A stretch of DNA of 64,000 nucleotides from NCBI RefSeq assembly GCF_000015645.1, contig NC_008816.1, positions 1,054,001 through 1,118,000 on the forward strand, written 5' to 3'. This stretch comes from Prochlorococcus marinus str. AS9601. GTDB taxonomy: Bacteria > Cyanobacteriota > Cyanobacteriia > PCC-6307 > Cyanobiaceae. Made by a program: the position numbers and the translations under genes. Shown here one piece after another: positions 1 to 64,000 of the stretch. Each line of letters starts with the position of its first letter. Within the stretch, counting starts at the first letter, position 1. The notes under the pieces are model-generated. The model saw only the letters and a program-made list of their open reading frames with translations, had not been told where the DNA came from and did not search any database.

Positions 1-77
1 GTTGATTATTCCAAAGATTAGTTAAATATTCCATAAAAAAATTACTCATTATACATAAAGTAATTTATTTGAAATAT

Positions 78-395
78 TCAATCAGTGCTGATTTTAATCT
101 CTTCTTTTTCTTCGGTTAACTCCTTTAATTCCTCTTTAGATTCTTCAGGCCAGGCAATATCAAATCTCGCAATCTCTTCCGTCTCGAAGCCCTCAGGATG
201 ACGAGTACAAATTTTCTTTCTTCTTACAAAAATATGATCAACTCTCTTTTCTTCATCAGGAGTTACTATCCTTTCTAGTTCTATCACTTCTGTGAAGGGA
301 GTTGATTTAAGTTCGTTAGTGGGTTTTGCCATTTTTTTTGCGGGATGTAAAAGCTTTTTACCTGATTCTGCGTAATTTCTCGTGTTCCATAACAA
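78..395 (-). CDS. Conserved hypothetical charged protein
   Basis: I do not recognise this 105-residue protein. It has no membrane segment or signal peptide. The C-terminal third is very rich in Glu and Lys, and residues 40-75 contain a compact basic/aromatic block (HIFVRRKK, CTRHPEGF) that looks folded. An internal ATG at 332 (protein starting MAKPTNEL) is at least as plausible a start, because neither candidate has a clear Shine-Dalgarno and the first 21 residues look unstructured. It lies just downstream of two hli genes on the same strand and may be read through from them. Confidence 0.6.
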   Translation of the reverse strand: MLWNTRNYAESGKKLLHPAKKMAKPTNELKSTPFTEVIELERIVTPDEEKRVDHIFVRRKKICTRHPEGFETEEIARFDIAWPEESKEELKELTEEKEEIKISTD

Positions 396-425
396 GATAT
401 CTTGAAGAAATTAAAGATGAATATT

Positions 426-569
426 TTAAATAACTCCAGGAACGATTTGTCCAGTTGTTATGTATGCTCCCACTAAAGCAATTAGACCGACGAGAGCAAA
501 TCTGCCATTTAAATTCTCTGCTCTTATTTTTTGAGGATCAATATTTCTTGATTGATTTTTATTTTCCAT
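426..569 (-). CDS. hli: High-light-inducible protein (Hli), 47 aa
   Basis: Single-helix Hli/SCP protein of the LHC superfamily, which binds chlorophyll and carotenoid at photosystem II under excess light. The helix carries the family signature AENLNGRFALVG followed by GAYITTGQIVPGVI, so the chlorophyll-ligand Glu and Asn are present. The start codon follows the stop codon of the upstream hli-like gene directly, with no gap, so the pair is translationally coupled. Length and C-terminal TTGQIxPG are typical of Prochlorococcus Hli proteins. Confidence 0.9.
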   Translation of the reverse strand: MENKNQSRNIDPQKIRAENLNGRFALVGLIALVGAYITTGQIVPGVI

Positions 570-686
570 TTAAAAAACTCCTGGGATAAGCTGGCCTGTT
601 GTTAAATATGTCCCCACTAAGATCATGAAAGCCATCATTGCTGGTCTTCCAATGGCTCTGTTGAGAATATCTTTATTTGAATCCAT
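570..686 (-). CDS. Very short Hli-like protein with altered ligand residues, 38 aa
   Basis: First gene of a two-gene hli unit. The C-terminal half (VGTYLTTGQLIPGVF) is typical Hli, but the helix signature reads NRAIGRPAMM where other Hli proteins in this window have ExxNGRxAMxG. Aligned on the Arg, the Glu ligand is Asn9 and the Asn is Ile12. It may not bind chlorophyll the usual way. An RpaB-type HLR1-like site lies 25-42 bases upstream. Confidence 0.8.
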   Translation of the reverse strand: MDSNKDILNRAIGRPAMMAFMILVGTYLTTGQLIPGVF

Positions 687-710
687 TGTTAATTAAAGAA
701 CTGGTTCCTA

Positions 711-728
711 AATATTACTTAATGTAAA
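711..728 (-). promoter_or_regulatory. HLR1-like site upstream of the hli pair
   Basis: On the minus strand the sequence reads TTTACATT, two bases, GTAATATT. HLR1, the RpaB box of cyanobacterial high-light genes, is a pair of (G/T)TTACA(T/A)(T/A) repeats two bases apart. The first half matches perfectly and the second is imperfect. Position and target gene fit; binding is inferred. Confidence 0.45.
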
Positions 729-848
729 CAGATGTCGAGATATGGTTGTATCAAATGATTCACCTGACACAAAAATGCGTTAAAAATGTAGCAAGTTTTA
801 GTTATTCAAACTATTGAGTGACGTTTTTGAGATTTTTTTAGTTTAAAT

Positions 849-986
849 TTATTGCTTTGTAAAAATGGCATTTTGATTAGTCAACCAAAATAATAGAAAA
901 ATAAAGAATGATAATAATGCTCCAGAAAGGATTGCTATGAAGAAGAATTCTGTTGTTAATTCTGCATCAAAAAAATATAAATACAT
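849..986 (-). CDS. Small single-span membrane protein, 45 aa
   Basis: One hydrophobic helix fills residues 13-36 after a short N-terminus (MYLYFFDAELTTEFFF), with a short polar tail. I cannot assign a family. It starts 10 bases after the stop of the PsbN-like gene on the same strand, so the two probably share a transcript. Size and topology are like the low-mass photosystem subunits, but no diagnostic motif is visible. Confidence 0.55.
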   Translation of the reverse strand: MYLYFFDAELTTEFFFIAILSGALLSFFIFLLFWLTNQNAIFTKQ

Positions 987-996
987 TTATATCTAC

Positions 997-1218
997 TCAG
1001 TGAATATGTTCTGCCTCATTATGGTTGTGATGATTGTGACCATGAGCAATACCTAATTCATGCATCCTTGCATGCTCTTTAATGGTGTCTCTTAACTTAT
1101 AAGATGATGGTCCAACTGTTGTATAAATCCCATATCCAATTGAGCCAAATAGTAAAATTCCAACACTACTCAAAAGTAGAAATAAAGTTGGATCTTTAAT
1201 TGTTCCTAGCATTTTCAA
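997..1218 (-). CDS. PsbN-like protein with histidine-rich tail, 73 aa
   Basis: Residues 11-52 resemble PsbN: one membrane helix running into GYGIYTTVGPSS and then LRDTIKEH, compared with the (T)GYxxYTAFGxPS...LRDPFEEHED pattern known for PsbN. PsbN is needed for assembly and repair of the photosystem II reaction centre and normally ends near residue 43. Here the protein continues for about 20 residues to a tail (HGHNHHNHNEAEHIH) with eight histidines, a plausible metal-binding site. The canonical psbN normally lies beside psbH elsewhere, so I infer this is an extra, modified copy in the island. Confidence 0.7.
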   Translation of the reverse strand: MKMLGTIKDPTLFLLLSSVGILLFGSIGYGIYTTVGPSSYKLRDTIKEHARMHELGIAHGHNHHNHNEAEHIH

Positions 1219-1561
1219 TAAATCAATTACTAAATAACCCTAAATATCTTCAAAGATTTATTCAAGTTCAAAATTTATATAATAAAGCAGAAAAAAGCAT
1301 TCTTAAATATAAAGATTAAATGGCCAGATTGTATATAAAACAATAAAAATCAAAATTTTTAATCACAAAATAATACTTATTAAATATTTGCCAAAGTAAA
1401 AAAATAACACTTTAAGGTTATTATCTATTGAAATAGATTGATATAAAAGGATTTTATATTTTAAATTTAATCGCACGAAATTTACCGTGACTTGTATTAT
1501 TTGATATTGATTAAAATTAGACCTCTCAACTAGTTTGGATTTAATTAAATGGTATTAGCGT
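1219..1561. other. Intergenic, AT-rich
   Basis: 343 bases separating divergent transcription units. I see no ORF with support, tRNA fragment or strong hairpin. The promoters of the PsbN-like operon (leftward) and of the small genes at 1562 (rightward) must lie here. Confidence 0.6.
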
Positions 1562-1729
1562 ATGGAAGTTTTGCTTTTTGCACTTTTTTTTATTAGTGCT
1601 CTTATTTTTTTTATTTCAGGTAAGGATGATTTTGGAAGAACCAAAAATAAATTAATTATTCAGGAAAAGGAAACGTTTAAAAAAGAGGAAAGCATCGAAC
1701 CCTCTTTAGAAGTCAAAAAAGAAGCATAA
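1562..1729 (+). CDS. Small membrane-anchored protein, 55 aa
   Basis: An N-terminal hydrophobic helix (residues 3-19) is followed by a charged tail rich in Lys and Glu. No family is recognised. It precedes the gene at 1755 on the same strand with a 25-base gap and may form an operon with it. Another ATG six bases before this start is out of frame. Confidence 0.5.
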   Translation: MEVLLFALFFISALIFFISGKDDFGRTKNKLIIQEKETFKKEESIEPSLEVKKEA

Positions 1730-1754
1730 TAAAAGCAAATTAATCAAGTTATTT

Positions 1755-1910
1755 ATGATTTATGGGTTTGCCTATTTAATGATGGTTCTTGCTATTAGTG
1801 CAGGTTGGATTATTCTTGCAGTCTTAAAAAAACCTGATTTTATTGAAAAACCACTTAATGAAGTGAAGAATAAAATAAGACCTTTTCTAAATCCAAAAGA
1901 TGATCAATGA
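1755..1910 (+). CDS. Small single-span membrane protein, 51 aa
   Basis: Residues 4-24 form a hydrophobic helix (AYLMMVLAISAGWIILAVL), followed by a basic cytosolic-type tail ending FLNPKDDQ. I do not recognise the family. It is the last gene before the first proline-tRNA scar, so it is in the same module as the hli pair and the PsbN-like gene. Confidence 0.5.
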   Translation: MIYGFAYLMMVLAISAGWIILAVLKKPDFIEKPLNEVKNKIRPFLNPKDDQ

Positions 1911-1921
1911 AATCATTTCAT

Positions 1922-2102
1922 CGACCTACTTCATAAGAGGCACTAGGTCGGATAGGGGGGAGCTACAGGGGGAGCTGAGCATATGTATTAAGTATGTAGG
2001 AGTATGTACTTTGTACAACATTGAGACTCAAACTCATTTGTACCACTAACCTAAACCCTAGTTATAGCAGGAAAATATTGATAAATCTCATTTAATAGAT
2101 CG
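1922..2102 (+). repeat. Type I flank of a tRNA-Pro scar
   Basis: A non-coding stretch resembling the one before the scar at 8910. Both contain ATAGGGGG then AGCT, and later AATCTCATTT followed closely by GATCGAGT into the tRNA fragment. At 1922-1950 there is also an inverted pair CGACCTA/TAGGTCG. Shared flanks mean that more than the tRNA fragment was duplicated, as expected for repeated site-specific integration or homologous exchange. Confidence 0.5.
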
Positions 2103-2149
2103 AGTGCTTTGGGAGCACTAGGTCGCAGGTTCGAATCCTGTCGCCCCGA
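2103..2149 (+). repeat. tRNA-Pro(TGG) 3' fragment, copy 1
   Basis: 47 bases equal to the 3' part of a proline tRNA: anticodon stem AGTGC/GCACT around loop TTTGGGA (anticodon TGG), the T arm with TTCGAAT, the acceptor strand CGCCCCG and discriminator A. The 5' half is absent, so it is not a functional tRNA. Copy 2 at 3892 is identical. Such 3' fragments are classic integration scars (att sites). Dispersed tRNA-Pro fragments are, as I recall, a published hallmark of one Prochlorococcus genomic island. Confidence 0.9.
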
Positions 2150-2172
2150 CTCTTAAAAACCAAGTCATACTA

Positions 2173-2196
2173 GCGAGTCTCCCAACTCGCTTTTTT
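2173..2196 (+). terminator. Rho-independent terminator after tRNA-Pro scar 1
   Basis: Hairpin GCGAGT/ACTCGC with a 6-base loop followed by TTTTTT. The equivalent position after scars 3 and 5 also holds a hairpin with a T tract, so this is probably the terminator of the ancestral intact tRNA gene, carried along with the fragment. Confidence 0.8.
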
Positions 2197-2208
2197 ATTG
2201 CAAAAATA

Positions 2209-2240
2209 TGACCACTCGAAATGTGGTCAAATAGTGGTCA
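2209..2240. repeat. TGACCAC/GTGGTCA box cluster 1
   Basis: TGACCAC at 2209, GTGGTCA at 2223 and GTGGTCA at 2234: one inverted and one direct repeat, the direct pair 11 bases apart. Similar clusters sit next to the scars at 3784 (before scar 2), 6282 (after scar 3) and 10099 (after scar 5). The position next to an att-like core is what recombinase arm sites look like; this is inference. Confidence 0.6.
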
Positions 2241-2350
2241 AATTTGATTAACAGTCGATCTAACCTCGACCCTACTTTTTAGATAAAGTACCTATATTTT
2301 GTTATTCATTTAAAAGTTATTATTTTGAGCAAATAACAGGATTTAAAAAA

Positions 2351-2473
2351 ATGATGAAACTTGCAATCATTTTCTTACCAATTGCCTTTGCACTTATATG
2401 GGCTCTGTTTATTGGGTTAAGAATAAATAGAGTAGAAAATAGAGATGGAAAAAGAAAATTAATTAATTATTAA
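2351..2473 (+). CDS. Small single-span membrane protein, weakly PsbY-like, 40 aa
   Basis: Residues 3-23 form one helix (LAIIFLPIAFALIWALFIGL) with a short basic tail. The pattern of a Pro in a hydrophobic run followed by a Trp recalls PsbY, a low-mass subunit of photosystem II, but the match is weak. It ends at a shared terminator-like repeat (2480-2521) facing the DUF3721 gene. Confidence 0.5.
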   Translation: MMKLAIIFLPIAFALIWALFIGLRINRVENRDGKRKLINY

Positions 2474-2479
2474 TAGCTT

Positions 2480-2521
2480 GATAGTCGATCTAAAATTGGA
2501 GAGATAAAACCCTCTTTTTTT
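2480..2521. repeat. AGTCGATCTAA-terminator module, copy A
   Basis: Begins AGTCGATCTAAAATTGG, then a weak hairpin (GAGAG/CCCTC) and a run of Ts. The same arrangement occurs at 2817-2861 and, inverted, at 9548-9593; a degenerate start lies at 2248. It separates convergent genes and probably terminates both. The conserved leading sequence is more than a terminator needs. Confidence 0.5.
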
Positions 2522-2732
2522 AATGATTATGTTCATGCTTACTGCATGGCATCCATTTATCTCCCATTTGATGAGCGCCTTCACAGTCAAATTTATAAGC
2601 TTCTTTTTCAGCCTGTTCTTTTGTATCAAATAACATTGGCATTTTCATTTCTTTTTCGGCGGGTTTATTTGAACAACTTAACGAAAGAATTGACATGAAA
2701 AAAAAAGGAAGAAAAGAAATAAAGTGTTTCAA
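2520..2732 (-). CDS. DUF3721-family lipoprotein, 70 aa
   Basis: A signal peptide with lipobox LSLSC places this in a membrane-anchored, extracytoplasmic position. The mature part has the marine-cyanobacterial DUF3721 pattern: a stretch of the type EQAEKEAYKFDCEGAHQMG followed by DKWMPC, then a His-rich end (HEHNH). Two Cys and several His suggest metal binding, but no function is known. A second family member is at 19557 inside a putative metal operon. Confidence 0.75.
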   Translation of the reverse strand: MKHFISFLPFFFMSILSLSCSNKPAEKEMKMPMLFDTKEQAEKEAYKFDCEGAHQMGDKWMPCSKHEHNH

Positions 2733-2816
2733 AATTTATTTATAAAATCAAGGCAGCATAGTATTAAATATCTTTCGAAATATTTAAAAAATTGAATTCT
2801 TTACATATATTTATTG

Positions 2817-2861
2817 ATTGACAGTCGATCTAAAATAAGGGGTAATAAGCTCCTTTTTTAA
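2817..2861. repeat. AGTCGATCTAA-terminator module, copy B
   Basis: Reads ACAGTCGATCTAAAAT, then AAGGGG/CTCCTT pairing and a T tract. It is nearly identical in plan and sequence to the inverted copy at 9548-9593. It overlaps the stop codon of the DsrE gene and could end that transcript or one coming from the left. Confidence 0.55.
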
Positions 2862-3235
2862 TAGCAAAGTACGCTATCCGCTTTAATTGATTCTTCAACT
2901 AGAACATCTGGCATAACAAACTCTGCAGTGTATCCATCTAGAAGCTTCTCATCGTAACCCCTAGATTTAGCAGACATTCCTGAGACATATATGGTAATTT
3001 TTGAATTCTTTAAATTTTGAAGATGTTCGTATAAATCTCCAGTACCTTGACCAACTATTTCGCCAGCTTTTTTGCAATTTAATATTTGTACTCCGTCTCC
3101 TGCAAGAAAAAGTGTTACTTTATGATCGTTTTTTTCTGCAGTAAGGGCAACCAATAAACCTAAAGTTATTTTATTTTTGGATTCTAAACCGCTGTAAATA
3201 TGTACTAAAACTGTATTGTCGGTAATAATAGACAT
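2858..3235 (-). CDS. DsrE/DsrF-like sulfur-relay family protein
   Basis: 125 residues with the DsrE-like alternating strand/helix pattern: a first strand VLVHIYSG, a helix around KNKITLGLLVAL, then KVTLFLAGDGV and later ITIYVSGMSA, the usual order for this family. DsrE-like proteins act in sulfur transfer or as predicted peroxiredoxin-like proteins. Cys54 and the penultimate Cys124 are the only thiols. The soluble protein stands alone with no other sulfur-relay gene nearby, so its partner is unknown. Confidence 0.75.
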   Translation of the reverse strand: MSIITDNTVLVHIYSGLESKNKITLGLLVALTAEKNDHKVTLFLAGDGVQILNCKKAGEIVGQGTGDLYEHLQNLKNSKITIYVSGMSAKSRGYDEKLLDGYTAEFVMPDVLVEESIKADSVLCY

Positions 3236-3387
3236 TTAATCCTCCCCAATTTTTTTATATCCTAAATAAAATCAATATTCATTAGCTGTTTTTTATGAAA
3301 CGCTTACTACCTGCACTGCTGATAGTTAAAAAAATGACAGCCAACTTAGAGATAATCGAATAACATTTATAAAAATCAAAATCATTA

Positions 3388-3753
3388 ATGAAAAAAACTA
3401 TTTTAACGGGTTTAATTGCTTGCATTGCTGGGCTTGCAATTGGTTATAAAGTCCCAAAAGACAAGAATGCTGGTTACGTAATGATTTCTGGCAGGATTAC
3501 AAATCCAGAACAAGCAGGTAAATACTTTGAAGCAGTAAATGATGTTGTTGTTAAAGGTTGCGGAGCAAAGACACTATCAGTTGACTTCGAGACTGATGTT
3601 AGAGAGGGTTATGATGGTCCGTTTTCTGTGCTTTCGAAATTTCCAAGTAAACAAGCAGTAATTGATTGTTATGAAGGACCATATCAAGAATTAATTCCTT
3701 TAAGAAAAGGAGCTATAGATATGAATTTTAGAATAGTTGAAAGAAATAGATAA
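3388..3753 (+). CDS. DUF1330 domain protein with N-terminal anchor
   Basis: 121 residues. Residues 3-20 are a hydrophobic signal or anchor (ILTGLIACIAGLAIGYKV). The rest matches the dimeric alpha/beta-barrel type DUF1330 fold: GYVMISGRITNPEQAGKY, a central strand after a CGAK loop, and DCYEGPYQELIPLRKGAID near the end. The molecular function of DUF1330 is unknown; an extracytoplasmic place is implied by the N-terminus. It is the last gene before scar 2. Confidence 0.75.
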   Translation: MKKTILTGLIACIAGLAIGYKVPKDKNAGYVMISGRITNPEQAGKYFEAVNDVVVKGCGAKTLSVDFETDVREGYDGPFSVLSKFPSKQAVIDCYEGPYQELIPLRKGAIDMNFRIVERNR

Positions 3754-3891
3754 AAAAGAGCTAGGGCTACTTATCCTAAAAAAGTGGTCAAAAAGTGGTC
3801 AAATGTTGCTTAAATAGTCAGGACAAACAACGCGACACCACGCAAGAATCCAGATATAGCTCGAAACGCTAGTGCTTGCGATAGGTGGGGA
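3754..3891 (+). repeat. Type II flank of a tRNA-Pro scar, with GTGGTCA boxes
   Basis: Contains AAAAAAGAGCTAGGGCT, then GTGGTCA at 3784 and 3795 (11 bases apart) and a GC-richer stretch up to scar 2. Decayed copies of the same flank are recognisable at 12035-12145 (from GTGGTCAAATGTT onward) and at 12990-13040 (the AAAAAAGAG..GGCT and GTGGTCAAA parts). The recurrence marks at least three past events at this site type. Confidence 0.55.
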
Positions 3892-3938
3892 AGTGCTTTG
3901 GGAGCACTAGGTCGCAGGTTCGAATCCTGTCGCCCCGA
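3892..3938 (+). repeat. tRNA-Pro(TGG) 3' fragment, copy 2
   Basis: Identical over 47 bases to copy 1 at 2103, including the TTTGGGA anticodon loop, TTCGAAT T loop and CGCCCCGA end. It forms the left boundary of the psbA module. Perfect identity to copy 1 suggests recent duplication or ongoing gene conversion with the intact tRNA gene outside the window. Confidence 0.9.
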
Positions 3939-3968
3939 TTGACTTCTCAAGATTCTCAATTATCCTCT

Positions 3969-4013
3969 GGGCGATCTCTGGGCGATCATTTGCTATACCT
4001 TGCATAACTTTGC
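3969..4013 (+). repeat. Left copy of the GGGCGATC direct repeat around psbA
   Basis: Two GGGCGATC boxes at 3969 and 3980, exactly 11 bases apart, followed by a similar tail (ATTTGCT..TGCATAACTTTGC). A homologous copy in the same orientation lies at 6026-6070, on the other side of psbA. An inverted ATCGCCC follows at 4020. The pair brackets the psbA-hli module inside the tRNA scars. Confidence 0.7.
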
Positions 4014-4165
4014 ATGGTGCATCGCCCGCTATAACTAAAAATAAGAATTAAAAATTGAGGTCTTTTCCCAACCCTCATCTAGTAGTTGTTTTTATTCTTT
4101 TCTTGCAGCCTCAAAAGTTTCTACCCTGCTGCCTTTCATAGCAGTCAGTCCATAAACCATTAAAA

Positions 4166-4196
4166 AAGTCAGCCTGTATCCCCTACTGGCTGACTT
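4166..4196 (-). terminator. Terminator of the leftward hli unit
   Basis: Perfect stem AAGTCAGCC/GGCTGACTT with a 13-base loop. On the minus strand it is followed by a T run, so it ends the transcript of the hli gene and small gene at 4222-4464. Confidence 0.8.
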
Positions 4197-4221
4197 TCAT
4201 GACGATCTAAGTTTTAAAAAA

Positions 4222-4329
4222 CTATACGAATGTAGTTGTTGTTGTGATGCTTAAAACAACTGCAACAAAAAATATGTAAGGAACCAACTTAAGGGGTACA
4301 TATCCTTGTCTTTTAGATATAAAATCCAT
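4222..4329 (-). CDS. Small single-span membrane protein downstream of hli, 35 aa
   Basis: Starts on the base after the stop codon of the hli gene, so the two are translationally coupled. Residues 12-34 form one helix ending in a Thr run (VVLSITTTTTFV). The family is not recognised. Tight coupling to an Hli protein and the size suggest a thylakoid partner; that is inference. Confidence 0.6.
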   Translation of the reverse strand: MDFISKRQGYVPLKLVPYIFFVAVVLSITTTTTFV

Positions 4330-4464
4330 TTATACAAATCCTGGAATAATTTGTCCTGTTGTTAGATATGCGCCAATAAGTGCAATAAAGCCAATCATCG
4401 CAAATCTACCGTTAAGCTTCTCAGCTACGATTTTTTCCTTCTCAACTGTTTTTGTTTCGTTCAT
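4330..4464 (-). CDS. hli: High-light-inducible protein (Hli), 44 aa
   Basis: A complete Hli signature AEKLNGRFAMIG and the ending TTGQIIPGFV. It is transcribed divergently from psbA. The combination hli plus psbA is also typical of cyanophage photosynthesis cassettes, and here both lie between two tRNA scars. The expected role is binding free chlorophyll and quenching at photosystem II. Confidence 0.92.
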   Translation of the reverse strand: MNETKTVEKEKIVAEKLNGRFAMIGFIALIGAYLTTGQIIPGFV

Positions 4465-4726
4465 TTGTTTGGTTGGTTGTTTAGCTAAGACGCTTACTAA
4501 TGCAATCTTGAAATGAATCTAGTAAAAGAAAATTACAAGTGTGAGTATAATTACTTACCCTCATACCCTCTATAAGTTGAACTTATTAAAAGTATTTCGA
4601 TTTTAATTGAGCAATTATTCAATAAAAATAAAATTTAAATAATGCATTTAATTAATAAGCATAATTTATCAATGGCATAAGATTTACTCCGCTCATTTAT
4701 TGAATTTTTGGACTATGCTTACTGGG
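4465..4726. promoter_or_regulatory. hli-psbA divergent promoter region
   Basis: Shared upstream region of the leftward hli and rightward psbA. TATGCT at 4714-4719 is a possible psbA -10 element; I see no convincing -35 and no HLR1 repeat. Nothing else is recognised in this stretch. Confidence 0.4.
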
Positions 4727-4771
4727 ACGGAATATTTAATCCGTTCTTACTTAAACGTCTCGTATAGAGGC
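4727..4771 (+). promoter_or_regulatory. psbA 5' UTR hairpins
   Basis: Two hairpins precede the start codon: ACGGA/TCCGT with an 8-base loop (4727-4744) and GTCTC/GAGGC with a 5-base loop (4757-4771). Conserved psbA leader structures (the PhotoRC RNA motifs) are known in marine picocyanobacteria and their phages; this may be one. No Shine-Dalgarno is visible before the ATG, so translation control by the leader is plausible. Confidence 0.5.
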
Positions 4772-4788
4772 AATAACATAACGAACTC

Positions 4789-5871
4789 ATGACAACTATT
4801 CAGCAGCAGCGTTCTTCGCTGTTAAAAGGTTGGCCACAGTTTTGTGAGTGGGTAACATCAACTAACAACAGAATTTATGTTGGTTGGTTCGGCGTCTTAA
4901 TGATTCCATGCCTTCTTACAGCAGCGGCTTGCTTCATCGTTGCATTCATCGCAGCACCACCAGTAGACATCGACGGAATTAGAGAGCCAGTTGCTGGTTC
5001 ATTCCTATATGGAAACAACATCATCTCAGGTGCAGTTGTTCCTTCATCTAACGCTATTGGTCTACACTTCTACCCAATTTGGGAAGCAGCTACTGTAGAT
5101 GAGTGGTTATACAACGGTGGTCCTTACCAGCTTGTAATTTTCCACTTCCTAATTGGTATCTCAGCATACATGGGAAGACAGTGGGAGCTTTCATACCGTT
5201 TAGGTATGCGTCCTTGGATCTGTGTTGCATACTCTGCACCAGTTTCAGCAGCTTTCGCAGTATTTCTTGTATACCCATTCGGTCAAGGTTCATTCTCTGA
5301 CGGAATGCCTTTAGGTATCTCTGGAACATTCAACTTCATGTTTGTTTTCCAGGCAGAGCACAACATTCTTATGCACCCATTCCACATGGCTGGTGTTGCT
5401 GGTATGTTCGGAGGATCTTTATTCTCAGCTATGCACGGTTCACTTGTTACTTCATCTCTAATCAGAGAAACAACTGAGACAGAGTCTCAGAACTATGGTT
5501 ACAAGTTCGGACAAGAAGAAGAAACATATAACATCGTTGCAGCTCATGGCTACTTCGGTCGTTTGATCTTCCAATATGCTTCATTCAACAACAGCAGAAG
5601 TCTTCACTTCTTCCTAGCTGTATTCCCAGTTGTTTGTGTATGGTTAACTTCAATGGGTATCTGCACAATGGCATTCAACCTTAACGGTTTCAACTTCAAC
5701 CAGTCAGTTGTTGATGCAAACGGTAAGATTGTTCCTACATGGGGTGACGTTCTTAACAGAGCAAACCTAGGTATGGAAGTAATGCACGAGCGTAACGCTC
5801 ACAACTTCCCACTTGATCTAGCAGCAGCTGAGTCTACAACAGTAGCTCTTTCAGCTCCAGCTATCGGTTAA
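4789..5871 (+). CDS. psbA: Photosystem II reaction centre protein D1
   Basis: Complete 360-residue D1, the PSII subunit that binds P680, pheophytin and QB and ligates the Mn cluster. Numbering runs one ahead of the usual scheme: TyrZ is Tyr162 in [12 protein letters not shown], with the Asp170 equivalent at 171, the P680 ligand at His191, and the C-terminal processing site near Ala345. Residue 131 (usual 130) is Gln, in MGRQWELS, the D1:1 (low-light) type at that position. The gene is intact, rich in favoured codons, and lies between tRNA-Pro scars at 3892 and 6174 and between paired GGGCGATC repeats. Whether this is the only psbA of the genome cannot be told here. Confidence 0.98.
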
Positions 5872-5892
5872 GCTTAAAGTTCTTAAATTTAC

Positions 5893-5921
5893 AAGCCCCC
5901 TTTTTGGGGGCTTTTTTTTTG
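5893..5921 (+). terminator. psbA terminator
   Basis: AAGCCCCC/GGGGGCTT stem with a 5-base loop followed by a run of nine or more Ts, about 20 bases after the psbA stop. Confidence 0.92.
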
Positions 5922-6025
5922 TTTAATTTTCAATTGGGTATGCATATTTATTACTGAGAACCAAATCGTGAGAATGATTAGGGCATAAAGAATTATTAGT
6001 GTCTTTATGACACTAGATCTTAAGC

Positions 6026-6070
6026 GGGCGATCCCTGGGCGATCAAATGCTTAACTGTGCAATACTTTGC
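6026..6070 (+). repeat. Right copy of the GGGCGATC direct repeat around psbA
   Basis: GGGCGATC at 6026 and 6037, again 11 bases apart, with a tail (AATGCTTAACTGTGCAAT..CTTTGC) similar to the copy at 3969. Same orientation. It lies 150 bases before scar 3. Confidence 0.7.
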
Positions 6071-6173
6071 TCTATTTAAAGCATTTCTTGAGACTCATTA
6101 TGGCTGCCTATATTTCAAACTAAAGTTATGGCATGACTTTGTTTTCTTGGGTGCTGTCGCAATTTGCTGATCG

Positions 6174-6220
6174 AGTGCTTTGGAAACACTAGGTCACAGG
6201 TTCGAATCATTTCGCACCGA
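6174..6220 (+). repeat. tRNA-Pro 3' fragment, copy 3 (decayed)
   Basis: Aligns over the same 47 positions as copies 1 and 2 but with substitutions in the anticodon arm (GGAAACACT), the T stem (CATTT) and the acceptor strand (CGCACCG). The preceding GATCGAGTGCTTTGG is shared with copy 1. It is the right boundary of the psbA module. Confidence 0.8.
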
Positions 6221-6281
6221 CTCTAACAATCCAAGTTCTAGAAAAGTTCCTCAGCCTTTCTTTTTTTTAATGCCCATATTA

Positions 6282-6303
6282 TGACCACAATGATTGCGGT
6301 CAA
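6282..6303. repeat. TGACCAC/GCGGTCA box cluster 3
   Basis: TGACCAC at 6282 and a degenerate GCGGTCA at 6297, after a T-rich weak hairpin. Layout is the same as after scars 1 and 5. Confidence 0.5.
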
Positions 6304-6309
6304 AAAGGC

Positions 6310-6723
6310 TTAATTGAAAGGTGAAGTGTTATTAGTAGGAGCTATTAATAAGATTTCAAAAACAATTCCAGTCAAAGCAATAGGCAATACCCAAATACCA
6401 ATAAATCTATGATCAAAAAATCTTAAATGATCTTCACCCCTGAAAACACTTCTTAAAGAAGTAAATAGGGTTTCTGGTTGCTTATAAGATGGCCCATTTT
6501 TATTTGGAGAATATGGTTTTATAAATGCAGAGGAAGCAGAAAACTTTGCAATTTTTCTTAAAAAATAAATAGGTAAAACCCATATAGCAACGAATCTTCC
6601 ACCAAGCCATTGTCTCGCATTAGGCAGAGCATACTCTTTGATAGATTTATTCTCTGGCATTCCAGATTCCAGATTCTTATAAATTTTTTCTAATGTAGAT
6701 TCCTTACTTGATTTATTGATCAT
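6310..6723 (-). CDS. Membrane protein with duplicated RFxxIWVLPI segment, 137 aa
   Basis: Two predicted spans each begin with the same motif: RFVAIWVLPIYF near residues 43-54 and RFIGIWVLPIAL near 106-117. The protein therefore looks like an internal duplication of a one-span unit separated by a basic, polar linker (SPNKNGPSYKQPETLF). No family is recognised. It is downstream of the tandem structured elements (6765-7106) on the same strand. By location in a cluster of photosystem-like small proteins I infer a thylakoid role. Confidence 0.6.
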   Translation of the reverse strand: MINKSSKESTLEKIYKNLESGMPENKSIKEYALPNARQWLGGRFVAIWVLPIYFLRKIAKFSASSAFIKPYSPNKNGPSYKQPETLFTSLRSVFRGEDHLRFFDHRFIGIWVLPIALTGIVFEILLIAPTNNTSPFN

Positions 6724-6764
6724 TTGATTTTCAGAAAAATTTACTTTAAAAGGTGTAATAAATA

Positions 6765-6871
6765 AAAATATTCCTAACTACTAAAATAACTAAAACGTAG
6801 TTAGGAATATTTTCGTTGGCTAGGTTCATAAAGACGGAATCTATACCGTTGCAGATTCGCCAAATATCTAC
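6765..6871 (-). ncRNA. Structured element, copy A
   Basis: On the minus strand it begins GTAGATATTTGGCGAATCT, passes through GAACCT and ends in a perfect 17-bp hairpin (arms 6765-6781 and 6797-6813) followed by a T-rich tail. The first part can also fold (TTGGC/GCCAA stacked on GAATCT/AGATTC, with ACGG/CCGT able to form a crossing pairing). The terminator-like hairpin lies 42 bases before the ATG of the 137-aa gene. Copy B has the same order. It looks like a cis-acting leader or small RNA; the family is unknown to me. Confidence 0.55.
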
Positions 6872-7002
6872 ATATTCTTTATAAATAAAAAACTCTTTTT
6901 TAAAAAGTAAATAATATACATAAGAAGGTTTAATATTTAATAATTTAGAGTTTTTATTAAGAGTTAAATTTAATATTCAAGACTATTAAAAAAATATTTA
7001 AA

Positions 7003-7106
7003 CCTCATTTTCTAAGATTGCGAAAAAGAAAATGAGGTCAAAGGGAGGTTCTCATTACGAACCGCTTTATCAAAGCTAGCGGCTAGTAGATTGCCCTAAT
7101 ATCTAC
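7003..7106 (-). ncRNA. Structured element, copy B
   Basis: On the minus strand it begins GTAGATATTAGGGCAATCT (16 of 19 bases as in copy A), has AGAACCT in the middle and ends in a perfect 11-bp hairpin (arms 7003-7013 and 7027-7037) with a T-rich tail. Inner hairpins are GTAGAT/ATCTAC, CCGCT/AGCGG and GGTTC/GAACC. The last two share bases 7062-7063, so they are mutually exclusive, as in a switch. Confidence 0.55.
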
Positions 7107-7189
7107 TTATATATTTATATAATGAGTTTTAAAATACAGGAAGATTAATTTTATACAAATATGTGTTTAATATTTTATGTGATTATTGC

Positions 7190-7288
7190 TTAGGAAAAGG
7201 TAATTAATGCACTGACTATAGTTATTGAAAGATAAAAAAATGCATAAAGAGATACTGCAAAAAATAAATACTGTTCTATTGGAATCAT
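7190..7288 (-). CDS. Single-span membrane microprotein, 32 aa
   Basis: Almost entirely one helix after the start MIPIEQYLFF. Length and composition are like low-mass photosystem or cytochrome b6f subunits, but I cannot match one. It is co-oriented with, and 34 bases after, the 62-aa gene at 7323. Confidence 0.45.
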   Translation of the reverse strand: MIPIEQYLFFAVSLYAFFYLSITIVSALITFS

Positions 7289-7322
7289 GACAAGGTATTA
7301 ATTTGGGGTAAGAAAAATTTGA

Positions 7323-7511
7323 TTAATTTTTTGTTAAAAAGATATTCTCTAAAATATAACTTTGTTCTATTAAATCATTTTTATGAGAAATATTTTTTGG
7401 CAAATTATTATTCGGAGAATTAAAAGCACCCCATTTTTTTAGCCAAAATAAGGTATAAAAAAATGCGATTAAAAATGGTGCTCCAACAATTAAAAATCTA
7501 ATATCCATCAA
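7323..7511 (-). CDS. Small membrane protein sharing the N-terminal module of the PsbF-like protein, 62 aa
   Basis: Residues 2-30 (MDIRFLIVGAPFLIAF.. ending FWLKKWGAF) align with residues 1-29 of the next protein ([16 protein letters not shown].. ending FWLGRWDVF). MD-R-LV---P also recalls PsbY. The tail after residue 32 is polar and unrelated. Start is one of two adjacent ATGs. It begins 9 bases after the stop of the PsbF-like gene. Confidence 0.6.
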   Translation of the reverse strand: MMDIRFLIVGAPFLIAFFYTLFWLKKWGAFNSPNNNLPKNISHKNDLIEQSYILENIFLTKN

Positions 7512-7520
7512 AATTTCCTA

Positions 7521-7817
7521 TTAATAAGATTTAAACTGCATTGCCAATATTGCTCCAAGGAAGAAAACAGTAGGAATGCCTAGGGCATTAACTGCTGCGG
7601 TTCTTACGGTAAATACTGGATAACCTTCTGCTGGTCTGCCAGTCGCAGGAACTAGTGCAGTATCATCCCATACTTGATAGTTTTTGAAAGGTGCTACTCC
7701 CTTTTTTGGTAGTCCAAGTGGCGTCAATCTAAATACATCCCATCTACCTAACCAAAATACTGTAAATATCCATGAAAATACTATTGGTGTAATAACTAGT
7801 ACGACTCTAAAATCCAT
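7521..7817 (-). CDS. Two-span protein with cytochrome b559 beta (PsbF)-like C-terminus lacking the haem histidine
   Basis: Residues 66-95 read [27 protein letters not shown] and align with PsbF (YPxFTVRWLAVHTLxxPxVFFxGAIAAMQF) at about 20 of 33 positions. The haem-ligand His of PsbF is Asn77 here and the Trp after FTVR is Thr73, so it should not bind haem as PsbF does. Residues 1-30 add a first span ([13 protein letters not shown].., ending WLGRWDVF) faintly like PsbY; the linker 31-65 is polar. Normal PsbF is 39-45 residues and encoded with psbE, psbL and psbJ. I infer a PSII-associated paralogue, possibly an assembly or photoprotection factor. Confidence 0.7.
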
Positions 7818-8045
7818 TTCTTTAAAAATAATAAATTTGGTAATTATTGTGCCCTTTTTAAATTAATAATTGATTAAATCATTAACTTATATTTATACAA
7901 AATCACTTAATAACATTATTTTTAATCATTAATCACAATTAATTATGATTAATTGATTTTATTGAAGTATATTTTCTAAATTTAAATATTTAAATATATT
8001 AGTTTGATGTAGATTTAAATTAAATTAAATATCAGGTATAAAAAT

Positions 8046-8411
8046 ATGGATACTTTTAGATTTCTACTTTTTGGGTTAGCAGGAGTAAGCGTGGTTTTTT
8101 GGGTAGCAGTAATAGCGTTATGGCATACTTATATGTTTCCAAAATTCTTTAATGAAGATAAAGGTTTAAATTCTGTTATCAATCAAGAAATAAATGTTTC
8201 AACAGATCCAATTTTAGGCAGTTTGGTAAACAGCAACAATTTCAAAAGTAGAGACAAATATTCAATGAAAAATTTAGTTGTGGCAGATTTCTCATCAACT
8301 AATAATTTCACACTAAATAAACTCTACACAACAGTAATGATTGGAGTTACTTTTGCTAGTTTTATTTTTCTTACTTATGGATTGAGCAGTTCAATAACAA
8401 CAATAAGTTAA
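8046..8411 (+). CDS. Two-span membrane protein, 121 aa
   Basis: Span 1 (residues 5-28) begins MDTFRFLLFGLAG and runs into VVFWV..ALWHT, loosely like the N-terminal modules of the proteins at 7323 and 7521. A polar Asn/Ser-rich linker follows, then span 2 (about 94-116) preceded by NNFTLNKLY, faintly similar to the NNLPVELNRTSLY entry of PsbL. The PsbL likeness is weak. It is divergent from the PsbF-like gene and overlaps none, and the next microprotein follows directly. Confidence 0.55.
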   Translation: MDTFRFLLFGLAGVSVVFWVAVIALWHTYMFPKFFNEDKGLNSVINQEINVSTDPILGSLVNSNNFKSRDKYSMKNLVVADFSSTNNFTLNKLYTTVMIGVTFASFIFLTYGLSSSITTIS

Positions 8412-8495
8412 ATGGAATCTATATACGTAATTGTTTTCATTACTTGCTTCGTTTATTTAATTTTTGACTCAGTCAAAAATATAAATATTAAATAG
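8412..8495 (+). CDS. 27-aa single-span peptide, possibly PsbT-like
   Basis: Starts on the base after the stop codon of the 121-aa gene, implying translational coupling. MESIYVIVFITC.. is one helix with a short KNINIK tail. PsbT is a 30-32-residue PSII subunit beginning MES(F/A)xYxLIL, so size and first residues fit. The evidence is slim, but the coupled position supports a real gene. Confidence 0.45.
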   Translation: MESIYVIVFITCFVYLIFDSVKNINIK

Positions 8496-8499
8496 ATTG

Positions 8500-8625
8500 C
8501 TAATGTTTTTTGCCAGCTAACAAAAATTTTCTTCTTATATAAAAGAATACTAATGTAGTTATTATCATTACAGGTGGATGAAATGATATTGAATTTAGGT
8601 ATTCGTAGTAATCAAAGGATTCCAA
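8500..8625 (-). CDS. Possible TTG-started microprotein, 41 aa
   Basis: From a TTG codon the frame gives MESFDYYEYLNSISFHPP then one helix (VMIITTLVFFYI) and a basic end. There is no ATG upstream in frame; an internal ATG would leave only 22 residues. It is convergent with the 27-aa gene. Real coding status is uncertain. Confidence 0.3.
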   Translation of the reverse strand: MESFDYYEYLNSISFHPPVMIITTLVFFYIRRKFLLAGKKH

Positions 8626-8768
8626 AATTTTTTCTCGTAATTTCCTAAAACTATATCCCAGCTCTCAAATTTTTATTGATTAAATAAATCAATCTCTAGT
8701 ATCAAATGCTAGTTAAATTTTTCTTAACTAATATTTTGCGGACAAGCCTTATCAAAATAGGATAATTG

Positions 8769-8909
8769 GTCATAGGGGGTAGCTGGAGTCATTAAAAACC
8801 TTATATTATCTACGAAGATATTTTTATATTTAGTCCCAAAATTATTCAACTATCTGTAGACAATTAAAATCATGAATTGGAATTAAAGGAAATCTCATTT
8901 GACCGATCG
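8769..8909 (+). repeat. Type I flank of tRNA-Pro scar 4
   Basis: Contains CATAGGGGGTAGCT and, just before the scar, AATCTCATTT and GATCGAGT, in the same order as before scar 1 (1922-2102). No gene is seen between 8626 and 9049. Confidence 0.45.
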
Positions 8910-8956
8910 AGTCCTTTGGGAGCACTAGGTCAAAGGTTAGAATCCTGTTGCCCCGA
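8910..8956 (+). repeat. tRNA-Pro 3' fragment, copy 4 (decayed)
   Basis: The TTTGGGA loop, GCACT and CCTGT stay intact, but the anticodon stem has AGTCC, the T loop TTAGAAT and the acceptor strand TGCCCCG. It has decayed moderately. Confidence 0.82.
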
Positions 8957-9049
8957 TTGAGTTTTCACCGAATTGCAAAAGTATCTTAAGGCATAAATCT
9001 TGCATAATTTCTTTCAACTGGTAATTTTAGTGAGCTTTAATAAATTCAG

Positions 9050-9274
9050 ATGCAAGATCAAAAAATTGAAAAGATAGCAACTGTTGCAGTAAACATAACT
9101 AAGTTGCTGGTAATAATTTATCTAGGCTTTGTAGAAGTATTTAAAATTGGCAAATTACTCATAGAGAATTTAGATGTTGAATTTGATGTTTCTCGAAAAT
9201 GGGCTTCACAAAATTATTCAATTCTAAAAAAACGACTAGCGGAAAGGAAAGTAGCAGGTGTTATAGAAAATTAG
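9050..9274 (+). CDS. Hypothetical single-span protein, 74 aa
   Basis: A short helix in residues 10-32 (TVAVNITKLLVIIYLGFVEV) is followed by a basic amphipathic region (VSRKWASQNY.., KKRLAERK). No family is recognised. It is the first gene after scar 4. Confidence 0.5.
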   Translation: MQDQKIEKIATVAVNITKLLVIIYLGFVEVFKIGKLLIENLDVEFDVSRKWASQNYSILKKRLAERKVAGVIEN

Positions 9275-9401
9275 TAAACGTTATATTTCCGAAACAAGTT
9301 TGATCGAATATACGGCATCCTTACAATTATTTTTTTATCCCATTCCTTTTCTAGAGGAGATTCTATCTCAGCACCTAATTTTTCTTAGTCGGTACAATTC
9401 A

Positions 9402-9548
9402 TTAATAAATGAGATTTGTGTTCATTGACTTTACAAACTCATAATCATTTACAAACTCTTTGCACATTTCTTCAAGGAATAATGTCGTTAGATCATTTTT
9501 AAATTCTTCAAATGTACGGCTATAAGTTGAGATGATCAGAGTGTTCAT
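9402..9548 (-). CDS. Hypothetical acidic protein, 48 aa
   Basis: No membrane span; MNTLIISTYSRTFEEF then an acidic helical stretch (NDLTTLFLEEMCKEF). It looks like the N-terminal part of a larger alpha/beta fold, so it may be a truncated remnant. Its ATG lies at the end of the inverted terminator module at 9548-9593, downstream of the DUF3303 gene. Confidence 0.4.
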   Translation of the reverse strand: MNTLIISTYSRTFEEFKNDLTTLFLEEMCKEFVNDYEFVKSMNTNLIY

Positions 9549-9593
9549 TAAAAAAAGGAGCTAATTGCCCCTTATTTTAAATCAACTTTCAAT
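9548..9593 (-). repeat. AGTCGATCTAA-terminator module, copy C (inverted)
   Basis: On the minus strand: ATTGAAAGTTGATTTAAAAT, then AAGGGG/CTCCTT pairing and a T tract, closely similar over about 45 bases to 2817-2861. It follows the DUF3303 stop codon and would terminate that transcript. Confidence 0.55.
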
Positions 9594-9599
9594 ATCGAT

Positions 9600-9872
9600 T
9601 TATGAGTAGACTTTAGCAACTATTGGACCAGCTTCTTCATCAGTAAACACAGGTGTGGTTTCCCAATTGAGAAATTCACCCCATTCAGCGGCATGTTGAT
9701 ATATTGCTTTTGGATCATCAGTCTTTAAAACTATCCATCCCTCTAAAGAACCGGGTGCATGATATCTTCCAATCATCTCAACTCCAGGATAATCTCCTCC
9801 ACCACCAAGAAATTTTTCTGCACCTTTTTGATGAAATCCGGCCTTAAATGACCAATGCTGAACATAAAGCAT
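9600..9872 (-). CDS. DUF3303-family protein, 90 aa
   Basis: Small soluble ferredoxin-like-fold protein: MLYVQHWSFKAG at the start, a central strand EGWIVLKTDDPKAIYQHAAEW, and a TPVFTDEEAG end. The order (strand, GA-rich helix, EGWxxxxxxD, W, TPVxxDEE) is typical of DUF3303. Function unknown. A paralogue with the same plan is at 16214. Confidence 0.7.
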   Translation of the reverse strand: MLYVQHWSFKAGFHQKGAEKFLGGGGDYPGVEMIGRYHAPGSLEGWIVLKTDDPKAIYQHAAEWGEFLNWETTPVFTDEEAGPIVAKVYS

Positions 9873-9994
9873 TTTATTTTTTAAGTTTTATTGGCTTTCT
9901 ATTACTAGCAAAAAAAACAATTATAGAAAATAAATAGTTTTAATTGCCTGTTATTGTAGATCGACTTTCAAAAAAAATATCAAATGTCCCGCCT

Positions 9995-10041
9995 AGTTAA
10001 GGTAAAGCACTAAGTCGCAGTTTCGAATCCTGTCGCTCCGA
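9995..10041 (+). repeat. tRNA-Pro 3' fragment, copy 5 (5' part decayed)
   Basis: From 10007 on it follows the scar pattern (GCACT, AAGTC, GCAGT, TTCGAAT, CCTGT, CGCTCCG, A). The first 12 bases of the anticodon arm no longer match. Confidence 0.75.
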
Positions 10042-10061
10042 CTCTTAAAGACCAAGGCATA

Positions 10062-10130
10062 GAAAGGTTTCCCAGCCTTTCTGTTTTATTGCAAAATATG
10101 ACCACTCAAATTGAGGTCAAATAGTGGTTA
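10062..10130. repeat. Terminator hairpin and box cluster after scar 5
   Basis: GAAAGG/CCTTTC hairpin at 10062-10081, then TGACCAC (10099), GAGGTCA (10113) and GTGGTTA (10124). The spacing and intervening sequence (TTTTATTGCAAAATATGACC) match the region after scar 1, so the whole downstream flank was copied. Confidence 0.6.
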
Positions 10131-10206
10131 AGAATTTATTTTTTATTCATTTAAATTTTTTATAATTAACGTAATTAATCCTTTAATTTAGAATTAAATA
10201 ATCACA

Positions 10207-11961
10207 TTACTCAAGCAGTTTATTTCTGATATCCTCTTCTCTTTTTGCATTTGCAACAATTGTTTTTTGTTGGTTATTTAGTTCCTTTATAGGTACTTTA
10301 TAAATTTTTAAATTATTATCATCATCCAACCTTACTGCGCAATTAAATTGAAATGAGGGGTCTAGTAATGGGAAATCACTTCTTTGATGTGCGCCCCTAC
10401 TCTCATTTCTTTGTAATGCCGAAACAATTGACGCTTTTGCACTCAACAAAGAAGATTGCAAATCAAAAATCAATGCTAGATCTTCGCAATTATATTGATC
10501 GATTCTTACATCAACGTCACTGAGTTTTCTTTTTATACTTTCAATTTTTGATAACCCCTCTAAAAGTAATGTCTCATTTTTAATAACCCCACAATATTTC
10601 CACATTATTAATCGCAATTCATTTTGAAGAGGCCCCACTAATTCATTACCATTTTTAATAAACTTATTAATGTTTTCATGTGCAATGGCGATGGCTTTAT
10701 TTGATCTCATTTGATGATCTTTATTTTTTGAATATTTTGAAGCTGCAATGCCCGCACGTCTTCCAAAAATAATAATTTCTGCCAAAGAATTACCACCCAA
10801 TCGATTAGCTCCGTGAAGTCCTCCTGCAACTTCACCAGCGGCAAAAAGACCTTCTACAGAAGTAGATAAATTCTCTGGATTAACTAAAATTCCACCCATA
10901 GAATAGTGAGCAGTTGGTGCAACTTCCATTGGCGACTTTGAAATATCAAGCATTTGGGTTTCAAGAAATTGTCTATATATGCTTGGCAGCTTTTCAACAA
11001 TAAACTCTTTACTTTTATGGCTTATATCAAGAAAAACACCCCCATTTTTTGTTCCTCTGCCTTCAATTATTTCTGTATAGTTAGCAATTGCTACTCTATC
11101 TCTTGTTGATAATTCCATCCTTTTCGGATCATATTCTTTCATAAATCTTTCACCTTTATTATTTAGTAACTTTCCACCCTCACCTCTTACAGCTTCAGTA
11201 ACCAAAGTTCCTTCAATTTCCTCGGGTAAGACCATTCCAGAAGGGTGGAATTGTACCATTTCCATATCTATTAATTCACATCCTCCTTTTAGACTTAAAT
11301 AATAACCATCACCTGTATTTTCATTTTTTCTAGATGAACTTTTTTTCCATAATCTTGTATGCCCTCCCGTACATAAAATAACTGCATCTGCTAAGTGCAC
11401 AGTCCTCTCTGAAGTAGACAAGTTAAACGACATTGCTCCAAAGCAGGTATTTTCCCTAATCAATAATTCAGTAACATATTGATTGTCATAAATAGGAATC
11501 TTTAAATCATCTGATTTTTTTAAGAGAGTTTTTAAAATTGATAATCCAGTAAAATCACCTGAATAACAAGTTCTACGATATTTATGTGCACCAAAAAATC
11601 TTTGATCGAGTTCACCATTTTTTAATTTTGCAAAGTTAGCCCCCCATTTATCTATTTCTTTTACTAAAAATGGGGATTCTTTAGCCATTATTTCAACTTT
11701 TAAAGGATCACCAATACCATACCCCTCTAAATAAGTATCAACAAAATGCTGTTCCCATGTGTCTTCTTTATCTAGGTTGCCTAAAGCAGCATTAATACCT
11801 CCTGCTGCTAAAACGGTATGAGCATCTGTCTTCGGTCTTTTCCCTAGGATACATACATTGAGACCAGATTTTTTAATTTCAATAGCAGATCTTAGACCAG
11901 CTCCCCCACACCCAATCACGAGAACATTTGATATATGAGTGAGATGTTCTTTAACAGGCAA
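10207..11961 (-). CDS. Succinate dehydrogenase/fumarate reductase flavoprotein-like subunit
   Basis: 584 residues with a dinucleotide motif GCGGAG (17-22), a candidate flavin-linking His48 in AHTVLAAGG, HPSGM (239-243), RGEGG (259-263), STRDRV (285-290) with the candidate catalytic Arg287, HYSMGG (352-357) and GLHGANRLGGNS (381-392). This is the SdhA/FrdA/NadB flavoprotein fold. Length and the C-terminal RGAHQRSDFP fit SdhA/FrdA better than L-aspartate oxidase. No iron-sulfur (sdhB) or membrane subunit is in the window, so its electron partner is unknown. It lies alone between scar 5 and the relic at 12035, so it is probably island cargo. Confidence 0.88.
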   Translation of the reverse strand: MPVKEHLTHISNVLVIGCGGAGLRSAIEIKKSGLNVCILGKRPKTDAHTVLAAGGINAALGNLDKEDTWEQHFVDTYLEGYGIGDPLKVEIMAKESPFLVKEIDKWGANFAKLKNGELDQRFFGAHKYRRTCYSGDFTGLSILKTLLKKSDDLKIPIYDNQYVTELLIRENTCFGAMSFNLSTSERTVHLADAVILCTGGHTRLWKKSSSRKNENTGDGYYLSLKGGCELIDMEMVQFHPSGMVLPEEIEGTLVTEAVRGEGGKLLNNKGERFMKEYDPKRMELSTRDRVAIANYTEIIEGRGTKNGGVFLDISHKSKEFIVEKLPSIYRQFLETQMLDISKSPMEVAPTAHYSMGGILVNPENLSTSVEGLFAAGEVAGGLHGANRLGGNSLAEIIIFGRRAGIAASKYSKNKDHQMRSNKAIAIAHENINKFIKNGNELVGPLQNELRLIMWKYCGVIKNETLLLEGLSKIESIKRKLSDVDVRIDQYNCEDLALIFDLQSSLLSAKASIVSALQRNESRGAHQRSDFPLLDPSFQFNCAVRLDDDNNLKIYKVPIKELNNQQKTIVANAKREEDIRNKLLE

Positions 11962-12034
11962 TTTTAAGTAAATTTAATAATTTAATTTTAACTCTATGCC
12001 TTAGAAAGATATAAATAATTTCATTATTTTAAAT

Positions 12035-12160
12035 GTGGTCAAATGTTTCTAAAATTGTCGGGACATATCACGCAAAATCAAGTAAGAAATTAGCTATAGC
12101 TTAAAAACCTAGTAATGCTAATGGGGTGTACGGCACTTTGAAAGTGCTTGGTGGATTTGT
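12035..12160 (+). repeat. Decayed type II flank and tRNA relic
   Basis: GTGGTCAAATGTT, then a stretch colinear with 3795-3891 (GGACA..CACGCAA.., TAGCT.., CTAGT..), ends in GGCAC-TTTGAAA-GTGCT where the anticodon arm of the scar would be. The arm still pairs, but its loop would read TGA. No T arm survives. I take it as an old tRNA-Pro scar; a tRNA-Ser origin of the arm cannot be excluded. Confidence 0.4.
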
Positions 12161-12262
12161 TTCTATCCAATGGGCTGAAAAAAAATTGGTTGATGCAATC
12201 CCTTTTTAACCTATTTAGCTTTTTTATTTTTTAAGATATGTCTAAATTGATTTTCTAATAAG

Positions 12263-12517
12263 ATGAATAAATTTAAAGACAACTTCTCAAGCGAAAGCTT
12301 TTATCCTGATAGTAATTATTATCTTGATCAAGACAATTCTCCCAAAGTTGACCCAATTTCAAAAGATCAAAAATCTAATATGGGGAATGATTTTGAATGG
12401 CCAAATACCTATTGGTATATTGCCGAAAGAACAAATGGAAGGCTAGCAATGATAGGTTTCATGGCTGTCATTATTAACTACACCTTATTTGGATGGATAG
12501 CTTATCCTATCCTTTAA
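12263..12517 (+). CDS. hli: High-light-inducible protein with long N-terminus, 84 aa
   Basis: The C-terminal part carries AERTNGRLAMIGFMA and NYTLFGWI, like the Hli at 33208. About 50 polar, Asp/Ser/Asn-rich residues precede it, longer than in the other Hli proteins here. The following gene starts on the next base after its stop. Confidence 0.88.
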   Translation: MNKFKDNFSSESFYPDSNYYLDQDNSPKVDPISKDQKSNMGNDFEWPNTYWYIAERTNGRLAMIGFMAVIINYTLFGWIAYPIL

Positions 12518-12745
12518 ATGAGTAATTCTAATTTTGACAACAATGGTTTAGATAAGTCTGGAACACATTGGCTTCAGTATGCTGCATTTGTTGTAACTAC
12601 ATTTGCTATTTATTTTGGTTGGGCATTTTTCAATGATGCTAATTTCCACCATTTCGCTGTAAAAATATTCAAATTCTTGAATTGTAATGGATATAACCCA
12701 TTAAGTTATTGCCTGATGCGTTGGGATGTAGACTTTTATCCTTAA
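12518..12745 (+). CDS. Membrane protein coupled to hli, 75 aa
   Basis: Starts directly after the hli stop. One span at about residues 20-40 (YAAFVVTTFAIYFGWAFF) is followed by FNDANFHHFA. The last 25 residues (CNGYNPLSYCLMRWDVDFYP) look out of character, and a frameshift near codon 48 is possible. Function unknown; a partner for the Hli protein is a guess from coupling. Confidence 0.5.
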   Translation: MSNSNFDNNGLDKSGTHWLQYAAFVVTTFAIYFGWAFFNDANFHHFAVKIFKFLNCNGYNPLSYCLMRWDVDFYP

Positions 12746-12898
12746 AGAAAAACGACTAGGTCTTTTTGATTGGTTAATTCAAATGATTCAAGACTAAAGA
12801 GTTTTATCGAAAATGCAACTAATAAAGATCAGTTTTTTTAAATATATATTTATTGATTCTGGGAAGGTTACTTCTATATAGGGAAAGAGCCACCTCTC

Positions 12899-12991
12899 AT
12901 GCCAACCAGAGAAGAATTAAAGAAAGATACAGCTAGAGAATATTGGGAAAAAATAGCTGCTCAGGGTTGGAGAAGAGATAAGGAAGATTAG
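12899..12991 (+). CDS. 30-aa peptide like the end of DUF1651 proteins
   Basis: MPTREELKKDTAREYWEKI then AAQGWRRDKED. The AREYWEKIxxQGWRR stretch matches the C-terminal helix and GW motif of the DUF1651-like proteins at 14055, 16820 and 30792. It may be a real microprotein or the remnant of a longer gene. Confidence 0.4.
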   Translation: MPTREELKKDTAREYWEKIAAQGWRRDKED

Positions 12992-13040
12992 ATAAAAAAG
13001 AGATCTCAGGCTGCTAATTCTTAATAAGTGGTCAAACAAT
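12990..13040 (+). repeat. Type II flank fragment
   Basis: AGATAAAAAAGAG, GGCTGCTAATTC and GTGGTCAAA (13028) follow the order of 3750-3803 before scar 2. No tRNA fragment follows. It is the last trace of the scar system before the RluF gene. Confidence 0.4.
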
Positions 13041-13181
13041 ACTCAATTAGGAATTAATAGGGGTGCAAGTAGAAAGCGTTTCATACTATTTAAATTATTT
13101 CTTCCAAAGTCGAAACGTATAAATCTTGGATTTTTGCCAGCCAATTAACTTTAACTCCCAATTACTTTTATTGGTTTTTGA

Positions 13182-13904
13182 TTACTCATTTGTTTTAGAG
13201 GAGTTTTCAAGTAATTCATTTAATTCTAAGAGTTCTTCTTTTCTAAGTTCTCTATATTCTCCCGTTGGCACATCTAACTTAATATTCATAATTCTTATAC
13301 GCTTTAATGACTGTACTCTATATCCTAAAGCCTCACACATTCTTCTAATCTGGCGATTAAGTCCCTGTGTGAGAATTATTTTAAAATTTCTTGGCCCCAA
13401 TTGTTTTACGAAACAATTTTTAGTTATTGTGCCTAATATTTCAACTCCATTACTCATGCTTTGAATAAAATCGTTATTAATAGGACGATTAACTTTTACA
13501 ATGTATTCTTTTTCATGATTATTTCTTGCTCTAAGAATTTTATTTACGATATCTCCATCATTGGTTAAAAAAATCAATCCCTCACTGAGCTTATCCAATC
13601 TTCCGATGGGAAAAATTCTTTTAGGATATTTAATGAAATCTATTACATTATCCGGTTCTACTTTTCTATCTGTTGTGCAAACAATTCCTACAGGTTTATT
13701 AAAGGCTAAGTATATGTTTTTTTGTCTCTTTGATTTTTCTATTCTTTGACCTTTAACTTCAACTTGGTCACTATCTTCTACTTTAGTTCCAATTTCTGGA
13801 ATTTTGCCATTAATGGTTACCTTTCCATCTAGGATTAATCTATCTGCTTCTCTTCTGGAACAATAACCGACTTCACTTAAATATTTATTTATTCTGGTAG
13901 CCAT
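13182..13904 (-). CDS. rluF: 23S rRNA pseudouridine synthase RluF
   Basis: 240 residues. An N-terminal S4 RNA-binding domain (1-60) is followed by the RsuA/RluB/RluE/RluF catalytic domain with Asp104 in GRLDKLSEGLIFLTNDGD. NHEKEYIVKVNRPIN, GLNRQIRRMCEALGY and RIRIMNIKLDVPTGEYR follow the E. coli RluF sequence closely, so the specificity is probably U2604 of 23S rRNA. RluF is not a typical cyanobacterial core gene and its place at the edge of the island suggests acquisition by transfer. Confidence 0.88.
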   Translation of the reverse strand: MATRINKYLSEVGYCSRREADRLILDGKVTINGKIPEIGTKVEDSDQVEVKGQRIEKSKRQKNIYLAFNKPVGIVCTTDRKVEPDNVIDFIKYPKRIFPIGRLDKLSEGLIFLTNDGDIVNKILRARNNHEKEYIVKVNRPINNDFIQSMSNGVEILGTITKNCFVKQLGPRNFKIILTQGLNRQIRRMCEALGYRVQSLKRIRIMNIKLDVPTGEYRELRKEELLELNELLENSSKTNE

Positions 13905-14054
13905 TTCGGATGTTTAATTTTTATCTGCACAAAAAAATAATTTAATAATCTCATAATATTTTAGATCGGATGTCAATTTTTAGTTAATATTCTCATTATT
14001 GAATTTCAGATTATTTTCATCAGTAATTTATTCCACACAGATCTAACTCTCTGT

Positions 14055-14300
14055 TTAATTCCAATTTTTTTCAATTTTCCTCCATCCCTTAGAAAGTAAT
14101 CTTTCATAAATTTCTCTAGCTAAATCTATTTCAACAGAAACTGTATTTGTCATTACTGGTGGTTTGTTTCCTAATCCCCCCACTATTTTTCCAGTATCTA
14201 TAAACATATACTCAAAAACTCCATCAATACTCTTATCGTTTTTCATAAATCTTTTAACTTCTGACCTATTTGAATTAATTAACCAATAAGATTTAGCCAT
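14055..14300 (-). CDS. DUF1651-like protein, 81 aa
   Basis: Starts WLINSNRSEVKRF and ends with an acidic-basic helix and GWRKIEKNW; this N-terminal WLI and C-terminal AREIYERLLSKGW layout is the pattern of DUF1651, a marine-cyanobacterial family of unknown function. Soluble. Paralogues are at 16820 and 30792. Confidence 0.6.
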   Translation of the reverse strand: MAKSYWLINSNRSEVKRFMKNDKSIDGVFEYMFIDTGKIVGGLGNKPPVMTNTVSVEIDLAREIYERLLSKGWRKIEKNWN

Positions 14301-14332
14301 AAGTCTAACCGTGGAATTAGTAAGCGTTCCAT

Positions 14333-14971
14333 TTAAAACAAACTTATTTGATCAGTTTCTTTTTTCTTTACATCCTCTACTAACCAACCATCAGGGGACC
14401 AACTCATCATGATTGCAAATAATCCTCTTAGTTCATCTGCGTCTTTAACTTGCTCTGTCCATTGTTCTTCATATCCATTAGGGACGATCACAGGCATGCG
14501 GTGATGTAAAGGTTTAATTAAATCATTTGGTTCAGTTGTTAAAACGCAGCAACTCTCAAGTTCTGCTCCATCTGGTGAAGTCCACTTACTCCAAATTCCA
14601 CCCAACCAAAAAGTCTCATAGTTCGATTTTCGAACACGATATTTTTTTTCAAAAAAACCGCTCGCAGGTATTAGGCACCTTTTATGTTTCCAACTTCCAC
14701 TAAATAATTTTTTTTCTTCTACGGTTTCTGATCTTGCATTAAATGGCCTTGGTCTATCTTTATCAAATGGTTCTCTAGCCCAAGGAGAAATAAAACCCCA
14801 TGTCATAAAAGTAGTTTTAATTCTTCCTTCGTTTTTAATTACAAGAACAGGATCATTAGGTCTTATTAGACTTTGAGTATCATATTTAGAATCAAGTCCA
14901 CTTGGATAGTCTTGTTTCAAAACCTTTGGCAACTTCTCAAATTTAGTTTTCAGCTCAAATCTTCCGCACAT
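14333..14971 (-). CDS. SRAP domain protein (HMCES/YedK family)
   Basis: 212 residues covering the whole SOS-response-associated peptidase domain. Catalytic Cys2 (MCGRF), Asn78 in NARSET, Glu108 in IPASGFFE and His156 in HHRMPV are all present. Family members form a stable thiazolidine crosslink between Cys2 and abasic sites in single-stranded DNA, shielding them during replication. No LexA box was noticed. The gene stands alone. Confidence 0.93.
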   Translation of the reverse strand: MCGRFELKTKFEKLPKVLKQDYPSGLDSKYDTQSLIRPNDPVLVIKNEGRIKTTFMTWGFISPWAREPFDKDRPRPFNARSETVEEKKLFSGSWKHKRCLIPASGFFEKKYRVRKSNYETFWLGGIWSKWTSPDGAELESCCVLTTEPNDLIKPLHHRMPVIVPNGYEEQWTEQVKDADELRGLFAIMMSWSPDGWLVEDVKKKETDQISLF

Positions 14972-15160
14972 TGATTTTTAAAATATTTTTAAAACTCACT
15001 AAAAAAACAGTAAATTTACCTTATTTTAGATATACTTTAAGTCTTCTCAAATAAAAAACAATTTTTTGTTCGTAGAAAGTTTTTTATCCAAATAATTAAA
15101 AGAAAATATAGATATTGAAAAGCTTCCTCAAATTTAATTTGAATGTTTCAAACTTAAATC

Positions 15161-15307
15161 ATGACAGATCCTATTCTTTATTTATCTATGTTATTGGGAC
15201 TTGGAGGAATTTATGTATTAATCTCTTCCTTCCATGATGATGATGATGGTGATGATGATGGAGAAAAATATATTTATAATCTCGAACAAACTTTTTTAGC
15301 AAGATAG
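15161..15307 (+). CDS. Small membrane protein with poly-Asp tail, 48 aa
   Basis: A helix (residues 4-21, ILYLSMLLGLGGIYVLIS) is followed by an Asp-rich run encoded by GATGAT repeats. The gene at 17353 has the same plan (helix then acidic tail). No function is known. The GAT repeat could vary in length by slippage. Confidence 0.5.
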   Translation: MTDPILYLSMLLGLGGIYVLISSFHDDDDGDDDGEKYIYNLEQTFLAR

Positions 15308-15555
15308 TCGATTTGCTTATTAAAACTTATTATTTACAAAAAGTTTATTGCAAAACAGGCCATCACTGAAAATAGTTTTATAGGAGTAACAGAAATATTG
15401 TCTTTCTTTGCGGAATTTACTTGATTATTATATTTATTTTTAAGTTAAGTTGTTGGTCCTCTATCCGTATATGTTTGTGCCTTAAACCGTACATTTTTAT
15501 TAGTCGATTGATAAGCATGTCTAGTTAGAAATTATTAGTAACGAAGATAAATTAA

Positions 15556-15741
15556 ATGCCTTCAACACCAATAAAGTCTTGTAATAAATATGTGTTGAGT
15601 TACAAAGATTCAACAAATAAGACACATGAAGTTGGCTTCTACGCGCGCGATGCATACGATTGCCTAATGCTTGCGAGAGAATTCAACACTTACGTACATG
15701 ACAATCCAGGATCTGTAATCAGAATCCAACAAAAATTTTGA
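15556..15741 (+). CDS. Conserved hypothetical, 61 aa
   Basis: Small soluble protein, MPSTPIKSCNKYVLSYKDS then VGFYARDAYDCLMLAREF. The strand-helix-strand pattern looks like a compact domain. The gene at 15753 follows with a GAGG Shine-Dalgarno placed over this stop codon, so they form an operon. Confidence 0.6.
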   Translation: MPSTPIKSCNKYVLSYKDSTNKTHEVGFYARDAYDCLMLAREFNTYVHDNPGSVIRIQQKF

Positions 15742-15752
15742 GGAAAATAATT

Positions 15753-15917
15753 ATGAATTTAAAAAGATCACCATTCGCAATTCAAGATAAAAATGCAAGA
15801 GATCTTGATAATGTAAAAGATTATCCAACCATTGCAGATTTAATGAGAGAACAGAAAGTTCCACAAGATTATGCAAATACAGTTCACCGTCGTAGAGATT
15901 TAGACTCTCTCGGTTAG
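15753..15917 (+). CDS. Hypothetical protein, 54 aa
   Basis: MNLKRSPFAIQDKNARDLDN.. is soluble, charged and ends TVHRRRDLDSLG. It is preceded by GAGG at a good distance and by the 61-aa gene 11 bases upstream. Family not recognised. Confidence 0.55.
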   Translation: MNLKRSPFAIQDKNARDLDNVKDYPTIADLMREQKVPQDYANTVHRRRDLDSLG

Positions 15918-15984
15918 TTTACGAGATTGGCTATTTACTAATTTTTAAAATTAACGATTATGATGAATGCCATTTGCGATTCAT

Positions 15985-16152
15985 TCATAAAATAATATTT
16001 TCTTCCTCAAGTTTTTTTTTAAGCTCTATAGGCATATATGCAATATCTTTTTTTATTGCATTAATTGCATCTCTATACTTATCAGGTTCGGCTAAAAGCA
16101 TTTTTATTAAATTGAATTGACTTTCAATTTCTTCAGAAGAAAACTTTCCCAT
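15985..16152 (-). CDS. Helical hypothetical protein, 55 aa
   Basis: Predicted all-helical: MGKFSSEEIESQFNLIKMLL then KYRDAINAIKKDIAYMP and an ELKKKLEEE end. No family assignment. It is downstream of the DUF3303 gene on the same strand with a 61-base gap. Confidence 0.5.
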   Translation of the reverse strand: MGKFSSEEIESQFNLIKMLLAEPDKYRDAINAIKKDIAYMPIELKKKLEEENIIL

Positions 16153-16213
16153 AAAAAATAGCAAATATCATTTTATTTTTAGATCAAATGTCAAACATCA
16201 AAAAAATTAACTA

Positions 16214-16525
16214 TTAGTTAGAAGCTGCTGCAATTTCTTTATGGACGGAAAGAAATTCTTTATCCGTTAGAACTGGTGTAACTTCAATTTCTACGCCAAA
16301 ATTATCGACCCAGATACTGCTCCATTTCCAAATGTTCTGATGGTTTGAAGATTCAACTATTGCCCAACCATTAGCCCCCTCAGGATTTACTACTCGATTA
16401 AGAACTTTAAACCCATCAAATTCATCACCTTCGCACCCTCCTTCAACAAAACCCGCAAAAGCTTCAGCCCCTTGCATATGACTTTCTTGATCTGGAAATT
16501 GCCAGTGTACGATGTAAGTTTGCAT
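16214..16525 (-). CDS. DUF3303-family protein, 103 aa
   Basis: Same plan as the protein at 9600: MQTYIVHWQFPDQESHMQGA, then a GCEGDEFDGF insertion, NGWAIVESSNHQNIWKW, and TPVLTDKEF. The insertion makes it slightly longer. Function unknown. Two divergent paralogues in one island suggest separate arrivals rather than local duplication. Confidence 0.68.
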   Translation of the reverse strand: MQTYIVHWQFPDQESHMQGAEAFAGFVEGGCEGDEFDGFKVLNRVVNPEGANGWAIVESSNHQNIWKWSSIWVDNFGVEIEVTPVLTDKEFLSVHKEIAAASN

Positions 16526-16653
16526 GAATAAAATTATTTTTTTAATTATTAATTATCGAATTTAAAAATTAAATAAAAAGTCTTTAAACACTAATCAAAA
16601 AGGGTTTAAGCTTAAAAGGGAAAACAGCAAAAAAAAAGACTCTTACGAGCCTA

Positions 16654-16819
16654 GGTGATGGGGACTCCTATAATGACAAATTAAATAGAAACAAACAACC
16701 CCATCAATAGGTAATTTTAAATACTTACAAACACCATATGTAGTGCTAAGATTTTGAAAAGGCTGGGTGATGGGGATTATCCCGCTTTTTGATTGGGGCG
16801 AAGCTAACGCCCTTTTTTT
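16654..16819 (+). promoter_or_regulatory. Promoter, repeats and terminator-like leader before the DUF1651-like gene
   Basis: TATAAT at 16669-16674 is a perfect -10. The 11-mer GGTGATGGGGA occurs at 16654 (just upstream of the -10) and again at 16767 in the leader; its complement CCCCATCA is at 16699. After the second copy, GGGAT/ATCCC can pair, and GGGCG/CGCCC (16796-16812) plus seven Ts forms a terminator whose T run ends right at the start codon at 16820. This is an attenuator-like arrangement, but no ligand is known. Confidence 0.5.
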
Positions 16820-17083
16820 ATGGAAAAATTTACTTTAATCAATAAAGCCAGATCGAGGATTAAAGTATTTGAACCTTTTGAAGATAGTTCTAAGAACTCT
16901 TATATGGTAAATGCAATTTTAATCTCTTATGGTTGCGTTTTTAAGCGATCAAGTAAGCCAGTTATGAAAGGCTCTAGGGTTGAATCTATCGAAGAAGCGA
17001 GAAACGAATATAAAAAACTTTTAGAGCAAGGGTGGGAAAAAACTTATAGATTCAATAGTTTTTTTAAAAAAAATGGTGGATAG
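16820..17083 (+). CDS. DUF1651-like protein, 87 aa
   Basis: C-terminal SIEEARNEYKKLLEQGWEK is the DUF1651-type helix and GW motif; the N-terminal part has a FEPFEDSS turn and strands. The ATG abuts the U tract of a terminator-like hairpin, so translation and attenuation are probably linked. Confidence 0.6.
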   Translation: MEKFTLINKARSRIKVFEPFEDSSKNSYMVNAILISYGCVFKRSSKPVMKGSRVESIEEARNEYKKLLEQGWEKTYRFNSFFKKNGG

Positions 17084-17152
17084 GTACTTTACCTAAAATT
17101 TGACATTATTAAAAATTAATTGCTAGATAAGCTTCAGGATGGAAGATTGAAC

Positions 17153-17320
17153 ATGAAAAATGAAATTTATTCAAATATCAAAGATTCCGATGCTTTGGAA
17201 AGTTTTTTTGAATGTATAACTTCTTGTAGCATCAATAGTGAGGGAGTAGATTGCACAACAGCATGTTATGTAAAACATTTAGAACCAAACAATATTGATT
17301 ATCCTTTAAAATTTTCATAA
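17153..17320 (+). CDS. Twin CX3C small protein, 55 aa
   Basis: C21-X3-C25 and C34-X3-C38 (CITSC and CTTAC) are separated by eight residues, the spacing of a helical-hairpin disulfide or metal site. I chose the ATG at 17153, with GGA a few bases upstream, over a TTG at 17120 that adds 11 residues. No signal peptide. Function unknown. Confidence 0.6.
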   Translation: MKNEIYSNIKDSDALESFFECITSCSINSEGVDCTTACYVKHLEPNNIDYPLKFS

Positions 17321-17352
17321 GCAAAGCTTATTAACAATTTTAAATTTCATTG

Positions 17353-17466
17353 ATGTTATTCCCACCACCTCAAGTTATTTTTGGTCTATTGCTTTTATCT
17401 ATAGCAGTAGTTCTTATCTGGGATATTAGATACAATCCTTTTGGAGAAGACGAAGACGGAATTTAA
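17353..17466 (+). CDS. Single-span protein with acidic tail, 37 aa
   Basis: MLFPPPQVIFGLLLLSIAVV then WDIRYNPFGEDEDGI. Small thylakoid- or plasma-membrane-type peptide, unassigned. Convergent with the 38-aa gene at 17470, with three bases between them. Confidence 0.5.
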   Translation: MLFPPPQVIFGLLLLSIAVVLIWDIRYNPFGEDEDGI

Positions 17467-17469
17467 TCT

Positions 17470-17586
17470 TCAACTAGGAAGCTGATTTGTAGGTGGTGCG
17501 TGAAATTGCCGTTTCTTTCTTTTGAGTCTTTTGTAAGCGACTAAAGAGCCTAATAATAACAATGTAAAAGCTATTGAGTTAATCAT
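17470..17586 (-). CDS. Single-span protein with basic tail, 38 aa
   Basis: A helix at residues 4-18 (SIAFTLLLLGSLVAY) is followed by KRLKRKKRQ and a Pro-rich end. Unassigned. Confidence 0.45.
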   Translation of the reverse strand: MINSIAFTLLLLGSLVAYKRLKRKKRQFHAPPTNQLPS

Positions 17587-17763
17587 ATCAATTAGTTTTA
17601 TATATATAAAAACAAATATGTTCTAAATATCAATGACTAAAGTTATTTTTTCAAAAAGGAATTTATTATGGACTAATTTTAATATTTAGCTTTTTTATTA
17701 GGTACCTAAAACGACAAAAAGAAAATACTTATCTGACCAAAAGTAATTGCTATACAATAAGAA

Positions 17764-17868
17764 TCACTTTTTCTTATTTCTCATTTGATATTGCAGAACA
17801 GCTTTTAGATGTTTTACTTCTTTTTCTAAAGTTTCAATTCTTTTTTCTAGTTCTTCATTAGTTGCCAT
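17764..17868 (-). CDS. Coiled-coil peptide, 34 aa
   Basis: ATNEELEKRIETLEKEVKHL shows leucine-type heptads through most of the chain, ending in a basic NKKK. Probably a small oligomeric coiled coil. Confidence 0.5.
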   Translation of the reverse strand: MATNEELEKRIETLEKEVKHLKAVLQYQMRNKKK

Positions 17869-17963
17869 ATATTTTAGAGATAAATTCCTTGATATTTATA
17901 ATATTAAAAAAGCGACTTGTTACACATGGGAAATGTCTTTTAAGTAATAGAACCTATTGATGG

Positions 17964-17989
17964 GCATAATTTCTCTAGATAAATTATGC
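17964..17989 (+). promoter_or_regulatory. Palindromic operator candidate before the metal/thiol operon
   Basis: GCATAATTT and AAATTATGC form a perfect 9-bp inverted repeat with an 8-base spacer, ending 25 bases before the first ATG. Size and position fit a dimeric repressor site overlapping the promoter. It does not match the Fur or Zur boxes I know. Confidence 0.5.
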
Positions 17990-18013
17990 AGAGTATAAAT
18001 TTAGGGGGAATTT

Positions 18014-18157
18014 ATGAGTGGAGATTATGAGACACTAGAAATCAATCAACCTAAAATTACATATTTTCAGAAAAGATCAGAAAATAATACAGAATGGTTA
18101 GATGAATTAATCAACCAAATTGAAGATATGAAAAACAATATATCCAAATCTGCTTAA
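18014..18157 (+). CDS. Hypothetical protein, 47 aa
   Basis: First gene behind the palindrome, with GGGGGA as Shine-Dalgarno. MSGDYETLEINQPKITYF then an acidic helix (WLDELINQIEDMK). No family. Its stop overlaps the next start (TAATG). Confidence 0.55.
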   Translation: MSGDYETLEINQPKITYFQKRSENNTEWLDELINQIEDMKNNISKSA

Positions 18158-18273
18158 TGACAGAAAAAGAGTTGAAAAAATTAGAGAAATTTGCAGATGA
18201 AAATGGATACAATGATGAGCTAAAAGATATATATTTAAGGGAAGTTATTGACAGAAATAAAGAATACGAATGA
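18157..18273 (+). CDS. Helical microprotein, 38 aa
   Basis: Charged helical peptide (MTEKELKKLEKFADENG..). Both ends overlap neighbours (TAATG before, ATGA after), so the three genes are translationally coupled. Confidence 0.5.
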   Translation: MTEKELKKLEKFADENGYNDELKDIYLREVIDRNKEYE

Positions 18274-18500
18274 GATCTAATTTTCGACAAAACATTCGAC
18301 TAGCCACAAACATTCTTTTAGTTATTGGTACTTTTGCCATTGCTTTAAAGATTGCTCCAATAGCAGAGGTATATCAGGAAAAAAATTTATGTATTAATTA
18401 TTTAAAACATCAAATAGATCGAGACAAACTTATCAAAAGACTAAAAATAGTTAAACAAGCAAATCCATCTAGTATTTGTGACTCCATCCTTAAAAGTTAA
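18270..18500 (+). CDS. Hypothetical anchored protein, 76 aa
   Basis: An N-terminal anchor (residues 11-30, LATNILLVIGTFAIALKIAP) is followed by an extracytoplasmic-type region with two Cys (CINYLK and SICDS) that could form a disulfide. The gene at 22688 has a similar plan. It is inside the putative metal/thiol operon. Confidence 0.6.
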   Translation: MRSNFRQNIRLATNILLVIGTFAIALKIAPIAEVYQEKNLCINYLKHQIDRDKLIKRLKIVKQANPSSICDSILKS

Positions 18501-18502
18501 AA

Positions 18503-18955
18503 ATGAAGATTAAGTCATTTCCCCCGTTAATTGCAGTCTTTGGTACTTCATTTCTGATAACCATTTCATTGCTTAAAAGTTTCCAAATTTTTATGGGGAT
18601 ATCAATTTGCCTTTTAGCTATGCTCAAGCTTATGGATATTGAAGCTTTTGGAACAAGTTATAAGAAATATGATTTAATATCTTCTAAATTTGATGGCTGG
18701 ATATATATTTATCCTTTTTGCGAATTATTAATTGGAATAAGTTTTCTTAATTCTTCTCCACCCTCTTTAATTATTTTTATTGCTCTAATTTTAGGAATTT
18801 CTGGCATGATTTCGGTATTTAAGGCTGTTTATTTGGATAAATTAAAATTAAATTGTGCATGTATTGGTGGATATGCAAAAACTCCTTTGGGAATTATTAG
18901 TTTTATCGAAAATCTTTTAATGGCAATTATGAGTGTCTTAATTTTTATTAAATAG
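18503..18955 (+). CDS. MauE/DoxX-like redox-associated membrane protein
   Basis: 150 residues, four predicted spans. Between spans 3 and 4 lies LNCACIGGYAKTPLG.., a CxC motif followed by GG and TPL, as in MauE/DoxX-type proteins linked to disulfide formation. It sits between a two-Cys protein and a DUF411 protein, so a role in thiol or metal maturation outside the cytoplasm is likely. Substrate unknown. Confidence 0.7.
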   Translation: MKIKSFPPLIAVFGTSFLITISLLKSFQIFMGISICLLAMLKLMDIEAFGTSYKKYDLISSKFDGWIYIYPFCELLIGISFLNSSPPSLIIFIALILGISGMISVFKAVYLDKLKLNCACIGGYAKTPLGIISFIENLLMAIMSVLIFIK

Positions 18956-19016
18956 CGATTTAATAAATTTTCATTTATGGTTAATTTAAATATTAAATTT
19001 AATCGTCGTAATTAGT

Positions 19017-19535
19017 ATGGCACTTAATAAAATATTTATTAAAAGAGGATTTTTAAATTATCTAATTTTTTCTGGAATTCTTTTTACAAATATAATTAAT
19101 CCATATAAGAGTATTGCTTTAACTCAAGAAAATATAGATATCCCAAAAGTTGTTTCTTACAGATCAGCATCATGTGGTTGTTGCAAAAAATGGATCAATC
19201 ATTTAAGAGCTAATGGATTAGAAGTTGTTGATAATATAGTTGAGGATGTTTCAGTAATTAAAAACCAATATCAAATTCCCAATAATCTGAGATCATGTCA
19301 CTCTGCTCAAATAGCTAACTATATGATTGAAGGACATGTCCCGATTGAATCAATCAACAAACTTTTTAGAGAAAAACCAAATATCAATGGGATAGCAGTT
19401 CCGGGCATGCCACTTGGCTCTCCAGGGATGGAAATGCATTCTCACGATTCGCACTCTCATGATTATGAGAACTACAAAGTAGTTTCATTTAGTAAAACTG
19501 GCAAAACAAAAATATTTGATAAAATCTCTCCTTAA
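19017..19535 (+). CDS. DUF411 metal-binding protein, exported
   Basis: An N-terminal hydrophobic stretch (residues 12-30) precedes the DUF411 domain. CGCC at 53-56, SCH at 93-95, IEGHVP, GIAVPGMPLGSPGMEM and a following His-rich loop (HSHDSHSHDY) are all typical. Family members are linked to copper handling; Cys, Met and His clusters support metal binding in the periplasm. It follows the MauE-like gene with a 61-base gap. Confidence 0.88.
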   Translation: MALNKIFIKRGFLNYLIFSGILFTNIINPYKSIALTQENIDIPKVVSYRSASCGCCKKWINHLRANGLEVVDNIVEDVSVIKNQYQIPNNLRSCHSAQIANYMIEGHVPIESINKLFREKPNINGIAVPGMPLGSPGMEMHSHDSHSHDYENYKVVSFSKTGKTKIFDKISP

Positions 19536-19556
19536 TAAAAATACTTTTTTGAAATA

Positions 19557-19778
19557 ATGTATATTTTTCTTAGAAATTTTAAATTTTTTATTTTTTTATT
19601 TACCTTATTTCTAAATTTCAACAGTTATTTGCATGCACATATGCGTGGTACATTTCTTTCTGAAGAGGACGCCGAAAATAGATCTTTAGAACTTGGTTGC
19701 AAAGGAATACATAAGAATAAAGATAAATGGATGCCATGCAAAAACGAAAAAGAATTACATATCTATTTGAGGAAATAG
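19557..19778 (+). CDS. DUF3721-family exported protein, 73 aa
   Basis: Hydrophobic signal (residues 9-25), then EEDAENRSLELGCKGIH and DKWMPC, the DUF3721 pattern also seen at 2520. Its start is 22 bases after the DUF411 stop, and the next gene starts on the base after its stop. The shared context with DUF411 strengthens a metal-related role for the family. Confidence 0.72.
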   Translation: MYIFLRNFKFFIFLFTLFLNFNSYLHAHMRGTFLSEEDAENRSLELGCKGIHKNKDKWMPCKNEKELHIYLRK

Positions 19779-20039
19779 ATGAAAAAATTAAAAACAAATC
19801 AAAGAAAAATTCACAGGAAAATAACCGCAATTTCAGCAATCCCTTTGCTAATTACTATTGTATCTGGGACTATTTATAGTATTCTTCAACCACTTGGAAT
19901 AGATTCTTTTTGGTTAATAAAATGGCATACAGGTAATTTTGGCATTATTAATTTGCAACCTTTTTACTCGATATTTCTTGGTATGGCTTCAATAATCTCA
20001 ATAATATCTGGCATTAAACTATTACAAAAAAAATCTTAG
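19779..20039 (+). CDS. PepSY-associated-type two-span membrane protein, 86 aa
   Basis: Two spans (about 15-36 and 60-81). HRKITAISAIPLLITIVSG and IKWHTGNFG place a His at the edge of each span, as in PepSY-associated membrane regions where such His may bind haem. Last gene of the operon beginning at 18014. Confidence 0.6.
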   Translation: MKKLKTNQRKIHRKITAISAIPLLITIVSGTIYSILQPLGIDSFWLIKWHTGNFGIINLQPFYSIFLGMASIISIISGIKLLQKKS

Positions 20040-20067
20040 ATATATTCTCAGTTAAGCCAAAATCTTA

Positions 20068-20265
20068 CTAATTAATACTATTTGCGCCCCCACTTACTAA
20101 GAAAATTATCGCTCCTAGTGCCATTGTTGCTACACCCATATAGGGGTATTTCTTAATTCTTGATTTAGTAATTGGAAGCCATGAAAAATATCTATCAGAT
20201 TTATTTAATTCATTTTTTTGCCTAGGTGGCAATCCTATTTCTTTTCTTCTTTTAGCTTCGCCCAT
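20068..20265 (-). CDS. DUF2839-like MGEAKRRK protein, 65 aa
   Basis: Begins MGEAKRRKEIGLPPRQ, the conserved N-terminus of a cyanobacterial family (DUF2839), and ends in one membrane span. A paralogue is at 22470. Function unknown. Confidence 0.7.
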   Translation of the reverse strand: MGEAKRRKEIGLPPRQKNELNKSDRYFSWLPITKSRIKKYPYMGVATMALGAIIFLVSGGANSIN

Positions 20266-20371
20266 AATCTTAAATTTGTTTATGTATCAATATTAAAAAT
20301 TATGTACCACACCTGCGAGTTAACTTTATTAAGAACAGAGGTCCTTTATAGATAAACAAATTATTTAAATT

Positions 20372-20593
20372 TTATTTAGCCTTCTTTAAATATAGATTCT
20401 TTGTATTTGCCTGATCTGATGTAAATAACAAAATTAATATAGTTCCAACTAGAAATGAAAAAATCATTGTCAAACCAACAACTTCAACCATCTCACTAGG
20501 CAGATAATTTAGAAACATAATCAATAGATCTCTTATTTTTAACTTAGCAATTGTATTTTTTATGTAAAGTAAGTATTCCTCCTTAAATTTCAA
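20372..20593 (-). CDS. Hypothetical membrane protein, 73 aa
   Basis: One or two spans (residues 22-60: LLIMFLNYL.., VGLTMIFSFLVGTILILLF) between basic ends. Unassigned. Confidence 0.5.
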   Translation of the reverse strand: MKFKEEYLLYIKNTIAKLKIRDLLIMFLNYLPSEMVEVVGLTMIFSFLVGTILILLFTSDQANTKNLYLKKAK

Positions 20594-20672
20594 AAAGAAC
20601 TTTCTGAGACTTTTTAATCTTTATTTATTTTTATTTGCGGGATAAATGTAGTTATAGCCGATTACAATTTTC

Positions 20673-20963
20673 TTACTTAGCTAATCCTATTTTCTTGAGC
20701 AATTTCAAGTAAGGCAAGGCCCAATTACCAAAGGTAAAAGAGATTGTTGTATTTTTTGTAGTTGGTAATAATTTTTTAGTATGTGTAGAGGCTAATTTAG
20801 AAAATATCTTAATAGTCTCTGCTTCTAGATTATCCATATACAATTTTTTTCTAACACCTCGATCTTTCTTTTGGGGCAAATAATTTTCTATAAACCATAA
20901 AACTTGATCTAAATTTGATTTATTGGGTGAGGTTTTAATTTGTTTATTTTTCTTTTTAAACAT
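20673..20963 (-). CDS. Hypothetical basic protein, 96 aa
   Basis: A Lys-rich N-terminus (MFKKKNKQIKTSPNKSN) is followed by a helical region and a FTFGNWALPYLKLLKKIG end. No membrane span or known motif. Confidence 0.5.
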   Translation of the reverse strand: MFKKKNKQIKTSPNKSNLDQVLWFIENYLPQKKDRGVRKKLYMDNLEAETIKIFSKLASTHTKKLLPTTKNTTISFTFGNWALPYLKLLKKIGLAK

Positions 20964-21103
20964 ATTTATTTACCTCTTAATTACTGAATTAAATTTGCCA
21001 TTTATATAATTTAAATCAACTGTAAAAGCATCAAAATTATGTTCTTTTTAATAATCGATAATCGGAAAAATAAATTAATAGTTACGTTGTTTTTATAAAA
21101 ATA

Positions 21104-21130
21104 AAAAAAGAGAGGGATAAACCCCCCTCT
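21104..21130 (-). terminator. Terminator of the downstream-peptide gene
   Basis: On the minus strand AGAGGG/CCCTCT with an 8-base loop runs into CTTTTTTTATTTTT. It lies 26 bases after the stop of the peptide gene. Confidence 0.75.
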
Positions 21131-21155
21131 TAATTGATCAGTTTCAAAAAAGAAT

Positions 21156-21326
21156 TTAATTTTTTGAGTCTTTCAATTTCATTTCTTTTTGTGTTTCCTT
21201 GCTCCTTTCTTCAAAGACGGATCTTCTGTATGGAGTAACTTCTCCACTTTTAGTAGCCAAAAGTTGGGCTTCATATAGCCTATTGGCTCTTTTGATTTTT
21301 TCTCTTATTTGTAAGAGGTTATTCAT
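21156..21326 (-). CDS. Small peptide of the glutamine-riboswitch (downstream-peptide) type, 56 aa
   Basis: MNNLLQIREKIKRANRLYEA then TKSGEVTPYRRSVFEERS. A short ORF of this kind directly behind a glutamine-type element is the known downstream-peptide arrangement of marine cyanobacteria. Some such peptides regulate nitrogen assimilation through PII or glutamine synthetase (PirA and IF7-like roles); which applies here is not shown by the sequence. Helical, charged, no membrane span. Confidence 0.75.
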   Translation of the reverse strand: MNNLLQIREKIKRANRLYEAQLLATKSGEVTPYRRSVFEERSKETQKEMKLKDSKN

Positions 21327-21349
21327 GGTCTTTTGCAGTTAATGAGAAT

Positions 21350-21402
21350 CCCGTTCCCTACTCCCATTTCATGCGTCCAGAGATATAAACTTGGATGAAC
21401 GT
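21350..21402 (-). promoter_or_regulatory. Glutamine riboswitch (glnA/downstream-peptide type)
   Basis: On the minus strand CGTTCATCC is followed after 14 bases by GGACGCATGAAATGGGAGTA, then GG and GAACG. CGTTC/GAACG closes the outer stem (21397-21401 with 21352-21356) and TCC/GGA the inner one. This is the layout of the glutamine-binding glnA and downstream-peptide RNAs (CGUUCAnCC..GGAC..GAA..AGUAGG). The start codon of the peptide is 25 bases on. Confidence 0.8.
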
Positions 21403-21515
21403 TAGTGAACATTAACATCTTTAAAAAAATTTCGCGAGAGTAATTTTTACTAAATTTTTCTCAAAAAAATAAATATTGAATAGATAGTATAAATAAGGTT
21501 TTAATATTTCCTAAA

Positions 21516-21791
21516 TTAGTATAAGAAAATTGTTTGCGACCCATCATTATTATCCTGAATCACTATTTTTTTATTTGGGAAAATATCTGATAATATTCTT
21601 TTCAAATTTGAATTATCTGAAGGAATTATTTTACTCATATTTTTTGAACTAATTTTCCAATTTTCATCTACAAATAGTTCTTTATCATCACCTTTTTCAT
21701 TTTCCAGTGATGTCTTATTTATAATTTTAAGTAACAGTTCTGAATCATAATCTTTAAATTCTTCAGGGCCATCTTTTAAATTTTTAATCAT
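21516..21791 (-). CDS. Hypothetical acidic protein, 91 aa
   Basis: MIKNLKDGPEEFKDYDSELL.. then DIFPNKKIVIQDNNDGSQTI. Soluble, Asp/Asn-rich. Unassigned. Upstream, 21792-22016 has no gene I can support. Confidence 0.5.
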   Translation of the reverse strand: MIKNLKDGPEEFKDYDSELLLKIINKTSLENEKGDDKELFVDENWKISSKNMSKIIPSDNSNLKRILSDIFPNKKIVIQDNNDGSQTIFLY

Positions 21792-22016
21792 TATTTAGAA
21801 ATCTAATGTTTCTAAATCTTGCATAAGAAATTTGAAGAATACAAGGTATTAATTACCTAAAAATATCTCTAAATATAAAAAATCCTGATGCAATTAAAAT
21901 AATTTTCTTTAGAAAATTTAATTCCAAAATAGCTAAAGAATGATATTTAAAAAGATTAATTAATCATTTACACAATTTTTTTACTTGTTAATTTGCAAAT
22001 AAGAGATTAAGGAAAA

Positions 22017-22148
22017 ATGCCAAGAGTAATTAACAAAAAAATTAGACTTTTAAGATGGTTAAACTCAGGCATGATATTACCATTTATCTTTATGGCTGCA
22101 TCCTCATCTATTATTCTTTATTGTGTTTTATTTTTCCTAATAAGATAG
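22017..22148 (+). CDS. Small basic single-span protein, 43 aa
   Basis: MPRVINKKIRLLRWLNSG then one helix of about 22 residues. GGAAAAA precedes the ATG. Convergent with the 44-aa gene at 22158. Confidence 0.45.
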   Translation: MPRVINKKIRLLRWLNSGMILPFIFMAASSSIILYCVLFFLIR

Positions 22149-22157
22149 CTTTATCAT

Positions 22158-22292
22158 TTAAGCAGCTAAATTTTCCTCTGATTTAGACATTATAATCGCA
22201 GCTTTTTTTAATAAACTAACTACTTCTTTTCTTCCAACTGCCTTATCAGCTTGACGCATAATTTCAGCATATTTTTTATTTATTTTTTTCAT
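22158..22292 (-). CDS. Helical microprotein, 44 aa
   Basis: MKKINKKYAEIMRQADKAVG then RKEVVSLLKKAAIIM; amphipathic helices with a GR turn, TPR-like in look. No assignment. Confidence 0.5.
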   Translation of the reverse strand: MKKINKKYAEIMRQADKAVGRKEVVSLLKKAAIIMSKSEENLAA

Positions 22293-22469
22293 AAATAGTT
22301 TTAATTTAATTCAAAATTACAACACTATATGATGGTGTCAATCGTAAATAATTCTTATATATTAATTATTTAATTATATTTGCACAAAAAATTGTTCATT
22401 TATTATCCTTCAAGTTTTTTAATTGATGATGCCAAAAATCATAAACAACAAAATAAAGAATCATCATAA

Positions 22470-22685
22470 TTAAGCAATATTAAAGGATTTGAAAACATAA
22501 AATAAACCTCCTATTAGGATCAATATTGCAGCTCCATAAAAAAGAAAAGGGATAATTGGATATTTATACAATGTAGTCCTTACTTTTTGTTGTATGGCTT
22601 TTTTATCAAGTTGAGGCAACTTTATATCTTCAGTTTTTTCTCTAGGCGGAATACCTAAATTTTTTCTTCTCTTTGCCTCACCCAT
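22470..22685 (-). CDS. DUF2839-like MGEAKRRK protein, 71 aa
   Basis: The start at 22685 gives MGEAKRRKNLGIPPREK, as in the paralogue at 20068, and leaves two bases after the preceding gene's stop; the upstream ATG at 22712 would overlap that gene. One span at residues 43-66. Confidence 0.7.
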   Translation of the reverse strand: MGEAKRRKNLGIPPREKTEDIKLPQLDKKAIQQKVRTTLYKYPIIPFLFYGAAILILIGGLFYVFKSFNIA

Positions 22686-22687
22686 AA

Positions 22688-22918
22688 TTAATACTGAGGA
22701 ATTCCCATACATTTTAAATAATTGTTATCAACTATATCTAAAATTTGATTCCATTCTTCATGAGATGTTTCCAAATTATTTTTAAAATCTTTTTCGAATT
22801 TAAGAATACATCTTTTTTCTATATTTTCTGGAGAATTATAATTTCTTAAAAAAGAAATACTCAAATAAGATAATGATGAAAAAACTATAATTATTTTTGC
22901 CATTTTAAATTTATTCAT
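22688..22918 (-). CDS. Hypothetical anchored protein, 76 aa
   Basis: N-terminal span (residues 6-24) followed by a charged region with two Cys (KRCILKF and LKCMG). Same plan as 18270. Co-transcribed with the MGEAKRRK protein that follows. Confidence 0.5.
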   Translation of the reverse strand: MNKFKMAKIIIVFSSLSYLSISFLRNYNSPENIEKRCILKFEKDFKNNLETSHEEWNQILDIVDNNYLKCMGIPQY

Positions 22919-22997
22919 ATCTTTGGTGTTGCCTTATAAAAAAATAAGTAACTTGTTTGTTTTATAATTAATTTAATCTTTTAAAAACAATTATCAA

Positions 22998-23195
22998 ATG
23001 ATAAATTCGGTAGATTTTAAACATTTGCCTATTCAGGATTTGGTTGTTTCAGGGTTAATAATCTTTATAATGTCGACGATTATTGCCAATATTTATGACC
23101 CATTATTAGGAATTACTTATGCATTTGGGAATATACTTACTCTTACTTTTTTGAGTTGGTTATACAAAGAAACTTGGAGTGATCCAAAGAAATAA
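22998..23195 (+). CDS. Hypothetical two-span protein, 65 aa
   Basis: Hydrophobic segments at about 13-30 and 38-55 joined by NIYDPLLGITYAFGN; ends LYKETWSDPKK. Unassigned. Confidence 0.5.
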   Translation: MINSVDFKHLPIQDLVVSGLIIFIMSTIIANIYDPLLGITYAFGNILTLTFLSWLYKETWSDPKK

Positions 23196-23222
23196 ATCAA
23201 ATTCAAAAAGATAAATAAAAAA

Positions 23223-23336
23223 CTACTTTTGTATTTTTAACTTTGAAGAATACTTTAAATTAACAATGTAAGTTGCAACAAGAGATAGTATCAAAAAAAA
23301 TAATAAGCTCTCTAAAGTAGATTGAGGCATAACCAT
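23223..23336 (-). CDS. Single-span microprotein, 37 aa
   Basis: MVMPQSTLESLLFFLILSLV then a basic tail. Upstream of the Nramp-like gene's end, in the same orientation as its neighbours. Unassigned. Confidence 0.4.
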   Translation of the reverse strand: MVMPQSTLESLLFFLILSLVATYIVNLKYSSKLKIQK

Positions 23337-23418
23337 AATAAGTACCAAAAATTAATACATTTCTACAAAAACGAATTCTGAAGAAAAATCAACCCTTTAA
23401 TTATTTATTATTTTCAAA

Positions 23419-24723
23419 TTAATAAATCCCAAGCCCAAAAAATGAATTTGCAATAAACAATAAACTAAATAATGTTAAAAAAATTAATCCTATCCAACTT
23501 ATTGTTTTTAGAAAAAATCCATATCTATTTTTAGATGGGACTAATTTGCTATTTATAGTATCCATTGCCATCCAAGCAAATAAAGGGGCGGTTAGAAAAC
23601 TTCCAGTCATTGCAGCAAATACAAAATCTTTTACTCCTATACCTCCTGACCTTGCAATCAGCAAAGCTATTAATGATGCAAAGATATGTACAATCATCCA
23701 AATTTGAAATCTATTGCGCTCTGCTTTGGAATCCAGGTGTCCAAAATCAGTTCCTCTCAATAAACCTTGAATAGCAGAAATACTTCTTGGATATGCATCT
23801 AGACAAGTAATTGTAGTACTAAACATTGCGGCAAATGCTGCAGGTATTATGATCCATTTAGCCCAATTCCCGATGGATTTAGTGTAAAGGAGTATTAACT
23901 TTTGAGCGAAGGAGACTCCACTTCCGGAAAGCATTCCATCGCCAGTACCATACATTGTTATTGCGCCAAGAGTAAGGAAGAAAATAGCCGTAATAACAGT
24001 TATTAAATAACCGAGATTAAAATCAAATTCTGCTTCATTAATATTTGGCTTATAGTTTGAATCTTTCGCTCGAGAAAACATCCATAAAGAAGGCCAAACA
24101 CATAACTCTACTGGGCAAGGCATCCATCCCATTAAAGGGATCAAAAAAGCTAAATTTGTTAACTTCCATGGGCTGATTTCTGGTTCAAAAAAACTCATAT
24201 TTAAGGACTCATTTATTGACCCTTTGAACAAAAGCGATAAAACTGCAAATAATGTTAATAAAGTTAGTAGAGATACTAAAAATTTGGAAATTCTATCAAG
24301 GGCTTTATATTTACCAAGAATTAATATCATTCCAGAAACAATAAGGATTCCTATCGACAAATCCATAGCTGGAAAAGTTGAGAAAAGGGGAATATTAGTT
24401 AAAAGGACACCAGAGACAAAACTTACAGCAGCTATTGTGAAAGTACCTGTAATTAGACTAACTACTAGAAATAAAGGAAGATATAAAGAATTCCTCTCTT
24501 TAAAACCTTCTAATAATGATTTACCAGTAGATGCCGTAAATCTAGTCCCAACCAACAAGAATGGATATTTCAAAAGATTAGTAAGAAGGATTAGGCCAAC
24601 TAATGAAAATCCAAACCTTGCGCCAGCAGTAGTGGATGATAATAAATGAGAACCCCCAATTGCCGCTCCAGCTAGGACAATTCCTGGACCTAAACTTTTT
24701 TGTATTCCTTTTGTTAAATTCAT
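23419..24723 (-). CDS. Nramp-family metal transporter-like protein
   Basis: 434 residues, about 11 spans. The first span has GPGIVLAGAAIGGSHLLSS and AGARFG, clearly Nramp-like, but the Mn/Fe-binding DPGN is replaced by GGSH. Span 6 has WMPCPVELCVWPS where classical members have MPH. The ion ligands therefore differ, and the substrate (Mn, Mg or other) cannot be given. Two microprotein genes follow upstream on the same strand. Confidence 0.78.
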   Translation of the reverse strand: MNLTKGIQKSLGPGIVLAGAAIGGSHLLSSTTAGARFGFSLVGLILLTNLLKYPFLLVGTRFTASTGKSLLEGFKERNSLYLPLFLVVSLITGTFTIAAVSFVSGVLLTNIPLFSTFPAMDLSIGILIVSGMILILGKYKALDRISKFLVSLLTLLTLFAVLSLLFKGSINESLNMSFFEPEISPWKLTNLAFLIPLMGWMPCPVELCVWPSLWMFSRAKDSNYKPNINEAEFDFNLGYLITVITAIFFLTLGAITMYGTGDGMLSGSGVSFAQKLILLYTKSIGNWAKWIIIPAAFAAMFSTTITCLDAYPRSISAIQGLLRGTDFGHLDSKAERNRFQIWMIVHIFASLIALLIARSGGIGVKDFVFAAMTGSFLTAPLFAWMAMDTINSKLVPSKNRYGFFLKTISWIGLIFLTLFSLLFIANSFFGLGIY

Positions 24724-24739
24724 ATTTTAATCAAATGAT

Positions 24740-24856
24740 TTAATTTACTTTTTGAGCCCTTCTAAATTTATTTTTTAATACTCTTTTTTTAACCCCAAAA
24801 ACAGATAATGAGTGAAAAATAAAAAGTATAATTAAGAATCCTATTCGAAGTTTCAT
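24740..24856 (-). CDS. Small basic exported or anchored peptide, 38 aa
   Basis: MKLRIGFLIILFIFHSLSVF then KKRVLKNKFRRAQKVN; one hydrophobic N-terminal segment and a strongly basic tail. 16 bases before the Nramp-like start. Confidence 0.45.
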   Translation of the reverse strand: MKLRIGFLIILFIFHSLSVFGVKKRVLKNKFRRAQKVN

Positions 24857-24883
24857 AAGATATCTCCCTCAAATATGCTTTTA

Positions 24884-25000
24884 TCAGATATTTATTTTGT
24901 ATTCAACCTCTTTTCTCCATAAAATCTTCAAAAACCTATCCAAAACATCTAATTCTTTTTTTTCAACATTTTTTAGATTTTTATTATTTTGTTTTTGCAT
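24884..25000 (-). CDS. Charged microprotein, 38 aa
   Basis: MQKQNNKNLKNVEKKELDVL then DRFLKILWRKEVEY: an amphipathic helix. No assignment. Confidence 0.4.
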   Translation of the reverse strand: MQKQNNKNLKNVEKKELDVLDRFLKILWRKEVEYKINI

Positions 25001-25085
25001 AAATTATTGCCTAATTATTTCAAATTTAAATTAAGCTAAAAAAAACACAATAAGCAATACTTCTTAAAATTTTTTGTAGTTTTTT

Positions 25086-25460
25086 TTAATTTGATAAGTA
25101 TTTTTCTGCCCTTCTTAATGCTTTTATTGCTCCTCTGTAATCATGATTTTTTAATTTTTCCTCACTTTTACGTTCCAACATTTGTACTATTTCATTTCTC
25201 TTAATTGCATCAATTTTAAGCTTATGATCAAATATAAGATCGAATTTTGAAGAGTACAAATTAGATAATTCTTCTCTATACTTTTCAATAATTTTTTCAT
25301 CACAAGATTTATATTTCAATATCTCATTAGCTTTAATTTTGTCTTCTAAAGCTCCTTTAAAATTTCCAAGTTTAAATTTCTTTTCACTTGATCGGGTTAG
25401 CTTAATAATATTTCCCAATATCAATTCACCAGAATCTTCCATTTTTTTTTTGCTGACCAA
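25086..25460 (-). CDS. TPR-like repeat protein, 124 aa
   Basis: Two related helical pairs: KFKLGNFKGALEDKIKANE (about 28-46) and KLKNHDYRGAIKALRRAEKY (about 102-121) fit the TPR pattern with its G/Y, A, A and P-like positions. Between them is a Lys-rich coiled region. Probably a protein-interaction module; partner unknown. Confidence 0.6.
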   Translation of the reverse strand: MVSKKKMEDSGELILGNIIKLTRSSEKKFKLGNFKGALEDKIKANEILKYKSCDEKIIEKYREELSNLYSSKFDLIFDHKLKIDAIKRNEIVQMLERKSEEKLKNHDYRGAIKALRRAEKYLSN

Positions 25461-25522
25461 AATTAATCCTATCAGCCTAAAGAAAAAAAGTATTCATTTT
25501 TAATAATCAAATAATTAATTAA

Positions 25523-25822
25523 TTAGCCAATAACAAGTCCTCTTTCAAGAAGTAAATCGAAAACCTCCACACTTTTCGTTTTCCCAAATTGTGGGGGCTT
25601 ATGTAAATCTAATATTTCAGCAAGGCACATTATCCAATAAGTATCTTTTTTTAAATTAAGACTTTCGCAAATATGAGAGGGAGCAGATTTAAAACATCCA
25701 AATTCTGTTGATATATTAATGTTCATTATTTGAGTTTCAAGTTCAAGACTTAAGAGTTCTATTTCTTGCTCAGTAAGGGCTGAACCAAATGAATATGATT
25801 CAATTAAAAGTTGGTAATTCAT
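25523..25822 (-). CDS. Hypothetical protein, 99 aa
   Basis: Soluble, with MNYQLLIESYSFGSALTEQE, three Cys and a FDLLLERGLVIG end. It follows the gene at 25838 with a 15-base gap. Unassigned. Confidence 0.5.
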   Translation of the reverse strand: MNYQLLIESYSFGSALTEQEIELLSLELETQIMNINISTEFGCFKSAPSHICESLNLKKDTYWIMCLAEILDLHKPPQFGKTKSVEVFDLLLERGLVIG

Positions 25823-25837
25823 TAAAGAATTATTTTT

Positions 25838-26119
25838 TTAAGAAACCCAGCGTGTTATTTTTGTACCCTCATAAATATGTCCTGAAGCTTCAACTATAGG
25901 TTTTGTTTCAGGATTCATAAAAATATCATATAAAACATTTTCTGGTCCTTGAAAAATTACAGTTGCCCTTTGAGGATCATCTAATGATTTACCAATATAA
26001 AATGTTTTAACTCCCATTTCTTTAAACATCGTCTGCTGTTCTTTTGCATTCATATGTGATTCATACTCCTCATAGGTATTACTTAGTTGAAAATCTAAAA
26101 TAGTCGTTTCAATAGTCAT
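25838..26119 (-). CDS. DUF3764-like protein, 93 aa
   Basis: Dimeric ferredoxin-like-fold appearance: ETTILDFQLSNTYEEYESHM, FYIGKSLDDPQRATVIFQG and an ESSGH-type end (EASGHIYEGTKITRW). The order fits DUF3764, which is found mostly in marine cyanobacteria. No function is known. Confidence 0.6.
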   Translation of the reverse strand: MTIETTILDFQLSNTYEEYESHMNAKEQQTMFKEMGVKTFYIGKSLDDPQRATVIFQGPENVLYDIFMNPETKPIVEASGHIYEGTKITRWVS

Positions 26120-26253
26120 AAGAATAATTAAATTTTTTTAATTCTAAATCTTTATCAAAAAAATTAATCTAAAAAAATTAGTTTTTATTAAGCAAAGTGT
26201 TAACTAATTTTCATTTATGAGTTATAAATCAACTATAAAAAACGATTTTAATT

Positions 26254-27597
26254 TTGGACTCAAAAATTTCTCAGAGAGAACAATGGACTAGTAAGCTAGG
26301 ATTCATTCTCGCAGCTGCTGGTAGTGCAGTAGGTCTAGGCAACCTTTGGGGTTTTGCTTACAGAGCATCTCAGGGTGGAGGTGCGGCGTTTGTACTTTTA
26401 TATATATTGATCGTTTTAATTGTATGTCTTCCAGTATTTGTTGCTGAAATGGCTCTAGGGAGAAACGCAATGGCAAGTACATTGCTTGCTCCTGTAAAGC
26501 TGGCAGGGAAGAATTGGTATCCATTAGGAATTCTTTTCTTTATAGCTCCTTTAGGAATAGCATCATATTATTCAGTGATAATGGGATGGACTGCAGATAC
26601 CTTGTTCCATTCTTTATTTTTTGGATTACCAAAGAATTTAACTGAAGCAGAAACCTTCTTTGGCTCGATTAGTAGTGGCAGCAGTGTTTTGTTGGGCCAC
26701 CTATTAAGTCTTGTACTTACAGCAATAATAGTTTCATCAGGTATAAAAAAAGGTATAGAAAAGGTTACTAGATATTTCATGCCAATCCTTTTCATAATTA
26801 TTGTGATTCTTGCTATTTGGGCTACTTCACTTTCAGGTGCATGGGAAGGATATAAAACATTTCTACTTAAGTTTGACTTCAATGAATTGAGAAATCCTCA
26901 AACAATAAGAAACGCTTTTACACAAGCATTTTTTTCATTAAGTTTAGGGATTGGAATTATGGTTACCTACGCATCCTATTTAAATAAAAAAAGTAATCTT
27001 CCAAAATTAAGTGTAGGAGTTGCATCATTAGATACTTTGGTTGGACTAATGGCTGGATTTATAACTTTCCCAATAGTTTTAACATTCGGTTTAAGTGACG
27101 CTATTTCTGAATCCACTGTTGGTGCTTTATTTATCTCAATTCCAACAGGTTTAGGTTCATATGGTGCGGCAGGAAGAATTGTAGCTGTTGCATTTTTCGC
27201 ATTAGCTTATATTGCAGCAATAACTTCCTCTGTTTCATTATTGGAAGTTCCAGTTTCCTCTTTAATGGATAAATTTGGTTTTAAAAGAGAAAAATCTGTT
27301 TGGCTGATAACTCTTTTCTTATTCTTAGCAGGCATTCCTTCTGCATTAAACTTAAACATTCTTGGAACTATTGATTCGATTTTTGGAGGTGTATTACTTA
27401 TCTTTGGTGGATTCTTGGTTACTTTCTTTATGGGATGGGTAGTACCTGGAAAGTTTAATGAAGAACTTAGTGATTCAAAAGTTGGAATCAAAACGACACG
27501 TTATTTGAAATTCATGACAAGATGGGTTGCGCCACCAATTATTGGTTTTGGACTATTTATTAGTGTGTTTGATTTGCTTAAAGGCTGGGTAAGTTAA
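26254..27597 (+). CDS. Neurotransmitter:sodium symporter family transporter
   Basis: 447 residues, about 11 spans, LeuT fold. GSAVGLGNLWGFAY in span 1 is the family signature, but the usual Arg and Pro of NxWRFPY are Gly and Ala, which changes the outer gate. The Na-site small residues in SAVGLGN remain. Substrate (amino acid or related) unknown. The start is a TTG, since no ATG precedes the conserved REQWTSKLGF. Confidence 0.9.
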   Translation: MDSKISQREQWTSKLGFILAAAGSAVGLGNLWGFAYRASQGGGAAFVLLYILIVLIVCLPVFVAEMALGRNAMASTLLAPVKLAGKNWYPLGILFFIAPLGIASYYSVIMGWTADTLFHSLFFGLPKNLTEAETFFGSISSGSSVLLGHLLSLVLTAIIVSSGIKKGIEKVTRYFMPILFIIIVILAIWATSLSGAWEGYKTFLLKFDFNELRNPQTIRNAFTQAFFSLSLGIGIMVTYASYLNKKSNLPKLSVGVASLDTLVGLMAGFITFPIVLTFGLSDAISESTVGALFISIPTGLGSYGAAGRIVAVAFFALAYIAAITSSVSLLEVPVSSLMDKFGFKREKSVWLITLFLFLAGIPSALNLNILGTIDSIFGGVLLIFGGFLVTFFMGWVVPGKFNEELSDSKVGIKTTRYLKFMTRWVAPPIIGFGLFISVFDLLKGWVS

Positions 27598-27997
27598 AAA
27601 TAAATAAAATTATAATTTATAAAATTGAATAAATTTACTGCGATATAGTGCGGAAATAGGGGGAGGGGTGCAAGTCTAAAAAAGATAAAATAGTTTAACT
27701 TTTTCGCATTATTTTTGATCAAACTCAAAAAAATATTAGTCAATAATTAAGTATTTGCAATGGTTATTAATTAAAAAATTGATTTGAAGACTAAGTGCTT
27801 TGTTTTATTACCAAATTCTAAATATTTTTCTCAAGAAAATGTTTTACTGCGGAACTTTTTTTAATGAAGTATTAAAATTTAACTTATATTAAATCTCAAA
27901 CGTATCGGCAAAAACCATCCCTAATAGAATCTATATAAAATAAATTTAGGTGTTTAATTTAAAGGAATTAGAGCGCCTAAAAGAATAGATAACAAAT
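27598..27997. other. Intergenic, 400 bases, no feature recognised
   Basis: AT-rich with a single G-rich patch at 27657-27675. No supported ORF, tRNA piece or strong hairpin. Confidence 0.5.
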
Positions 27998-29704
27998 TTG
28001 ATGTCAACCAAATCTGATTCATTAAAAGGAAAGCTTACAGAAAATTTTTCCGAATTTTCTCAACTATCTGACTATTCTTTTATGAATTCTCTTAAAGCAG
28101 ATCCTCAATCAACAAAAGATGGAAATGATCATAAGCCGCGTTCAGTATATTCAGGTCATTACGTGCCAGTTGTTCCAACTGCTATTCCAGAACCAGAATA
28201 TATTTCCCATAGCAACAAACTTTTTAAAGAACTAAGGCTAAGCTCAAATCTTACTAAAGACCAGAATTTTTGTCGTTTTTTCTCAGGTGATATTTCTGTT
28301 GCTAATTATCCAATGAGTCCTGTTGGTTGGGCAACAGGTTATGCATTATCTATTTACGGGACTGAATATACCCAACAATGTCCCTTTGGCACTGGCAATG
28401 GTTATGGCGATGGCAGAGCAATTTCTGTTTTTGAAGGTTTATTCAATGGGAAAAGAATGGAAATGCAACTTAAAGGAGGAGGTCCAACTCCCTACTGTCG
28501 TGGAGCAGATGGTAGAGCTGTCTTAAGGTCTAGCGTTCGAGAATTTCTCGCACAGGAATTAATGGATGCCTTGGGAATCCCTACCTCAAGATCTTTAACA
28601 CTTTTTGTCTCACGTTCAGAAATAGTTAGAAGACCGTGGTATTCCAAAGGGTCCAGATATTTTGAACCTGATATCATGATTGATAATCAAGCAGCAATTA
28701 CTACGAGAGTCGCTCCATCTTTTTTACGTGTAGGCCAGATTGAACTTTTTGCAAGAAGAGTTCGCGATAATGCGCATGATGAGGCCCTCAATGAACTAAA
28801 GATGATAGTTCAACATCTAATTGATAGAAATTATAAAGATGAAATTGAATATGAGATTTCGATTCAAAGTAAAGTAATAAAACTGGCTTCTTTATACAGA
28901 TCAAGACTTATATCACTCATAGCCAACTGGATGAGAGTTGGTTATTGCCAGGGTAATTTCAATAGTGATAATTGTGCTGCTGGAGGTTATACCTTGGATT
29001 ATGGCCCCTTTGGATTCTGTGAATTATTTGATCCAAGATTTCAACCATGGACAGGTGGAGGTGAACATTTCTCATTTTTTAACCAGCCTTCTGCAGCGGC
29101 AATCAACTTTAAAACATTTTGTTCCTCTCTTAGTCCGTTACTTTCAAAAAGCAAACAAGATCAAGAAAAGTTAGATCAAATCGAAAAAGACTTTTCTGAA
29201 TTAATGAATAAGGAATTAATGAAAATGTGGGCAAACAAGCTTGGTTTAGAACATTACAACGAAACTCTAATAAATGAATTTTTTAATCTCATGGTCATTT
29301 CAAAAGCAGACTATACAATTTTGTTCCGTAAACTCTCTGAAATCCCTGATAACTTAGATTCTTTAAAAGACTGTTTCTATTTACCAATTAATGACGAGCT
29401 CAATAATAGGTGGGAAGTATGGCTTGAAAACTGGCAATCAGTCTTGAAGAAAGAGGAAAATATTAAAGCAAAATCGGCATCAATGAAATCCCTTAATCCA
29501 GTCTATACTTGGCGTGAATGGATGGTCGTTCCTGCATATGAAGAAGCTGAAAAGGGAAATTACAAGAAAATAAAAGAGTTACAGGATATCTTTAGCAATC
29601 CATATGTAGAACAACCCGCAGAAATAGATCAAAAATATAATCGACTAAAGCCAAGCCAGTATTTTAACTATGGAGGAGTATCTCATTACAGTTGTTCTTC
29701 GTAA
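27998..29704 (+). CDS. selO: SelO/YdiU-family protein AMPylase
   Basis: 568 residues with the pseudokinase-fold SelO motifs: QLKGGGPTPYCRGADGRA, VLRSSVREFLAQE, TRVAPSFLRVG and DYGPFGF. SelO transfers AMP to Ser/Thr/Tyr of redox proteins. The usual VHGVMNTDN catalytic region reads CQGNFNSDN here, so the catalytic Asn and Asp are kept in an altered context. Start follows a 90-base AT-rich leader. Confidence 0.9.
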   Translation: MMSTKSDSLKGKLTENFSEFSQLSDYSFMNSLKADPQSTKDGNDHKPRSVYSGHYVPVVPTAIPEPEYISHSNKLFKELRLSSNLTKDQNFCRFFSGDISVANYPMSPVGWATGYALSIYGTEYTQQCPFGTGNGYGDGRAISVFEGLFNGKRMEMQLKGGGPTPYCRGADGRAVLRSSVREFLAQELMDALGIPTSRSLTLFVSRSEIVRRPWYSKGSRYFEPDIMIDNQAAITTRVAPSFLRVGQIELFARRVRDNAHDEALNELKMIVQHLIDRNYKDEIEYEISIQSKVIKLASLYRSRLISLIANWMRVGYCQGNFNSDNCAAGGYTLDYGPFGFCELFDPRFQPWTGGGEHFSFFNQPSAAAINFKTFCSSLSPLLSKSKQDQEKLDQIEKDFSELMNKELMKMWANKLGLEHYNETLINEFFNLMVISKADYTILFRKLSEIPDNLDSLKDCFYLPINDELNNRWEVWLENWQSVLKKEENIKAKSASMKSLNPVYTWREWMVVPAYEEAEKGNYKKIKELQDIFSNPYVEQPAEIDQKYNRLKPSQYFNYGGVSHYSCSS

Positions 29705-29748
29705 AAGGTAAATCCTAAAAATGCAGATTGAATAACTTAGAGAAAATT

Positions 29749-30189
29749 TTATTCATTTATGGCCGTAGGCATTCCAACTACTGATACAACTCCCACATGA
29801 AGTATGGCCGGCTTCTTCCCAACATTTTTCACATAGTGGGGGCCCCCATTATTACTCTCTATAAATGCATCACCCGCTTTAAAGAAATTAATTTCTTCAC
29901 CCCTAACATGTTTTAATCTTCCTCTGGTGACATGAATCAACATTGGGGAAGGATGAGTATGAATTGGAGTTTTCAAGCCAACTGGAATCTTGACTTTTAA
30001 GAGTCTTAATTCAGGCTTACCCTCGAGATAATTAAAATTTTTACCACTAAGTCCTTTTGAACTTTGAATAATAGGTATAACTTCAATTTTTTCTTCAGCA
30101 AGAGAAGGTTGTGGTAAAGCTAAAGTCCCAATAAAAAGGAAACAAAATGGAATAAATGTTTTTATTTGCATTAGATATTTAAGTTTCAC
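29749..30189 (-). CDS. Exported cupin-domain protein, 146 aa
   Basis: Signal peptide (residues 10-31, cleavage near PSLAEE). The cupin motif HTHPSPMLIHVTRGRLK gives two His for a metal; the second motif is around GGPHYVKNVG. Single small beta-barrel; periplasmic. Ligand unknown. Confidence 0.82.
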   Translation of the reverse strand: MKLKYLMQIKTFIPFCFLFIGTLALPQPSLAEEKIEVIPIIQSSKGLSGKNFNYLEGKPELRLLKVKIPVGLKTPIHTHPSPMLIHVTRGRLKHVRGEEINFFKAGDAFIESNNGGPHYVKNVGKKPAILHVGVVSVVGMPTAINE

Positions 30190-30224
30190 TAATAATAGGT
30201 AGTTTGCAAAAATAATAAACTAAT

Positions 30225-30386
30225 TTATTTCTTATATAACTTTTCTAATTGCTTAATTTCCTCTCTTAAATCCTTACCTCTCTTATTAAATTTATTATTT
30301 TTAATAACTATTGGAATAATCCACCAGGCTTGAAGACCTAAAAAAATAAATACTAGGATCAATAATTCAAAAGTACCAGGCTGCAT
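30225..30386 (-). CDS. Single-span protein with coiled tail, 53 aa
   Basis: One helix (residues 7-28, containing LGLQAWWIIPIV) then KRGKDLREEIKQLEKLYKK, a basic coiled coil. Unassigned. Confidence 0.5.
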   Translation of the reverse strand: MQPGTFELLILVFIFLGLQAWWIIPIVIKNNKFNKRGKDLREEIKQLEKLYKK

Positions 30387-30459
30387 TTGATAAATAACCC
30401 TTCTTTGTAAATACCAATATTTTAAAAGTTATTAAACATTCATGAGATAGGAAATATTT

Positions 30460-30642
30460 CTAAGCTGCATCTAATTCAATTTTAAGTTCAATTCCCTTTG
30501 AAATAATTGCTTCTTTAAATTCAATAAGTTTGGAAATTATTCTTTGCTTCTCAGGATCAGTTTTATGGATATCATCTACAACTTCCTGCATTGCAAGTGT
30601 TACTTTTTGTAGTTTGATTTCTAGATCTTCCCTGTAATTCAT
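30460..30642 (-). CDS. Helical hypothetical protein, 60 aa
   Basis: Predicted all-alpha, charged, starting MNYREDLEIKLQKVTLAMQE. No motif. Confidence 0.5.
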   Translation of the reverse strand: MNYREDLEIKLQKVTLAMQEVVDDIHKTDPEKQRIISKLIEFKEAIISKGIELKIELDAA

Positions 30643-30791
30643 AAGCTTAAAGAAATTATCTTATTTATTAAAAAACAAAATAATTATTAGTAAATAAGTA
30701 CTTAACCTTAAAAGGATTGACAGCAAAACAAGGAGGATATAATTTATAGTACAAACGTATCAATAATCAACCAGCCAATTAAAGGTAAAGT

Positions 30792-31061
30792 ATGGAGCCT
30801 AAGTACTCATTTGGTTGTAGCACGAGCAAACCCAACGGATGCCTACTAAATCCTGAAGGTAGCAGAATTATCTTTTTCGAAGAATGCAAAAATCCTCTTG
30901 AACCTATTTCGAAAATTCATACTCATCTTTTCTTTACAAATCACCTTGGAGAACCAGGAGGGTACAAATCCTCTGAAAAACTCAATATAGATTCAGCCTG
31001 GGAAAAGTGGCACGAACTTCACCAAAAAGGGTGGACAGAAGTCTCTCATTATTACGGATAA
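30792..31061 (+). CDS. DUF1651-like protein, 89 aa
   Basis: The C-terminal IDSAWEKWHELHQKGWTEV matches the GW helix of DUF1651-like proteins at 14055 and 16820. The N-terminus has CSTSKPNGCLLNPEGSR, so two Cys are nearby. Function unknown. Confidence 0.55.
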   Translation: MEPKYSFGCSTSKPNGCLLNPEGSRIIFFEECKNPLEPISKIHTHLFFTNHLGEPGGYKSSEKLNIDSAWEKWHELHQKGWTEVSHYYG

Positions 31062-31181
31062 GGGATCCGGACAAGAAAAAGCATTTATTTTTTTTATAAG
31101 TTTAAGAGTTTCCTAAGATATAGAATTCGGTGTCAAAAATAAATATTCAATATAAAATTAGCTACATATAAAAAAGACTCA

Positions 31182-31478
31182 ATGATACGTTTACTTATTA
31201 CATCAATTCTTTTTTTTAGTCCATTAGGAGGTTTTGCTGATGAAAGGCAAAGAGAAATTGAGAATGAAGCTATAAATCTTGTAATTAAAAAATATGGGAA
31301 AGGCTTAGAAAATAGATTAAAAGGAACGGGAGTAACTCCTAGTTATCGAAGTTGGTATGAAAATGATTGTTTTGTAAGTATTGCAGCAGGTACATACCAA
31401 GAAGATACTTGGTCGGCAATGAAGTGGTTTAGCGTTAATGTCTGTTCTGAATCAGCTGAAATAATGGAAAGTGAATGA
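31182..31478 (+). CDS. Small exported protein, 98 aa
   Basis: Signal peptide with cleavage near GGFADE (about residue 20). The mature part has two Cys (DCFVS and NVCSE) likely joined by a disulfide. The last four bases overlap the GATase start (ATGA). Confidence 0.6.
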   Translation: MIRLLITSILFFSPLGGFADERQREIENEAINLVIKKYGKGLENRLKGTGVTPSYRSWYENDCFVSIAAGTYQEDTWSAMKWFSVNVCSESAEIMESE

Positions 31479-32212
31479 AGGAAATAAAACGCCTGTTAGT
31501 TTTGCAGCATTTAGAAATAGAGGGGCCTGGTCTTTTTGAGCAATTTGCTAAAGAAAGAGATTTTAAAATAGAAATTATTCGTTTAGATAATAAAAATGCT
31601 CTGCCGCAAACAAAAAAAGGTGACTTAATTTTAATTATGGGTGGACCAATGGGTGTTAAAGATATTGGAAGCGGAAAATATCCATGGCTTAAATTAGAAA
31701 GAGATTTTATAAAAAAAGAATTAGAAAATGAGAGACCTATAATCGGTGTTTGCTTAGGTGCTCAATTGCTTGCGAGTGCTGCTGGGGGAGATGTAGAAAT
31801 TCTTAAATATGGATCACCTCCAAAAGCATTACCAGAAATTGGATGGTCTCAAATTTTTATAGACAAATCGAATAAAGACTTTAAAGCACTGTTTGAAGAC
31901 CCTTTTCATGTACTACATTGGCATGGAGATAGGATTTTGTTACCTAATAAAGCAGTACTCATTGCTAGTAGTGCACGTTGTAAGGAACAGTTTTTTAGGA
32001 TTGGTAATTTTGCTTACGGATTACAATTCCATATAGAGACGACGGGAGTAATGATAAATAACTGGATTAAAGAAGATAAAGAGTTTGTCCTTAAAGGATT
32101 AGGCTTAAATGGTCAGGAAATTTTAGAAGAAGAGAATAAAAAATATATTGATAAAACTTTTTCAAAAAGAAAGCTTCTAATAAGTAAATTATTTGAATTA
32201 TTAGATAATTAA
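31475..32212 (+). CDS. Class I glutamine amidotransferase-like protein
   Basis: 245 residues. The triad is complete: Cys93 in GVCLGAQLLA, His186 and Glu188 in LQFHIET; MGGPMG marks the oxyanion region. Resembles stand-alone GMP-synthase-type GATases that hydrolyse glutamine or gamma-glutamyl compounds. No synthetase partner lies beside it. Confidence 0.88.
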   Translation: MKEIKRLLVLQHLEIEGPGLFEQFAKERDFKIEIIRLDNKNALPQTKKGDLILIMGGPMGVKDIGSGKYPWLKLERDFIKKELENERPIIGVCLGAQLLASAAGGDVEILKYGSPPKALPEIGWSQIFIDKSNKDFKALFEDPFHVLHWHGDRILLPNKAVLIASSARCKEQFFRIGNFAYGLQFHIETTGVMINNWIKEDKEFVLKGLGLNGQEILEEENKKYIDKTFSKRKLLISKLFELLDN

Positions 32213-32277
32213 AAAGGGCATAATCAATTAAAAAAGGACTTGATAAAACCCCTGAAAAAATTTAAAAAGGATTTTTA

Positions 32278-32385
32278 TTAGAAAATACCTGGAAGAATTT
32301 GACCAGTAAAATAGTAGGCTCCTACAAGAGCAAACATTCCAAGCATTGCTGCTTTACCATTAAGCTTTTCAGCTTTTTCGGTCAT
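32278..32385 (-). CDS. hli: Short Hli protein with Lys for Arg, 35 aa
   Basis: AEKLNGKAAMLGMFALVGAY then TGQILPGIF. Only 35 residues; the signature Arg is Lys, which alters the Glu-Arg ion pair of the chlorophyll-binding helix. Otherwise a normal Hli. Confidence 0.87.
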   Translation of the reverse strand: MTEKAEKLNGKAAMLGMFALVGAYYFTGQILPGIF

Positions 32386-32655
32386 GATTTTTTTGCGAAA
32401 TCCATAATAAAGTGAAATAAATTATATCTAAAAACTAATTATTCAAATTTCAGAATGATGTAGTTTTTTCTACCAAATTGATATTTTTCTAAGGATTAAA
32501 AATAAATACTTAAACAACAAATTGAACTCGCAATAGTCTTCGAGCCAACCTGTAAAGCGTAACAATCCTAAAAAACAACTATTTAAATATATGTCGCGAA
32601 ACTGTAACAGTTATGTAGTAAATATCTTGAAAATAACTTAATTTTGGCTTAATAC

Positions 32656-32684
32656 TTTACATTAATTAATAGTAGTGTTACATT
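32656..32684 (+). promoter_or_regulatory. Paired TTACATT boxes before the hli cluster
   Basis: TTTACATT at 32656 and GTTACATT at 32677, inside a 13-base direct repeat (TTACATTAATTAA) spaced 21 bases. Each half fits the RpaB (G/T)TTACA(T/A)(T/A) rule, but the spacing is two turns rather than the one-turn HLR1. The rest of 32386-32655 holds nothing I recognise. Confidence 0.5.
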
Positions 32685-32706
32685 AATTAACAATTACAAA
32701 ACTTTA

Positions 32707-32913
32707 ATGGCCAATTCAAACGTTACTACTGAATCAGGTGGCAGACAGAATATGTTTCCTACTGAGACACGTCCTTACATAGATGAGTCTGTTTCTTACG
32801 ACAGCTACCCACAAAATGCAGAAAAAGTTAACGGTCGTTGGGCAATGATTGGCCTTGTTGCCTTAGTAGGTGCTTACGTTTCAACCGGACAAATTATTCC
32901 TGGCATTTTTTAA
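32707..32913 (+). CDS. hli: High-light-inducible protein, 68 aa
   Basis: AEKVNGRWAMIGLVALVGAY and STGQIIPGIF, with a 38-residue polar N-terminus (ETRPYIDESVSYDSYPQ). First gene of an hli cluster of three. TAATG links it to the next gene. Confidence 0.92.
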   Translation: MANSNVTTESGGRQNMFPTETRPYIDESVSYDSYPQNAEKVNGRWAMIGLVALVGAYVSTGQIIPGIF

Positions 32914-33173
32914 TGAGTCCACTTTCAGGTTTCTTAGCCGTAATTGTATTCTTTACAGCCATCCTCGTTGCTTATTTAACCAAGCAATTTCAAAACGAAA
33001 ATTTAAACTATTCATCTTCTAATCAAATGAAAAACACAAACACAAAAGTCAAAACAATCGAAAAAGAAAAAGTTGTTGCTGAAACTCTTAACGGCAGATT
33101 CGCAATGCTTGGATTAATAGCTGCTGTTGGAGCATACCTAACAACAGGTCAAATAATTCCTGGTTTCGTTTAA
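32913..33173 (+). CDS. hli: Two-span Hli protein, 86 aa
   Basis: From the ATG at 32913, overlapping the previous stop, residues 3-24 form an extra span (LSGFLAVIVFFTAILVAYL), followed by a polar linker and a full Hli part (AETLNGRFAMLG, TTGQIIPGFV). An internal ATG (MKNTNTKV) would give an ordinary 48-aa Hli, so both products are possible. The frame is open further upstream, but that would overlap the whole preceding Hli helix. Confidence 0.8.
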   Translation: MSPLSGFLAVIVFFTAILVAYLTKQFQNENLNYSSSNQMKNTNTKVKTIEKEKVVAETLNGRFAMLGLIAAVGAYLTTGQIIPGFV

Positions 33174-33207
33174 AACCTACTATTTAACATTTCTACAAAT
33201 CAGAAAA

Positions 33208-33336
33208 ATGGAAAATTCAAAAACAACTTATTGGCAAAACGCCGAGAGAACTAATGGAAGAATGGCAATGATGGGCTTATTTGCATTAGTTGTAAATTAT
33301 GGCTTATTCGGATGGATAATCCCAGGAATTTTTTAA
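33208..33336 (+). CDS. hli: High-light-inducible protein, 42 aa
   Basis: YWQNAERTNGRMAMMGLFAL then NYGLFGWIIPGIF, close to the Hli at 12263. Third in the cluster; the next ORF starts two bases after its stop. Confidence 0.92.
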   Translation: MENSKTTYWQNAERTNGRMAMMGLFALVVNYGLFGWIIPGIF

Positions 33337-33337
33337 A

Positions 33338-33517
33338 ATGAATTTAGGCTTACTTTTTCTTAAAGTAAATACTTTGGGAGTTATAACTCTTTCTGAACTT
33401 GATTGGATAACTAACCATCAATCTGAATTTTCAAGGTTAGATATGGCTTTAGTTATTAAAATCGGCCGTCTTATGGATTCTGGAGTAGTAGAAATTGATA
33501 ATAGATTGCCTGTTTAA
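33338..33517 (+). CDS. Hypothetical protein ending the hli cluster, 59 aa
   Basis: Soluble: MNLGLLFLKVNTLGVITLSE then a helix and VEIDNRLPV; it looks like a small winged or helical domain. Coupled to the Hli gene and followed by a strong terminator, so it belongs to the hli operon. Confidence 0.6.
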   Translation: MNLGLLFLKVNTLGVITLSELDWITNHQSEFSRLDMALVIKIGRLMDSGVVEIDNRLPV

Positions 33518-33539
33518 TTTTTGAAAATTGATCGTCATG

Positions 33540-33577
33540 AGTGTTTGTCAATAGGGATACTGACAAACACTTTTTTT
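33540..33577 (+). terminator. Terminator of the hli cluster
   Basis: Perfect 11-bp stem AGTGTTTGTCA/TGACAAACACT, 10-base loop, then seven Ts. Confidence 0.93.
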
Positions 33578-33594
33578 ATGAGAAAAAATACTTG

Positions 33595-33635
33595 TAAAAA
33601 AAAAAGAGATTGTTTCTTAGCTAAAAACAATCTCT
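33595..33635 (-). terminator. Terminator of the leftward small genes
   Basis: On the minus strand AGAGATTGTTT/AAACAATCTCT (11 bp, 9-base loop) is followed by a run of Ts. It ends the transcript of the genes at 33729-34631. Confidence 0.9.
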
Positions 33636-33728
33636 CAATTACCTAATTCTTACATGAAAATTTCAAGTAAGCTTTCAGATCTTAACTGATTTGTTTTTAT
33701 AGTAAATCCGTAAAAATGCTTTTGTAAT

Positions 33729-33944
33729 TTATCTTTTTAAACCACCTCTTTTTATCCAAAGGAACCATGTAACCCAAATAGGAGGAATGAATCTGATTAA
33801 AAAAGAAATTTTATATATATAAAATGGAGCATTTTCACTTTTAAATAAATTCATCAAAAAGGAAGATATAGTTACCCAAAGTAAAATTATTAATATATTT
33901 GCTCCCAACAAAGCAAACTTATTTTGTTTGAATATTTTTGGCAT
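33729..33944 (-). CDS. Hypothetical two-span protein, 71 aa
   Basis: Spans at about 12-33 and 44-64 with a basic end (WIKRGGLKR). Last gene of a leftward group of three small membrane-protein genes. Unassigned. Confidence 0.5.
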   Translation of the reverse strand: MPKIFKQNKFALLGANILIILLWVTISSFLMNLFKSENAPFYIYKISFLIRFIPPIWVTWFLWIKRGGLKR

Positions 33945-34002
33945 AAGGTAAATTTTTTATATTCTTAATTTTAAATAATCTCGGGAAATAAATTATACAT
34001 TT

Positions 34003-34254
34003 TCAAAAAAACTTCAAATTTAAAATCCATATCCAAATAAAAAAAGTACTAAATTTCAATCCCTCTCCAAATAACAATCCAAAAGCGATAGGAGGAAAAA
34101 ATATTAAAAAAAGAATAGAGAATAAACTAAATAAGGCAAATGATCCTCTTAGAAAAAAATTCTTTCTTTTTGTTCTTTTTAGATTTTTTAAAGTATTCCA
34201 CTCCCATTCGATAAACTTATAAAACTTTTCTGATAATAAAAAAAAATACTTCAT
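34003..34254 (-). CDS. Hypothetical membrane protein, 83 aa
   Basis: A basic, aromatic N-terminus (KFIEWEWNTLKNLKRTKRK) precedes two hydrophobic segments rich in Phe. Unassigned. Confidence 0.5.
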   Translation of the reverse strand: MKYFFLLSEKFYKFIEWEWNTLKNLKRTKRKNFFLRGSFALFSLFSILFLIFFPPIAFGLLFGEGLKFSTFFIWIWILNLKFF

Positions 34255-34307
34255 TAATATTATTAATTTCTATCTGCTTTTCTTATTTATAAAATTAATT
34301 TCACCTG

Positions 34308-34589
34308 TTAGCAATAAACCTTATCCCCATTTTCCGAAAGATAGTAAATTTTATTTTCTGAACTTACGAAGAAAGTTAATCCCTTATATTGTGATCTTTT
34401 AAATTTATCTAATCTAAGTTTGTGTAAATCCCAATTATCAGTACTTATATCAGGATTAAATTCTTGTTCTTTTAAGAAAGTTACATAAGTTGGACTAATT
34501 ATTGTTTTTTTGGTTGACTTATTGTTTCGTGTTGAATAAAAAAATAATAATATAATTACAAAAAAAAGAATTAATAATATATTTGTCAT
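34308..34589 (-). CDS. Anchored hypothetical protein, 93 aa
   Basis: I prefer the ATG at 34589 (MTNILLILFF..), which places the anchor at the N-terminus; an ATG at 34631 would add 14 residues. The soluble part ends with strands (GLTFFVSSENKIYYL) and Cys at the last residue. Confidence 0.5.
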   Translation of the reverse strand: MTNILLILFFVIILLFFYSTRNNKSTKKTIISPTYVTFLKEQEFNPDISTDNWDLHKLRLDKFKRSQYKGLTFFVSSENKIYYLSENGDKVYC

Positions 34590-34731
34590 TGTCAATTTTC
34601 TAATTTGAAAAACTTTAATTTGGAGAATCAAGAACTTTTCAGAATAAATTTCTTAGTAAGTAAAAAATCCTATTTTTATATTCTTGTATTTTTGAATACT
34701 TATCAAGGGTTTACCAAAATCAGATCATAAA

Positions 34732-34893
34732 ATGAGTCGCATTTTCAACATGACTCAAAATTCCATGAATACTCCTTATGCAAAAAGAGTAGCTGAAAAA
34801 TTTAGAGAGGCTCAAAACTATTTAAAAACTAATGGTTTTAGTAGATCAACTAAACATTTACTGGAAGATATTGAAAATTCTGTTGAAAAATAA
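34732..34893 (+). CDS. Hypothetical protein, 53 aa
   Basis: Soluble helical protein; the second Met (MTQNSMNTPYAKRVAEKF) is an alternative start. It overlaps the next start by one base (TAATG). Unassigned. Confidence 0.5.
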   Translation: MSRIFNMTQNSMNTPYAKRVAEKFREAQNYLKTNGFSRSTKHLLEDIENSVEK

Positions 34894-35051
34894 TGCCAAT
34901 ACCCCCTCACTTACCACAACTACAATATGGCTACGATGATGGCTTTACAACCATTGTTTTTGGGTTAATAGGAAGTTGCTTAGGATGTATCTTAATTTTA
35001 TTAATTTCATTTTTTGAATTTAAATTCAAAAAGCAAAATAGTAAGCCTTAA
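34893..35051 (+). CDS. Single-span protein, 52 aa
   Basis: MPIPPHLPQLQYGYDDGFTT then one helix and a FKFKKQNS tail. The Pro-rich start and acidic patch before the helix recall 17353. Translationally coupled to 34732. Confidence 0.5.
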   Translation: MPIPPHLPQLQYGYDDGFTTIVFGLIGSCLGCILILLISFFEFKFKKQNSKP

Positions 35052-35059
35052 GAGACTTA

Positions 35060-36151
35060 CTAAACGTTAAATAAGAACTCCATTACATCACCTTCGTTAA
35101 CAATATATTCCTTACCTTCACTTCTTAAAAGGCCTTTAGTTTTTGCATTGGCAATTGAACCTGAATCAATTAAATTTTGATACGAAATAGTCTGAGCTCT
35201 TATAAATCCTTTTTCAAAATCAGTATGAATTACTCCTGCTGCCTGTGGCGCAGTCATCCCATCTTTTATTGTCCAAGCTTTTGTCTCCTTTTCTCCGGTA
35301 GTGAAATAAGTTTTTAATCCCAATAATTTATATGTTGATCTAATTAAAGAACTTAATCCCCCTTCTTCTACTCCTAAACCAATAAGATAGTCTTTTTTAT
35401 CTTCTTGTTCTAACTCTATTAATTCAGATTCGACTTGCGCTGATATTTTTATACATTCTGTATTTTCATTCCTTGCAAAACTCTGAACTTTTGATGAGAA
35501 ATCATTACCTAAAGCTAAATCATTTTCATTCAAATTTGTTGCGTAAATAATTGGTTTTGCAGTAAGGAAGCCTAGTTGCTTAATTATTAAATTTTCTTCT
35601 TCATTCAAAGATATTGATCTAACTGAAAGGCCTTTTTCTAGCTCTTCTTCAATTTTTTCTAGTAAGGTATCTTCTTTAGCTGCCTCTTTACTAGTTCTAA
35701 CCTGTTTTTTTATTCTTTCTCTCCTTTTTTGGAGTTGGGATAAATCAGCTAAATTCAATTCCAGGTTTATTATCTCAATGTCATCCAGGGGATCCACCTT
35801 CCCTGAAACATGAATTACATCACTATCTTCAAAGCACCTCACAACATGAACTATTGCATCAACCTCCCTAATATTTGATAAAAATTTATTTCCCAAACCC
35901 TCACCTTTGCTGGCTCCTTTTACTAGTCCTGCGATATCTACAAATTCAATTTTTGTTGGGATAATATTTTGGCTAGAACTTAAATTACCTAACTCTTGCA
36001 GCCTTTGATCTGGTACTGAAACTATGCCTTTATTAGGTTCTATAGTACAGAAGGGAAAATTAGCCGCTTGGGCCTTAGCATTTTCTACAAGTGCATTAAA
36101 TAGAGTTGATTTTCCAACATTTGGTAATCCAATAATACCTGCTTTTAACAT
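35060..36151 (-). CDS. ychF: Ribosome-associated P-loop ATPase/GTPase YchF
   Basis: 363 residues. Walker A GLPNVGKST (8-16), DIAGLVKGASKGEGLGN (G3 region), and NLNE in place of NKxD, the feature that makes YchF prefer ATP. The C-terminal TGS domain is present (KAWTIKDGMTAPQAAGVIH). Full length. It opens the conserved part of the window. Confidence 0.97.
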   Translation of the reverse strand: MLKAGIIGLPNVGKSTLFNALVENAKAQAANFPFCTIEPNKGIVSVPDQRLQELGNLSSSQNIIPTKIEFVDIAGLVKGASKGEGLGNKFLSNIREVDAIVHVVRCFEDSDVIHVSGKVDPLDDIEIINLELNLADLSQLQKRRERIKKQVRTSKEAAKEDTLLEKIEEELEKGLSVRSISLNEEENLIIKQLGFLTAKPIIYATNLNENDLALGNDFSSKVQSFARNENTECIKISAQVESELIELEQEDKKDYLIGLGVEEGGLSSLIRSTYKLLGLKTYFTTGEKETKAWTIKDGMTAPQAAGVIHTDFEKGFIRAQTISYQNLIDSGSIANAKTKGLLRSEGKEYIVNEGDVMEFLFNV

Positions 36152-36295
36152 TTGAAAAAACTTATGGAAAAATTATCAAGAAAACATCTTCTAGTAATAT
36201 AGTATTTACTTAACCAATCTTGGATAAGTTAATTATAATCGTCTTGATTATTTATTTAGTTCCTAAATATTCTCTACTTCTGCTTTTAAAAAGAA

Positions 36296-37357
36296 ATGTT
36301 TGATTTAATAAAAAAAAATATAAACCTAAGAAGTGGAATTATATTGCTTTCTCTAGCTATATTTTTCGTTTTTATAAGCAATTCCTTCAAGAAAAATAAG
36401 TCAAAAGATATTTCTGATTTTGTAGTTCAAGTTGAAAAAGGAATCCTCTCAGATTCAATTAATACTAGTGGTGAAGTAAAAGCAATAAGGACAAGCAATA
36501 TTGGGCCTCGGAAGCAAGGCGTAATAAAAGAAATCATAGTAGATGAAGGCGATCTTGTAAAAAAAGATCAGGTTTTAGCTTCTCTTGATGATGAAGACTT
36601 TATCTATAAAATTGAAGAACTTGAATTAAATGTAGAAAAACAAAAATCTGAATTTTTAAGAAGGGAATATTTATATCAAGAAGGTGCGGTAAGTAAAGAA
36701 GACTATGAAAGTTATAAAAATAACTTCAACATTAGTAGCGCAAAACTTAATGATGCAAAAGCTGAAAAAAGTTTCTACCTAATTAAAGCGCCTTATGGAG
36801 GAAAGATAACTGCAAAATATGCTGAGATAGGATCTTATGTCACACCAAGTACAAACTTAAGTTCAGACCCTAAAACCAAAAACTTTATTTTTGAACTATC
36901 AGAGGGCCTAGAAATTGTTGCTAAAGTACCTGAGAGTGACATTGGCAGAATAAAAATAGGTCAAGAAGCCTCAGTAAGAATTGAGGCTTATCCCTCAAAA
37001 AAATATAGTGCCATAGTTAAAAAAATAGCTACAAGAGCTGTAAAAGATAATAATGTAACCTCATTCGAAGTAACTTTAAATTTTAAAGATATTTCTGAAG
37101 AAATTAAAATTGGAATGACTGCAGATCTTGAATTTAGAGTCGAAGGTAATGAAGAAAAAATCTTAGTACCAACAGTTTCTATTGTCACGGAAAAAGGTGA
37201 AAAAGGAATTTTGAAAGTTGATAAAAACAATTCTCCCAAATTTGAAAAAATCGAAATTGGTATTAGTAGTGGAAATAAAACTTCAGTAATTGATGGATTA
37301 GAACCTGGAGAGCAAATCTTTATTGATATTCCACCTTGGGCTAAGAAGAGAAAATGA
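36296..37357 (+). CDS. Efflux periplasmic adaptor (HlyD/MFP) protein
   Basis: 353 residues: an N-terminal anchor (13-30), a barrel-sandwich half (GVIKEIIVDEGDLVKKDQVL), a coiled-coil hairpin around 95-150, the second lipoyl half (LIKAPYGGKITAKYAEIGSY) and beta-barrel domains. It would link an inner-membrane pump to an outer-membrane channel. No transporter lies beside it; its stop overlaps the polA start (ATGA). Confidence 0.9.
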   Translation: MFDLIKKNINLRSGIILLSLAIFFVFISNSFKKNKSKDISDFVVQVEKGILSDSINTSGEVKAIRTSNIGPRKQGVIKEIIVDEGDLVKKDQVLASLDDEDFIYKIEELELNVEKQKSEFLRREYLYQEGAVSKEDYESYKNNFNISSAKLNDAKAEKSFYLIKAPYGGKITAKYAEIGSYVTPSTNLSSDPKTKNFIFELSEGLEIVAKVPESDIGRIKIGQEASVRIEAYPSKKYSAIVKKIATRAVKDNNVTSFEVTLNFKDISEEIKIGMTADLEFRVEGNEEKILVPTVSIVTEKGEKGILKVDKNNSPKFEKIEIGISSGNKTSVIDGLEPGEQIFIDIPPWAKKRK

Positions 37358-40284
37358 GTTTAAAATCTGAAAACTCTAAAAAACCAATTTTACTTTTAGT
37401 CGATGGCCACTCACTTGCTTTTAGAAGCTTCTATGCATTTAGCAAAGGGATTGATGGAGGTTTAACTACCAAAGAGGGATTTCCAACAAGTGTCACTTAT
37501 GGATTTCTAAAGAGCCTTCTGGATAATTGTAAAAATATTAGTCCTGAGGGTGTTTGTATTACGTTTGATACCGAAAAACCTACTTTCAGACATGAATTAG
37601 ATCCAAATTATAAGGCCAATAGAGATGTAGCACCAGATGTTTTTTTTCAGGATATTGAACAACTAGAAATCATTTTAGAAGAAAGCCTTAATTTACCAAT
37701 TTTCAAATCTCCAGGATACGAAGCAGATGATCTCCTAGGCACAATTGCAAATGATGCTTCTTCTAAAGGATGGTGCGTGAATATTCTTTCTGGAGATAGG
37801 GACTTATTTCAATTAGTAGATGATCAAAAAGATATTTATGTGCTTTATATGGGTGGTGGTCCATATGCGAAAAGTGGAAATCCAACTCTTATGAATGAAA
37901 ATGGAGTAAAAGAAAAATTAGGTGTTGCGCCAGAAAGAGTAGTTGATCTCAAAGCCCTAACTGGTGATAGTTCTGATAATATTCCAGGTATTAAAGGAGT
38001 AGGGCCAAAAACTGCAATTAATCTACTAAAAGAGAACGATACGCTTGATGGAATCTATCAGGCTTTGGACAAGATTCAGCAGAACAAAGATAAGAAATAT
38101 AAAGGATTCATCAAAGGTTCAGTTATAGAAAAGCTCAGAAACGATAAACATAATGCTTTTCTTTCCAGGGATTTAGCAAAAATAAATACTGAGGTGCCTT
38201 TAATTTTAAGTAACGGTTATGAATTAAAAAATATAAATCAAGAACTACTTTCAGAGTCACTGAAAAAATTAGAACTATCAACACTACTTAGACAAATTGA
38301 TATTTTCAATTCAACTTTCAGCAAAGGTGGTTTTGACAAAAATAATGTAGCTAAAGAGGAGGAGAAGGCACCAAAAGTCGCAGGCAATAATGAATTAGAA
38401 AATAGTGAAAATAAAATCCCTAAAATCAACGTAACTGTTGTAAATGATTTCGAATTACTTGATAAATTAATTCAAAGATTAGACAAGACTAATCAAATAG
38501 TTTCTTTAGATACAGAGACCAATAGTTTGAATCCAATCGATGCGGAACTTGTTGGGATAGGGTTATGTCTTGGAGAAGAAAATGATGATTTATTTTATAT
38601 ACCCCTTGGTCATCAAACAAAAAAGGAGACCCCCGATCAATTATCAATTGAAGATGTTTTCTCAAAGCTAAGAAATTGGATAGAAGATCCAAAAAAAGAA
38701 AAGGCACTCCAAAATTCTAAATTTGATAGGCAAATATTTTTTAATCATGGACTTGATCTTAAAGGCGTAACCTTTGACACCTTATTAGCAGACTACCTTC
38801 TTAATAATCAGGAGAAACATGGGTTAAGTGAAATTAGTTTTAGATTATTTGGATTTAAGCCTCCTTCATTTAAGGAGACAGTTGGAAAAAATAAAGACTT
38901 TTCATTTGTTGATATTGATGAAGCAAGTATTTACTGCGGTTATGATGTTTTTCTAACTTTTAAGATTGTCAAAATTTTTAAAGAAAGTTTTTCAAAGGAA
39001 AAAGATGAATTAATCAAATTGTTCGAAGAAATCGAGCTACCTTTAGAGCCGGTATTGTCCCAAATGGAGATGAATGGCATTACGATCGACATCCCTTATT
39101 TGGATAAACTCTCAAAAGAATTAAAAAGTACCTTAGAAGATATTGAAAGTAAAGTTTATGAGTTAGCAGATGAAAGTTTCAATCTATCTTCACCAAAACA
39201 ACTTGGTGAGATCTTGTTTGAAAAATTAAATTTGGATAAGAAAAAATCACGGAAAACAAAAACAGGATGGAGCACAGATGCAGTAGTTCTGGAAAGATTA
39301 GTCGACGAACATGAAATAATCCAACATTTAATAAAACATAGAACTCTTAGCAAATTACTTAGCACCTATATTGATGCTCTTCCAAATCTTATTAACGAAA
39401 AGACAGGAAGAGTTCATACAAACTTTAATCAAGCTGCTACAGCGACTGGGAGACTAAGTAGTAGCAATCCTAATCTTCAAAATATCCCTGTTAGGACTGA
39501 ATTTAGTAGGAGAATCAGAAAAGCATTCTTGCCTGAAAAAAATTGGAAACTTTTATCAGCTGATTATTCTCAGATCGAATTAAGAATACTCGCTCACTTA
39601 GCGGATGAAGAAATACTAATAAATGCATTTCATAAAAATGATGACATTCATTCTTTGACTGCAAGATTAATTTTTGAGAAAGAAGAAATTTCTTCTGATG
39701 AGAGGAGAGTTGGGAAAACAATAAATTTCGGAGTTATCTATGGTATGGGAATTAAAAAGTTTGCACGTTCTACAGGAGTAAGTACTCCAGAAGCAAAAGA
39801 ATTCCTAATAAAATACAAAGAAAGATATTCAAAAATTTTCAAATTTCTTGAACTTCAAGAAAGGCTTGCCTTATCAAAAGGTTATGTAAAAACAATTTTT
39901 GGTAGAAAGAGAGAATTTAAGTTTGATAAAAATGGACTTGGAAGATTACTAGGAAAAGATCCTTACGAAATTGACTTGCAAGCCGCAAGAAGAGCTGGCA
40001 TGGAAGCACAGTCACTAAGAGCCGCAGCCAATGCCCCAATACAGGGTTCAAGTGCAGATATTATTAAAATTGCAATGGTTCAACTAAATAAAAAATTCAC
40101 AGAAATGAATGTTCCAGCAAAAATGCTTTTACAAGTACATGATGAATTATTGTTTGAAGTCGAACCAGATTCTTTGGAAATTACGACGAAATTAGTAAAG
40201 AAGACTATGGAAGATTGTGTAAAATTAAATGTGCCTCTTTTAGTTGATGTTGGAATTGGAGACAATTGGATGGAGACAAAATAA
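37354..40284 (+). CDS. polA: DNA polymerase I
   Basis: 976 residues. The 5'-3' exonuclease domain is N-terminal (LLVDGHSLAFRSFYAF; DRDLFQL; GDSSDNIPG). The 3'-5' exonuclease motifs are intact (SLDTETNSL, NSKFDRQ, YCGYDVFLT), so proofreading is likely. Polymerase motifs A (DYSQIELRILAHL), B (KTINFGVIYGMG) and C (QVHDELLFE) close the protein. Repair and Okazaki-fragment processing. Confidence 0.98.
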   Translation: MSLKSENSKKPILLLVDGHSLAFRSFYAFSKGIDGGLTTKEGFPTSVTYGFLKSLLDNCKNISPEGVCITFDTEKPTFRHELDPNYKANRDVAPDVFFQDIEQLEIILEESLNLPIFKSPGYEADDLLGTIANDASSKGWCVNILSGDRDLFQLVDDQKDIYVLYMGGGPYAKSGNPTLMNENGVKEKLGVAPERVVDLKALTGDSSDNIPGIKGVGPKTAINLLKENDTLDGIYQALDKIQQNKDKKYKGFIKGSVIEKLRNDKHNAFLSRDLAKINTEVPLILSNGYELKNINQELLSESLKKLELSTLLRQIDIFNSTFSKGGFDKNNVAKEEEKAPKVAGNNELENSENKIPKINVTVVNDFELLDKLIQRLDKTNQIVSLDTETNSLNPIDAELVGIGLCLGEENDDLFYIPLGHQTKKETPDQLSIEDVFSKLRNWIEDPKKEKALQNSKFDRQIFFNHGLDLKGVTFDTLLADYLLNNQEKHGLSEISFRLFGFKPPSFKETVGKNKDFSFVDIDEASIYCGYDVFLTFKIVKIFKESFSKEKDELIKLFEEIELPLEPVLSQMEMNGITIDIPYLDKLSKELKSTLEDIESKVYELADESFNLSSPKQLGEILFEKLNLDKKKSRKTKTGWSTDAVVLERLVDEHEIIQHLIKHRTLSKLLSTYIDALPNLINEKTGRVHTNFNQAATATGRLSSSNPNLQNIPVRTEFSRRIRKAFLPEKNWKLLSADYSQIELRILAHLADEEILINAFHKNDDIHSLTARLIFEKEEISSDERRVGKTINFGVIYGMGIKKFARSTGVSTPEAKEFLIKYKERYSKIFKFLELQERLALSKGYVKTIFGRKREFKFDKNGLGRLLGKDPYEIDLQAARRAGMEAQSLRAAANAPIQGSSADIIKIAMVQLNKKFTEMNVPAKMLLQVHDELLFEVEPDSLEITTKLVKKTMEDCVKLNVPLLVDVGIGDNWMETK

Positions 40285-40308
40285 ACCTTATGAAATACTT
40301 ATTTTAAG

Positions 40309-41778
40309 ATGATCAAACTTTTTAATACTTTAAGCAAAAAAGTTGAGGTTTTTAAGCCTATTGATGATGTAGTAAAAATTTATTGTTGTGGGGTAACTGT
40401 TTATGATTTATGTCATCTTGGTCATGCCAGAAGTTATATCGCTTGGGATGTATTGAGAAGATTTTTAATTTACAGTGATTTCAAAGTGAAGTATGTTCAA
40501 AATTTTACAGATATTGATGACAAGATCTTAAAAAGAGCGAAAGAAGAAAGCAGTTCAATGAAGGAAGTATCTGAAAAGAATATCATTGAGTTTCACAAAG
40601 ATATGGATTCTTTAGGGATAATGCGTCCGGATAGCATGCCAAGAGCAACGAATCATATATGCAATATCTGTTCCTTCATAACAATCCTTGAGGACAAAGG
40701 TTATGCATACTCTAGGGATGGAGACGTTTATTATTCTGTTTTCAAAAATAAAAATTATGGAAAGCTAAGTAATCAAAATTTACAAGAACAAAATATCAAT
40801 CAGCAAGGAAGAATGGTTAATGAGGAAAATAGTAAAAAACTTAATCCGCAAGATTTTGCGCTATGGAAAAAAGCCAAAGATGATGAACCATTTTTTGATT
40901 CGCCATGGGGTAAAGGTAGGCCAGGATGGCATATTGAATGTTCGGCGATGGTTAAAGATGAATTAGGAGATACTATCGATATCCATTTAGGTGGTTCTGA
41001 TTTGATTTTTCCACATCATGAGAATGAAATCGCCCAATCAGAAGCAGCCAATGGCAAAAAGCTAGCGAACTATTGGTTACACAATGGGATGGTCAATGTA
41101 AATGGACAAAAGATGAGTAAATCCCTTAAAAATTTTAAAACTATCAGAGAGCTAATTAAGTCAGGTATTAGCCCTATGACTTTGCGATATTTTGTTATGA
41201 CTGTGAATTATAGAAAACCACTTGATTTTACTGAAGAAGCTTTAAGGAGTGCTTCAGAAGCTTGGAAAAACATTAATGTAGCACTTTCTTTTATGGACCT
41301 TACAAAAGGTGCTTTTATATCTATTGATAAAAATGAATCTATCGAAGAAAAATATAAAGAGAAAATAAGTTTTGAATTATCTCAAAAAAAGCTTAAATTT
41401 TCTGAGGCTCTTGGAAATGACCTTAACACAGCAGGTGCTATTGCAATTATTTACGATTTAGCGAAACCCTTAAAAAACTTTTTAAACCAATTTCAAAGGG
41501 TTGAAGGTTTTACAGTAGAACTAAATGAAAAATTCTTTCTACTTGAAAATTTTAAAACTCTTGAAAAGTTAACTGAGGTACTTGGTCTTAAAAAAGAGGT
41601 TTTAGTAAAAGAAAGTAAAATAAAAGAAGAAGAAATATCATCGCTCATTAATGAAAGATTGAAAGCAAAAATGGAAAAGAATTATGCGAAGGCGGATGAA
41701 ATCAGGAATTTGTTAAAAGAAAAAGGTATTGAACTTATTGATCAATCAAAGGAAATAACAACATGGATAAGGGTCTAA
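40309..41778 (+). CDS. cysS: Cysteinyl-tRNA synthetase
   Basis: 489 residues, full length. Zn-binding Cys27/28 region (IYCCGVTVYD), HLGHARSY as the HIGH motif, PGWHIECSAM, and KMSKSLKNF as KMSKS. It follows polA after 24 bases. Class Ia enzyme that charges tRNA-Cys. Confidence 0.98.
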   Translation: MIKLFNTLSKKVEVFKPIDDVVKIYCCGVTVYDLCHLGHARSYIAWDVLRRFLIYSDFKVKYVQNFTDIDDKILKRAKEESSSMKEVSEKNIIEFHKDMDSLGIMRPDSMPRATNHICNICSFITILEDKGYAYSRDGDVYYSVFKNKNYGKLSNQNLQEQNINQQGRMVNEENSKKLNPQDFALWKKAKDDEPFFDSPWGKGRPGWHIECSAMVKDELGDTIDIHLGGSDLIFPHHENEIAQSEAANGKKLANYWLHNGMVNVNGQKMSKSLKNFKTIRELIKSGISPMTLRYFVMTVNYRKPLDFTEEALRSASEAWKNINVALSFMDLTKGAFISIDKNESIEEKYKEKISFELSQKKLKFSEALGNDLNTAGAIAIIYDLAKPLKNFLNQFQRVEGFTVELNEKFFLLENFKTLEKLTEVLGLKKEVLVKESKIKEEEISSLINERLKAKMEKNYAKADEIRNLLKEKGIELIDQSKEITTWIRV

Positions 41779-41860
41779 ATTTTAAGAAAAAAACCAATTT
41801 GAAATTTTTGTTTTTTAAATACACCTTTAAATGGGAAGATATTAGAAATATCAGAGAAAA

Positions 41861-43090
41861 TTGAAATACATTACTGTGCTCGGTTCTACTGGTTCAATAG
41901 GGACTCAAACTCTCGAAATAGCTAGTGAGCAGCCTGATAAGTTTAAAGCGGTAGCTCTTTCTGCAGGAAGAAATATTAATTTATTAACTGAACAAGTTAA
42001 AACACATAAACCAGAGGTAGTTGCAATTGAGGATGAAAATCTTGTAGAAGATTTAAAAGATAATATTAATAACTTAGATTTGGATAATGCTACCTTAGTT
42101 TTGGGTGGGAAAGAGGGAATTAACGCAGTTGCAGCATGGGATAAGGCAGATACTGTGGTAACTGGGATAGTAGGCTGTGCAGGCTTAATTCCAACAATGT
42201 CAGCAATTAATGCTGGGAAAAATATTGCACTTGCTAACAAAGAAACTTTAATTGCGGCAGGGCCAATTGTTATTCCTGCATTAAAGAAAAATAATAGTAG
42301 GCTGTTACCTGCTGATTCAGAACACTCTGCTATCTTTCAATGTTTACAAGGATTACCTAATTATAAAAATGCAGATTTTTCAACAGGAGAGATGCCTAAG
42401 GGTTTAAAAGCCATACATTTAACAGCTTCTGGTGGTGCTTTTAGAGATTGGGCCGTTGAGGATTTAAAGCATGTCACAGTGGAAGATGCGACTTCACATC
42501 CTAATTGGGATATGGGGAAAAAAATAACTGTAGATTCTGCAACTCTTATGAATAAAGGATTAGAAGTTATTGAAGCTCATTATTTATTTGGGACCTCTTA
42601 CGAAAATATCGAAATAGTTATCCACCCTCAAAGTATTATTCATTCAATGATTGAGATGGAGGATTCTTCAGTATTAGCTCAATTAGGTTGGCCAGATATG
42701 AAGCTACCTATTTTATATGCGATGAGTTGGCCTGAAAGATTTAAAACAAATTGGAAAAGATTAAACCTAAGTGAAATTGGAAAATTAACTTTTAAAGAGC
42801 CAGACGAGTTTAAATATCCATGTATGGGACTTGCCTATGCCGCAGGAAAATCTTCTGGAACTATGCCTGCTGTCTTAAATGCTGCTAATGAAATGGCTGT
42901 TGAACAATTCCTAAAACAAAAAATTTCTTTTCAAGAAATTCCTACATTTATAAGTAAAGCTTGTGAATCACATTTGGAGAATTTGAATTTAAGTCCAGAA
43001 TTAGAAGATATTCTTGAAGTAGACAATTGGGCCAGGCTTTTTGTTAAGCAAGAAATTAAAAAAGGGAAAAAATACGTAAATATTGGCTAA
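41861..43090 (+). CDS. dxr: 1-deoxy-D-xylulose 5-phosphate reductoisomerase
   Basis: 409 residues. NADPH-binding [15 protein letters not shown], catalytic region [20 protein letters not shown] and [19 protein letters not shown] are all present. Second step of the MEP isoprenoid pathway, supplying carotenoid, phytol and quinone chains. A TTG is the start, since it gives the conserved [12 protein letters not shown] end and no ATG is suitably placed. Confidence 0.97.
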
Positions 43091-43092
43091 AA

Positions 43093-43434
43093 GTGAATAT
43101 TAAAAAGCATCTTCTACTGTGCGCAACACCTACAAAACAGAAATGCTTTAAAGGCAATGAAGGACAAAAAACATGGGAATGTCTGAAAAAGACTTTAAAA
43201 AAATTTGAGAATGATCCCTCTACAAAAAACGTACATATATTAAGATCAAAAGCTGACTGTTTAAGGGTATGTAAGAACGGCCCAATTCTTCTTATTTGGC
43301 CAGATGGTATTTGGTATGAGAAAGTTTCTCCAGAAAAAATTTCTGAAATTTTTACCTCACATATTATTAACGGTAAGCCAATAGAAAAATGGATTTTCAA
43401 AAAAACACCATTTTTAGATAGTTTTAGATACTAA
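43093..43434 (+). CDS. Thioredoxin-fold [2Fe-2S] ferredoxin-like protein
   Basis: 113 residues with four Cys spaced as in thioredoxin-like ferredoxins: Cys10, Cys18, Cys56 and Cys60 (DCLRVC). GPILLIWPDGIWYEKV is typical of the cyanobacterial subgroup. It starts at GTG two bases after the dxr stop, so they share a transcript. Electron partner unknown. Confidence 0.88.
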   Translation: MNIKKHLLLCATPTKQKCFKGNEGQKTWECLKKTLKKFENDPSTKNVHILRSKADCLRVCKNGPILLIWPDGIWYEKVSPEKISEIFTSHIINGKPIEKWIFKKTPFLDSFRY

Positions 43435-44512
43435 TAAACCAGTTCTTTACGACTTCGTCTGACCAGCAGCCATTAATCGAATGAAAACCATTATGACCTC
43501 CTTTTTCAGTTATAAAAATAGTAAATTTATCAATAAATTTCCCTCTTAAATTAAAAGTTGCATTATATGGAACCCAAGGATCATCCTTGGCATGAATAAA
43601 AAGCATTTGAGGTAATTTTTTTATTGAGTTTTGGATTCTAAATATTGGAGAAGCTTTAACATAATAATCTTCTAAAGAATTAAATCCCCAACTTGGAGCT
43701 GTAAATTTCTGATCAAATTCCCTAATACTTTTTAAAGATCTAATTTTTTTTCTTAATTTCTCGTTATCAAGGAGTTTGCCTTCATCATTAAATCCCTCCC
43801 ATAACTGATTTTTTAAGCGATGAAGTAACCATTTTTGGTAGATAGAATTTCTAGGTTTTTCAATACAGAGACTGCATGAAGATAAATCTAAAGGGGTACT
43901 CACGCATGCAAGGCCATCTAAAAGTTTTTCTCCTTTGTTTTCATCGTAATCTAGACAGGCATTTAAAAGAATAGTTCCGCCTAAAGATAATCCAACGCCG
44001 TAAATTGGAAGATTATTATTCCTTTTCATAAGATCTTTGAACTCTAAATTAATCAATTTTTTAAAATAATTAACTGCTGAAATAACATCACTGGAGCATC
44101 TAGCACAATAATTTCCATTAGCTAAATATCTCGCTGATCCAGATCCTCTTAGATTTAATTTGAGAACTCCAAAACCATTATTTGTTAATTTCCTAGATAT
44201 TCTTCTTAAACCAAACCGTTTAGTTGAGCCCCCTAAACCATGTGTAACGATTACAAATCCCCTAAGTGATTTTAAGTTTTCAGGTAATTCTAAAAAACCT
44301 AAAAGATAATCAGACTCAAATTTTTTAGAAAGAATTTTATTAATCGGAAAGAATATTTTTTTATTTTTTTTTGATTTAACAAAATCAATAACAAACGTAT
44401 CTCTCAAAGTTTGTAAGTCGCCACCTATCCAAGGTAAGACTTCTCGAAATGGCTTATTTTTTAAGTAATCTGAAAAACTAAAAGATATACTATTATTTCT
44501 CCCCAACTCCAA
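43424..44512 (-). CDS. YheT-type alpha/beta hydrolase
   Basis: 362 residues. VTHGLGGSTKRFG (oxyanion loop), nucleophile Ser176 in GVGLSLGG, acid in HAKDDPWVP and His in EKGGHNGFHS. UPF0017/YheT family; substrate unknown. It overlaps the end of pntB by 20 bases and is probably read from the pnt operon. Its end overlaps the convergent ferredoxin gene by 11 bases. Confidence 0.9.
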   Translation of the reverse strand: MELGRNNSISFSFSDYLKNKPFREVLPWIGGDLQTLRDTFVIDFVKSKKNKKIFFPINKILSKKFESDYLLGFLELPENLKSLRGFVIVTHGLGGSTKRFGLRRISRKLTNNGFGVLKLNLRGSGSARYLANGNYCARCSSDVISAVNYFKKLINLEFKDLMKRNNNLPIYGVGLSLGGTILLNACLDYDENKGEKLLDGLACVSTPLDLSSCSLCIEKPRNSIYQKWLLHRLKNQLWEGFNDEGKLLDNEKLRKKIRSLKSIREFDQKFTAPSWGFNSLEDYYVKASPIFRIQNSIKKLPQMLFIHAKDDPWVPYNATFNLRGKFIDKFTIFITEKGGHNGFHSINGCWSDEVVKNWFISI

Positions 44513-45932
44513 GATCCTTTAATTCCCCAATCAAATCATTGAGTACCTTTTTTGCATCACCAAATACCATAGAGGTATTTGGCAGATCAAATAAATCATT
44601 TTTTATTCCAGAGTAACCTGCACTCATACCACGTTTAATTACAAATACTGTTCTTGCTTCCTGCACGTCAAGTACTGGCATGCCATATAAAGGAGAAGAG
44701 CTATCATTTTTAGCTTGAGGATTAACCACATCATTTGCTCCTAAAACTAAAACAACATCCGTTGCTGGAAAATCAGGATTTACAACGTCCATCTCTTTAA
44801 GTTGTTCGTAAGGAACATCTGCTTCTGCTAAAAGTACATTCATATGTCCAGGCATCCTCCCTGCTACAGGATGAATTGCGTAAACAACTTCAATACCATT
44901 TTGCTCTAGTTTTTTAGTCACTTCCCTTAAAGTATGTTGAGCTTGAGCTACCGCTAGACCATACCCAGGAACAATAATTACCTTGTTGGCTGCCTCTAAA
45001 GTCAATGCACATTCTTCAACACTGCAAGAAGTTATATTTGTATATTCTCCAGAACCAGAAGAAGCTGTACTTTGTGCAGCTAAAGATCCTCCAAAAAGAA
45101 CTGAGACCAATGATCTATTCATACCCTTGCACATAACTTGTGTAAGTATTAGACCTGCTGCTCCAACCATTGCGCCTGCTACTATCAAAAGCTGACTATC
45201 AACAACGAAACCTGCCGCTGCTGCTGCAATCCCTGAATAGCTATTTAATAAAGATATAACGACTGGCATATCAGCTCCACCAATTGGCAAAGTAACTCCA
45301 ATGCCTAATAAAGAAGAAACTATAACTAAAAGCCAAATAGAACTTGTGTTGCCGTTTATCAAATCAAAAAAGGCTATCAAGGAAGCAACTGCAAAAACAA
45401 TATTTACAAAATGCCTAACTTTACTCTGAGTCCATCCTGGAGTTGACAACCACCCCTGTAACTTTGCCATCGCAACAATTGAACCTGTGAAAGTTATGGC
45501 ACCAACAAATATAGAAACAGATATTGAAACTTCGTTAATCAGTGACTTAAAAAAATCAAAATTTTCTTGGCCACCAGATATAGGAAAAATAGCTACTCCT
45601 AAGGCCACTAAAAGAGATGACATTCCTCCACAACCATTGAACAATGCCACCGTTTCAGGCATGGAGGTCATAGGTACTTTTTTTGCAAGAATTGCTCCGA
45701 ATAAACTACCTATGATTGATCCAATTATTATCCAAATCCAAGACTGAATAGCAATTCCAGAAGTGCCTAAATAGTAAGAAAGTAATCCTACTACTGATAG
45801 CGACATTGCAAATGCAGCTAATCTATTGGCATCCCTTGCTGATTTTACTTTTGACAAACCTTTTATTCCCAAAGCCAGTAAAAGTACTGCTAGAAGGTCA
45901 ATAACGAATTTAATGATTACAGGTAGATTCAT
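44493..45932 (-). CDS. pntB: NAD(P) transhydrogenase beta subunit
   Basis: 479 residues: nine or so spans (domain II) followed by the NADP-binding domain III with GYGLAVAQAQHT, HPVAGRMPGHMNVLLAEA and VLVLGANDVVNPQA. With PntA it uses the proton gradient to reduce NADP with NADH. Third gene of the pnt operon. Confidence 0.97.
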   Translation of the reverse strand: MNLPVIIKFVIDLLAVLLLALGIKGLSKVKSARDANRLAAFAMSLSVVGLLSYYLGTSGIAIQSWIWIIIGSIIGSLFGAILAKKVPMTSMPETVALFNGCGGMSSLLVALGVAIFPISGGQENFDFFKSLINEVSISVSIFVGAITFTGSIVAMAKLQGWLSTPGWTQSKVRHFVNIVFAVASLIAFFDLINGNTSSIWLLVIVSSLLGIGVTLPIGGADMPVVISLLNSYSGIAAAAAGFVVDSQLLIVAGAMVGAAGLILTQVMCKGMNRSLVSVLFGGSLAAQSTASSGSGEYTNITSCSVEECALTLEAANKVIIVPGYGLAVAQAQHTLREVTKKLEQNGIEVVYAIHPVAGRMPGHMNVLLAEADVPYEQLKEMDVVNPDFPATDVVLVLGANDVVNPQAKNDSSSPLYGMPVLDVQEARTVFVIKRGMSAGYSGIKNDLFDLPNTSMVFGDAKKVLNDLIGELKDLGVGEK

Positions 45933-45940
45933 GTTAAAAA

Positions 45941-46234
45941 TTACTTCTTATTTGATGGTTTACGACTAAACATCGCGAGCATTCGATCAGTTACAAAGAA
46001 ACCACCTACAACGTTGAAAAGAGCAAATCCAAGAGAAACTGAACCAATAATTAAAAGTGGTATGTTACCTTCTGCTTTTACAATTAAAGTCAAGGCTGCG
46101 AGCATTGTTATTCCTGAAATTGCATTTGCTCCACTCATTAGAGGTGTGTGAAGAGTAGGAGGAACTTTTCCAATTAACTCGAGACCTAATAAACTACCAA
46201 GTAAAAGAACCCAAAGAAGACTTATAAAAGACAT
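45941..46234 (-). CDS. pntA-2: NAD(P) transhydrogenase alpha subunit, membrane part
   Basis: 97 residues, three spans, containing KVPPTLHTPLMSGANAISG, the conserved entry to domain II. In cyanobacteria PntA is split in two; this is the C-terminal piece. Eight bases before pntB. Confidence 0.95.
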   Translation of the reverse strand: MSFISLLWVLLLGSLLGLELIGKVPPTLHTPLMSGANAISGITMLAALTLIVKAEGNIPLLIIGSVSLGFALFNVVGGFFVTDRMLAMFSRKPSNKK

Positions 46235-46246
46235 AATTTTAAAACC

Positions 46247-47377
46247 TCAATTTTCAAAAACTTTATTTTGAAGAACAACTCCTTCATCGCTTAATAAACA
46301 TCCAGAAATGAGTTCATCCTCTTTATCTAATTTAATTACACCATCTTTTATAAATGGTGTAATCAAAGATGTTAAATTCTTAGCATAAAGTGAACTTGCA
46401 TCATAAGGAACTGAAGAGGGTAATTCGCCTGCTCCTATAAGTTTTACCCCATCTTTGATAATAGTTTCATTAGATTTTGTTCCTTCGCAGTTACCTCCCT
46501 GAGAAACTGCTAAATCAATAACTACTGCTCCAGGCCTCATTTTTTCAATCATGGGTGAGTCTATTAAAACAGGGGCCTTTTTACCTAGAACTTGCGCAGT
46601 ACATATAGCAACATCAGCTTCAGATAAATATTTAGTTAAAGTTGCCTTCTGTTTTGAGAGGAATTCTGGTGTTACAGCTTTTGCATAACCTCCTGCCTCT
46701 CCTGGCTTTTCCTCTACTTCAGGAAGTTCTATAAATCTTGCTCCGAGGGACTCTACTTGTTCTTTAACAGCAGGTCTAATATCAGACACAAATACTATTG
46801 CTCCAAGTCTTTTCGCCGTCGCAACTGCCTGCAATCCTGCAACTCCTCCACCAAGAACCACTACTTTTGCAGGTTGGACAGTCCCTGCAGCAGTCATAAG
46901 CATTGGAAAATATCTATCTAACTCACTTGCAGCCAAAAGAACTGCTTTATATCCAGCAATATTAGCCTGTGAAGAAAGAACATCAGAAGATTGAGCTCTA
47001 CTAATCCTCGGAAGCAACTCTAGTGATAAAGCTGAAATCTTATTACTATTTATAATCCTTAGAAGCTCTTTATTACCATATGGGTTAAGAAGACCAAGAA
47101 GAACAGCACCTTTCTTTAACTTAGTTAAATTATCCTCTGATGGAGTTCGAACACAAAATACTAAGTCAGCTTCACCCCAAATTTTTTGATCTAAGTTGTT
47201 TATTATTGTTCCTCCCGATTCTTCATATGATAAGTCACTAAATCCTGATAATTTTCCTGCTGAACTTTCAATATAAACATCACATCCAAGGCTATTTAAT
47301 TTCTTTACAGCTTCTGGTGTGGCTGAAACTCTCCTTTCACCAGAGCTTGTTTCGGAAGGAATAAGTATCTTTGTCAA
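46247..47377 (-). CDS. pntA-1: NAD(P) transhydrogenase alpha subunit, NAD-binding part
   Basis: 376 residues of domain I: RRVSATPEAVKKL at the start, GGGVAGLQAVATAKRLGA as NAD-binding Rossmann, and RPAVKEQVESLGA. Twelve bases before pntA-2, first of the operon pntA-1, pntA-2, pntB, yheT-like. Confidence 0.97.
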   Translation of the reverse strand: MTKILIPSETSSGERRVSATPEAVKKLNSLGCDVYIESSAGKLSGFSDLSYEESGGTIINNLDQKIWGEADLVFCVRTPSEDNLTKLKKGAVLLGLLNPYGNKELLRIINSNKISALSLELLPRISRAQSSDVLSSQANIAGYKAVLLAASELDRYFPMLMTAAGTVQPAKVVVLGGGVAGLQAVATAKRLGAIVFVSDIRPAVKEQVESLGARFIELPEVEEKPGEAGGYAKAVTPEFLSKQKATLTKYLSEADVAICTAQVLGKKAPVLIDSPMIEKMRPGAVVIDLAVSQGGNCEGTKSNETIIKDGVKLIGAGELPSSVPYDASSLYAKNLTSLITPFIKDGVIKLDKEDELISGCLLSDEGVVLQNKVFEN

Positions 47378-47504
47378 TTTATTTATTTTTTTAACATACT
47401 AAATATAAATTGAAGAAAGTCAAAAGTCTTGGATTTTTGTTAAAAATATATTTTCTTTTCTGTAAAAAATAGCTATCTAGAATATATAAGTACTAAATAA
47501 TCCA

Positions 47505-48083
47505 ATGAGTATAAAAGCAATCGAATGTCCTGATGGAGTGTGCCACAGTCATCATGGTGGTCATGCTGTTCCAAGGCAAGCTATGCAGAAAAATCTAGAA
47601 AAGCATGGTAAAGATTGGTGCGAGAAATTAGCAGAGAGAATTTATGAAATGTCAGTTGATACTTATTCACAGACAGTCATGCCTAGTCTCCACTCAGCAG
47701 GTTGGCAAAGAAGACATTTAGATTGGGAATTTAAGCTAGCAGAAAATGATTCTGAACCTGATGAAGCTCTTGTTGAAGGAATTATAAATGCCACAGAAAG
47801 CTTTCTAAGGAGTAGTGAGGTTCATCGATTATTTATTCAAGAATTAGTTCAAGGCACATTCGAAGAAGCAAATGATAAAAAAATAATTTCTAAAGCAATA
47901 AAGTCTATCATTGAAGAAGAAATTGTTAGTTCACTAAGAGAAAAGAAAGAAACTCTTTTAAAGAAAATATCCGAAAAATTAATATCAGAAGAAAAAGTTA
48001 GCGAGGAACTTGCAATAAATTCAGCAAAAGAGGGTTTTGAGGAAGTTGAAAGGCTACTTGCTAACCACAGCGAGGCAGTCTAA
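47505..48083 (+). CDS. Conserved hypothetical protein with Cys/His N-terminus, 192 aa
   Basis: Residues 8-20 are CPDGVCHSHHGGH, a probable metal-binding tag. The rest is helical (YSQTVMPSLHSAGWQRRHLD; long Glu/Lys coiled region 110-190). I do not recognise a family. Divergent from the pnt operon. Confidence 0.7.
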   Translation: MSIKAIECPDGVCHSHHGGHAVPRQAMQKNLEKHGKDWCEKLAERIYEMSVDTYSQTVMPSLHSAGWQRRHLDWEFKLAENDSEPDEALVEGIINATESFLRSSEVHRLFIQELVQGTFEEANDKKIISKAIKSIIEEEIVSSLREKKETLLKKISEKLISEEKVSEELAINSAKEGFEEVERLLANHSEAV

Positions 48084-48237
48084 CTCTATTTCTTTATATT
48101 TTCTTTGTATTTAATCTAGAAATTGGCTCAAATATAAATTAAAGATTAAATTATTGTTTGGAAGTACGAAGTTGTAACTTATTAGACAATACATAAGCTG
48201 TTTGATGTGTTTATCTATATACAACTTTTAAATTTCA

Positions 48238-48462
48238 ATGGAAAATTTCATTAGAAAAAGGATTGACATCGCAACATGTTGGGCAACTAATAGAATTTCT
48301 GCAATGGATACTCTAGAAAGATATGAAGACAGTTATGCAATTGCAGAAGAATTTAGAGAGTGGATATTACATATTGGAGAAAAGAACGAAAATTTAAAAG
48401 ATTCTGTTTTAAACTTCCCAAAGGAATTAAAAAAATTATTAGACCAAAAAGTCAACGATTAA
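48238..48462 (+). CDS. Conserved hypothetical protein, 74 aa
   Basis: Small helical soluble protein: RIDIATCWATNRISAMDTLE then EEFREWILHIGEKN. No known motif. A weak hairpin AAACCC/GGGTTT (48482-48507) follows and may terminate it. Confidence 0.6.
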   Translation: MENFIRKRIDIATCWATNRISAMDTLERYEDSYAIAEEFREWILHIGEKNENLKDSVLNFPKELKKLLDQKVND

Positions 48463-48541
48463 ATAACAAGTCGATCGAGTGAAACCCGCCCTACATAATT
48501 TGGGTTTGTTTATTATTATAAGTAGTGAATTTAGCAAATAA

Positions 48542-49918
48542 ATGGAGAATAAAGAGAACAATTCAAACGTAGAAAATGTTGTAATCATAGGCTCAGGACC
48601 TGCGGGTTATACCGCTGCAATATATGCCGCAAGAGCAAATCTTCAACCATTACTCGTAACAGGATTTAATTCAGGTGGAATTCCTGGTGGCCAATTAATG
48701 ACTACAACATTTGTTGAAAATTATCCAGGGTTCCCAGATGGAGTACTAGGTCCTGAATTAATGGATCTTATGAAGGCTCAAGCAGAAAGATGGGGTACTA
48801 ATTTATACGAAAGTGATGTTGTCTCAATAAATACTGATTCACATCCCTTTGAATTAAAAACTTTAGAAGGGACTATAAAAACTAACTCAATTATTATTGC
48901 AACTGGAGCAAGTGCAAATAGATTAGGAGTGATAAATGAAGATAAATTCTGGAGTAAAGGAATAAGTGCTTGTGCAATCTGTGATGGAGCAACTCCACAA
49001 TTCAGAGATGAAGAATTAGCTGTTATAGGAGGAGGAGACTCTGCATGTGAAGAAGCAGCATACCTCACAAAGTATGGCAGCAAGGTTCATTTAATTGTCA
49101 GATCAGAAAAATTAAGGGCTAGCGCAGCAATGGTTGATAGAGTAAAAGCTAATCCAAAGATAGAAATCCATTGGAACACAAAAGTTAATAAAGCTGATGG
49201 TTTTGAATGGCTTGAGAAAATAGAAACTATTCACTCTCAGGAAGGTAAAGGAGAAATCAATATAAAAGGTCTTTTTTATGCGATAGGACACACACCAAAT
49301 ACGAAGTTCTTAGACAACAAAATTGATTTAGATAATAAAGGTTATATTGCTTGCAAATCAGGAAGACCAGAAACATCTATTGAAGGCATTTTTGCAGCAG
49401 GTGATGTTGTTGATTCTGAGTGGAGACAAGGAGTTACAGCTGCAGGAACTGGATGCATGGCAGCATTAGCTACCGAAAGGTGGCTAGCAGAGAAAAACTT
49501 AGCAAAAACCATAGTCAGAGAAACACCCGAACCAGAAAAAAAACTTAATTCATCAGACTTTAATGAAGAAGAAGTTAATGAAGATACTTTCGATTCAAAT
49601 TCTGAATGGCAAAAAGGCAGTTATGCATTAAGGAAACTTTATCACGAGAGTAAAAAACCTATCTTGGTAATTTTTAGTTCCCCAAGTTGTGGCCCATGCC
49701 ATGTATTAAAACCTCAATTAAAAAGGGTAATCAAAGAACTTGATGGTGCAGTGCTTGGGGTTGAAATAGATATTGATAAAGATCAAAATATTGCAAAACA
49801 AGCTGGTATTAACGGCACACCAACAGTTCAACTTTTTAAAGAAAAATTATTAAAAAAGCAATGGCAAGGTGTTAAACAAAGAAGTGAGTTTAAAGAAGCA
49901 ATAAAAAATATTATCTAA
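48542..49918 (+). CDS. trxB: NADPH thioredoxin reductase with fused thioredoxin (NTRC)
   Basis: 458 residues. FAD-binding GSGPAGYTAA (17-26), redox pair Cys144/Cys147 in CAICDG, NADPH-binding GGGDSACEEA, then a linker and a thioredoxin domain with SCGPC near the C-terminus. The fusion is the NTRC type of plants and cyanobacteria, which reduces 2-Cys peroxiredoxin and other targets with NADPH. Confidence 0.96.
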   Translation: MENKENNSNVENVVIIGSGPAGYTAAIYAARANLQPLLVTGFNSGGIPGGQLMTTTFVENYPGFPDGVLGPELMDLMKAQAERWGTNLYESDVVSINTDSHPFELKTLEGTIKTNSIIIATGASANRLGVINEDKFWSKGISACAICDGATPQFRDEELAVIGGGDSACEEAAYLTKYGSKVHLIVRSEKLRASAAMVDRVKANPKIEIHWNTKVNKADGFEWLEKIETIHSQEGKGEINIKGLFYAIGHTPNTKFLDNKIDLDNKGYIACKSGRPETSIEGIFAAGDVVDSEWRQGVTAAGTGCMAALATERWLAEKNLAKTIVRETPEPEKKLNSSDFNEEEVNEDTFDSNSEWQKGSYALRKLYHESKKPILVIFSSPSCGPCHVLKPQLKRVIKELDGAVLGVEIDIDKDQNIAKQAGINGTPTVQLFKEKLLKKQWQGVKQRSEFKEAIKNII

Positions 49919-49927
49919 AATAACTGG

Positions 49928-50194
49928 TTACTTATTATTCCTCTTGGGGTTATTTTTATTAGTTGTGGGTTTAGAACCCCCTGCATTTCTTTCTCTATAA
50001 GTTATCCTTCCTCTAGAAAGATCATAAGGACTTATCTCAACTAACACTTTGTCTCCAGCTAATAATTTAATTCTAAATTTAGTCAATTTACCAGCAGCTC
50101 TACATAAACATTGATGTCCTTCAGGCTGTTCCAAGGTAACCAAATAAAATCCATTTCCCTGCTCTTTTTCTATTACTCCTGAAGTTTCAATCAT
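49928..50194 (-). CDS. infA: Translation initiation factor IF-1
   Basis: 88 residues, OB fold: MIETSGVIEKEQGNGFYLVT, GHQCLCRAAGKLTKFRI, LLAGDKVLVEISPYDLSRGR and ITYRERNAGG. The tail is longer and Lys/Asn-rich compared with the usual 70-75 residues. It binds the 30S A site. Convergent with trxB. Confidence 0.9.
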   Translation of the reverse strand: MIETSGVIEKEQGNGFYLVTLEQPEGHQCLCRAAGKLTKFRIKLLAGDKVLVEISPYDLSRGRITYRERNAGGSKPTTNKNNPKRNNK

Positions 50195-50286
50195 TAATTA
50201 ATCTTTTACTACATTCATATTATCAGAAAAAGATTGGCCAAAATTGATTTAAGAAAAATTACATACGTAACAATATAGAATTCAAT

Positions 50287-50499
50287 TCAAATTGAAAATT
50301 TAATTTCATTAATTATTTGAAGTTGACCATAGTAAAAATTAGCTTTTGCAATTTTTTCAGAATCTTCTAATTGATCAAAAAAAACAAAGCCAAGGCTTTC
50401 CCATAATGAAGATCCGCAAACATTATTCAATTCATTTTTTGCTTCTTTTGCAAAATTATCTAGTTTTCGTTCAAGATTTTTAGACTTAGAAACAGACAT
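50287..50499 (-). CDS. Conserved hypothetical, 70 aa
   Basis: Helical soluble protein (NLERKLDNFAKEAKNELNN then WESLGFVFFDQLEDSEK). Unassigned. It lies between infA and ycf39, all leftward. Confidence 0.55.
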   Translation of the reverse strand: MSVSKSKNLERKLDNFAKEAKNELNNVCGSSLWESLGFVFFDQLEDSEKIAKANFYYGQLQIINEIKFSI

Positions 50500-50553
50500 A
50501 GATCAGTAATTTTATTTAGTACAAATATACTATATAAGTCTAAAATTGCAATA

Positions 50554-51516
50554 TTAAAAAGGTAATCTCTTTTTTTCTTCAATATTTAGATCTGCTTCCA
50601 TTTCTCTTAATCTCTTAAGAATTTGTTGGTAGTACTCCTTTATATAACTCTCTAGTGATGTCATATCTTCTTTTTTAAGTTCTAATATTTCGTAAGTTTT
50701 GCTCATGTCAGCATCTAATGATTCACCACTACTAGTTACTTCAGCAAAAGCCAATCGCTCAGCAACATTAAGAGAATCTTGAAAAAAGGAAACTACTTTT
50801 TGAGTGACACTAATAAGGAAAGGGGAAACTCTAAAAATTTTCGCTTTTTTTTCACTAAATTTTTCACATAAAGATATAACTTCATTTGAATCCCATGCTT
50901 TGGGACCTACTAGTGGCAATGATGTTCTGTGAGTTTTTGGATTATTTACTGCTGCTACAACAACTTTCGCCATATCTTGCGTATTCATATAAGCAATTTT
51001 AGTTGGAGTTCCACTCATCCACACTGCTTGACTATCCAAGATTGGGATTGCGAATTGACCAATAACTCCTTGCATAAAAGCTGCACATTTGAAGATTGTA
51101 TAGTCTAAATCAGATTTTTCAAGAAGTTTTTCAGTGCAAAATTTAATGTCCATTAAAGGAACATTTCTAAACTTTTCTGTTAGGAGGATAGAAAGGAATA
51201 TTACCCTTTTTACGTTTAAAGATTCGCAAGCATTGAATAAGTTAAGTTTTCCATCCCAATCAATTTCATAAATACTTTTAGGATCATCTGGCCTACTAGT
51301 CGCTGCATCAATAACTACTTCAATATCTTGCAATGCATATTCGATATCAGAAGAATTTAATAAATTACCTTTTGTTAGCTCACAACCCCATTCTTGTAGA
51401 AAGGAAGCTTTTCTTGGATTTCTTACAAAGCATCTTACTTCATGTCCCTCTTCTATAGCTTGCTTTGCTATTTGTCTACCAAGTGTCCCTGTTGCTCCTA
51501 CTAAAAGAATCTTCAT
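50554..51516 (-). CDS. ycf39: Ycf39/HCF244-type PSII assembly factor
   Basis: 320 residues of the atypical short-chain dehydrogenase family: GATGTLGRQIA at the N-terminus, then ATSRPDDPKSIYEIDWDGKL and IAYMNTQDMAKVV. Ycf39 works with Hli proteins in delivering chlorophyll to nascent D1. That links this core gene functionally with psbA and hli of the island. Confidence 0.94.
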   Translation of the reverse strand: MKILLVGATGTLGRQIAKQAIEEGHEVRCFVRNPRKASFLQEWGCELTKGNLLNSSDIEYALQDIEVVIDAATSRPDDPKSIYEIDWDGKLNLFNACESLNVKRVIFLSILLTEKFRNVPLMDIKFCTEKLLEKSDLDYTIFKCAAFMQGVIGQFAIPILDSQAVWMSGTPTKIAYMNTQDMAKVVVAAVNNPKTHRTSLPLVGPKAWDSNEVISLCEKFSEKKAKIFRVSPFLISVTQKVVSFFQDSLNVAERLAFAEVTSSGESLDADMSKTYEILELKKEDMTSLESYIKEYYQQILKRLREMEADLNIEEKKRLPF

Positions 51517-51573
51517 ACTTAAGATTTACTTAACTTTAAGACCATAACTCAAATTGTGATGTATCCGTGAGAA

Positions 51574-51672
51574 TCAGTCTCCCTGAAACTTTAATAACAA
51601 AGCACCACCTACTAATCCTATTGGTATCAGTATCCAAAAAACTGCTGCAATACTAAAAATTTCTTTAGCCAT
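51574..51672 (-). CDS. petM: Cytochrome b6f complex subunit PetM
   Basis: 32 residues, [20 protein letters not shown] then [12 protein letters not shown]: one span, matching PetM. It precedes ycf39 by 57 bases on the same strand. Divergent from the hydrolase gene at 51767. Confidence 0.92.
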
Positions 51673-51766
51673 AGTAAAATTGAATGATTACTATAATTTA
51701 CATTCAAAATACATTTATTTGTTAAAAATGTAGATAATTCAAATATCTTGAAAATTTTTTGAATAT

Positions 51767-52708
51767 ATGGATAATAATTTTAAAAAAAATATAAACATTC
51801 CTAATTACTGGAATTGGAAAGGTTTTAAAATTTGTTGGAGTGTTACAGGCGAAGAAAATGAGATTCCAATTATCTTTCTCCATGGATTTGGAGCAAGTCG
51901 AAAACATTGGAGAAACAATTTAGAGTATTTTGCGAAAAAGAATTTTGCCTCTTATTCTTTGGATTTAATAGGATTTGGGGATTCAGATCAACCCGGGATT
52001 AGACAAATCGGAAAATTAAATAATGAGATTTGGGGTGATCAAGTGAAAGACTTTATTGCACAGGTAATAAGACCAAAGAATTCTGGGAAAGTAATTCTTA
52101 TTGGCAATTCCCTTGGATCACTAGTTGCTTTAACATGTGCTGTTTCATTAGAGGATCAGATTGCAACAGTTATTGCATCGCCTTTGCCAGATCAAATTCA
52201 AGAATATAAACAGTCCATAACAAAAAAATCATCATTTAAGAAATTTCAAGATAGATTCATAACGATATTTTTTTTGTTTTTCCCTTTGGAGATTATTTTA
52301 TTTTTAATAACTAAATTAGGGGTTATTAAACTGGGACTAAATTCTGCCTATTTTAAAAAAGATAATATTGATCGCGAACTAATAGATTTGGTAACAAAAC
52401 CAGTTTTAAGGAGAACTTCAGCTAGATCATTAAGAGCAATGTGTATTGGAATGTCTTCTAGAGATGAAAAATTTAAAGCTTCTTACCTTTTGAGAAAACT
52501 TAGCGCCTCAAAAAAAGTTCCTTTTTTATTAATTTGGGGTGAAAAAGATAATTTCATACCTTTGTTTGTTGGTAAAAAGATTGCAAATTTCCATAGATGG
52601 GTAAAATTAAAAATAATATCCAATTCAGGGCATTGTATCCATGATGAAGACCCTTCAGTATTCAATAGAGTTTCTTATGAATGGATTAGAGATTTAAAAA
52701 CCTTTTAA
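51767..52708 (+). CDS. Alpha/beta-fold hydrolase
   Basis: 313 residues. IIFLHGFGASRKHW (oxyanion), Ser115 in IGNSLGS, WGEKDNFIP (acid) and SGHCIHDEDP (His). The family resembles cyanobacterial chlorophyll- or lipid-related hydrolases, but the substrate is unknown. Three bases before ilvH. Confidence 0.9.
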   Translation: MDNNFKKNINIPNYWNWKGFKICWSVTGEENEIPIIFLHGFGASRKHWRNNLEYFAKKNFASYSLDLIGFGDSDQPGIRQIGKLNNEIWGDQVKDFIAQVIRPKNSGKVILIGNSLGSLVALTCAVSLEDQIATVIASPLPDQIQEYKQSITKKSSFKKFQDRFITIFFLFFPLEIILFLITKLGVIKLGLNSAYFKKDNIDRELIDLVTKPVLRRTSARSLRAMCIGMSSRDEKFKASYLLRKLSASKKVPFLLIWGEKDNFIPLFVGKKIANFHRWVKLKIISNSGHCIHDEDPSVFNRVSYEWIRDLKTF

Positions 52709-52711
52709 AAT

Positions 52712-53236
52712 ATGAAACATACATTATCAGTTCTTGTAGAAGATGAATCTGGAGCCTTGAGTAGAATCTCAGGTCTCTTCGCTAGAAGAGGATTCAACAT
52801 AGATAGCCTTGCAGTAGGACCTGCAGAATCTAAAGGTATTTCAAGGTTAACAATGGTAGTAGAGGGAGATGATGAAACTCTTCAACAAATGACTAAGCAA
52901 CTTAATAAGTTATTTAATGTTCTGGGAGTCGTAGATTTTACTAATCTCGCAGCTGTTGAAAGGGAATTGATGTTACTAAAAGTTTCATCGAAAGAAGATA
53001 CTAGGAGTAATATCCTTGATATAGTACAGATCTTCCGTGCAAAAGTTGTTGATGTATCAGATATGGCCTTAACTCTCGAGGTAGTTGGAGATCCTGGGAA
53101 GTTAGTTGCTCTAGAGAAATTACTCGAGCCATACGGCATCCTTGAAATAGCGAGGACTGGTAAGGTAGCTCTTAAACGCTCTTCAGGAGTTAATACAGAA
53201 ATGTTGAAAATAAATAAATATTCTCTAGAAATTTAA
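52712..53236 (+). CDS. ilvH: Acetolactate synthase small (regulatory) subunit
   Basis: 174 residues: ACT domain with [20 protein letters not shown] and [15 protein letters not shown], then a second ferredoxin-like domain. Regulates IlvB by valine feedback in branched-chain amino acid synthesis. It overlaps the end of the convergent cyclophilin gene by four bases. Confidence 0.96.
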
Positions 53237-53844
53237 TTAGAAATCTGGACTGCCTTAATGTAGTCTTCTTTATTTATTTTTTCGAGTACGTCTAATCCTT
53301 TAATAATCTTTCCAAAAATCGAATATCTTCCATCTAGTTCTGGGATCTTAGTCGTTACAAAAAAAAATTCAGTAGATGAAGACTTATCCTTTCCACTTTT
53401 AACCATAGCGATTGATCCACTCTCAAAAGTATTAACTAAATTTACTGTTTCAATAGGATTTTTTATTTGATAGTTGTATCTCGGTTTTACTTCTTCTTTG
53501 AATTTTATTTCTAAAGGTATTGTTGGACTTTTCTTATTCAGGTTTTGTTGTCGTTCTGTATAAAATTTATTTTCCGGATTAACGCCGCCATGTATAAATC
53601 TTATTTGGGGGTAGTTTATTATTTTATAAAATTTTTGATTTACATAAATATTATTTTCTATGTTTTCCAGAAAATTTGATACTGTTACTGGGTTATCTTT
53701 ACCAAATAATTTTACCGCAAAATCACCTTTTGAAGTTTTAAAACTAACTACTTTATTGCTCTGAATACAACTAAATTTAAGTTTTTGGCAGTAATAATTT
53801 GGATCAATCTTACTTTTATAACTACATGCTTGAACCAAAAACAA
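53233..53844 (-). CDS. Cyclophilin-type peptidyl-prolyl isomerase, probable lipoprotein
   Basis: Cyclophilin domain with [42 protein letters not shown] and [14 protein letters not shown]. The catalytic Arg region is divergent. Upstream in frame is [20 protein letters not shown], a lipoprotein signal with lipobox LVQAC, but no ATG; the coordinates use a TTG at 53844, and a non-ATG codon further up may be the true start. Confidence 0.85.
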
Positions 53845-53885
53845 AACCTGTATAAGAGATAATGTTTTTAAAAAATATTTTTTTT

Positions 53886-54443
53886 TTATTTTAGGCCCTC
53901 CAAATTAACATCTAAAAATTTAGCTAGACGAGCTCCTTCTTCTTCAACCTGAAGCAATGGTTTTAGTTCACCCGCACCGCTTAGAGGGAGAGGTTTTTTT
54001 CTACCTTTTAATACTAGAGCAATTCTTCTTCTAGGATTAAATCCCTCACTTATATCCAACTTTACAGATTTAATTTCATCAAAATTTAATTTAACTTCAA
54101 CATCTTTAAATAATCCCTTTCTTTTTATTTCTACAGATTTTGATGATTTATCAAAATAATTACTTCCTGAACCAAAGTTTATGTAAACCAAATACCACAA
54201 GTAAAAATTTAATAAATTAGCTATTACTCCGTATGCTCCCATTATTATTCCTTGAGGTATAAACAACAAAGTTGAAGGATTTCCTAAAGGTAATAAATCC
54301 CTTCCTGTGTAGCTAGATATAGAGGCCAAAAGAAAACCAATACCTCCTATAGTCAACATCCCTCCAATAATATAATTTGAAATTTTTCTTGATCCACCAA
54401 TTTTTTGTTCGATTTTATCGAATGACGTGAGGTCTGAATTCAT
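53886..54443 (-). CDS. ycf4: Photosystem I assembly protein Ycf4
   Basis: 185 residues. Two spans near the N-terminus (about 24-45 and 65-88), then a soluble domain with LNFDEIKSVKLDISEGFNPR and KPLPLSGAGELKPL, typical of Ycf4. Scaffold for PSI assembly. Divergent from psbD. Confidence 0.96.
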   Translation of the reverse strand: MNSDLTSFDKIEQKIGGSRKISNYIIGGMLTIGGIGFLLASISSYTGRDLLPLGNPSTLLFIPQGIIMGAYGVIANLLNFYLWYLVYINFGSGSNYFDKSSKSVEIKRKGLFKDVEVKLNFDEIKSVKLDISEGFNPRRRIALVLKGRKKPLPLSGAGELKPLLQVEEEGARLAKFLDVNLEGLK

Positions 54444-54625
54444 TTTTATCTTTTTTTAGAGCCTAATTCAGATAATTTAACAAACTAAGGGAGTATTCTT
54501 ACCTAATTTTTAATAAAAAAGTCAGGAAAGCTTTACAAGGCATTTCAGATATACAAATATTTCCCCACATTACTCTCAATCTTTGTTACAGTCACTGCGT
54601 ATCCCGAAGCTAAAAACGATTTCTC

Positions 54626-55702
54626 ATGACGATCGCAGTTGGTAGCGCCCCACAAAGAGGATGGTTTGATGTCCTTGATGATTGGTTGAAGCGCGACCGC
54701 TTTGTATTTATTGGTTGGTCCGGACTACTCCTACTTCCTTGTGCATATCTTGCTATAGGTGGTTGGTTCGTCGGAACAACATTTGTTACCTCTTGGTACA
54801 CACATGGAGTTGCAAGCTCATACCTTGAAGGTTGTAACTTTTTAACAGCAGCTGTAAGTACCCCTGGTGATGCCATGGGACACAGTCTTCTATTTTTATG
54901 GGGTCCTGAAGCCCAAGGTAGTTTCGTAAGATGGCTACAGCTTGGTGGTCTTTGGAACTTCGTTGCATTACATGGAGTATTTGGCCTTATTGGTTTTATG
55001 CTTCGTCAGTTTGAAATTGCTGGCCTTGTTGGAATTAGACCTTACAACGCTTTAGCATTCTCAGCAGTAATTGCAGTATTTACAAGTATTTTCCTTATTT
55101 ATCCTTTAGGACAGCATAGTTGGTTCTTCGCACCTTCATTCGGTGTTGCAGCAATCTTCCGTTACATTCTGTTCATTCAAGGTTTTCATAATATTACTTT
55201 AAATCCATTTCACATGATGGGTGTTGCTGGAATTCTTGGTGGTGCTCTACTTTGCGCTATTCATGGAGCTACAGTACAAAACACTTTGTATGAAGATACA
55301 AGTATTTATACAGATGGTAAGGTTCAAAGTTCAACATTTAGAGCTTTTGACCCAACTCAAGAAGAAGAAACTTATTCAATGATTACAGCGAATAGATTCT
55401 GGAGTCAAATCTTCGGTATTGCTTTCTCAAACAAGCGTTTCTTACATTTCTTGATGCTATTTGTACCTGTAATGGGTATGTGGACATCTTCAATTGGTAT
55501 CGTCGGCTTAGCACTAAACTTAAGAGCTTATGATTTCGTAAGCCAAGAAATTCGTGCAGCAGAAGATCCAGAATTTGAAACTTTCTATACAAAAAATATA
55601 CTTTTGAACGAAGGTATGCGAGCATGGATGTCTTCTGTGGATCAACCACACGAAAACTTTGTATTCCCTGAGGAGGTTCTTCCACGTGGAAACGCCCTTT
55701 AA
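54626..55702 (+). CDS. psbD: Photosystem II protein D2
   Basis: 358 residues. Partner of D1 that binds QA and the non-haem iron. [18 protein letters not shown] includes the TyrD region, [12 protein letters not shown] carries the chlorophyll and iron His. psbC begins inside the gene; the two overlap by 17 bases, the classic psbD-psbC arrangement. The leader has isolated TTTACA and GTTACA boxes (54532, 54588) but no clear HLR1 pair. Confidence 0.98.
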
Positions 55703-57068
55703 TAATTTATTAAGAGCTCCAAACCAAAGTATTGAGGAAACTGGTTATGCCTGGTATGTAGGCAACGCTAGATTAATCAATTTATCTGGACGTTTATTGG
55801 GAGCTCACATTGCTCACTCTGGACTAATAGTCTTTTGGGCGGGAGCAATGATGCTCTTTGAGGTTAATCATTTCACTTTTGATAAACCAATGTGGGAGCA
55901 AGGTTTAATCTGTATGCCACACGTTGCAATGTTTGGCTACGGGATAGGCCCAGGTGGTGAAGTTACTGATATCATGCCTTTCTTCCAAGCAGGCGTGGTT
56001 CATTTGATAGCTTCTGCTGTTCTTGGTTTTGGTGGTATTTACCATTCATTAGCAGGCCCAGAAAAACTTGAAGAAGATTTTCCATTTTTCTCCACCGATT
56101 GGAGAGATAAAAATCAAATGACAAATATTCTTGGATATCATTTGATTGTATTAGGTGTAGGTGCATTAGCATGGTCAGTTAACTGGTGTTTTATTGGCGG
56201 TGCATATGACACATGGGCACCTGGTGGTGGTGAAGTCAGACTTGTTAATCCAACTTTAGATCCGAGAGTTATTCTTGGTTATCTATTTAGATCTCCATGG
56301 GGAGGAGCTGGTTCAATAATCGGTGTCAACTCCATCGAAGATATTGTTGGTGGACACGTTTACGTGGGTATTACTGCAATTATTGGAGGAATATTCCATA
56401 TCTTCACAAAACCCTTTGGATGGGCAAGAAGAGCATTCATCTGGAATGGTGAAGGACTATTAAGTTATGCTCTTGGTGGAATTTGTGTAGCAAGTTTCAT
56501 TGCTTCAACATTCATTTGGTTTAACAATACTGCTTACCCTTCAGAATTTTATGGCCCAACAAATGCTGAAGCTTCACAGGCTCAAAGCTTTACTTTCCTA
56601 GTGAGAGACCAAAGAATTGGAGCTAACGTAGGTTCAACAATGGGACCAACAGGTCTAGGTAAGTATCTCATGAGATCTCCTACTGGTGAAATTATATTTG
56701 GTGGTGAAACAATGAGATTTTGGGATTTCAGAGGTCCATGGTTAGAGCCTTTAAGAGGTCCTAATGGTTTGAGCCTTGAGAAAATTCAAAATGATATTCA
56801 GCCTTGGCAGGTAAGAAGAGCAGCTGAATATATGACTCATGCTCCTAACGCTTCTATCAACTCTGTTGGTGGAATCATTACAGAGCCAAATGCTGTTAAC
56901 TTCGTTAACCTAAGACAATGGTTAGCTGCAGCTCAATTCTTCCTAGGATGGTTTACATTTATCGGTCATCTTTGGCATGCTGGACGTGCTAGAGCTGCCG
57001 CTGCTGGTTTCGAGAAAGGAATCGACAGAAAGAGTGAACCAGCTCTAGAAATGCCTGATCTAGATTAA
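55686..57068 (+). CDS. psbC: Photosystem II CP43 antenna protein
   Basis: 460 residues from a GTG ([14 protein letters not shown]), the usual psbC start inside psbD; an ATG 27 bases upstream would add nine residues not found in CP43. Six spans with His ligands and the large lumenal loop bearing [14 protein letters not shown] and its Arg/Glu ligands near the Mn cluster. Confidence 0.98.
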
Positions 57069-57091
57069 TTTCTATTTCATCTTTAAAAAAG

Positions 57092-57118
57092 CCCTATCTT
57101 TAGATAGGGTTTTTTTTG
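57092..57118 (+). terminator. psbD-psbC terminator
   Basis: CCCTATC/GATAGGG with a 4-base loop followed by nine Ts. Confidence 0.93.
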
Positions 57119-57128
57119 CTCAATTTTA

Positions 57129-57740
57129 TTATCTATATAAATTTTCTCTGAGCCATGGCAAACTTAAACCCATTACATTACTAAAACAACCCTCTATTTT
57201 TTCTATATATTTGCCACCAATACCTTCCAAGGCAAATCCTCCTGCGCAATATAAAGGTTCATTTGTATCTACATAACTCTTGATTTCCCAATCCTCCAAA
57301 TTAGAAAAATAAACTCTTGAACTTACTGTTTTTTTTATTATTTCAGTGATTTTAAAAATATTGGAAGTTGAATCAAAATTCCCAATTATTAGAGTATGAC
57401 CAGTATGTAAAAATCCAAATTCTCCAGACATTTTTTTCCATCTAATAAATGCCTCCTCTTTGTTAGATGGTTTTCCATAAGCTTCTCCTTTAAATTCAAA
57501 AATTGAATCGCACCCAAGTATTTCCATAGTTCCATAATTAAATTCTTCGGGCAATGATAAGTTTTGAATATTTTCAGATAAACTATTAGCCTTTTGAAAA
57601 GATAATTCCAAAGCTAAATTAAATATATTCTTTTCTTGAATAGTAGTTTCATCAAATTTACTTGCTATTTGGATAAATTCGATTTGACAATTTTCTAGTA
57701 ATTTCTTTCTAGATTGAGAAGCAGAGGCTAGAATTAACAC
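57129..57740 (-). CDS. maf: Maf-family nucleotide pyrophosphatase
   Basis: 203 residues: [14 protein letters not shown] at the start, [11 protein letters not shown] with the catalytic Asp, and [17 protein letters not shown], then HTGHTLI. Maf hydrolyses non-canonical nucleoside triphosphates. Convergent with psbC across a shared terminator. Confidence 0.93.
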
Positions 57741-57806
57741 AAATTTTTTACCAAATTATAATTCAATTTAATAATTAATAAATTTTAAAATTAATATAAA
57801 TTACTA

Positions 57807-59336
57807 ATGGAGTTAGAAGCAAAATTACATGAAATAAGGAAACCAATAATGGTCTTAGGTACTTCCAGTGGAGCAGGGAAATCGTTAACGGTTACTGCTA
57901 TTTGCAGGATTCTTAAAAATTTAGGAGAAGAACCAATACCTTTTAAAGGACAAAATATGAGTAACAATGCTTGGGTTGATTGGGAAGGTGGAGAGATGGC
58001 ATATTCACAAGCACTTCAAGCTTTTGCTTGTGGTATTAATCCCTCTGCAGAGATGAATCCCATTTTATTAAAACCACAAGGAAACTCAATAAGCGAGGTG
58101 ATTCACCTTGGCAAAAGTATAGGAATAACAACTGCCTCAAATTACTACAAAGATTGGTTTATTCCAGGTTGGGAAGTAATTAAAAAAAGTCTAAGTTCTA
58201 TTTATGAAAAAACCCCAAATTGCCGTTTAATTATCGAAGGTGCTGGAAGTCCAGTAGAAATGAATTTGATTCATAGAGATCTTACTAATTTAAGAGTTGC
58301 TAAGTATTTAAATGCAAATTGCATTTTAGTTACTGATATTGAAAGAGGGGGTGTATTTGCCCAAATAATAGGAACGCTTGAATTAATGAAACCTGAAGAA
58401 AAAAAACTTATTAAGGGGATAATTATAAATAGATTCAGAGGAGACCTTTCATTATTTGCAGAGGGGAAAAAATGGATAGAAAGTAAAACTCAAATTCCCA
58501 TCATTGGAATTATTCCATGGCTAAATGACTCATTTCCTCCAGAAGATTCACTAGATTTATTAGAAAAAAAATCTCGTCACACAACTGCCGAGATAAAAGT
58601 AGGAATTATAAAATTACCATCTATAAGCAATTTTTCAGATTTTGATCCATTAGAAAATGAAAAATCAATACTAATTGAATGGGTAAGAGAATCCCAAAAC
58701 TTAAAAAAGTTCGATTTTATTATCCTTCCTGGAAGTAAGCAAACTATTAAAGATCAAATTTATCTCAAAGAAAGTGGTTTATCTCAGGACATAAAAGAAT
58801 ACTCAAACAATAAAGGAAATATTATTGGTATTTGTGGAGGTTTACAAATGTTAGGGACATCACTTGAAGATCCTTTTTTCAAAGAGGGGTCAAAAAGTTG
58901 TTTAGAACAAAAAATTAAAGGAATTGGATTACTGCCATTAAAAACCACTTTCTTTGAGAAAAAATTGACCAGACAAATCAGCTCCGAATCTTTATGGCCA
59001 TGCCACTCAAAAATTAATGGATTCGAAATTCACAACGGCAAAACTGAATTAGTAGAAAGTGAAAACTTATTAAAGATTAGGCCTATTTTTAAGGATTTAG
59101 ATCTTGGTTGGTATACTGAAAAAAAGGAAGGTGGAACTATCGCAGGTACATACATTCACGGGATCTTTGAAAATGATAATTGGAGAGATCAATATATAAA
59201 TTTAATAAGGAAAAGTAAAAATTTACCAATATTCAATAAAAAATCAATATCTTATAAAAAGAAAAGAGAATCAATTATTGATAATCTTGCCAACGAATTT
59301 GATAAACATCTAAATATCACATCATTACTAAATTGA
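57807..59336 (+). CDS. cobQ: Cobyric acid synthase
   Basis: 509 residues. ATPase-like N-terminal domain with GTSSGAGKS (18-26) and a C-terminal class I GATase domain with GICGGLQMLG (Cys) and YIHGIF (His). Amidates cobyrinic acid in (pseudo)cobalamin synthesis. It overlaps the following ferredoxin by four bases. Confidence 0.97.
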   Translation: MELEAKLHEIRKPIMVLGTSSGAGKSLTVTAICRILKNLGEEPIPFKGQNMSNNAWVDWEGGEMAYSQALQAFACGINPSAEMNPILLKPQGNSISEVIHLGKSIGITTASNYYKDWFIPGWEVIKKSLSSIYEKTPNCRLIIEGAGSPVEMNLIHRDLTNLRVAKYLNANCILVTDIERGGVFAQIIGTLELMKPEEKKLIKGIIINRFRGDLSLFAEGKKWIESKTQIPIIGIIPWLNDSFPPEDSLDLLEKKSRHTTAEIKVGIIKLPSISNFSDFDPLENEKSILIEWVRESQNLKKFDFIILPGSKQTIKDQIYLKESGLSQDIKEYSNNKGNIIGICGGLQMLGTSLEDPFFKEGSKSCLEQKIKGIGLLPLKTTFFEKKLTRQISSESLWPCHSKINGFEIHNGKTELVESENLLKIRPIFKDLDLGWYTEKKEGGTIAGTYIHGIFENDNWRDQYINLIRKSKNLPIFNKKSISYKKKRESIIDNLANEFDKHLNITSLLN

Positions 59337-59584
59337 AAGATAAAAAAATTAAAATTCTATGGGCAAATAATAACGAGACCTATGCTTCTGAGGGAGATGA
59401 TTGGTTCTCAACTGCAGAAAAAGCAGGTTTAGAAATTCCAACTGGCTGCTTAACAGGTAGTTGCGGTGCCTGTGAGATAGATGTAAATGGTAAAACGATA
59501 AGGGCTTGTATAAGCGATATTAAAAGCAATAAAAAAAGTCTATTAAAAGTTTCTTTAACTACAGATCCCTTTTGGGAAAGCTAA
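59333..59584 (+). CDS. [2Fe-2S] ferredoxin-like protein, 83 aa
   Basis: Cys39, Cys44, Cys47 and Cys59 give CX4CX2CX11C. The last gap is 11 residues, as in molybdo-hydroxylase small subunits, and not the about 29 of PetF-type ferredoxins. A TTG overlapping the cobQ stop is the start. The link to cobQ may be only transcriptional. Confidence 0.88.
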   Translation: MKDKKIKILWANNNETYASEGDDWFSTAEKAGLEIPTGCLTGSCGACEIDVNGKTIRACISDIKSNKKSLLKVSLTTDPFWES

Positions 59585-59599
59585 ATCTTATATTCTTTT

Positions 59600-61423
59600 T
59601 TAATATAAAAAATTCAAATTAATTCCAAACGTATATTCTTCATTTTTAAGAATTTGTCCTATATCTTGAACTCCTACAGCATTGGAATAATATAAATCTA
59701 ATGACTTTTCAGGAGAAAGAGAATATCTCAATGCGAGAGTTGAATTAAAATCAGAATCGTTTTTAATTGAAGTATTTATTTCTGGGATAAGCATCAAATT
59801 ATCTGATAAATTTATATAACTTGAAAAGCCTATCCCCCCAAAACTTTCCACTCCACTAAAAAAGTATTTAGGACTTATATTAAATGCCAACCAATTATTT
59901 AATCTAAAAGTATTTATAAATTCTGTAAATAAATACCCTTGATTACTATCGTCATTTCTTCCAACAGATGATCTAAATGTGAGCCAATAAAGGTCATTTT
60001 TTTGGGGACTAAATATTAAAAGCTTGCCACCTAATCGATAATTAAGATTATTTTCACCTAAGTAGGTTGAATATAGATTTGAATTTTTACTTTTACTAAA
60101 GTTCAAATCATTAAAACTACCAATACTTAAAAGCTCTAATTGAAAAATATTTGATAAAGAATAACCATAAAAACCAAACAAATTACCTTTGCTATCATAG
60201 TTAAATTTAATTTGTGAAGTTCCCGCTTTTGGTAACAAGGCATTATTTACTGTAATTCCACCATTTCTAATAGATTTATCTCTTTTTATTAACGGAGTAA
60301 GGTAGGTATTTTTTTCATAAGGTTTATAAGTAATTTTGGCAGAATAAAGTGCCAGATCATCTGATGGGATAGTTAATAGTCCAGTAGATGGAGTTGCACC
60401 AAAGGAGTTTGTTATTTTTCCTTCAATTCCAATTTTGGGATTAATATCCCATCCTAAACCAATACTATAAATAGGCTTTCTAGAGTATTTCAAATCGCTG
60501 TCAAAATAATTATTTCCTGGCCCTAAAGGGGTTGTATATGAGAAAAGAAGATTAAGATCTTTAGCAACATCAAAGACAAGACCACTTCCAATATAGAAAT
60601 TATTACCATACGCGTTTTTACCAATCCCTTTTGAACCTAACTTTTCAGGCAAGAAATTAATGCCAGGAACAATTAAAGCAGTTAAATTTTCATTTAATTT
60701 TTTTGATATTGGCAAGGACAATGACCCAATCAAATTATCAAATCTATCTCTTCCATTTAAACTGTCTTTTTGATTAAAAATACTTTTAGAGTCTTTAGTT
60801 CCGCTAGCTTGCCTCCAATACTCAATGGTTGGTACTATGGAAACTCTTAAGCTATTTACATCGCCATTTAATAATTCTTTCTTAAATGAAATAGCATAGT
60901 TTTGCCAATTGTAATTTACTTTTTGACCATCAATAAGATTGTATAAATCATCATCAGCCTCAGCAAAATATACAGTCATGAGTGAAGAATCTGAAATACC
61001 ATAATCAAAAATAAATGCAGGGTTTTGTTGCCCAGTTCCTCCCGATACACCTCCTTCAAAAGATGATTTCCACCTAATAGAGGTTTGATAGTTGCCATTA
61101 TCAAGAAAATTATTAAGTGGCAAAAAAGGTTCGATTTCAATAATAGAAGAAACTGATTTTTTTGAGGATTCATATTTTCTTTCTTCGTTTGATAATTTAG
61201 TCTTATTTATAATTGAACCTTGTCGTTTTTGATCCCCAAAATAAAATTCATCATTCTTGTAAGATTTCCAGATAATCTTTTTCAATGGTTTACGTTTATT
61301 TTCATCCACCTTTGTCCAGTTAACCGAATTTAATCCAGACGAGTCTTCTTTAACTTTTTCTGCAAATACTCCAAGAAAATTTAAGAATTGACTAATTAAA
61401 AATATATAAAAAATCAACCTCAT
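59600..61423 (-). CDS. Predicted outer-membrane beta-barrel protein
   Basis: 607 residues. A signal peptide (1-21, cleavage near VFAEK) is followed by a polar stretch and a long region of alternating strands rich in Tyr, Asn, Gly and Ser, ending in NLNFLY with an aromatic C-terminal residue as in outer-membrane proteins. No named family is visible. Probably a surface channel or barrel. Confidence 0.7.
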   Translation of the reverse strand: MRLIFYIFLISQFLNFLGVFAEKVKEDSSGLNSVNWTKVDENKRKPLKKIIWKSYKNDEFYFGDQKRQGSIINKTKLSNEERKYESSKKSVSSIIEIEPFLPLNNFLDNGNYQTSIRWKSSFEGGVSGGTGQQNPAFIFDYGISDSSLMTVYFAEADDDLYNLIDGQKVNYNWQNYAISFKKELLNGDVNSLRVSIVPTIEYWRQASGTKDSKSIFNQKDSLNGRDRFDNLIGSLSLPISKKLNENLTALIVPGINFLPEKLGSKGIGKNAYGNNFYIGSGLVFDVAKDLNLLFSYTTPLGPGNNYFDSDLKYSRKPIYSIGLGWDINPKIGIEGKITNSFGATPSTGLLTIPSDDLALYSAKITYKPYEKNTYLTPLIKRDKSIRNGGITVNNALLPKAGTSQIKFNYDSKGNLFGFYGYSLSNIFQLELLSIGSFNDLNFSKSKNSNLYSTYLGENNLNYRLGGKLLIFSPQKNDLYWLTFRSSVGRNDDSNQGYLFTEFINTFRLNNWLAFNISPKYFFSGVESFGGIGFSSYINLSDNLMLIPEINTSIKNDSDFNSTLALRYSLSPEKSLDLYYSNAVGVQDIGQILKNEEYTFGINLNFLY

Positions 61424-61973
61424 TTAAAAACTTCTTAGATTTGATACGTATTTTCTTAATTATAAGCAATGTTAACAACATCGATCAATCTCAAGCTTCT
61501 AAAGAAATTGACTTACCAGGTAAAAAACTAATCTTTCAATTGTTCTATATTTTTGTCTAAATTCATCTGCCAATAAACCAATAAAGAGGAGTAAAATTTA
61601 AATAAAATATTGATTTAGTTAAGAAGTCTCTAATAATAATTTTCACTAAACATTCCAAATTATAAAAACAAAGAAAAAAATTCAATAAAAAACTGAGCCT
61701 TGAAATTTATTTATTAAAGTAACCTTTTTTGATTCTTGAAGAGGCTTTAATATAACTATCTAAATATGAGTAAAGAATGGGGAAGATCTTATTATCTATA
61801 TATAAATAGATTTAAAAGTAAGATTTTCAAAAAATTTTAAAAGATAATTATTATCTAGTGGGATGAAAAAGATAGCCAGAAATAATAATATTTCCAAATA
61901 TTTTTAAAAACTTGGAGTTTATAACACCCTTAATGATAAATTTTATTATTTAAGTCCTATTTTTTAAAAATTT
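61424..61973. other. Intergenic, 550 bases
   Basis: Long AT-rich gap between core genes and the sugar cluster. A short inverted ATGTTAACAACAT lies at 61469-61481; no supported gene or RNA. Confidence 0.5.
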
Positions 61974-62993
61974 ATGAAGAAAAAACAAGTTTTAATTATA
62001 GGCTATGGTTCTATTGGGAAGAAATATGGAGACTATTTAAAGGATCAAGATAAATATGATATATCAATTGTAGATCCATCCTCTAAGGCACTTAAAGAAG
62101 CAAAAACAAATAATTTCGAAGTTTTTGAAGAATTAAATGAAAAAGTTTTTAAAAACCAATTTGATTATGGGATTGTTTCAAACTGGGGTCCAGATCATAC
62201 AAATACATGTGATTTGATTATCAAAAATCAAATAGAGAAAATCACGGTAGAAAAACCATTTTGTAATAATCTTTTTTTAGGAGAAAAGTTATTAGAAAAA
62301 ATTAATAGAGATAAAATTAAAGTTAATGTTCACTTTAGATGGCCTTATATTGGCTTAATTGAGGAAATACAATTTATTGAAAAAAAATTTAATCTTGGAA
62401 CTATATCTTCAATTAATATTATTGGAGGCGCGAATTGCTTAAGCACAGGCGGCATTCATTGGATGGATTTTGCTTGTAGGCACTTTAAAAGTATGCCCAA
62501 AATAATTTCTAGTTTAAATAATTGCGATAAAATAAATCCAAGGAGTAAAGAATTAATCTACATAGACGGCTCCAGCGTTTTTATTTTTGAAAATAATAAA
62601 AGACTTTTTTTTAATTTAGACAACAATAGTTCAATTGCATCGGAAACCAAATTAGTTTATAAGCATGGATACATAACTATAGATTCCAAATCAATTATTA
62701 GAGTTTACAAAAGAAATAAGAAGGAAATTGAAATTGCTGAGAATCAAATAACAAGGTATGGAATTGCAAATCTAATTTATGAATCAAAAATTCTTCAAAA
62801 TAAATCATCAATTCCAAATGTTGTAGAAGAGATATTTGATGATAACAAAAATGAAATGATTTGTTCAGCTTTTGATGGATTAAGAGCCTCAAGAATGTTA
62901 ATCTTATGTCTTGAAAGCTCTAAATTAGGCAAACAATTAAATTACCATCAACATGCGGAAATAGAGTTTAACAACTCCTGGAATATAAGCTAA
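61974..62993 (+). CDS. Gfo/Idh/MocA-family oxidoreductase
   Basis: 339 residues: NAD-binding GYGSIGKKYG, then VEKPF as the family EKP motif (Lys in catalysis), and a dimerising C-terminal domain with GGIHWMDFACRHF. Likely oxidises or isomerises a nucleotide-linked sugar for surface polysaccharide. It overlaps the next gene by one base. Confidence 0.88.
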   Translation: MKKKQVLIIGYGSIGKKYGDYLKDQDKYDISIVDPSSKALKEAKTNNFEVFEELNEKVFKNQFDYGIVSNWGPDHTNTCDLIIKNQIEKITVEKPFCNNLFLGEKLLEKINRDKIKVNVHFRWPYIGLIEEIQFIEKKFNLGTISSINIIGGANCLSTGGIHWMDFACRHFKSMPKIISSLNNCDKINPRSKELIYIDGSSVFIFENNKRLFFNLDNNSSIASETKLVYKHGYITIDSKSIIRVYKRNKKEIEIAENQITRYGIANLIYESKILQNKSSIPNVVEEIFDDNKNEMICSAFDGLRASRMLILCLESSKLGKQLNYHQHAEIEFNNSWNIS

Positions 62994-63973
62994 TGGAACT
63001 TCTTTACATAGGATCTGGACCAATTTCTAATTTTCACTTGCCCGCATTAGTGAAAAGTGGCTTCTCCATAAAAAAAATAGCTACAAGAGAGAATTCAGAT
63101 CGTTGTCAATCATTCTGCAAAGACCATGAATTAATTCATGCTTTTGAAAATAAAGGATATAAATTTGCTATTCAAAACGAGAAATTTGATTGTGCTGTGA
63201 TAGCTATAGACACTCAAGCAACCCCAAAAGTCCTTAAGGATATTATTAGCCTTAATATCCCTATTTTAGTTGAAAAGCCAGTTGGATGGCATCCTAAGCA
63301 GCTCAAAGAAATCCTAAATGAATATCAAAGTTTTTCAGAAAATATCTTAGTTGCTTACAATAGAAGATTTTATAAAGGTGTGAATATCTTAAAAGATTTC
63401 ATTCAAAATAATAAAGATGGCATTTTGAGAGTTTCTATTCCTGATTCGATTAATACAGTTAGACAATTTTTAGTCAATGGGTGTCATATGATTGACTTGA
63501 TAAATTATCTTATTCCTGAATTAGAAATCCAGTATAGTAAATCTAATATTGAATCAAACAATATTATTAAAAATTTTGCTGCAATTGCTAAAGGCGCAAA
63601 TAATTGGCAGGTGTTAATTGATAGCAAACCAGGAGTACCAGACAATTTCGAAATCTCTGCATCTTCAAATAATTGCGTCTATAAATTAAGACCAATTGAA
63701 GTATTAAAGATTTTTGAAGAAATGAGTATTTTGGAACCTACGAAAGAAATGCCACTGAGAAGATATGTCCCATCACTAAAAGAAGAATATATTGAAGATG
63801 CATCATTTAAGCCTGGTTTTCTTTCGCAAGCTCAAGCTTTTATGGAATTTTGTATAAACAAAAAAGAATCACCTGGAATATCAAAATTGGCTGATGCTTT
63901 AAGGACTTTAGAATTATGCCATAGGATAATAAATGAACAAAACATTTCTTACAGTCAATTTATAAACTTATGA
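62993..63973 (+). CDS. Gfo/Idh/MocA-family oxidoreductase
   Basis: 326 residues: GSGPISNFHLPA (NAD), LVEKPVGW (EKP) and GCHMIDLINYL. A divergent relative of the preceding gene, not a recent copy. Both probably act in the same pathway of sugar modification. Confidence 0.87.
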   Translation: MELLYIGSGPISNFHLPALVKSGFSIKKIATRENSDRCQSFCKDHELIHAFENKGYKFAIQNEKFDCAVIAIDTQATPKVLKDIISLNIPILVEKPVGWHPKQLKEILNEYQSFSENILVAYNRRFYKGVNILKDFIQNNKDGILRVSIPDSINTVRQFLVNGCHMIDLINYLIPELEIQYSKSNIESNNIIKNFAAIAKGANNWQVLIDSKPGVPDNFEISASSNNCVYKLRPIEVLKIFEEMSILEPTKEMPLRRYVPSLKEEYIEDASFKPGFLSQAQAFMEFCINKKESPGISKLADALRTLELCHRIINEQNISYSQFINL

Positions 63974-64000
63974 AAAAATACTATTGCTTAATACCTGCCA
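63970..64000 (+). CDS. Start of a probable acylneuraminate/KDO cytidylyltransferase-type gene (cut by window end)
   Basis: Ten codons, MKKYYCLIPA, overlap the previous stop by four bases (ATGA). The IPA ending at the window edge is how the IPARGGSKG nucleotide-binding loop of NeuA/KdsB-type enzymes begins. Inference from very little sequence and from the sugar-oxidoreductase context. Confidence 0.4.
   Translation, partial: MKKYYCLIPA

Follow-up and report, generated by a model that had tools for sequence, protein, structure and literature searches.

The window analyzed here, a 64,000-nucleotide stretch of the Prochlorococcus marinus str. AS9601 genome, carries on its minus strand a 98-residue ORF in which a span resembling PsbF, the beta chain of cytochrome b559, is preceded by an additional N-terminal span. 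The features of this ORF and of its conserved neighbors are as follows:

6310..6723, minus strand: X1, 137 aa, with two hydrophobic 'RF.AIWVLP'-like segments, a conserved neighbor
7323..7511, minus strand: ORF62, a short PsbY-like protein (NF002717 match, E 2.9e-7, residues 2–48)
7521..7817, minus strand: ORF of the putative PsbY-PsbF fusion, 98 aa, ATG start, 98 codons, NCBIfam "cytochrome b559 subunit beta, long form"
7524..7625, minus strand: PsbF-like span, residues 65–98 (PF00283 and TIGR01333 matches)
7587..7589, minus strand: codon AAT of Asn77, at the position of the haem-ligand His
7599..7601, minus strand: codon ACC of Thr73, at the position of the conserved Trp after FTVR
7626..7715, minus strand: linker, residues 35–64 (low pLDDT, no helix in the AlphaFold2 model)
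7716..7817, minus strand: PsbY-like span, residues 1–34 (profile comparisons; model helix 3–25)
8046..8411, plus strand: X2, 121 aa, a conserved divergent neighbor

The sequence-only reading of this DNA had matched the C-terminal part of the ORF to cytochrome b559 beta at about 20 of 33 positions, and comparison of residues 66–98 with the PsbF of the same genome bore this out with 22 identities over 33 positions. The two substitutions that it had pointed out were confirmed at the codons listed above; the axial haem-ligand His of PsbF is absent from the protein, with Asn77 in its place. PF00283, the profile by which it had proposed to check the relationship and whose silence it would have taken as a refutation, matched residues 66–88 just above the cut-off (E 7e-8, 32.2 bits vs. 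30). TIGR01333 gave 54.4 bits (E 6.8e-15), below the equivalog cut-off of 61.15, which 30 fusions of the genus g56 pass (61.3–66.5 bits), and the long-form model NF002720 covered the entire protein (residues 1–98 of 98, 212.7 bits, cut-off 127). The protein departs from the single-span PsbF of ~40–48 residues encoded by psbEFLJ in its length of 98 aa and its two predicted helices. These helices (residues 3–25 and 68–96) were placed by an AlphaFold2 model of low confidence (mean pLDDT 60, pTM 0.33), in agreement with the extra fused span that had been claimed. The gene is located ~765 kb away from psbE in the AS9601 genome (1,669,886 bases), and since this genome also carries an ordinary psbE and psbF, adjacent to each other, the fusion is an extra copy in this strain.

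The resemblance of the extra span to PsbY escaped the sequence-only reading. A profile of fusion N-termini compared by hhalign with twelve canonical PsbY sequences gave a probability of 78% (E 2.1e-6), and with four stand-alone PsbY-like ORFs a probability of 98.6% (E 9.5e-15), both E values being those of single comparisons. A PsbY profile run on 44 sequences scored 33 of them, but not the other 11, higher than any of 880 shuffles (at most 7.8 bits), with scores reaching 20 bits and the N-terminus of the window fusion at 13.2. The PsbY chain 9t5u_R from the PDB matched the span at E 0.28. The Pfam PsbY family (PF06298) had no match in the window fusion at E up to 10, and its matches to the N-terminal parts of the G278, G300, and G324 fusions (E 0.009–0.03) were below cut-off. 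Stand-alone short ORFs matching the N-terminal part only are present in some other genera. PsbY runs from the lumen to the cytoplasm and PsbF from the cytoplasm to the lumen, so a cytoplasmic linker can join the two spans, and from these orientations the linker is predicted to be cytoplasmic.

Gene neighborhood

ORF62, which resembles the N-terminal half of the fusion only, lies directly downstream of it in 79 of the 80 named public loci, the exception being L348 (strain HNLC2), where ORF62, X1, and X2 are all missing from the 3 kb flanks. X1 is found in 77 of these loci, as is X2, which has the opposite orientation in all 77; in four of the six X1 or X2 misses, the contig ends near the gene (L303, L341, L312, and L342). 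Across 266 genomes of the genus of the window, the fusion and X1 occur together in 120, the fusion alone in 4, X1 alone in 11 (four of them fragments), and neither in 131; in G012, all that is left is an X1 remnant containing a stop. Among six loci from other genera, X1 is near the fusion in four (G320, G268, G275, and G303), in varying orientation, and X2 homologs diverge from it in two (G320 and G268; L128 and L132), where a flavodoxin gene follows X2 near the fusion and the genomes lack psbF; neither X1 nor X2 was seen in the flanks of the G517 and G317 fusions. No Pfam family, NCBIfam family, or credible PDB match was found for X1 or X2, a single NCBIfam hit at E 0.4 being taken as chance, and the structure model of X1 was poor (mean pLDDT 50).

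A tie between the fusion and the nearby psbA (4789–5871) was considered and rejected, as psbA is found in none of the 80 named loci, whose flanks extend as far as 3 kb in either direction. This psbA copy and the one at 226908 of the same genome encode an identical D1 of 360 residues. The window also encodes a 73-aa PsbN-like protein (997–1218; PF02468, E 7e-6) and a DUF3721 protein (2520–2732), and homologs of both lie ~3 kb or less from the fusion in G275 (L129). Five stretches of 46–99 bp (2101–2199, 3891–3939, 6172–6236, 8910–8957, and 10006–10061) recur at 85–100% identity in a stretch of G012; by eye they resemble tRNA 3' ends, and they are possibly island attachment remnants. The tRNA and Rfam scans of positions 1–20000 of the window found nothing.

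Conservation, selection, and distribution of the fusion

To survey the residues of interest, the best 80 of 243 relatives, found by a search that allowed any residue at both positions, were taken as named public records; they are probably mostly from high-light Prochlorococcus. All 80 have Asn at the position of Asn77 and all 80 have Thr at that of Thr73, so the loss of the ligand is not a one-strain mutation, an outcome that the sequence-only reading would have taken as a refutation. Another 96 more distant fusion loci, some of them one gene counted twice, yielded 58 distinct proteins, all with Asn. The script behind these 58 selected for Asn; an earlier search of the same loci, open to His, Asn, or Gln, returned no fused copy with His or Gln, and one fusion locus missed by both residue searches also has Asn. 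Among 198 loci, repeats included, the Asn codon is AAT in 162 and AAC in 36. Only one of the 58 distinct proteins, the 91-aa fusion of G278 (L084/L140), retains the Trp, and Asn is already there; it is possibly an early form of the family. A psbE was looked for in G278 and not found. Arg72 is invariant across 17 fusions.

Purifying selection on the PsbF part is strong. In a sample of 45 of the 85 distinct high-light-type sequences, dN/dS was 0.007 for this part (residues 66–95), 0.087 for the N-terminal span, 0.105 for the linker, and 0.060 for the gene as a whole. That the gene is a psbF duplicate in decay is scarcely credible given these values and the neighbors kept alongside the gene, for all that the fusion is patchy in the genus and the C-terminus of the G006 copy (L156) is apparently frame-shifted.

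The NF002720 cut-off was exceeded in 124 of the 266 genus genomes, which places the fusion beyond chance. The other 142, several of them complete, had no match above the cut-off, so the fusion is dispensable in this genus. NF002717, a second long-form model, was above cut-off in 46 of 400 family genomes. Among the matches listed for 386 genomes of the phylum, all seven over the cut-off came from the family of the window itself, and those from other families covered mainly the PsbF part; a wider spread over the phylum was rejected on this ground. The matches in G857 and G702 span most of the profile but contain stop codons. A phage origin was likewise rejected, as the phage collection gave no match and five candidate stretches of viral contigs encode no relative. 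G042 carries two copies of the fusion (C1:1104904 and 1464008), each with an X1 match ~1 kb off.

Genomes lacking psbF and the mirror state in PsbE

A TIGR01333 search found canonical psbF in none of the 41 g56 genomes. Thirty of them have exactly one match to this profile, which is the fusion, and the remaining 11 are incomplete drafts, among which G509 alone shows part of a fusion; the lack of a beta chain in the other ten was put down to assembly gaps. Three of the drafts are 90–93% complete, and in these psbE is present while the adjacent psbF is missing. The operon order in g56 is psbE-psbL-psbJ. When the six complete g56 genomes were searched with E values of up to 10 allowed, TIGR01333 recovered the fusion, PsbE, and low-scoring noise only, and a PsbY profile gave nothing above noise in these six or in the complete g4 genome G268. 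Thus the fusion appears, from gene content, to be the sole beta chain left in g56, and with no other beta chain found there, it would have to supply this chain.

We compared 57 psbE loci taken from the genomes already at hand, which are not a random draw. The psbE stop and psbL are separated by 11–43 nt in 15 loci of g56, g4, g27, and g38, vs. 169–194 nt in the 42 psbF-bearing loci. Three states were found and no other:

State 1, 29 of 57 loci: PsbE with Arg, Tyr, His, and Thr; PsbF with Trp and His
State 2, 15 of 57 loci (eleven g56, two g4, one g27, one g38): operon without psbF; PsbE with Thr26 changed to Ala
State 3, 13 of 57 loci: PsbE with Lys or Asp, Phe, Gln, and Thr; PsbF with Phe and His

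Residue 26 of PsbE (T. elongatus numbering) is therefore Ala in all 15 loci lacking psbF and Thr in all 42 others (loci noted for this residue: L116–L122 and L201–L209), while the Arg, Tyr, and His of PsbE are retained in all 15. The fusion was identified in ten of these 15 genomes (eight of g56, G268, and, as a part only, G509). The other five, all incomplete (G477, G504, G351, G291, and G302), yielded no beta chain of either kind, which leaves replacement of psbF by the fusion only a possibility in g27 and g38. Two of these, G302 (L209) and G291 (L202), have the order psbE-psbL-psbJ and PsbE Ala26, with no fusion in their incomplete assemblies. Conversely, the fusion-bearing genomes of g11, g39, g17, g34, and g53 that were searched also have canonical psbF.

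The opposite arrangement came to light in G316 and was read in 13 genomes that belong to nine genera other than g56: the haem His of PsbE is replaced by Gln and the His of PsbF is kept. In the same 13, the Arg of PsbE is replaced by Lys or Asp and its Tyr by Phe, and the Trp of PsbF by Phe (L085, L163, L166–L168, L170, L171, L173, L174, L176, L177, L179, and L180). A DNA pattern for PsbE-Gln occurred in 14 of 400 family genomes and 10 of 59 genera, with 0 for the reversed-pattern control. An NF002717 family search found no fusion in any of the 13 genomes, and 11 of them, searched again, gave the same outcome; a stand-alone PsbY-like ORF is present in 8 of these 11. The psbF-less and the PsbE-Gln states each keep exactly one His with an amide, Asn or Gln, opposite. 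The bis-His cytochrome b559 thus appears to have been abandoned in two ways.

In a species tree of Ycf48 with 43 rows, the rows of g56 (three), g4 (two), and g27 (one) group together with support (99/97). G302 is placed outside this group, so the psbF-less label needs two changes on this tree. The 11 PsbE-Gln rows need two changes as well. Each of the two states may nevertheless have a single origin.

The proposed two-span beta subunit and its alternatives

As no canonical psbF was found in any of the 41 g56 genomes, the fusion is most likely the beta subunit itself there. Gene content and conservation suggest that it is most likely a true subunit of photosystem II (PSII) that replaces PsbF and PsbY, with the haem either lost or held by one His. 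The complete form of the reading that we prefer, to which we give a probability of roughly 0.55, is a two-span PsbY-PsbF beta subunit in which the bis-His haem is absent and an amide-imidazole link takes its place. The PsbF-like helix would pair with PsbE at the usual place, and the PsbY-like helix would adjoin it, tied through the cytoplasmic linker. Less surely, the bis-His haem would be absent, and Asn77 would form a hydrogen bond with the retained His of PsbE, so that this bond, in place of the haem, would connect the two helices; amide-imidazole hydrogen bonds are able to keep membrane helices joined. For g56 and the related g4, the fusion form would be the standing form of PSII, and in strains that also carry psbE-psbF, such as AS9601, it would be an alternative beta chain in some centers or conditions.

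Laboratory precedent points both ways. Passages of PMC9214863, and also of PMC4709441, report that PSII with apo-b559 assembles in the H23A and H23M alpha mutants of T. elongatus, at the wild-type level according to PMC9214863. In Synechocystis, according to a passage of PMC4709441, changing either haem ligand to eight residues, among which Gln was included and Asn was not, abolished photoautotrophic growth, with the exception of one Lys mutant. PMC9214863 also relates, in the section consulted, that Arabidopsis without PsbY has only low-potential b559, which would link both halves of the fusion to one site.

The strongest competitor is a tentative one, in which the haem stays on the His of PsbE and its opposite face is taken by Asn77 or water. 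Such a haem would be open and of low potential, and may react with oxygen, superoxide, or peroxide, or oxidize plastoquinol. The counterpart of Arg72 contacts a haem propionate (PMC4709441, in a passage), and the invariance of Arg72 in the 17 fusions and the retention of the PsbE Arg, Tyr, and His in all 15 psbF-less loci fit a haem that stays, as does the single His facing an amide in both non-canonical states. However, the Thr that stands for the Trp, on the same helix face as the Asn and four residues ahead of it, and the T26A change of PsbE suggest a changed pocket, and the residues retained may have a role in protein contacts only.

It is unlikely that the fusion is an assembly or repair factor that binds PsbE transiently in the stead of PsbF and leaves before PSII is mature. 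The co-occurrence of psbF in AS9601 and in the searched fusion genomes of g11, g39, g17, g34, and g53 would suit such a factor, as would the fall of a "PsbF-like" transcript of MIT9312 under one plastic leachate in a passage of PMC6517427, that gene being presumably this fusion; the 41 g56 genomes, in which no other PsbF was found, argue against it. The sequence-only reading had proposed a mimic competing for PsbE or retaining an assembly intermediate, which is unsupported as stated for the same reason, and an assembly or repair role is possible in strains that also keep psbF.

More improbable still is a divergent, unrecognized beta chain bearing the His in g56, which would make the fusion an accessory everywhere. 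Searches can miss very short, diverged genes, and two of the g56 drafts at 90–93% completeness yielded neither beta chain, but TIGR01333 taken to E 10 in the six complete g56 genomes produced no such gene and the T26A change of PsbE tracks the loss of psbF.

The two-span beta subunit can be set beside several known systems. It shares with canonical PsbF (PF00283, TIGR01333) one span, the YPxFTVR start, and the AMQF end, and differs from it by Asn for His, Thr for Trp, the added PsbY-like span, and its location away from psbE. The models NF002720 and NF002717, compared by name alone, mention neither the lost ligand, nor a PsbY origin, nor the loss of psbF. In a solved PSII structure, that of Acaryochloris marina according to a passage of PMC12661325, the 99-aa chain 7ymi_F, named "Photosystem II protein Y", matches both PsbF and, weakly (10.3 bits), the PsbY-like half; unlike the fusion, it has PsbF first and keeps the Trp and the His, and the two probably arose separately. 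PsbF2 of the far-red PSII of Synechococcus 7335 is likewise encoded by a second psbF outside the psbE operon and was found in PSII, but it keeps the His, and the text on it mentions no fusion (PMC8689208, in the passages concerned). The T. elongatus PsbE mutants H23A and H23M also assemble PSII with haemless b559 (PMC9214863, in part), but they are laboratory changes of PsbE, whereas the fusion is a natural change of the beta chain.

The sequence-only reading had stated that no description of such a fusion was known. This does not hold for databases, where the NCBIfam long form and, in the opposite order, 7ymi_F exist; it stands for the papers searched. The search covered open PMC papers, with subscription ones outside its scope, and none of those searched describes the missing ligand, the PsbY-first fusion, or the absence of psbF.

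A passage of PMC8689208 calls the psbEFLJ operon "conserved in all oxygenic phototrophs", and whether the b559 haem has a physiological redox role is not agreed upon, as stated in an excerpt of PMC12661325. Judging from the residues at the ligand positions, it seems reasonably probable that ocean picocyanobacteria dropped the bis-His haem of b559 at least twice, in mirror-image fashion, leaving a PSII that is haemless or holds a one-His haem. Natural clades without the beta or the alpha ligand would allow the role of this haem to be addressed without mutagenesis, and they suggest that a haem long thought universal in PSII can be lost or rebuilt in nature. If true, the loss of the haem would mean that PSII contains less iron where the water is poor in it, and the flavodoxin gene near the fusion in G320 and G268 may be mentioned alongside this iron saving.
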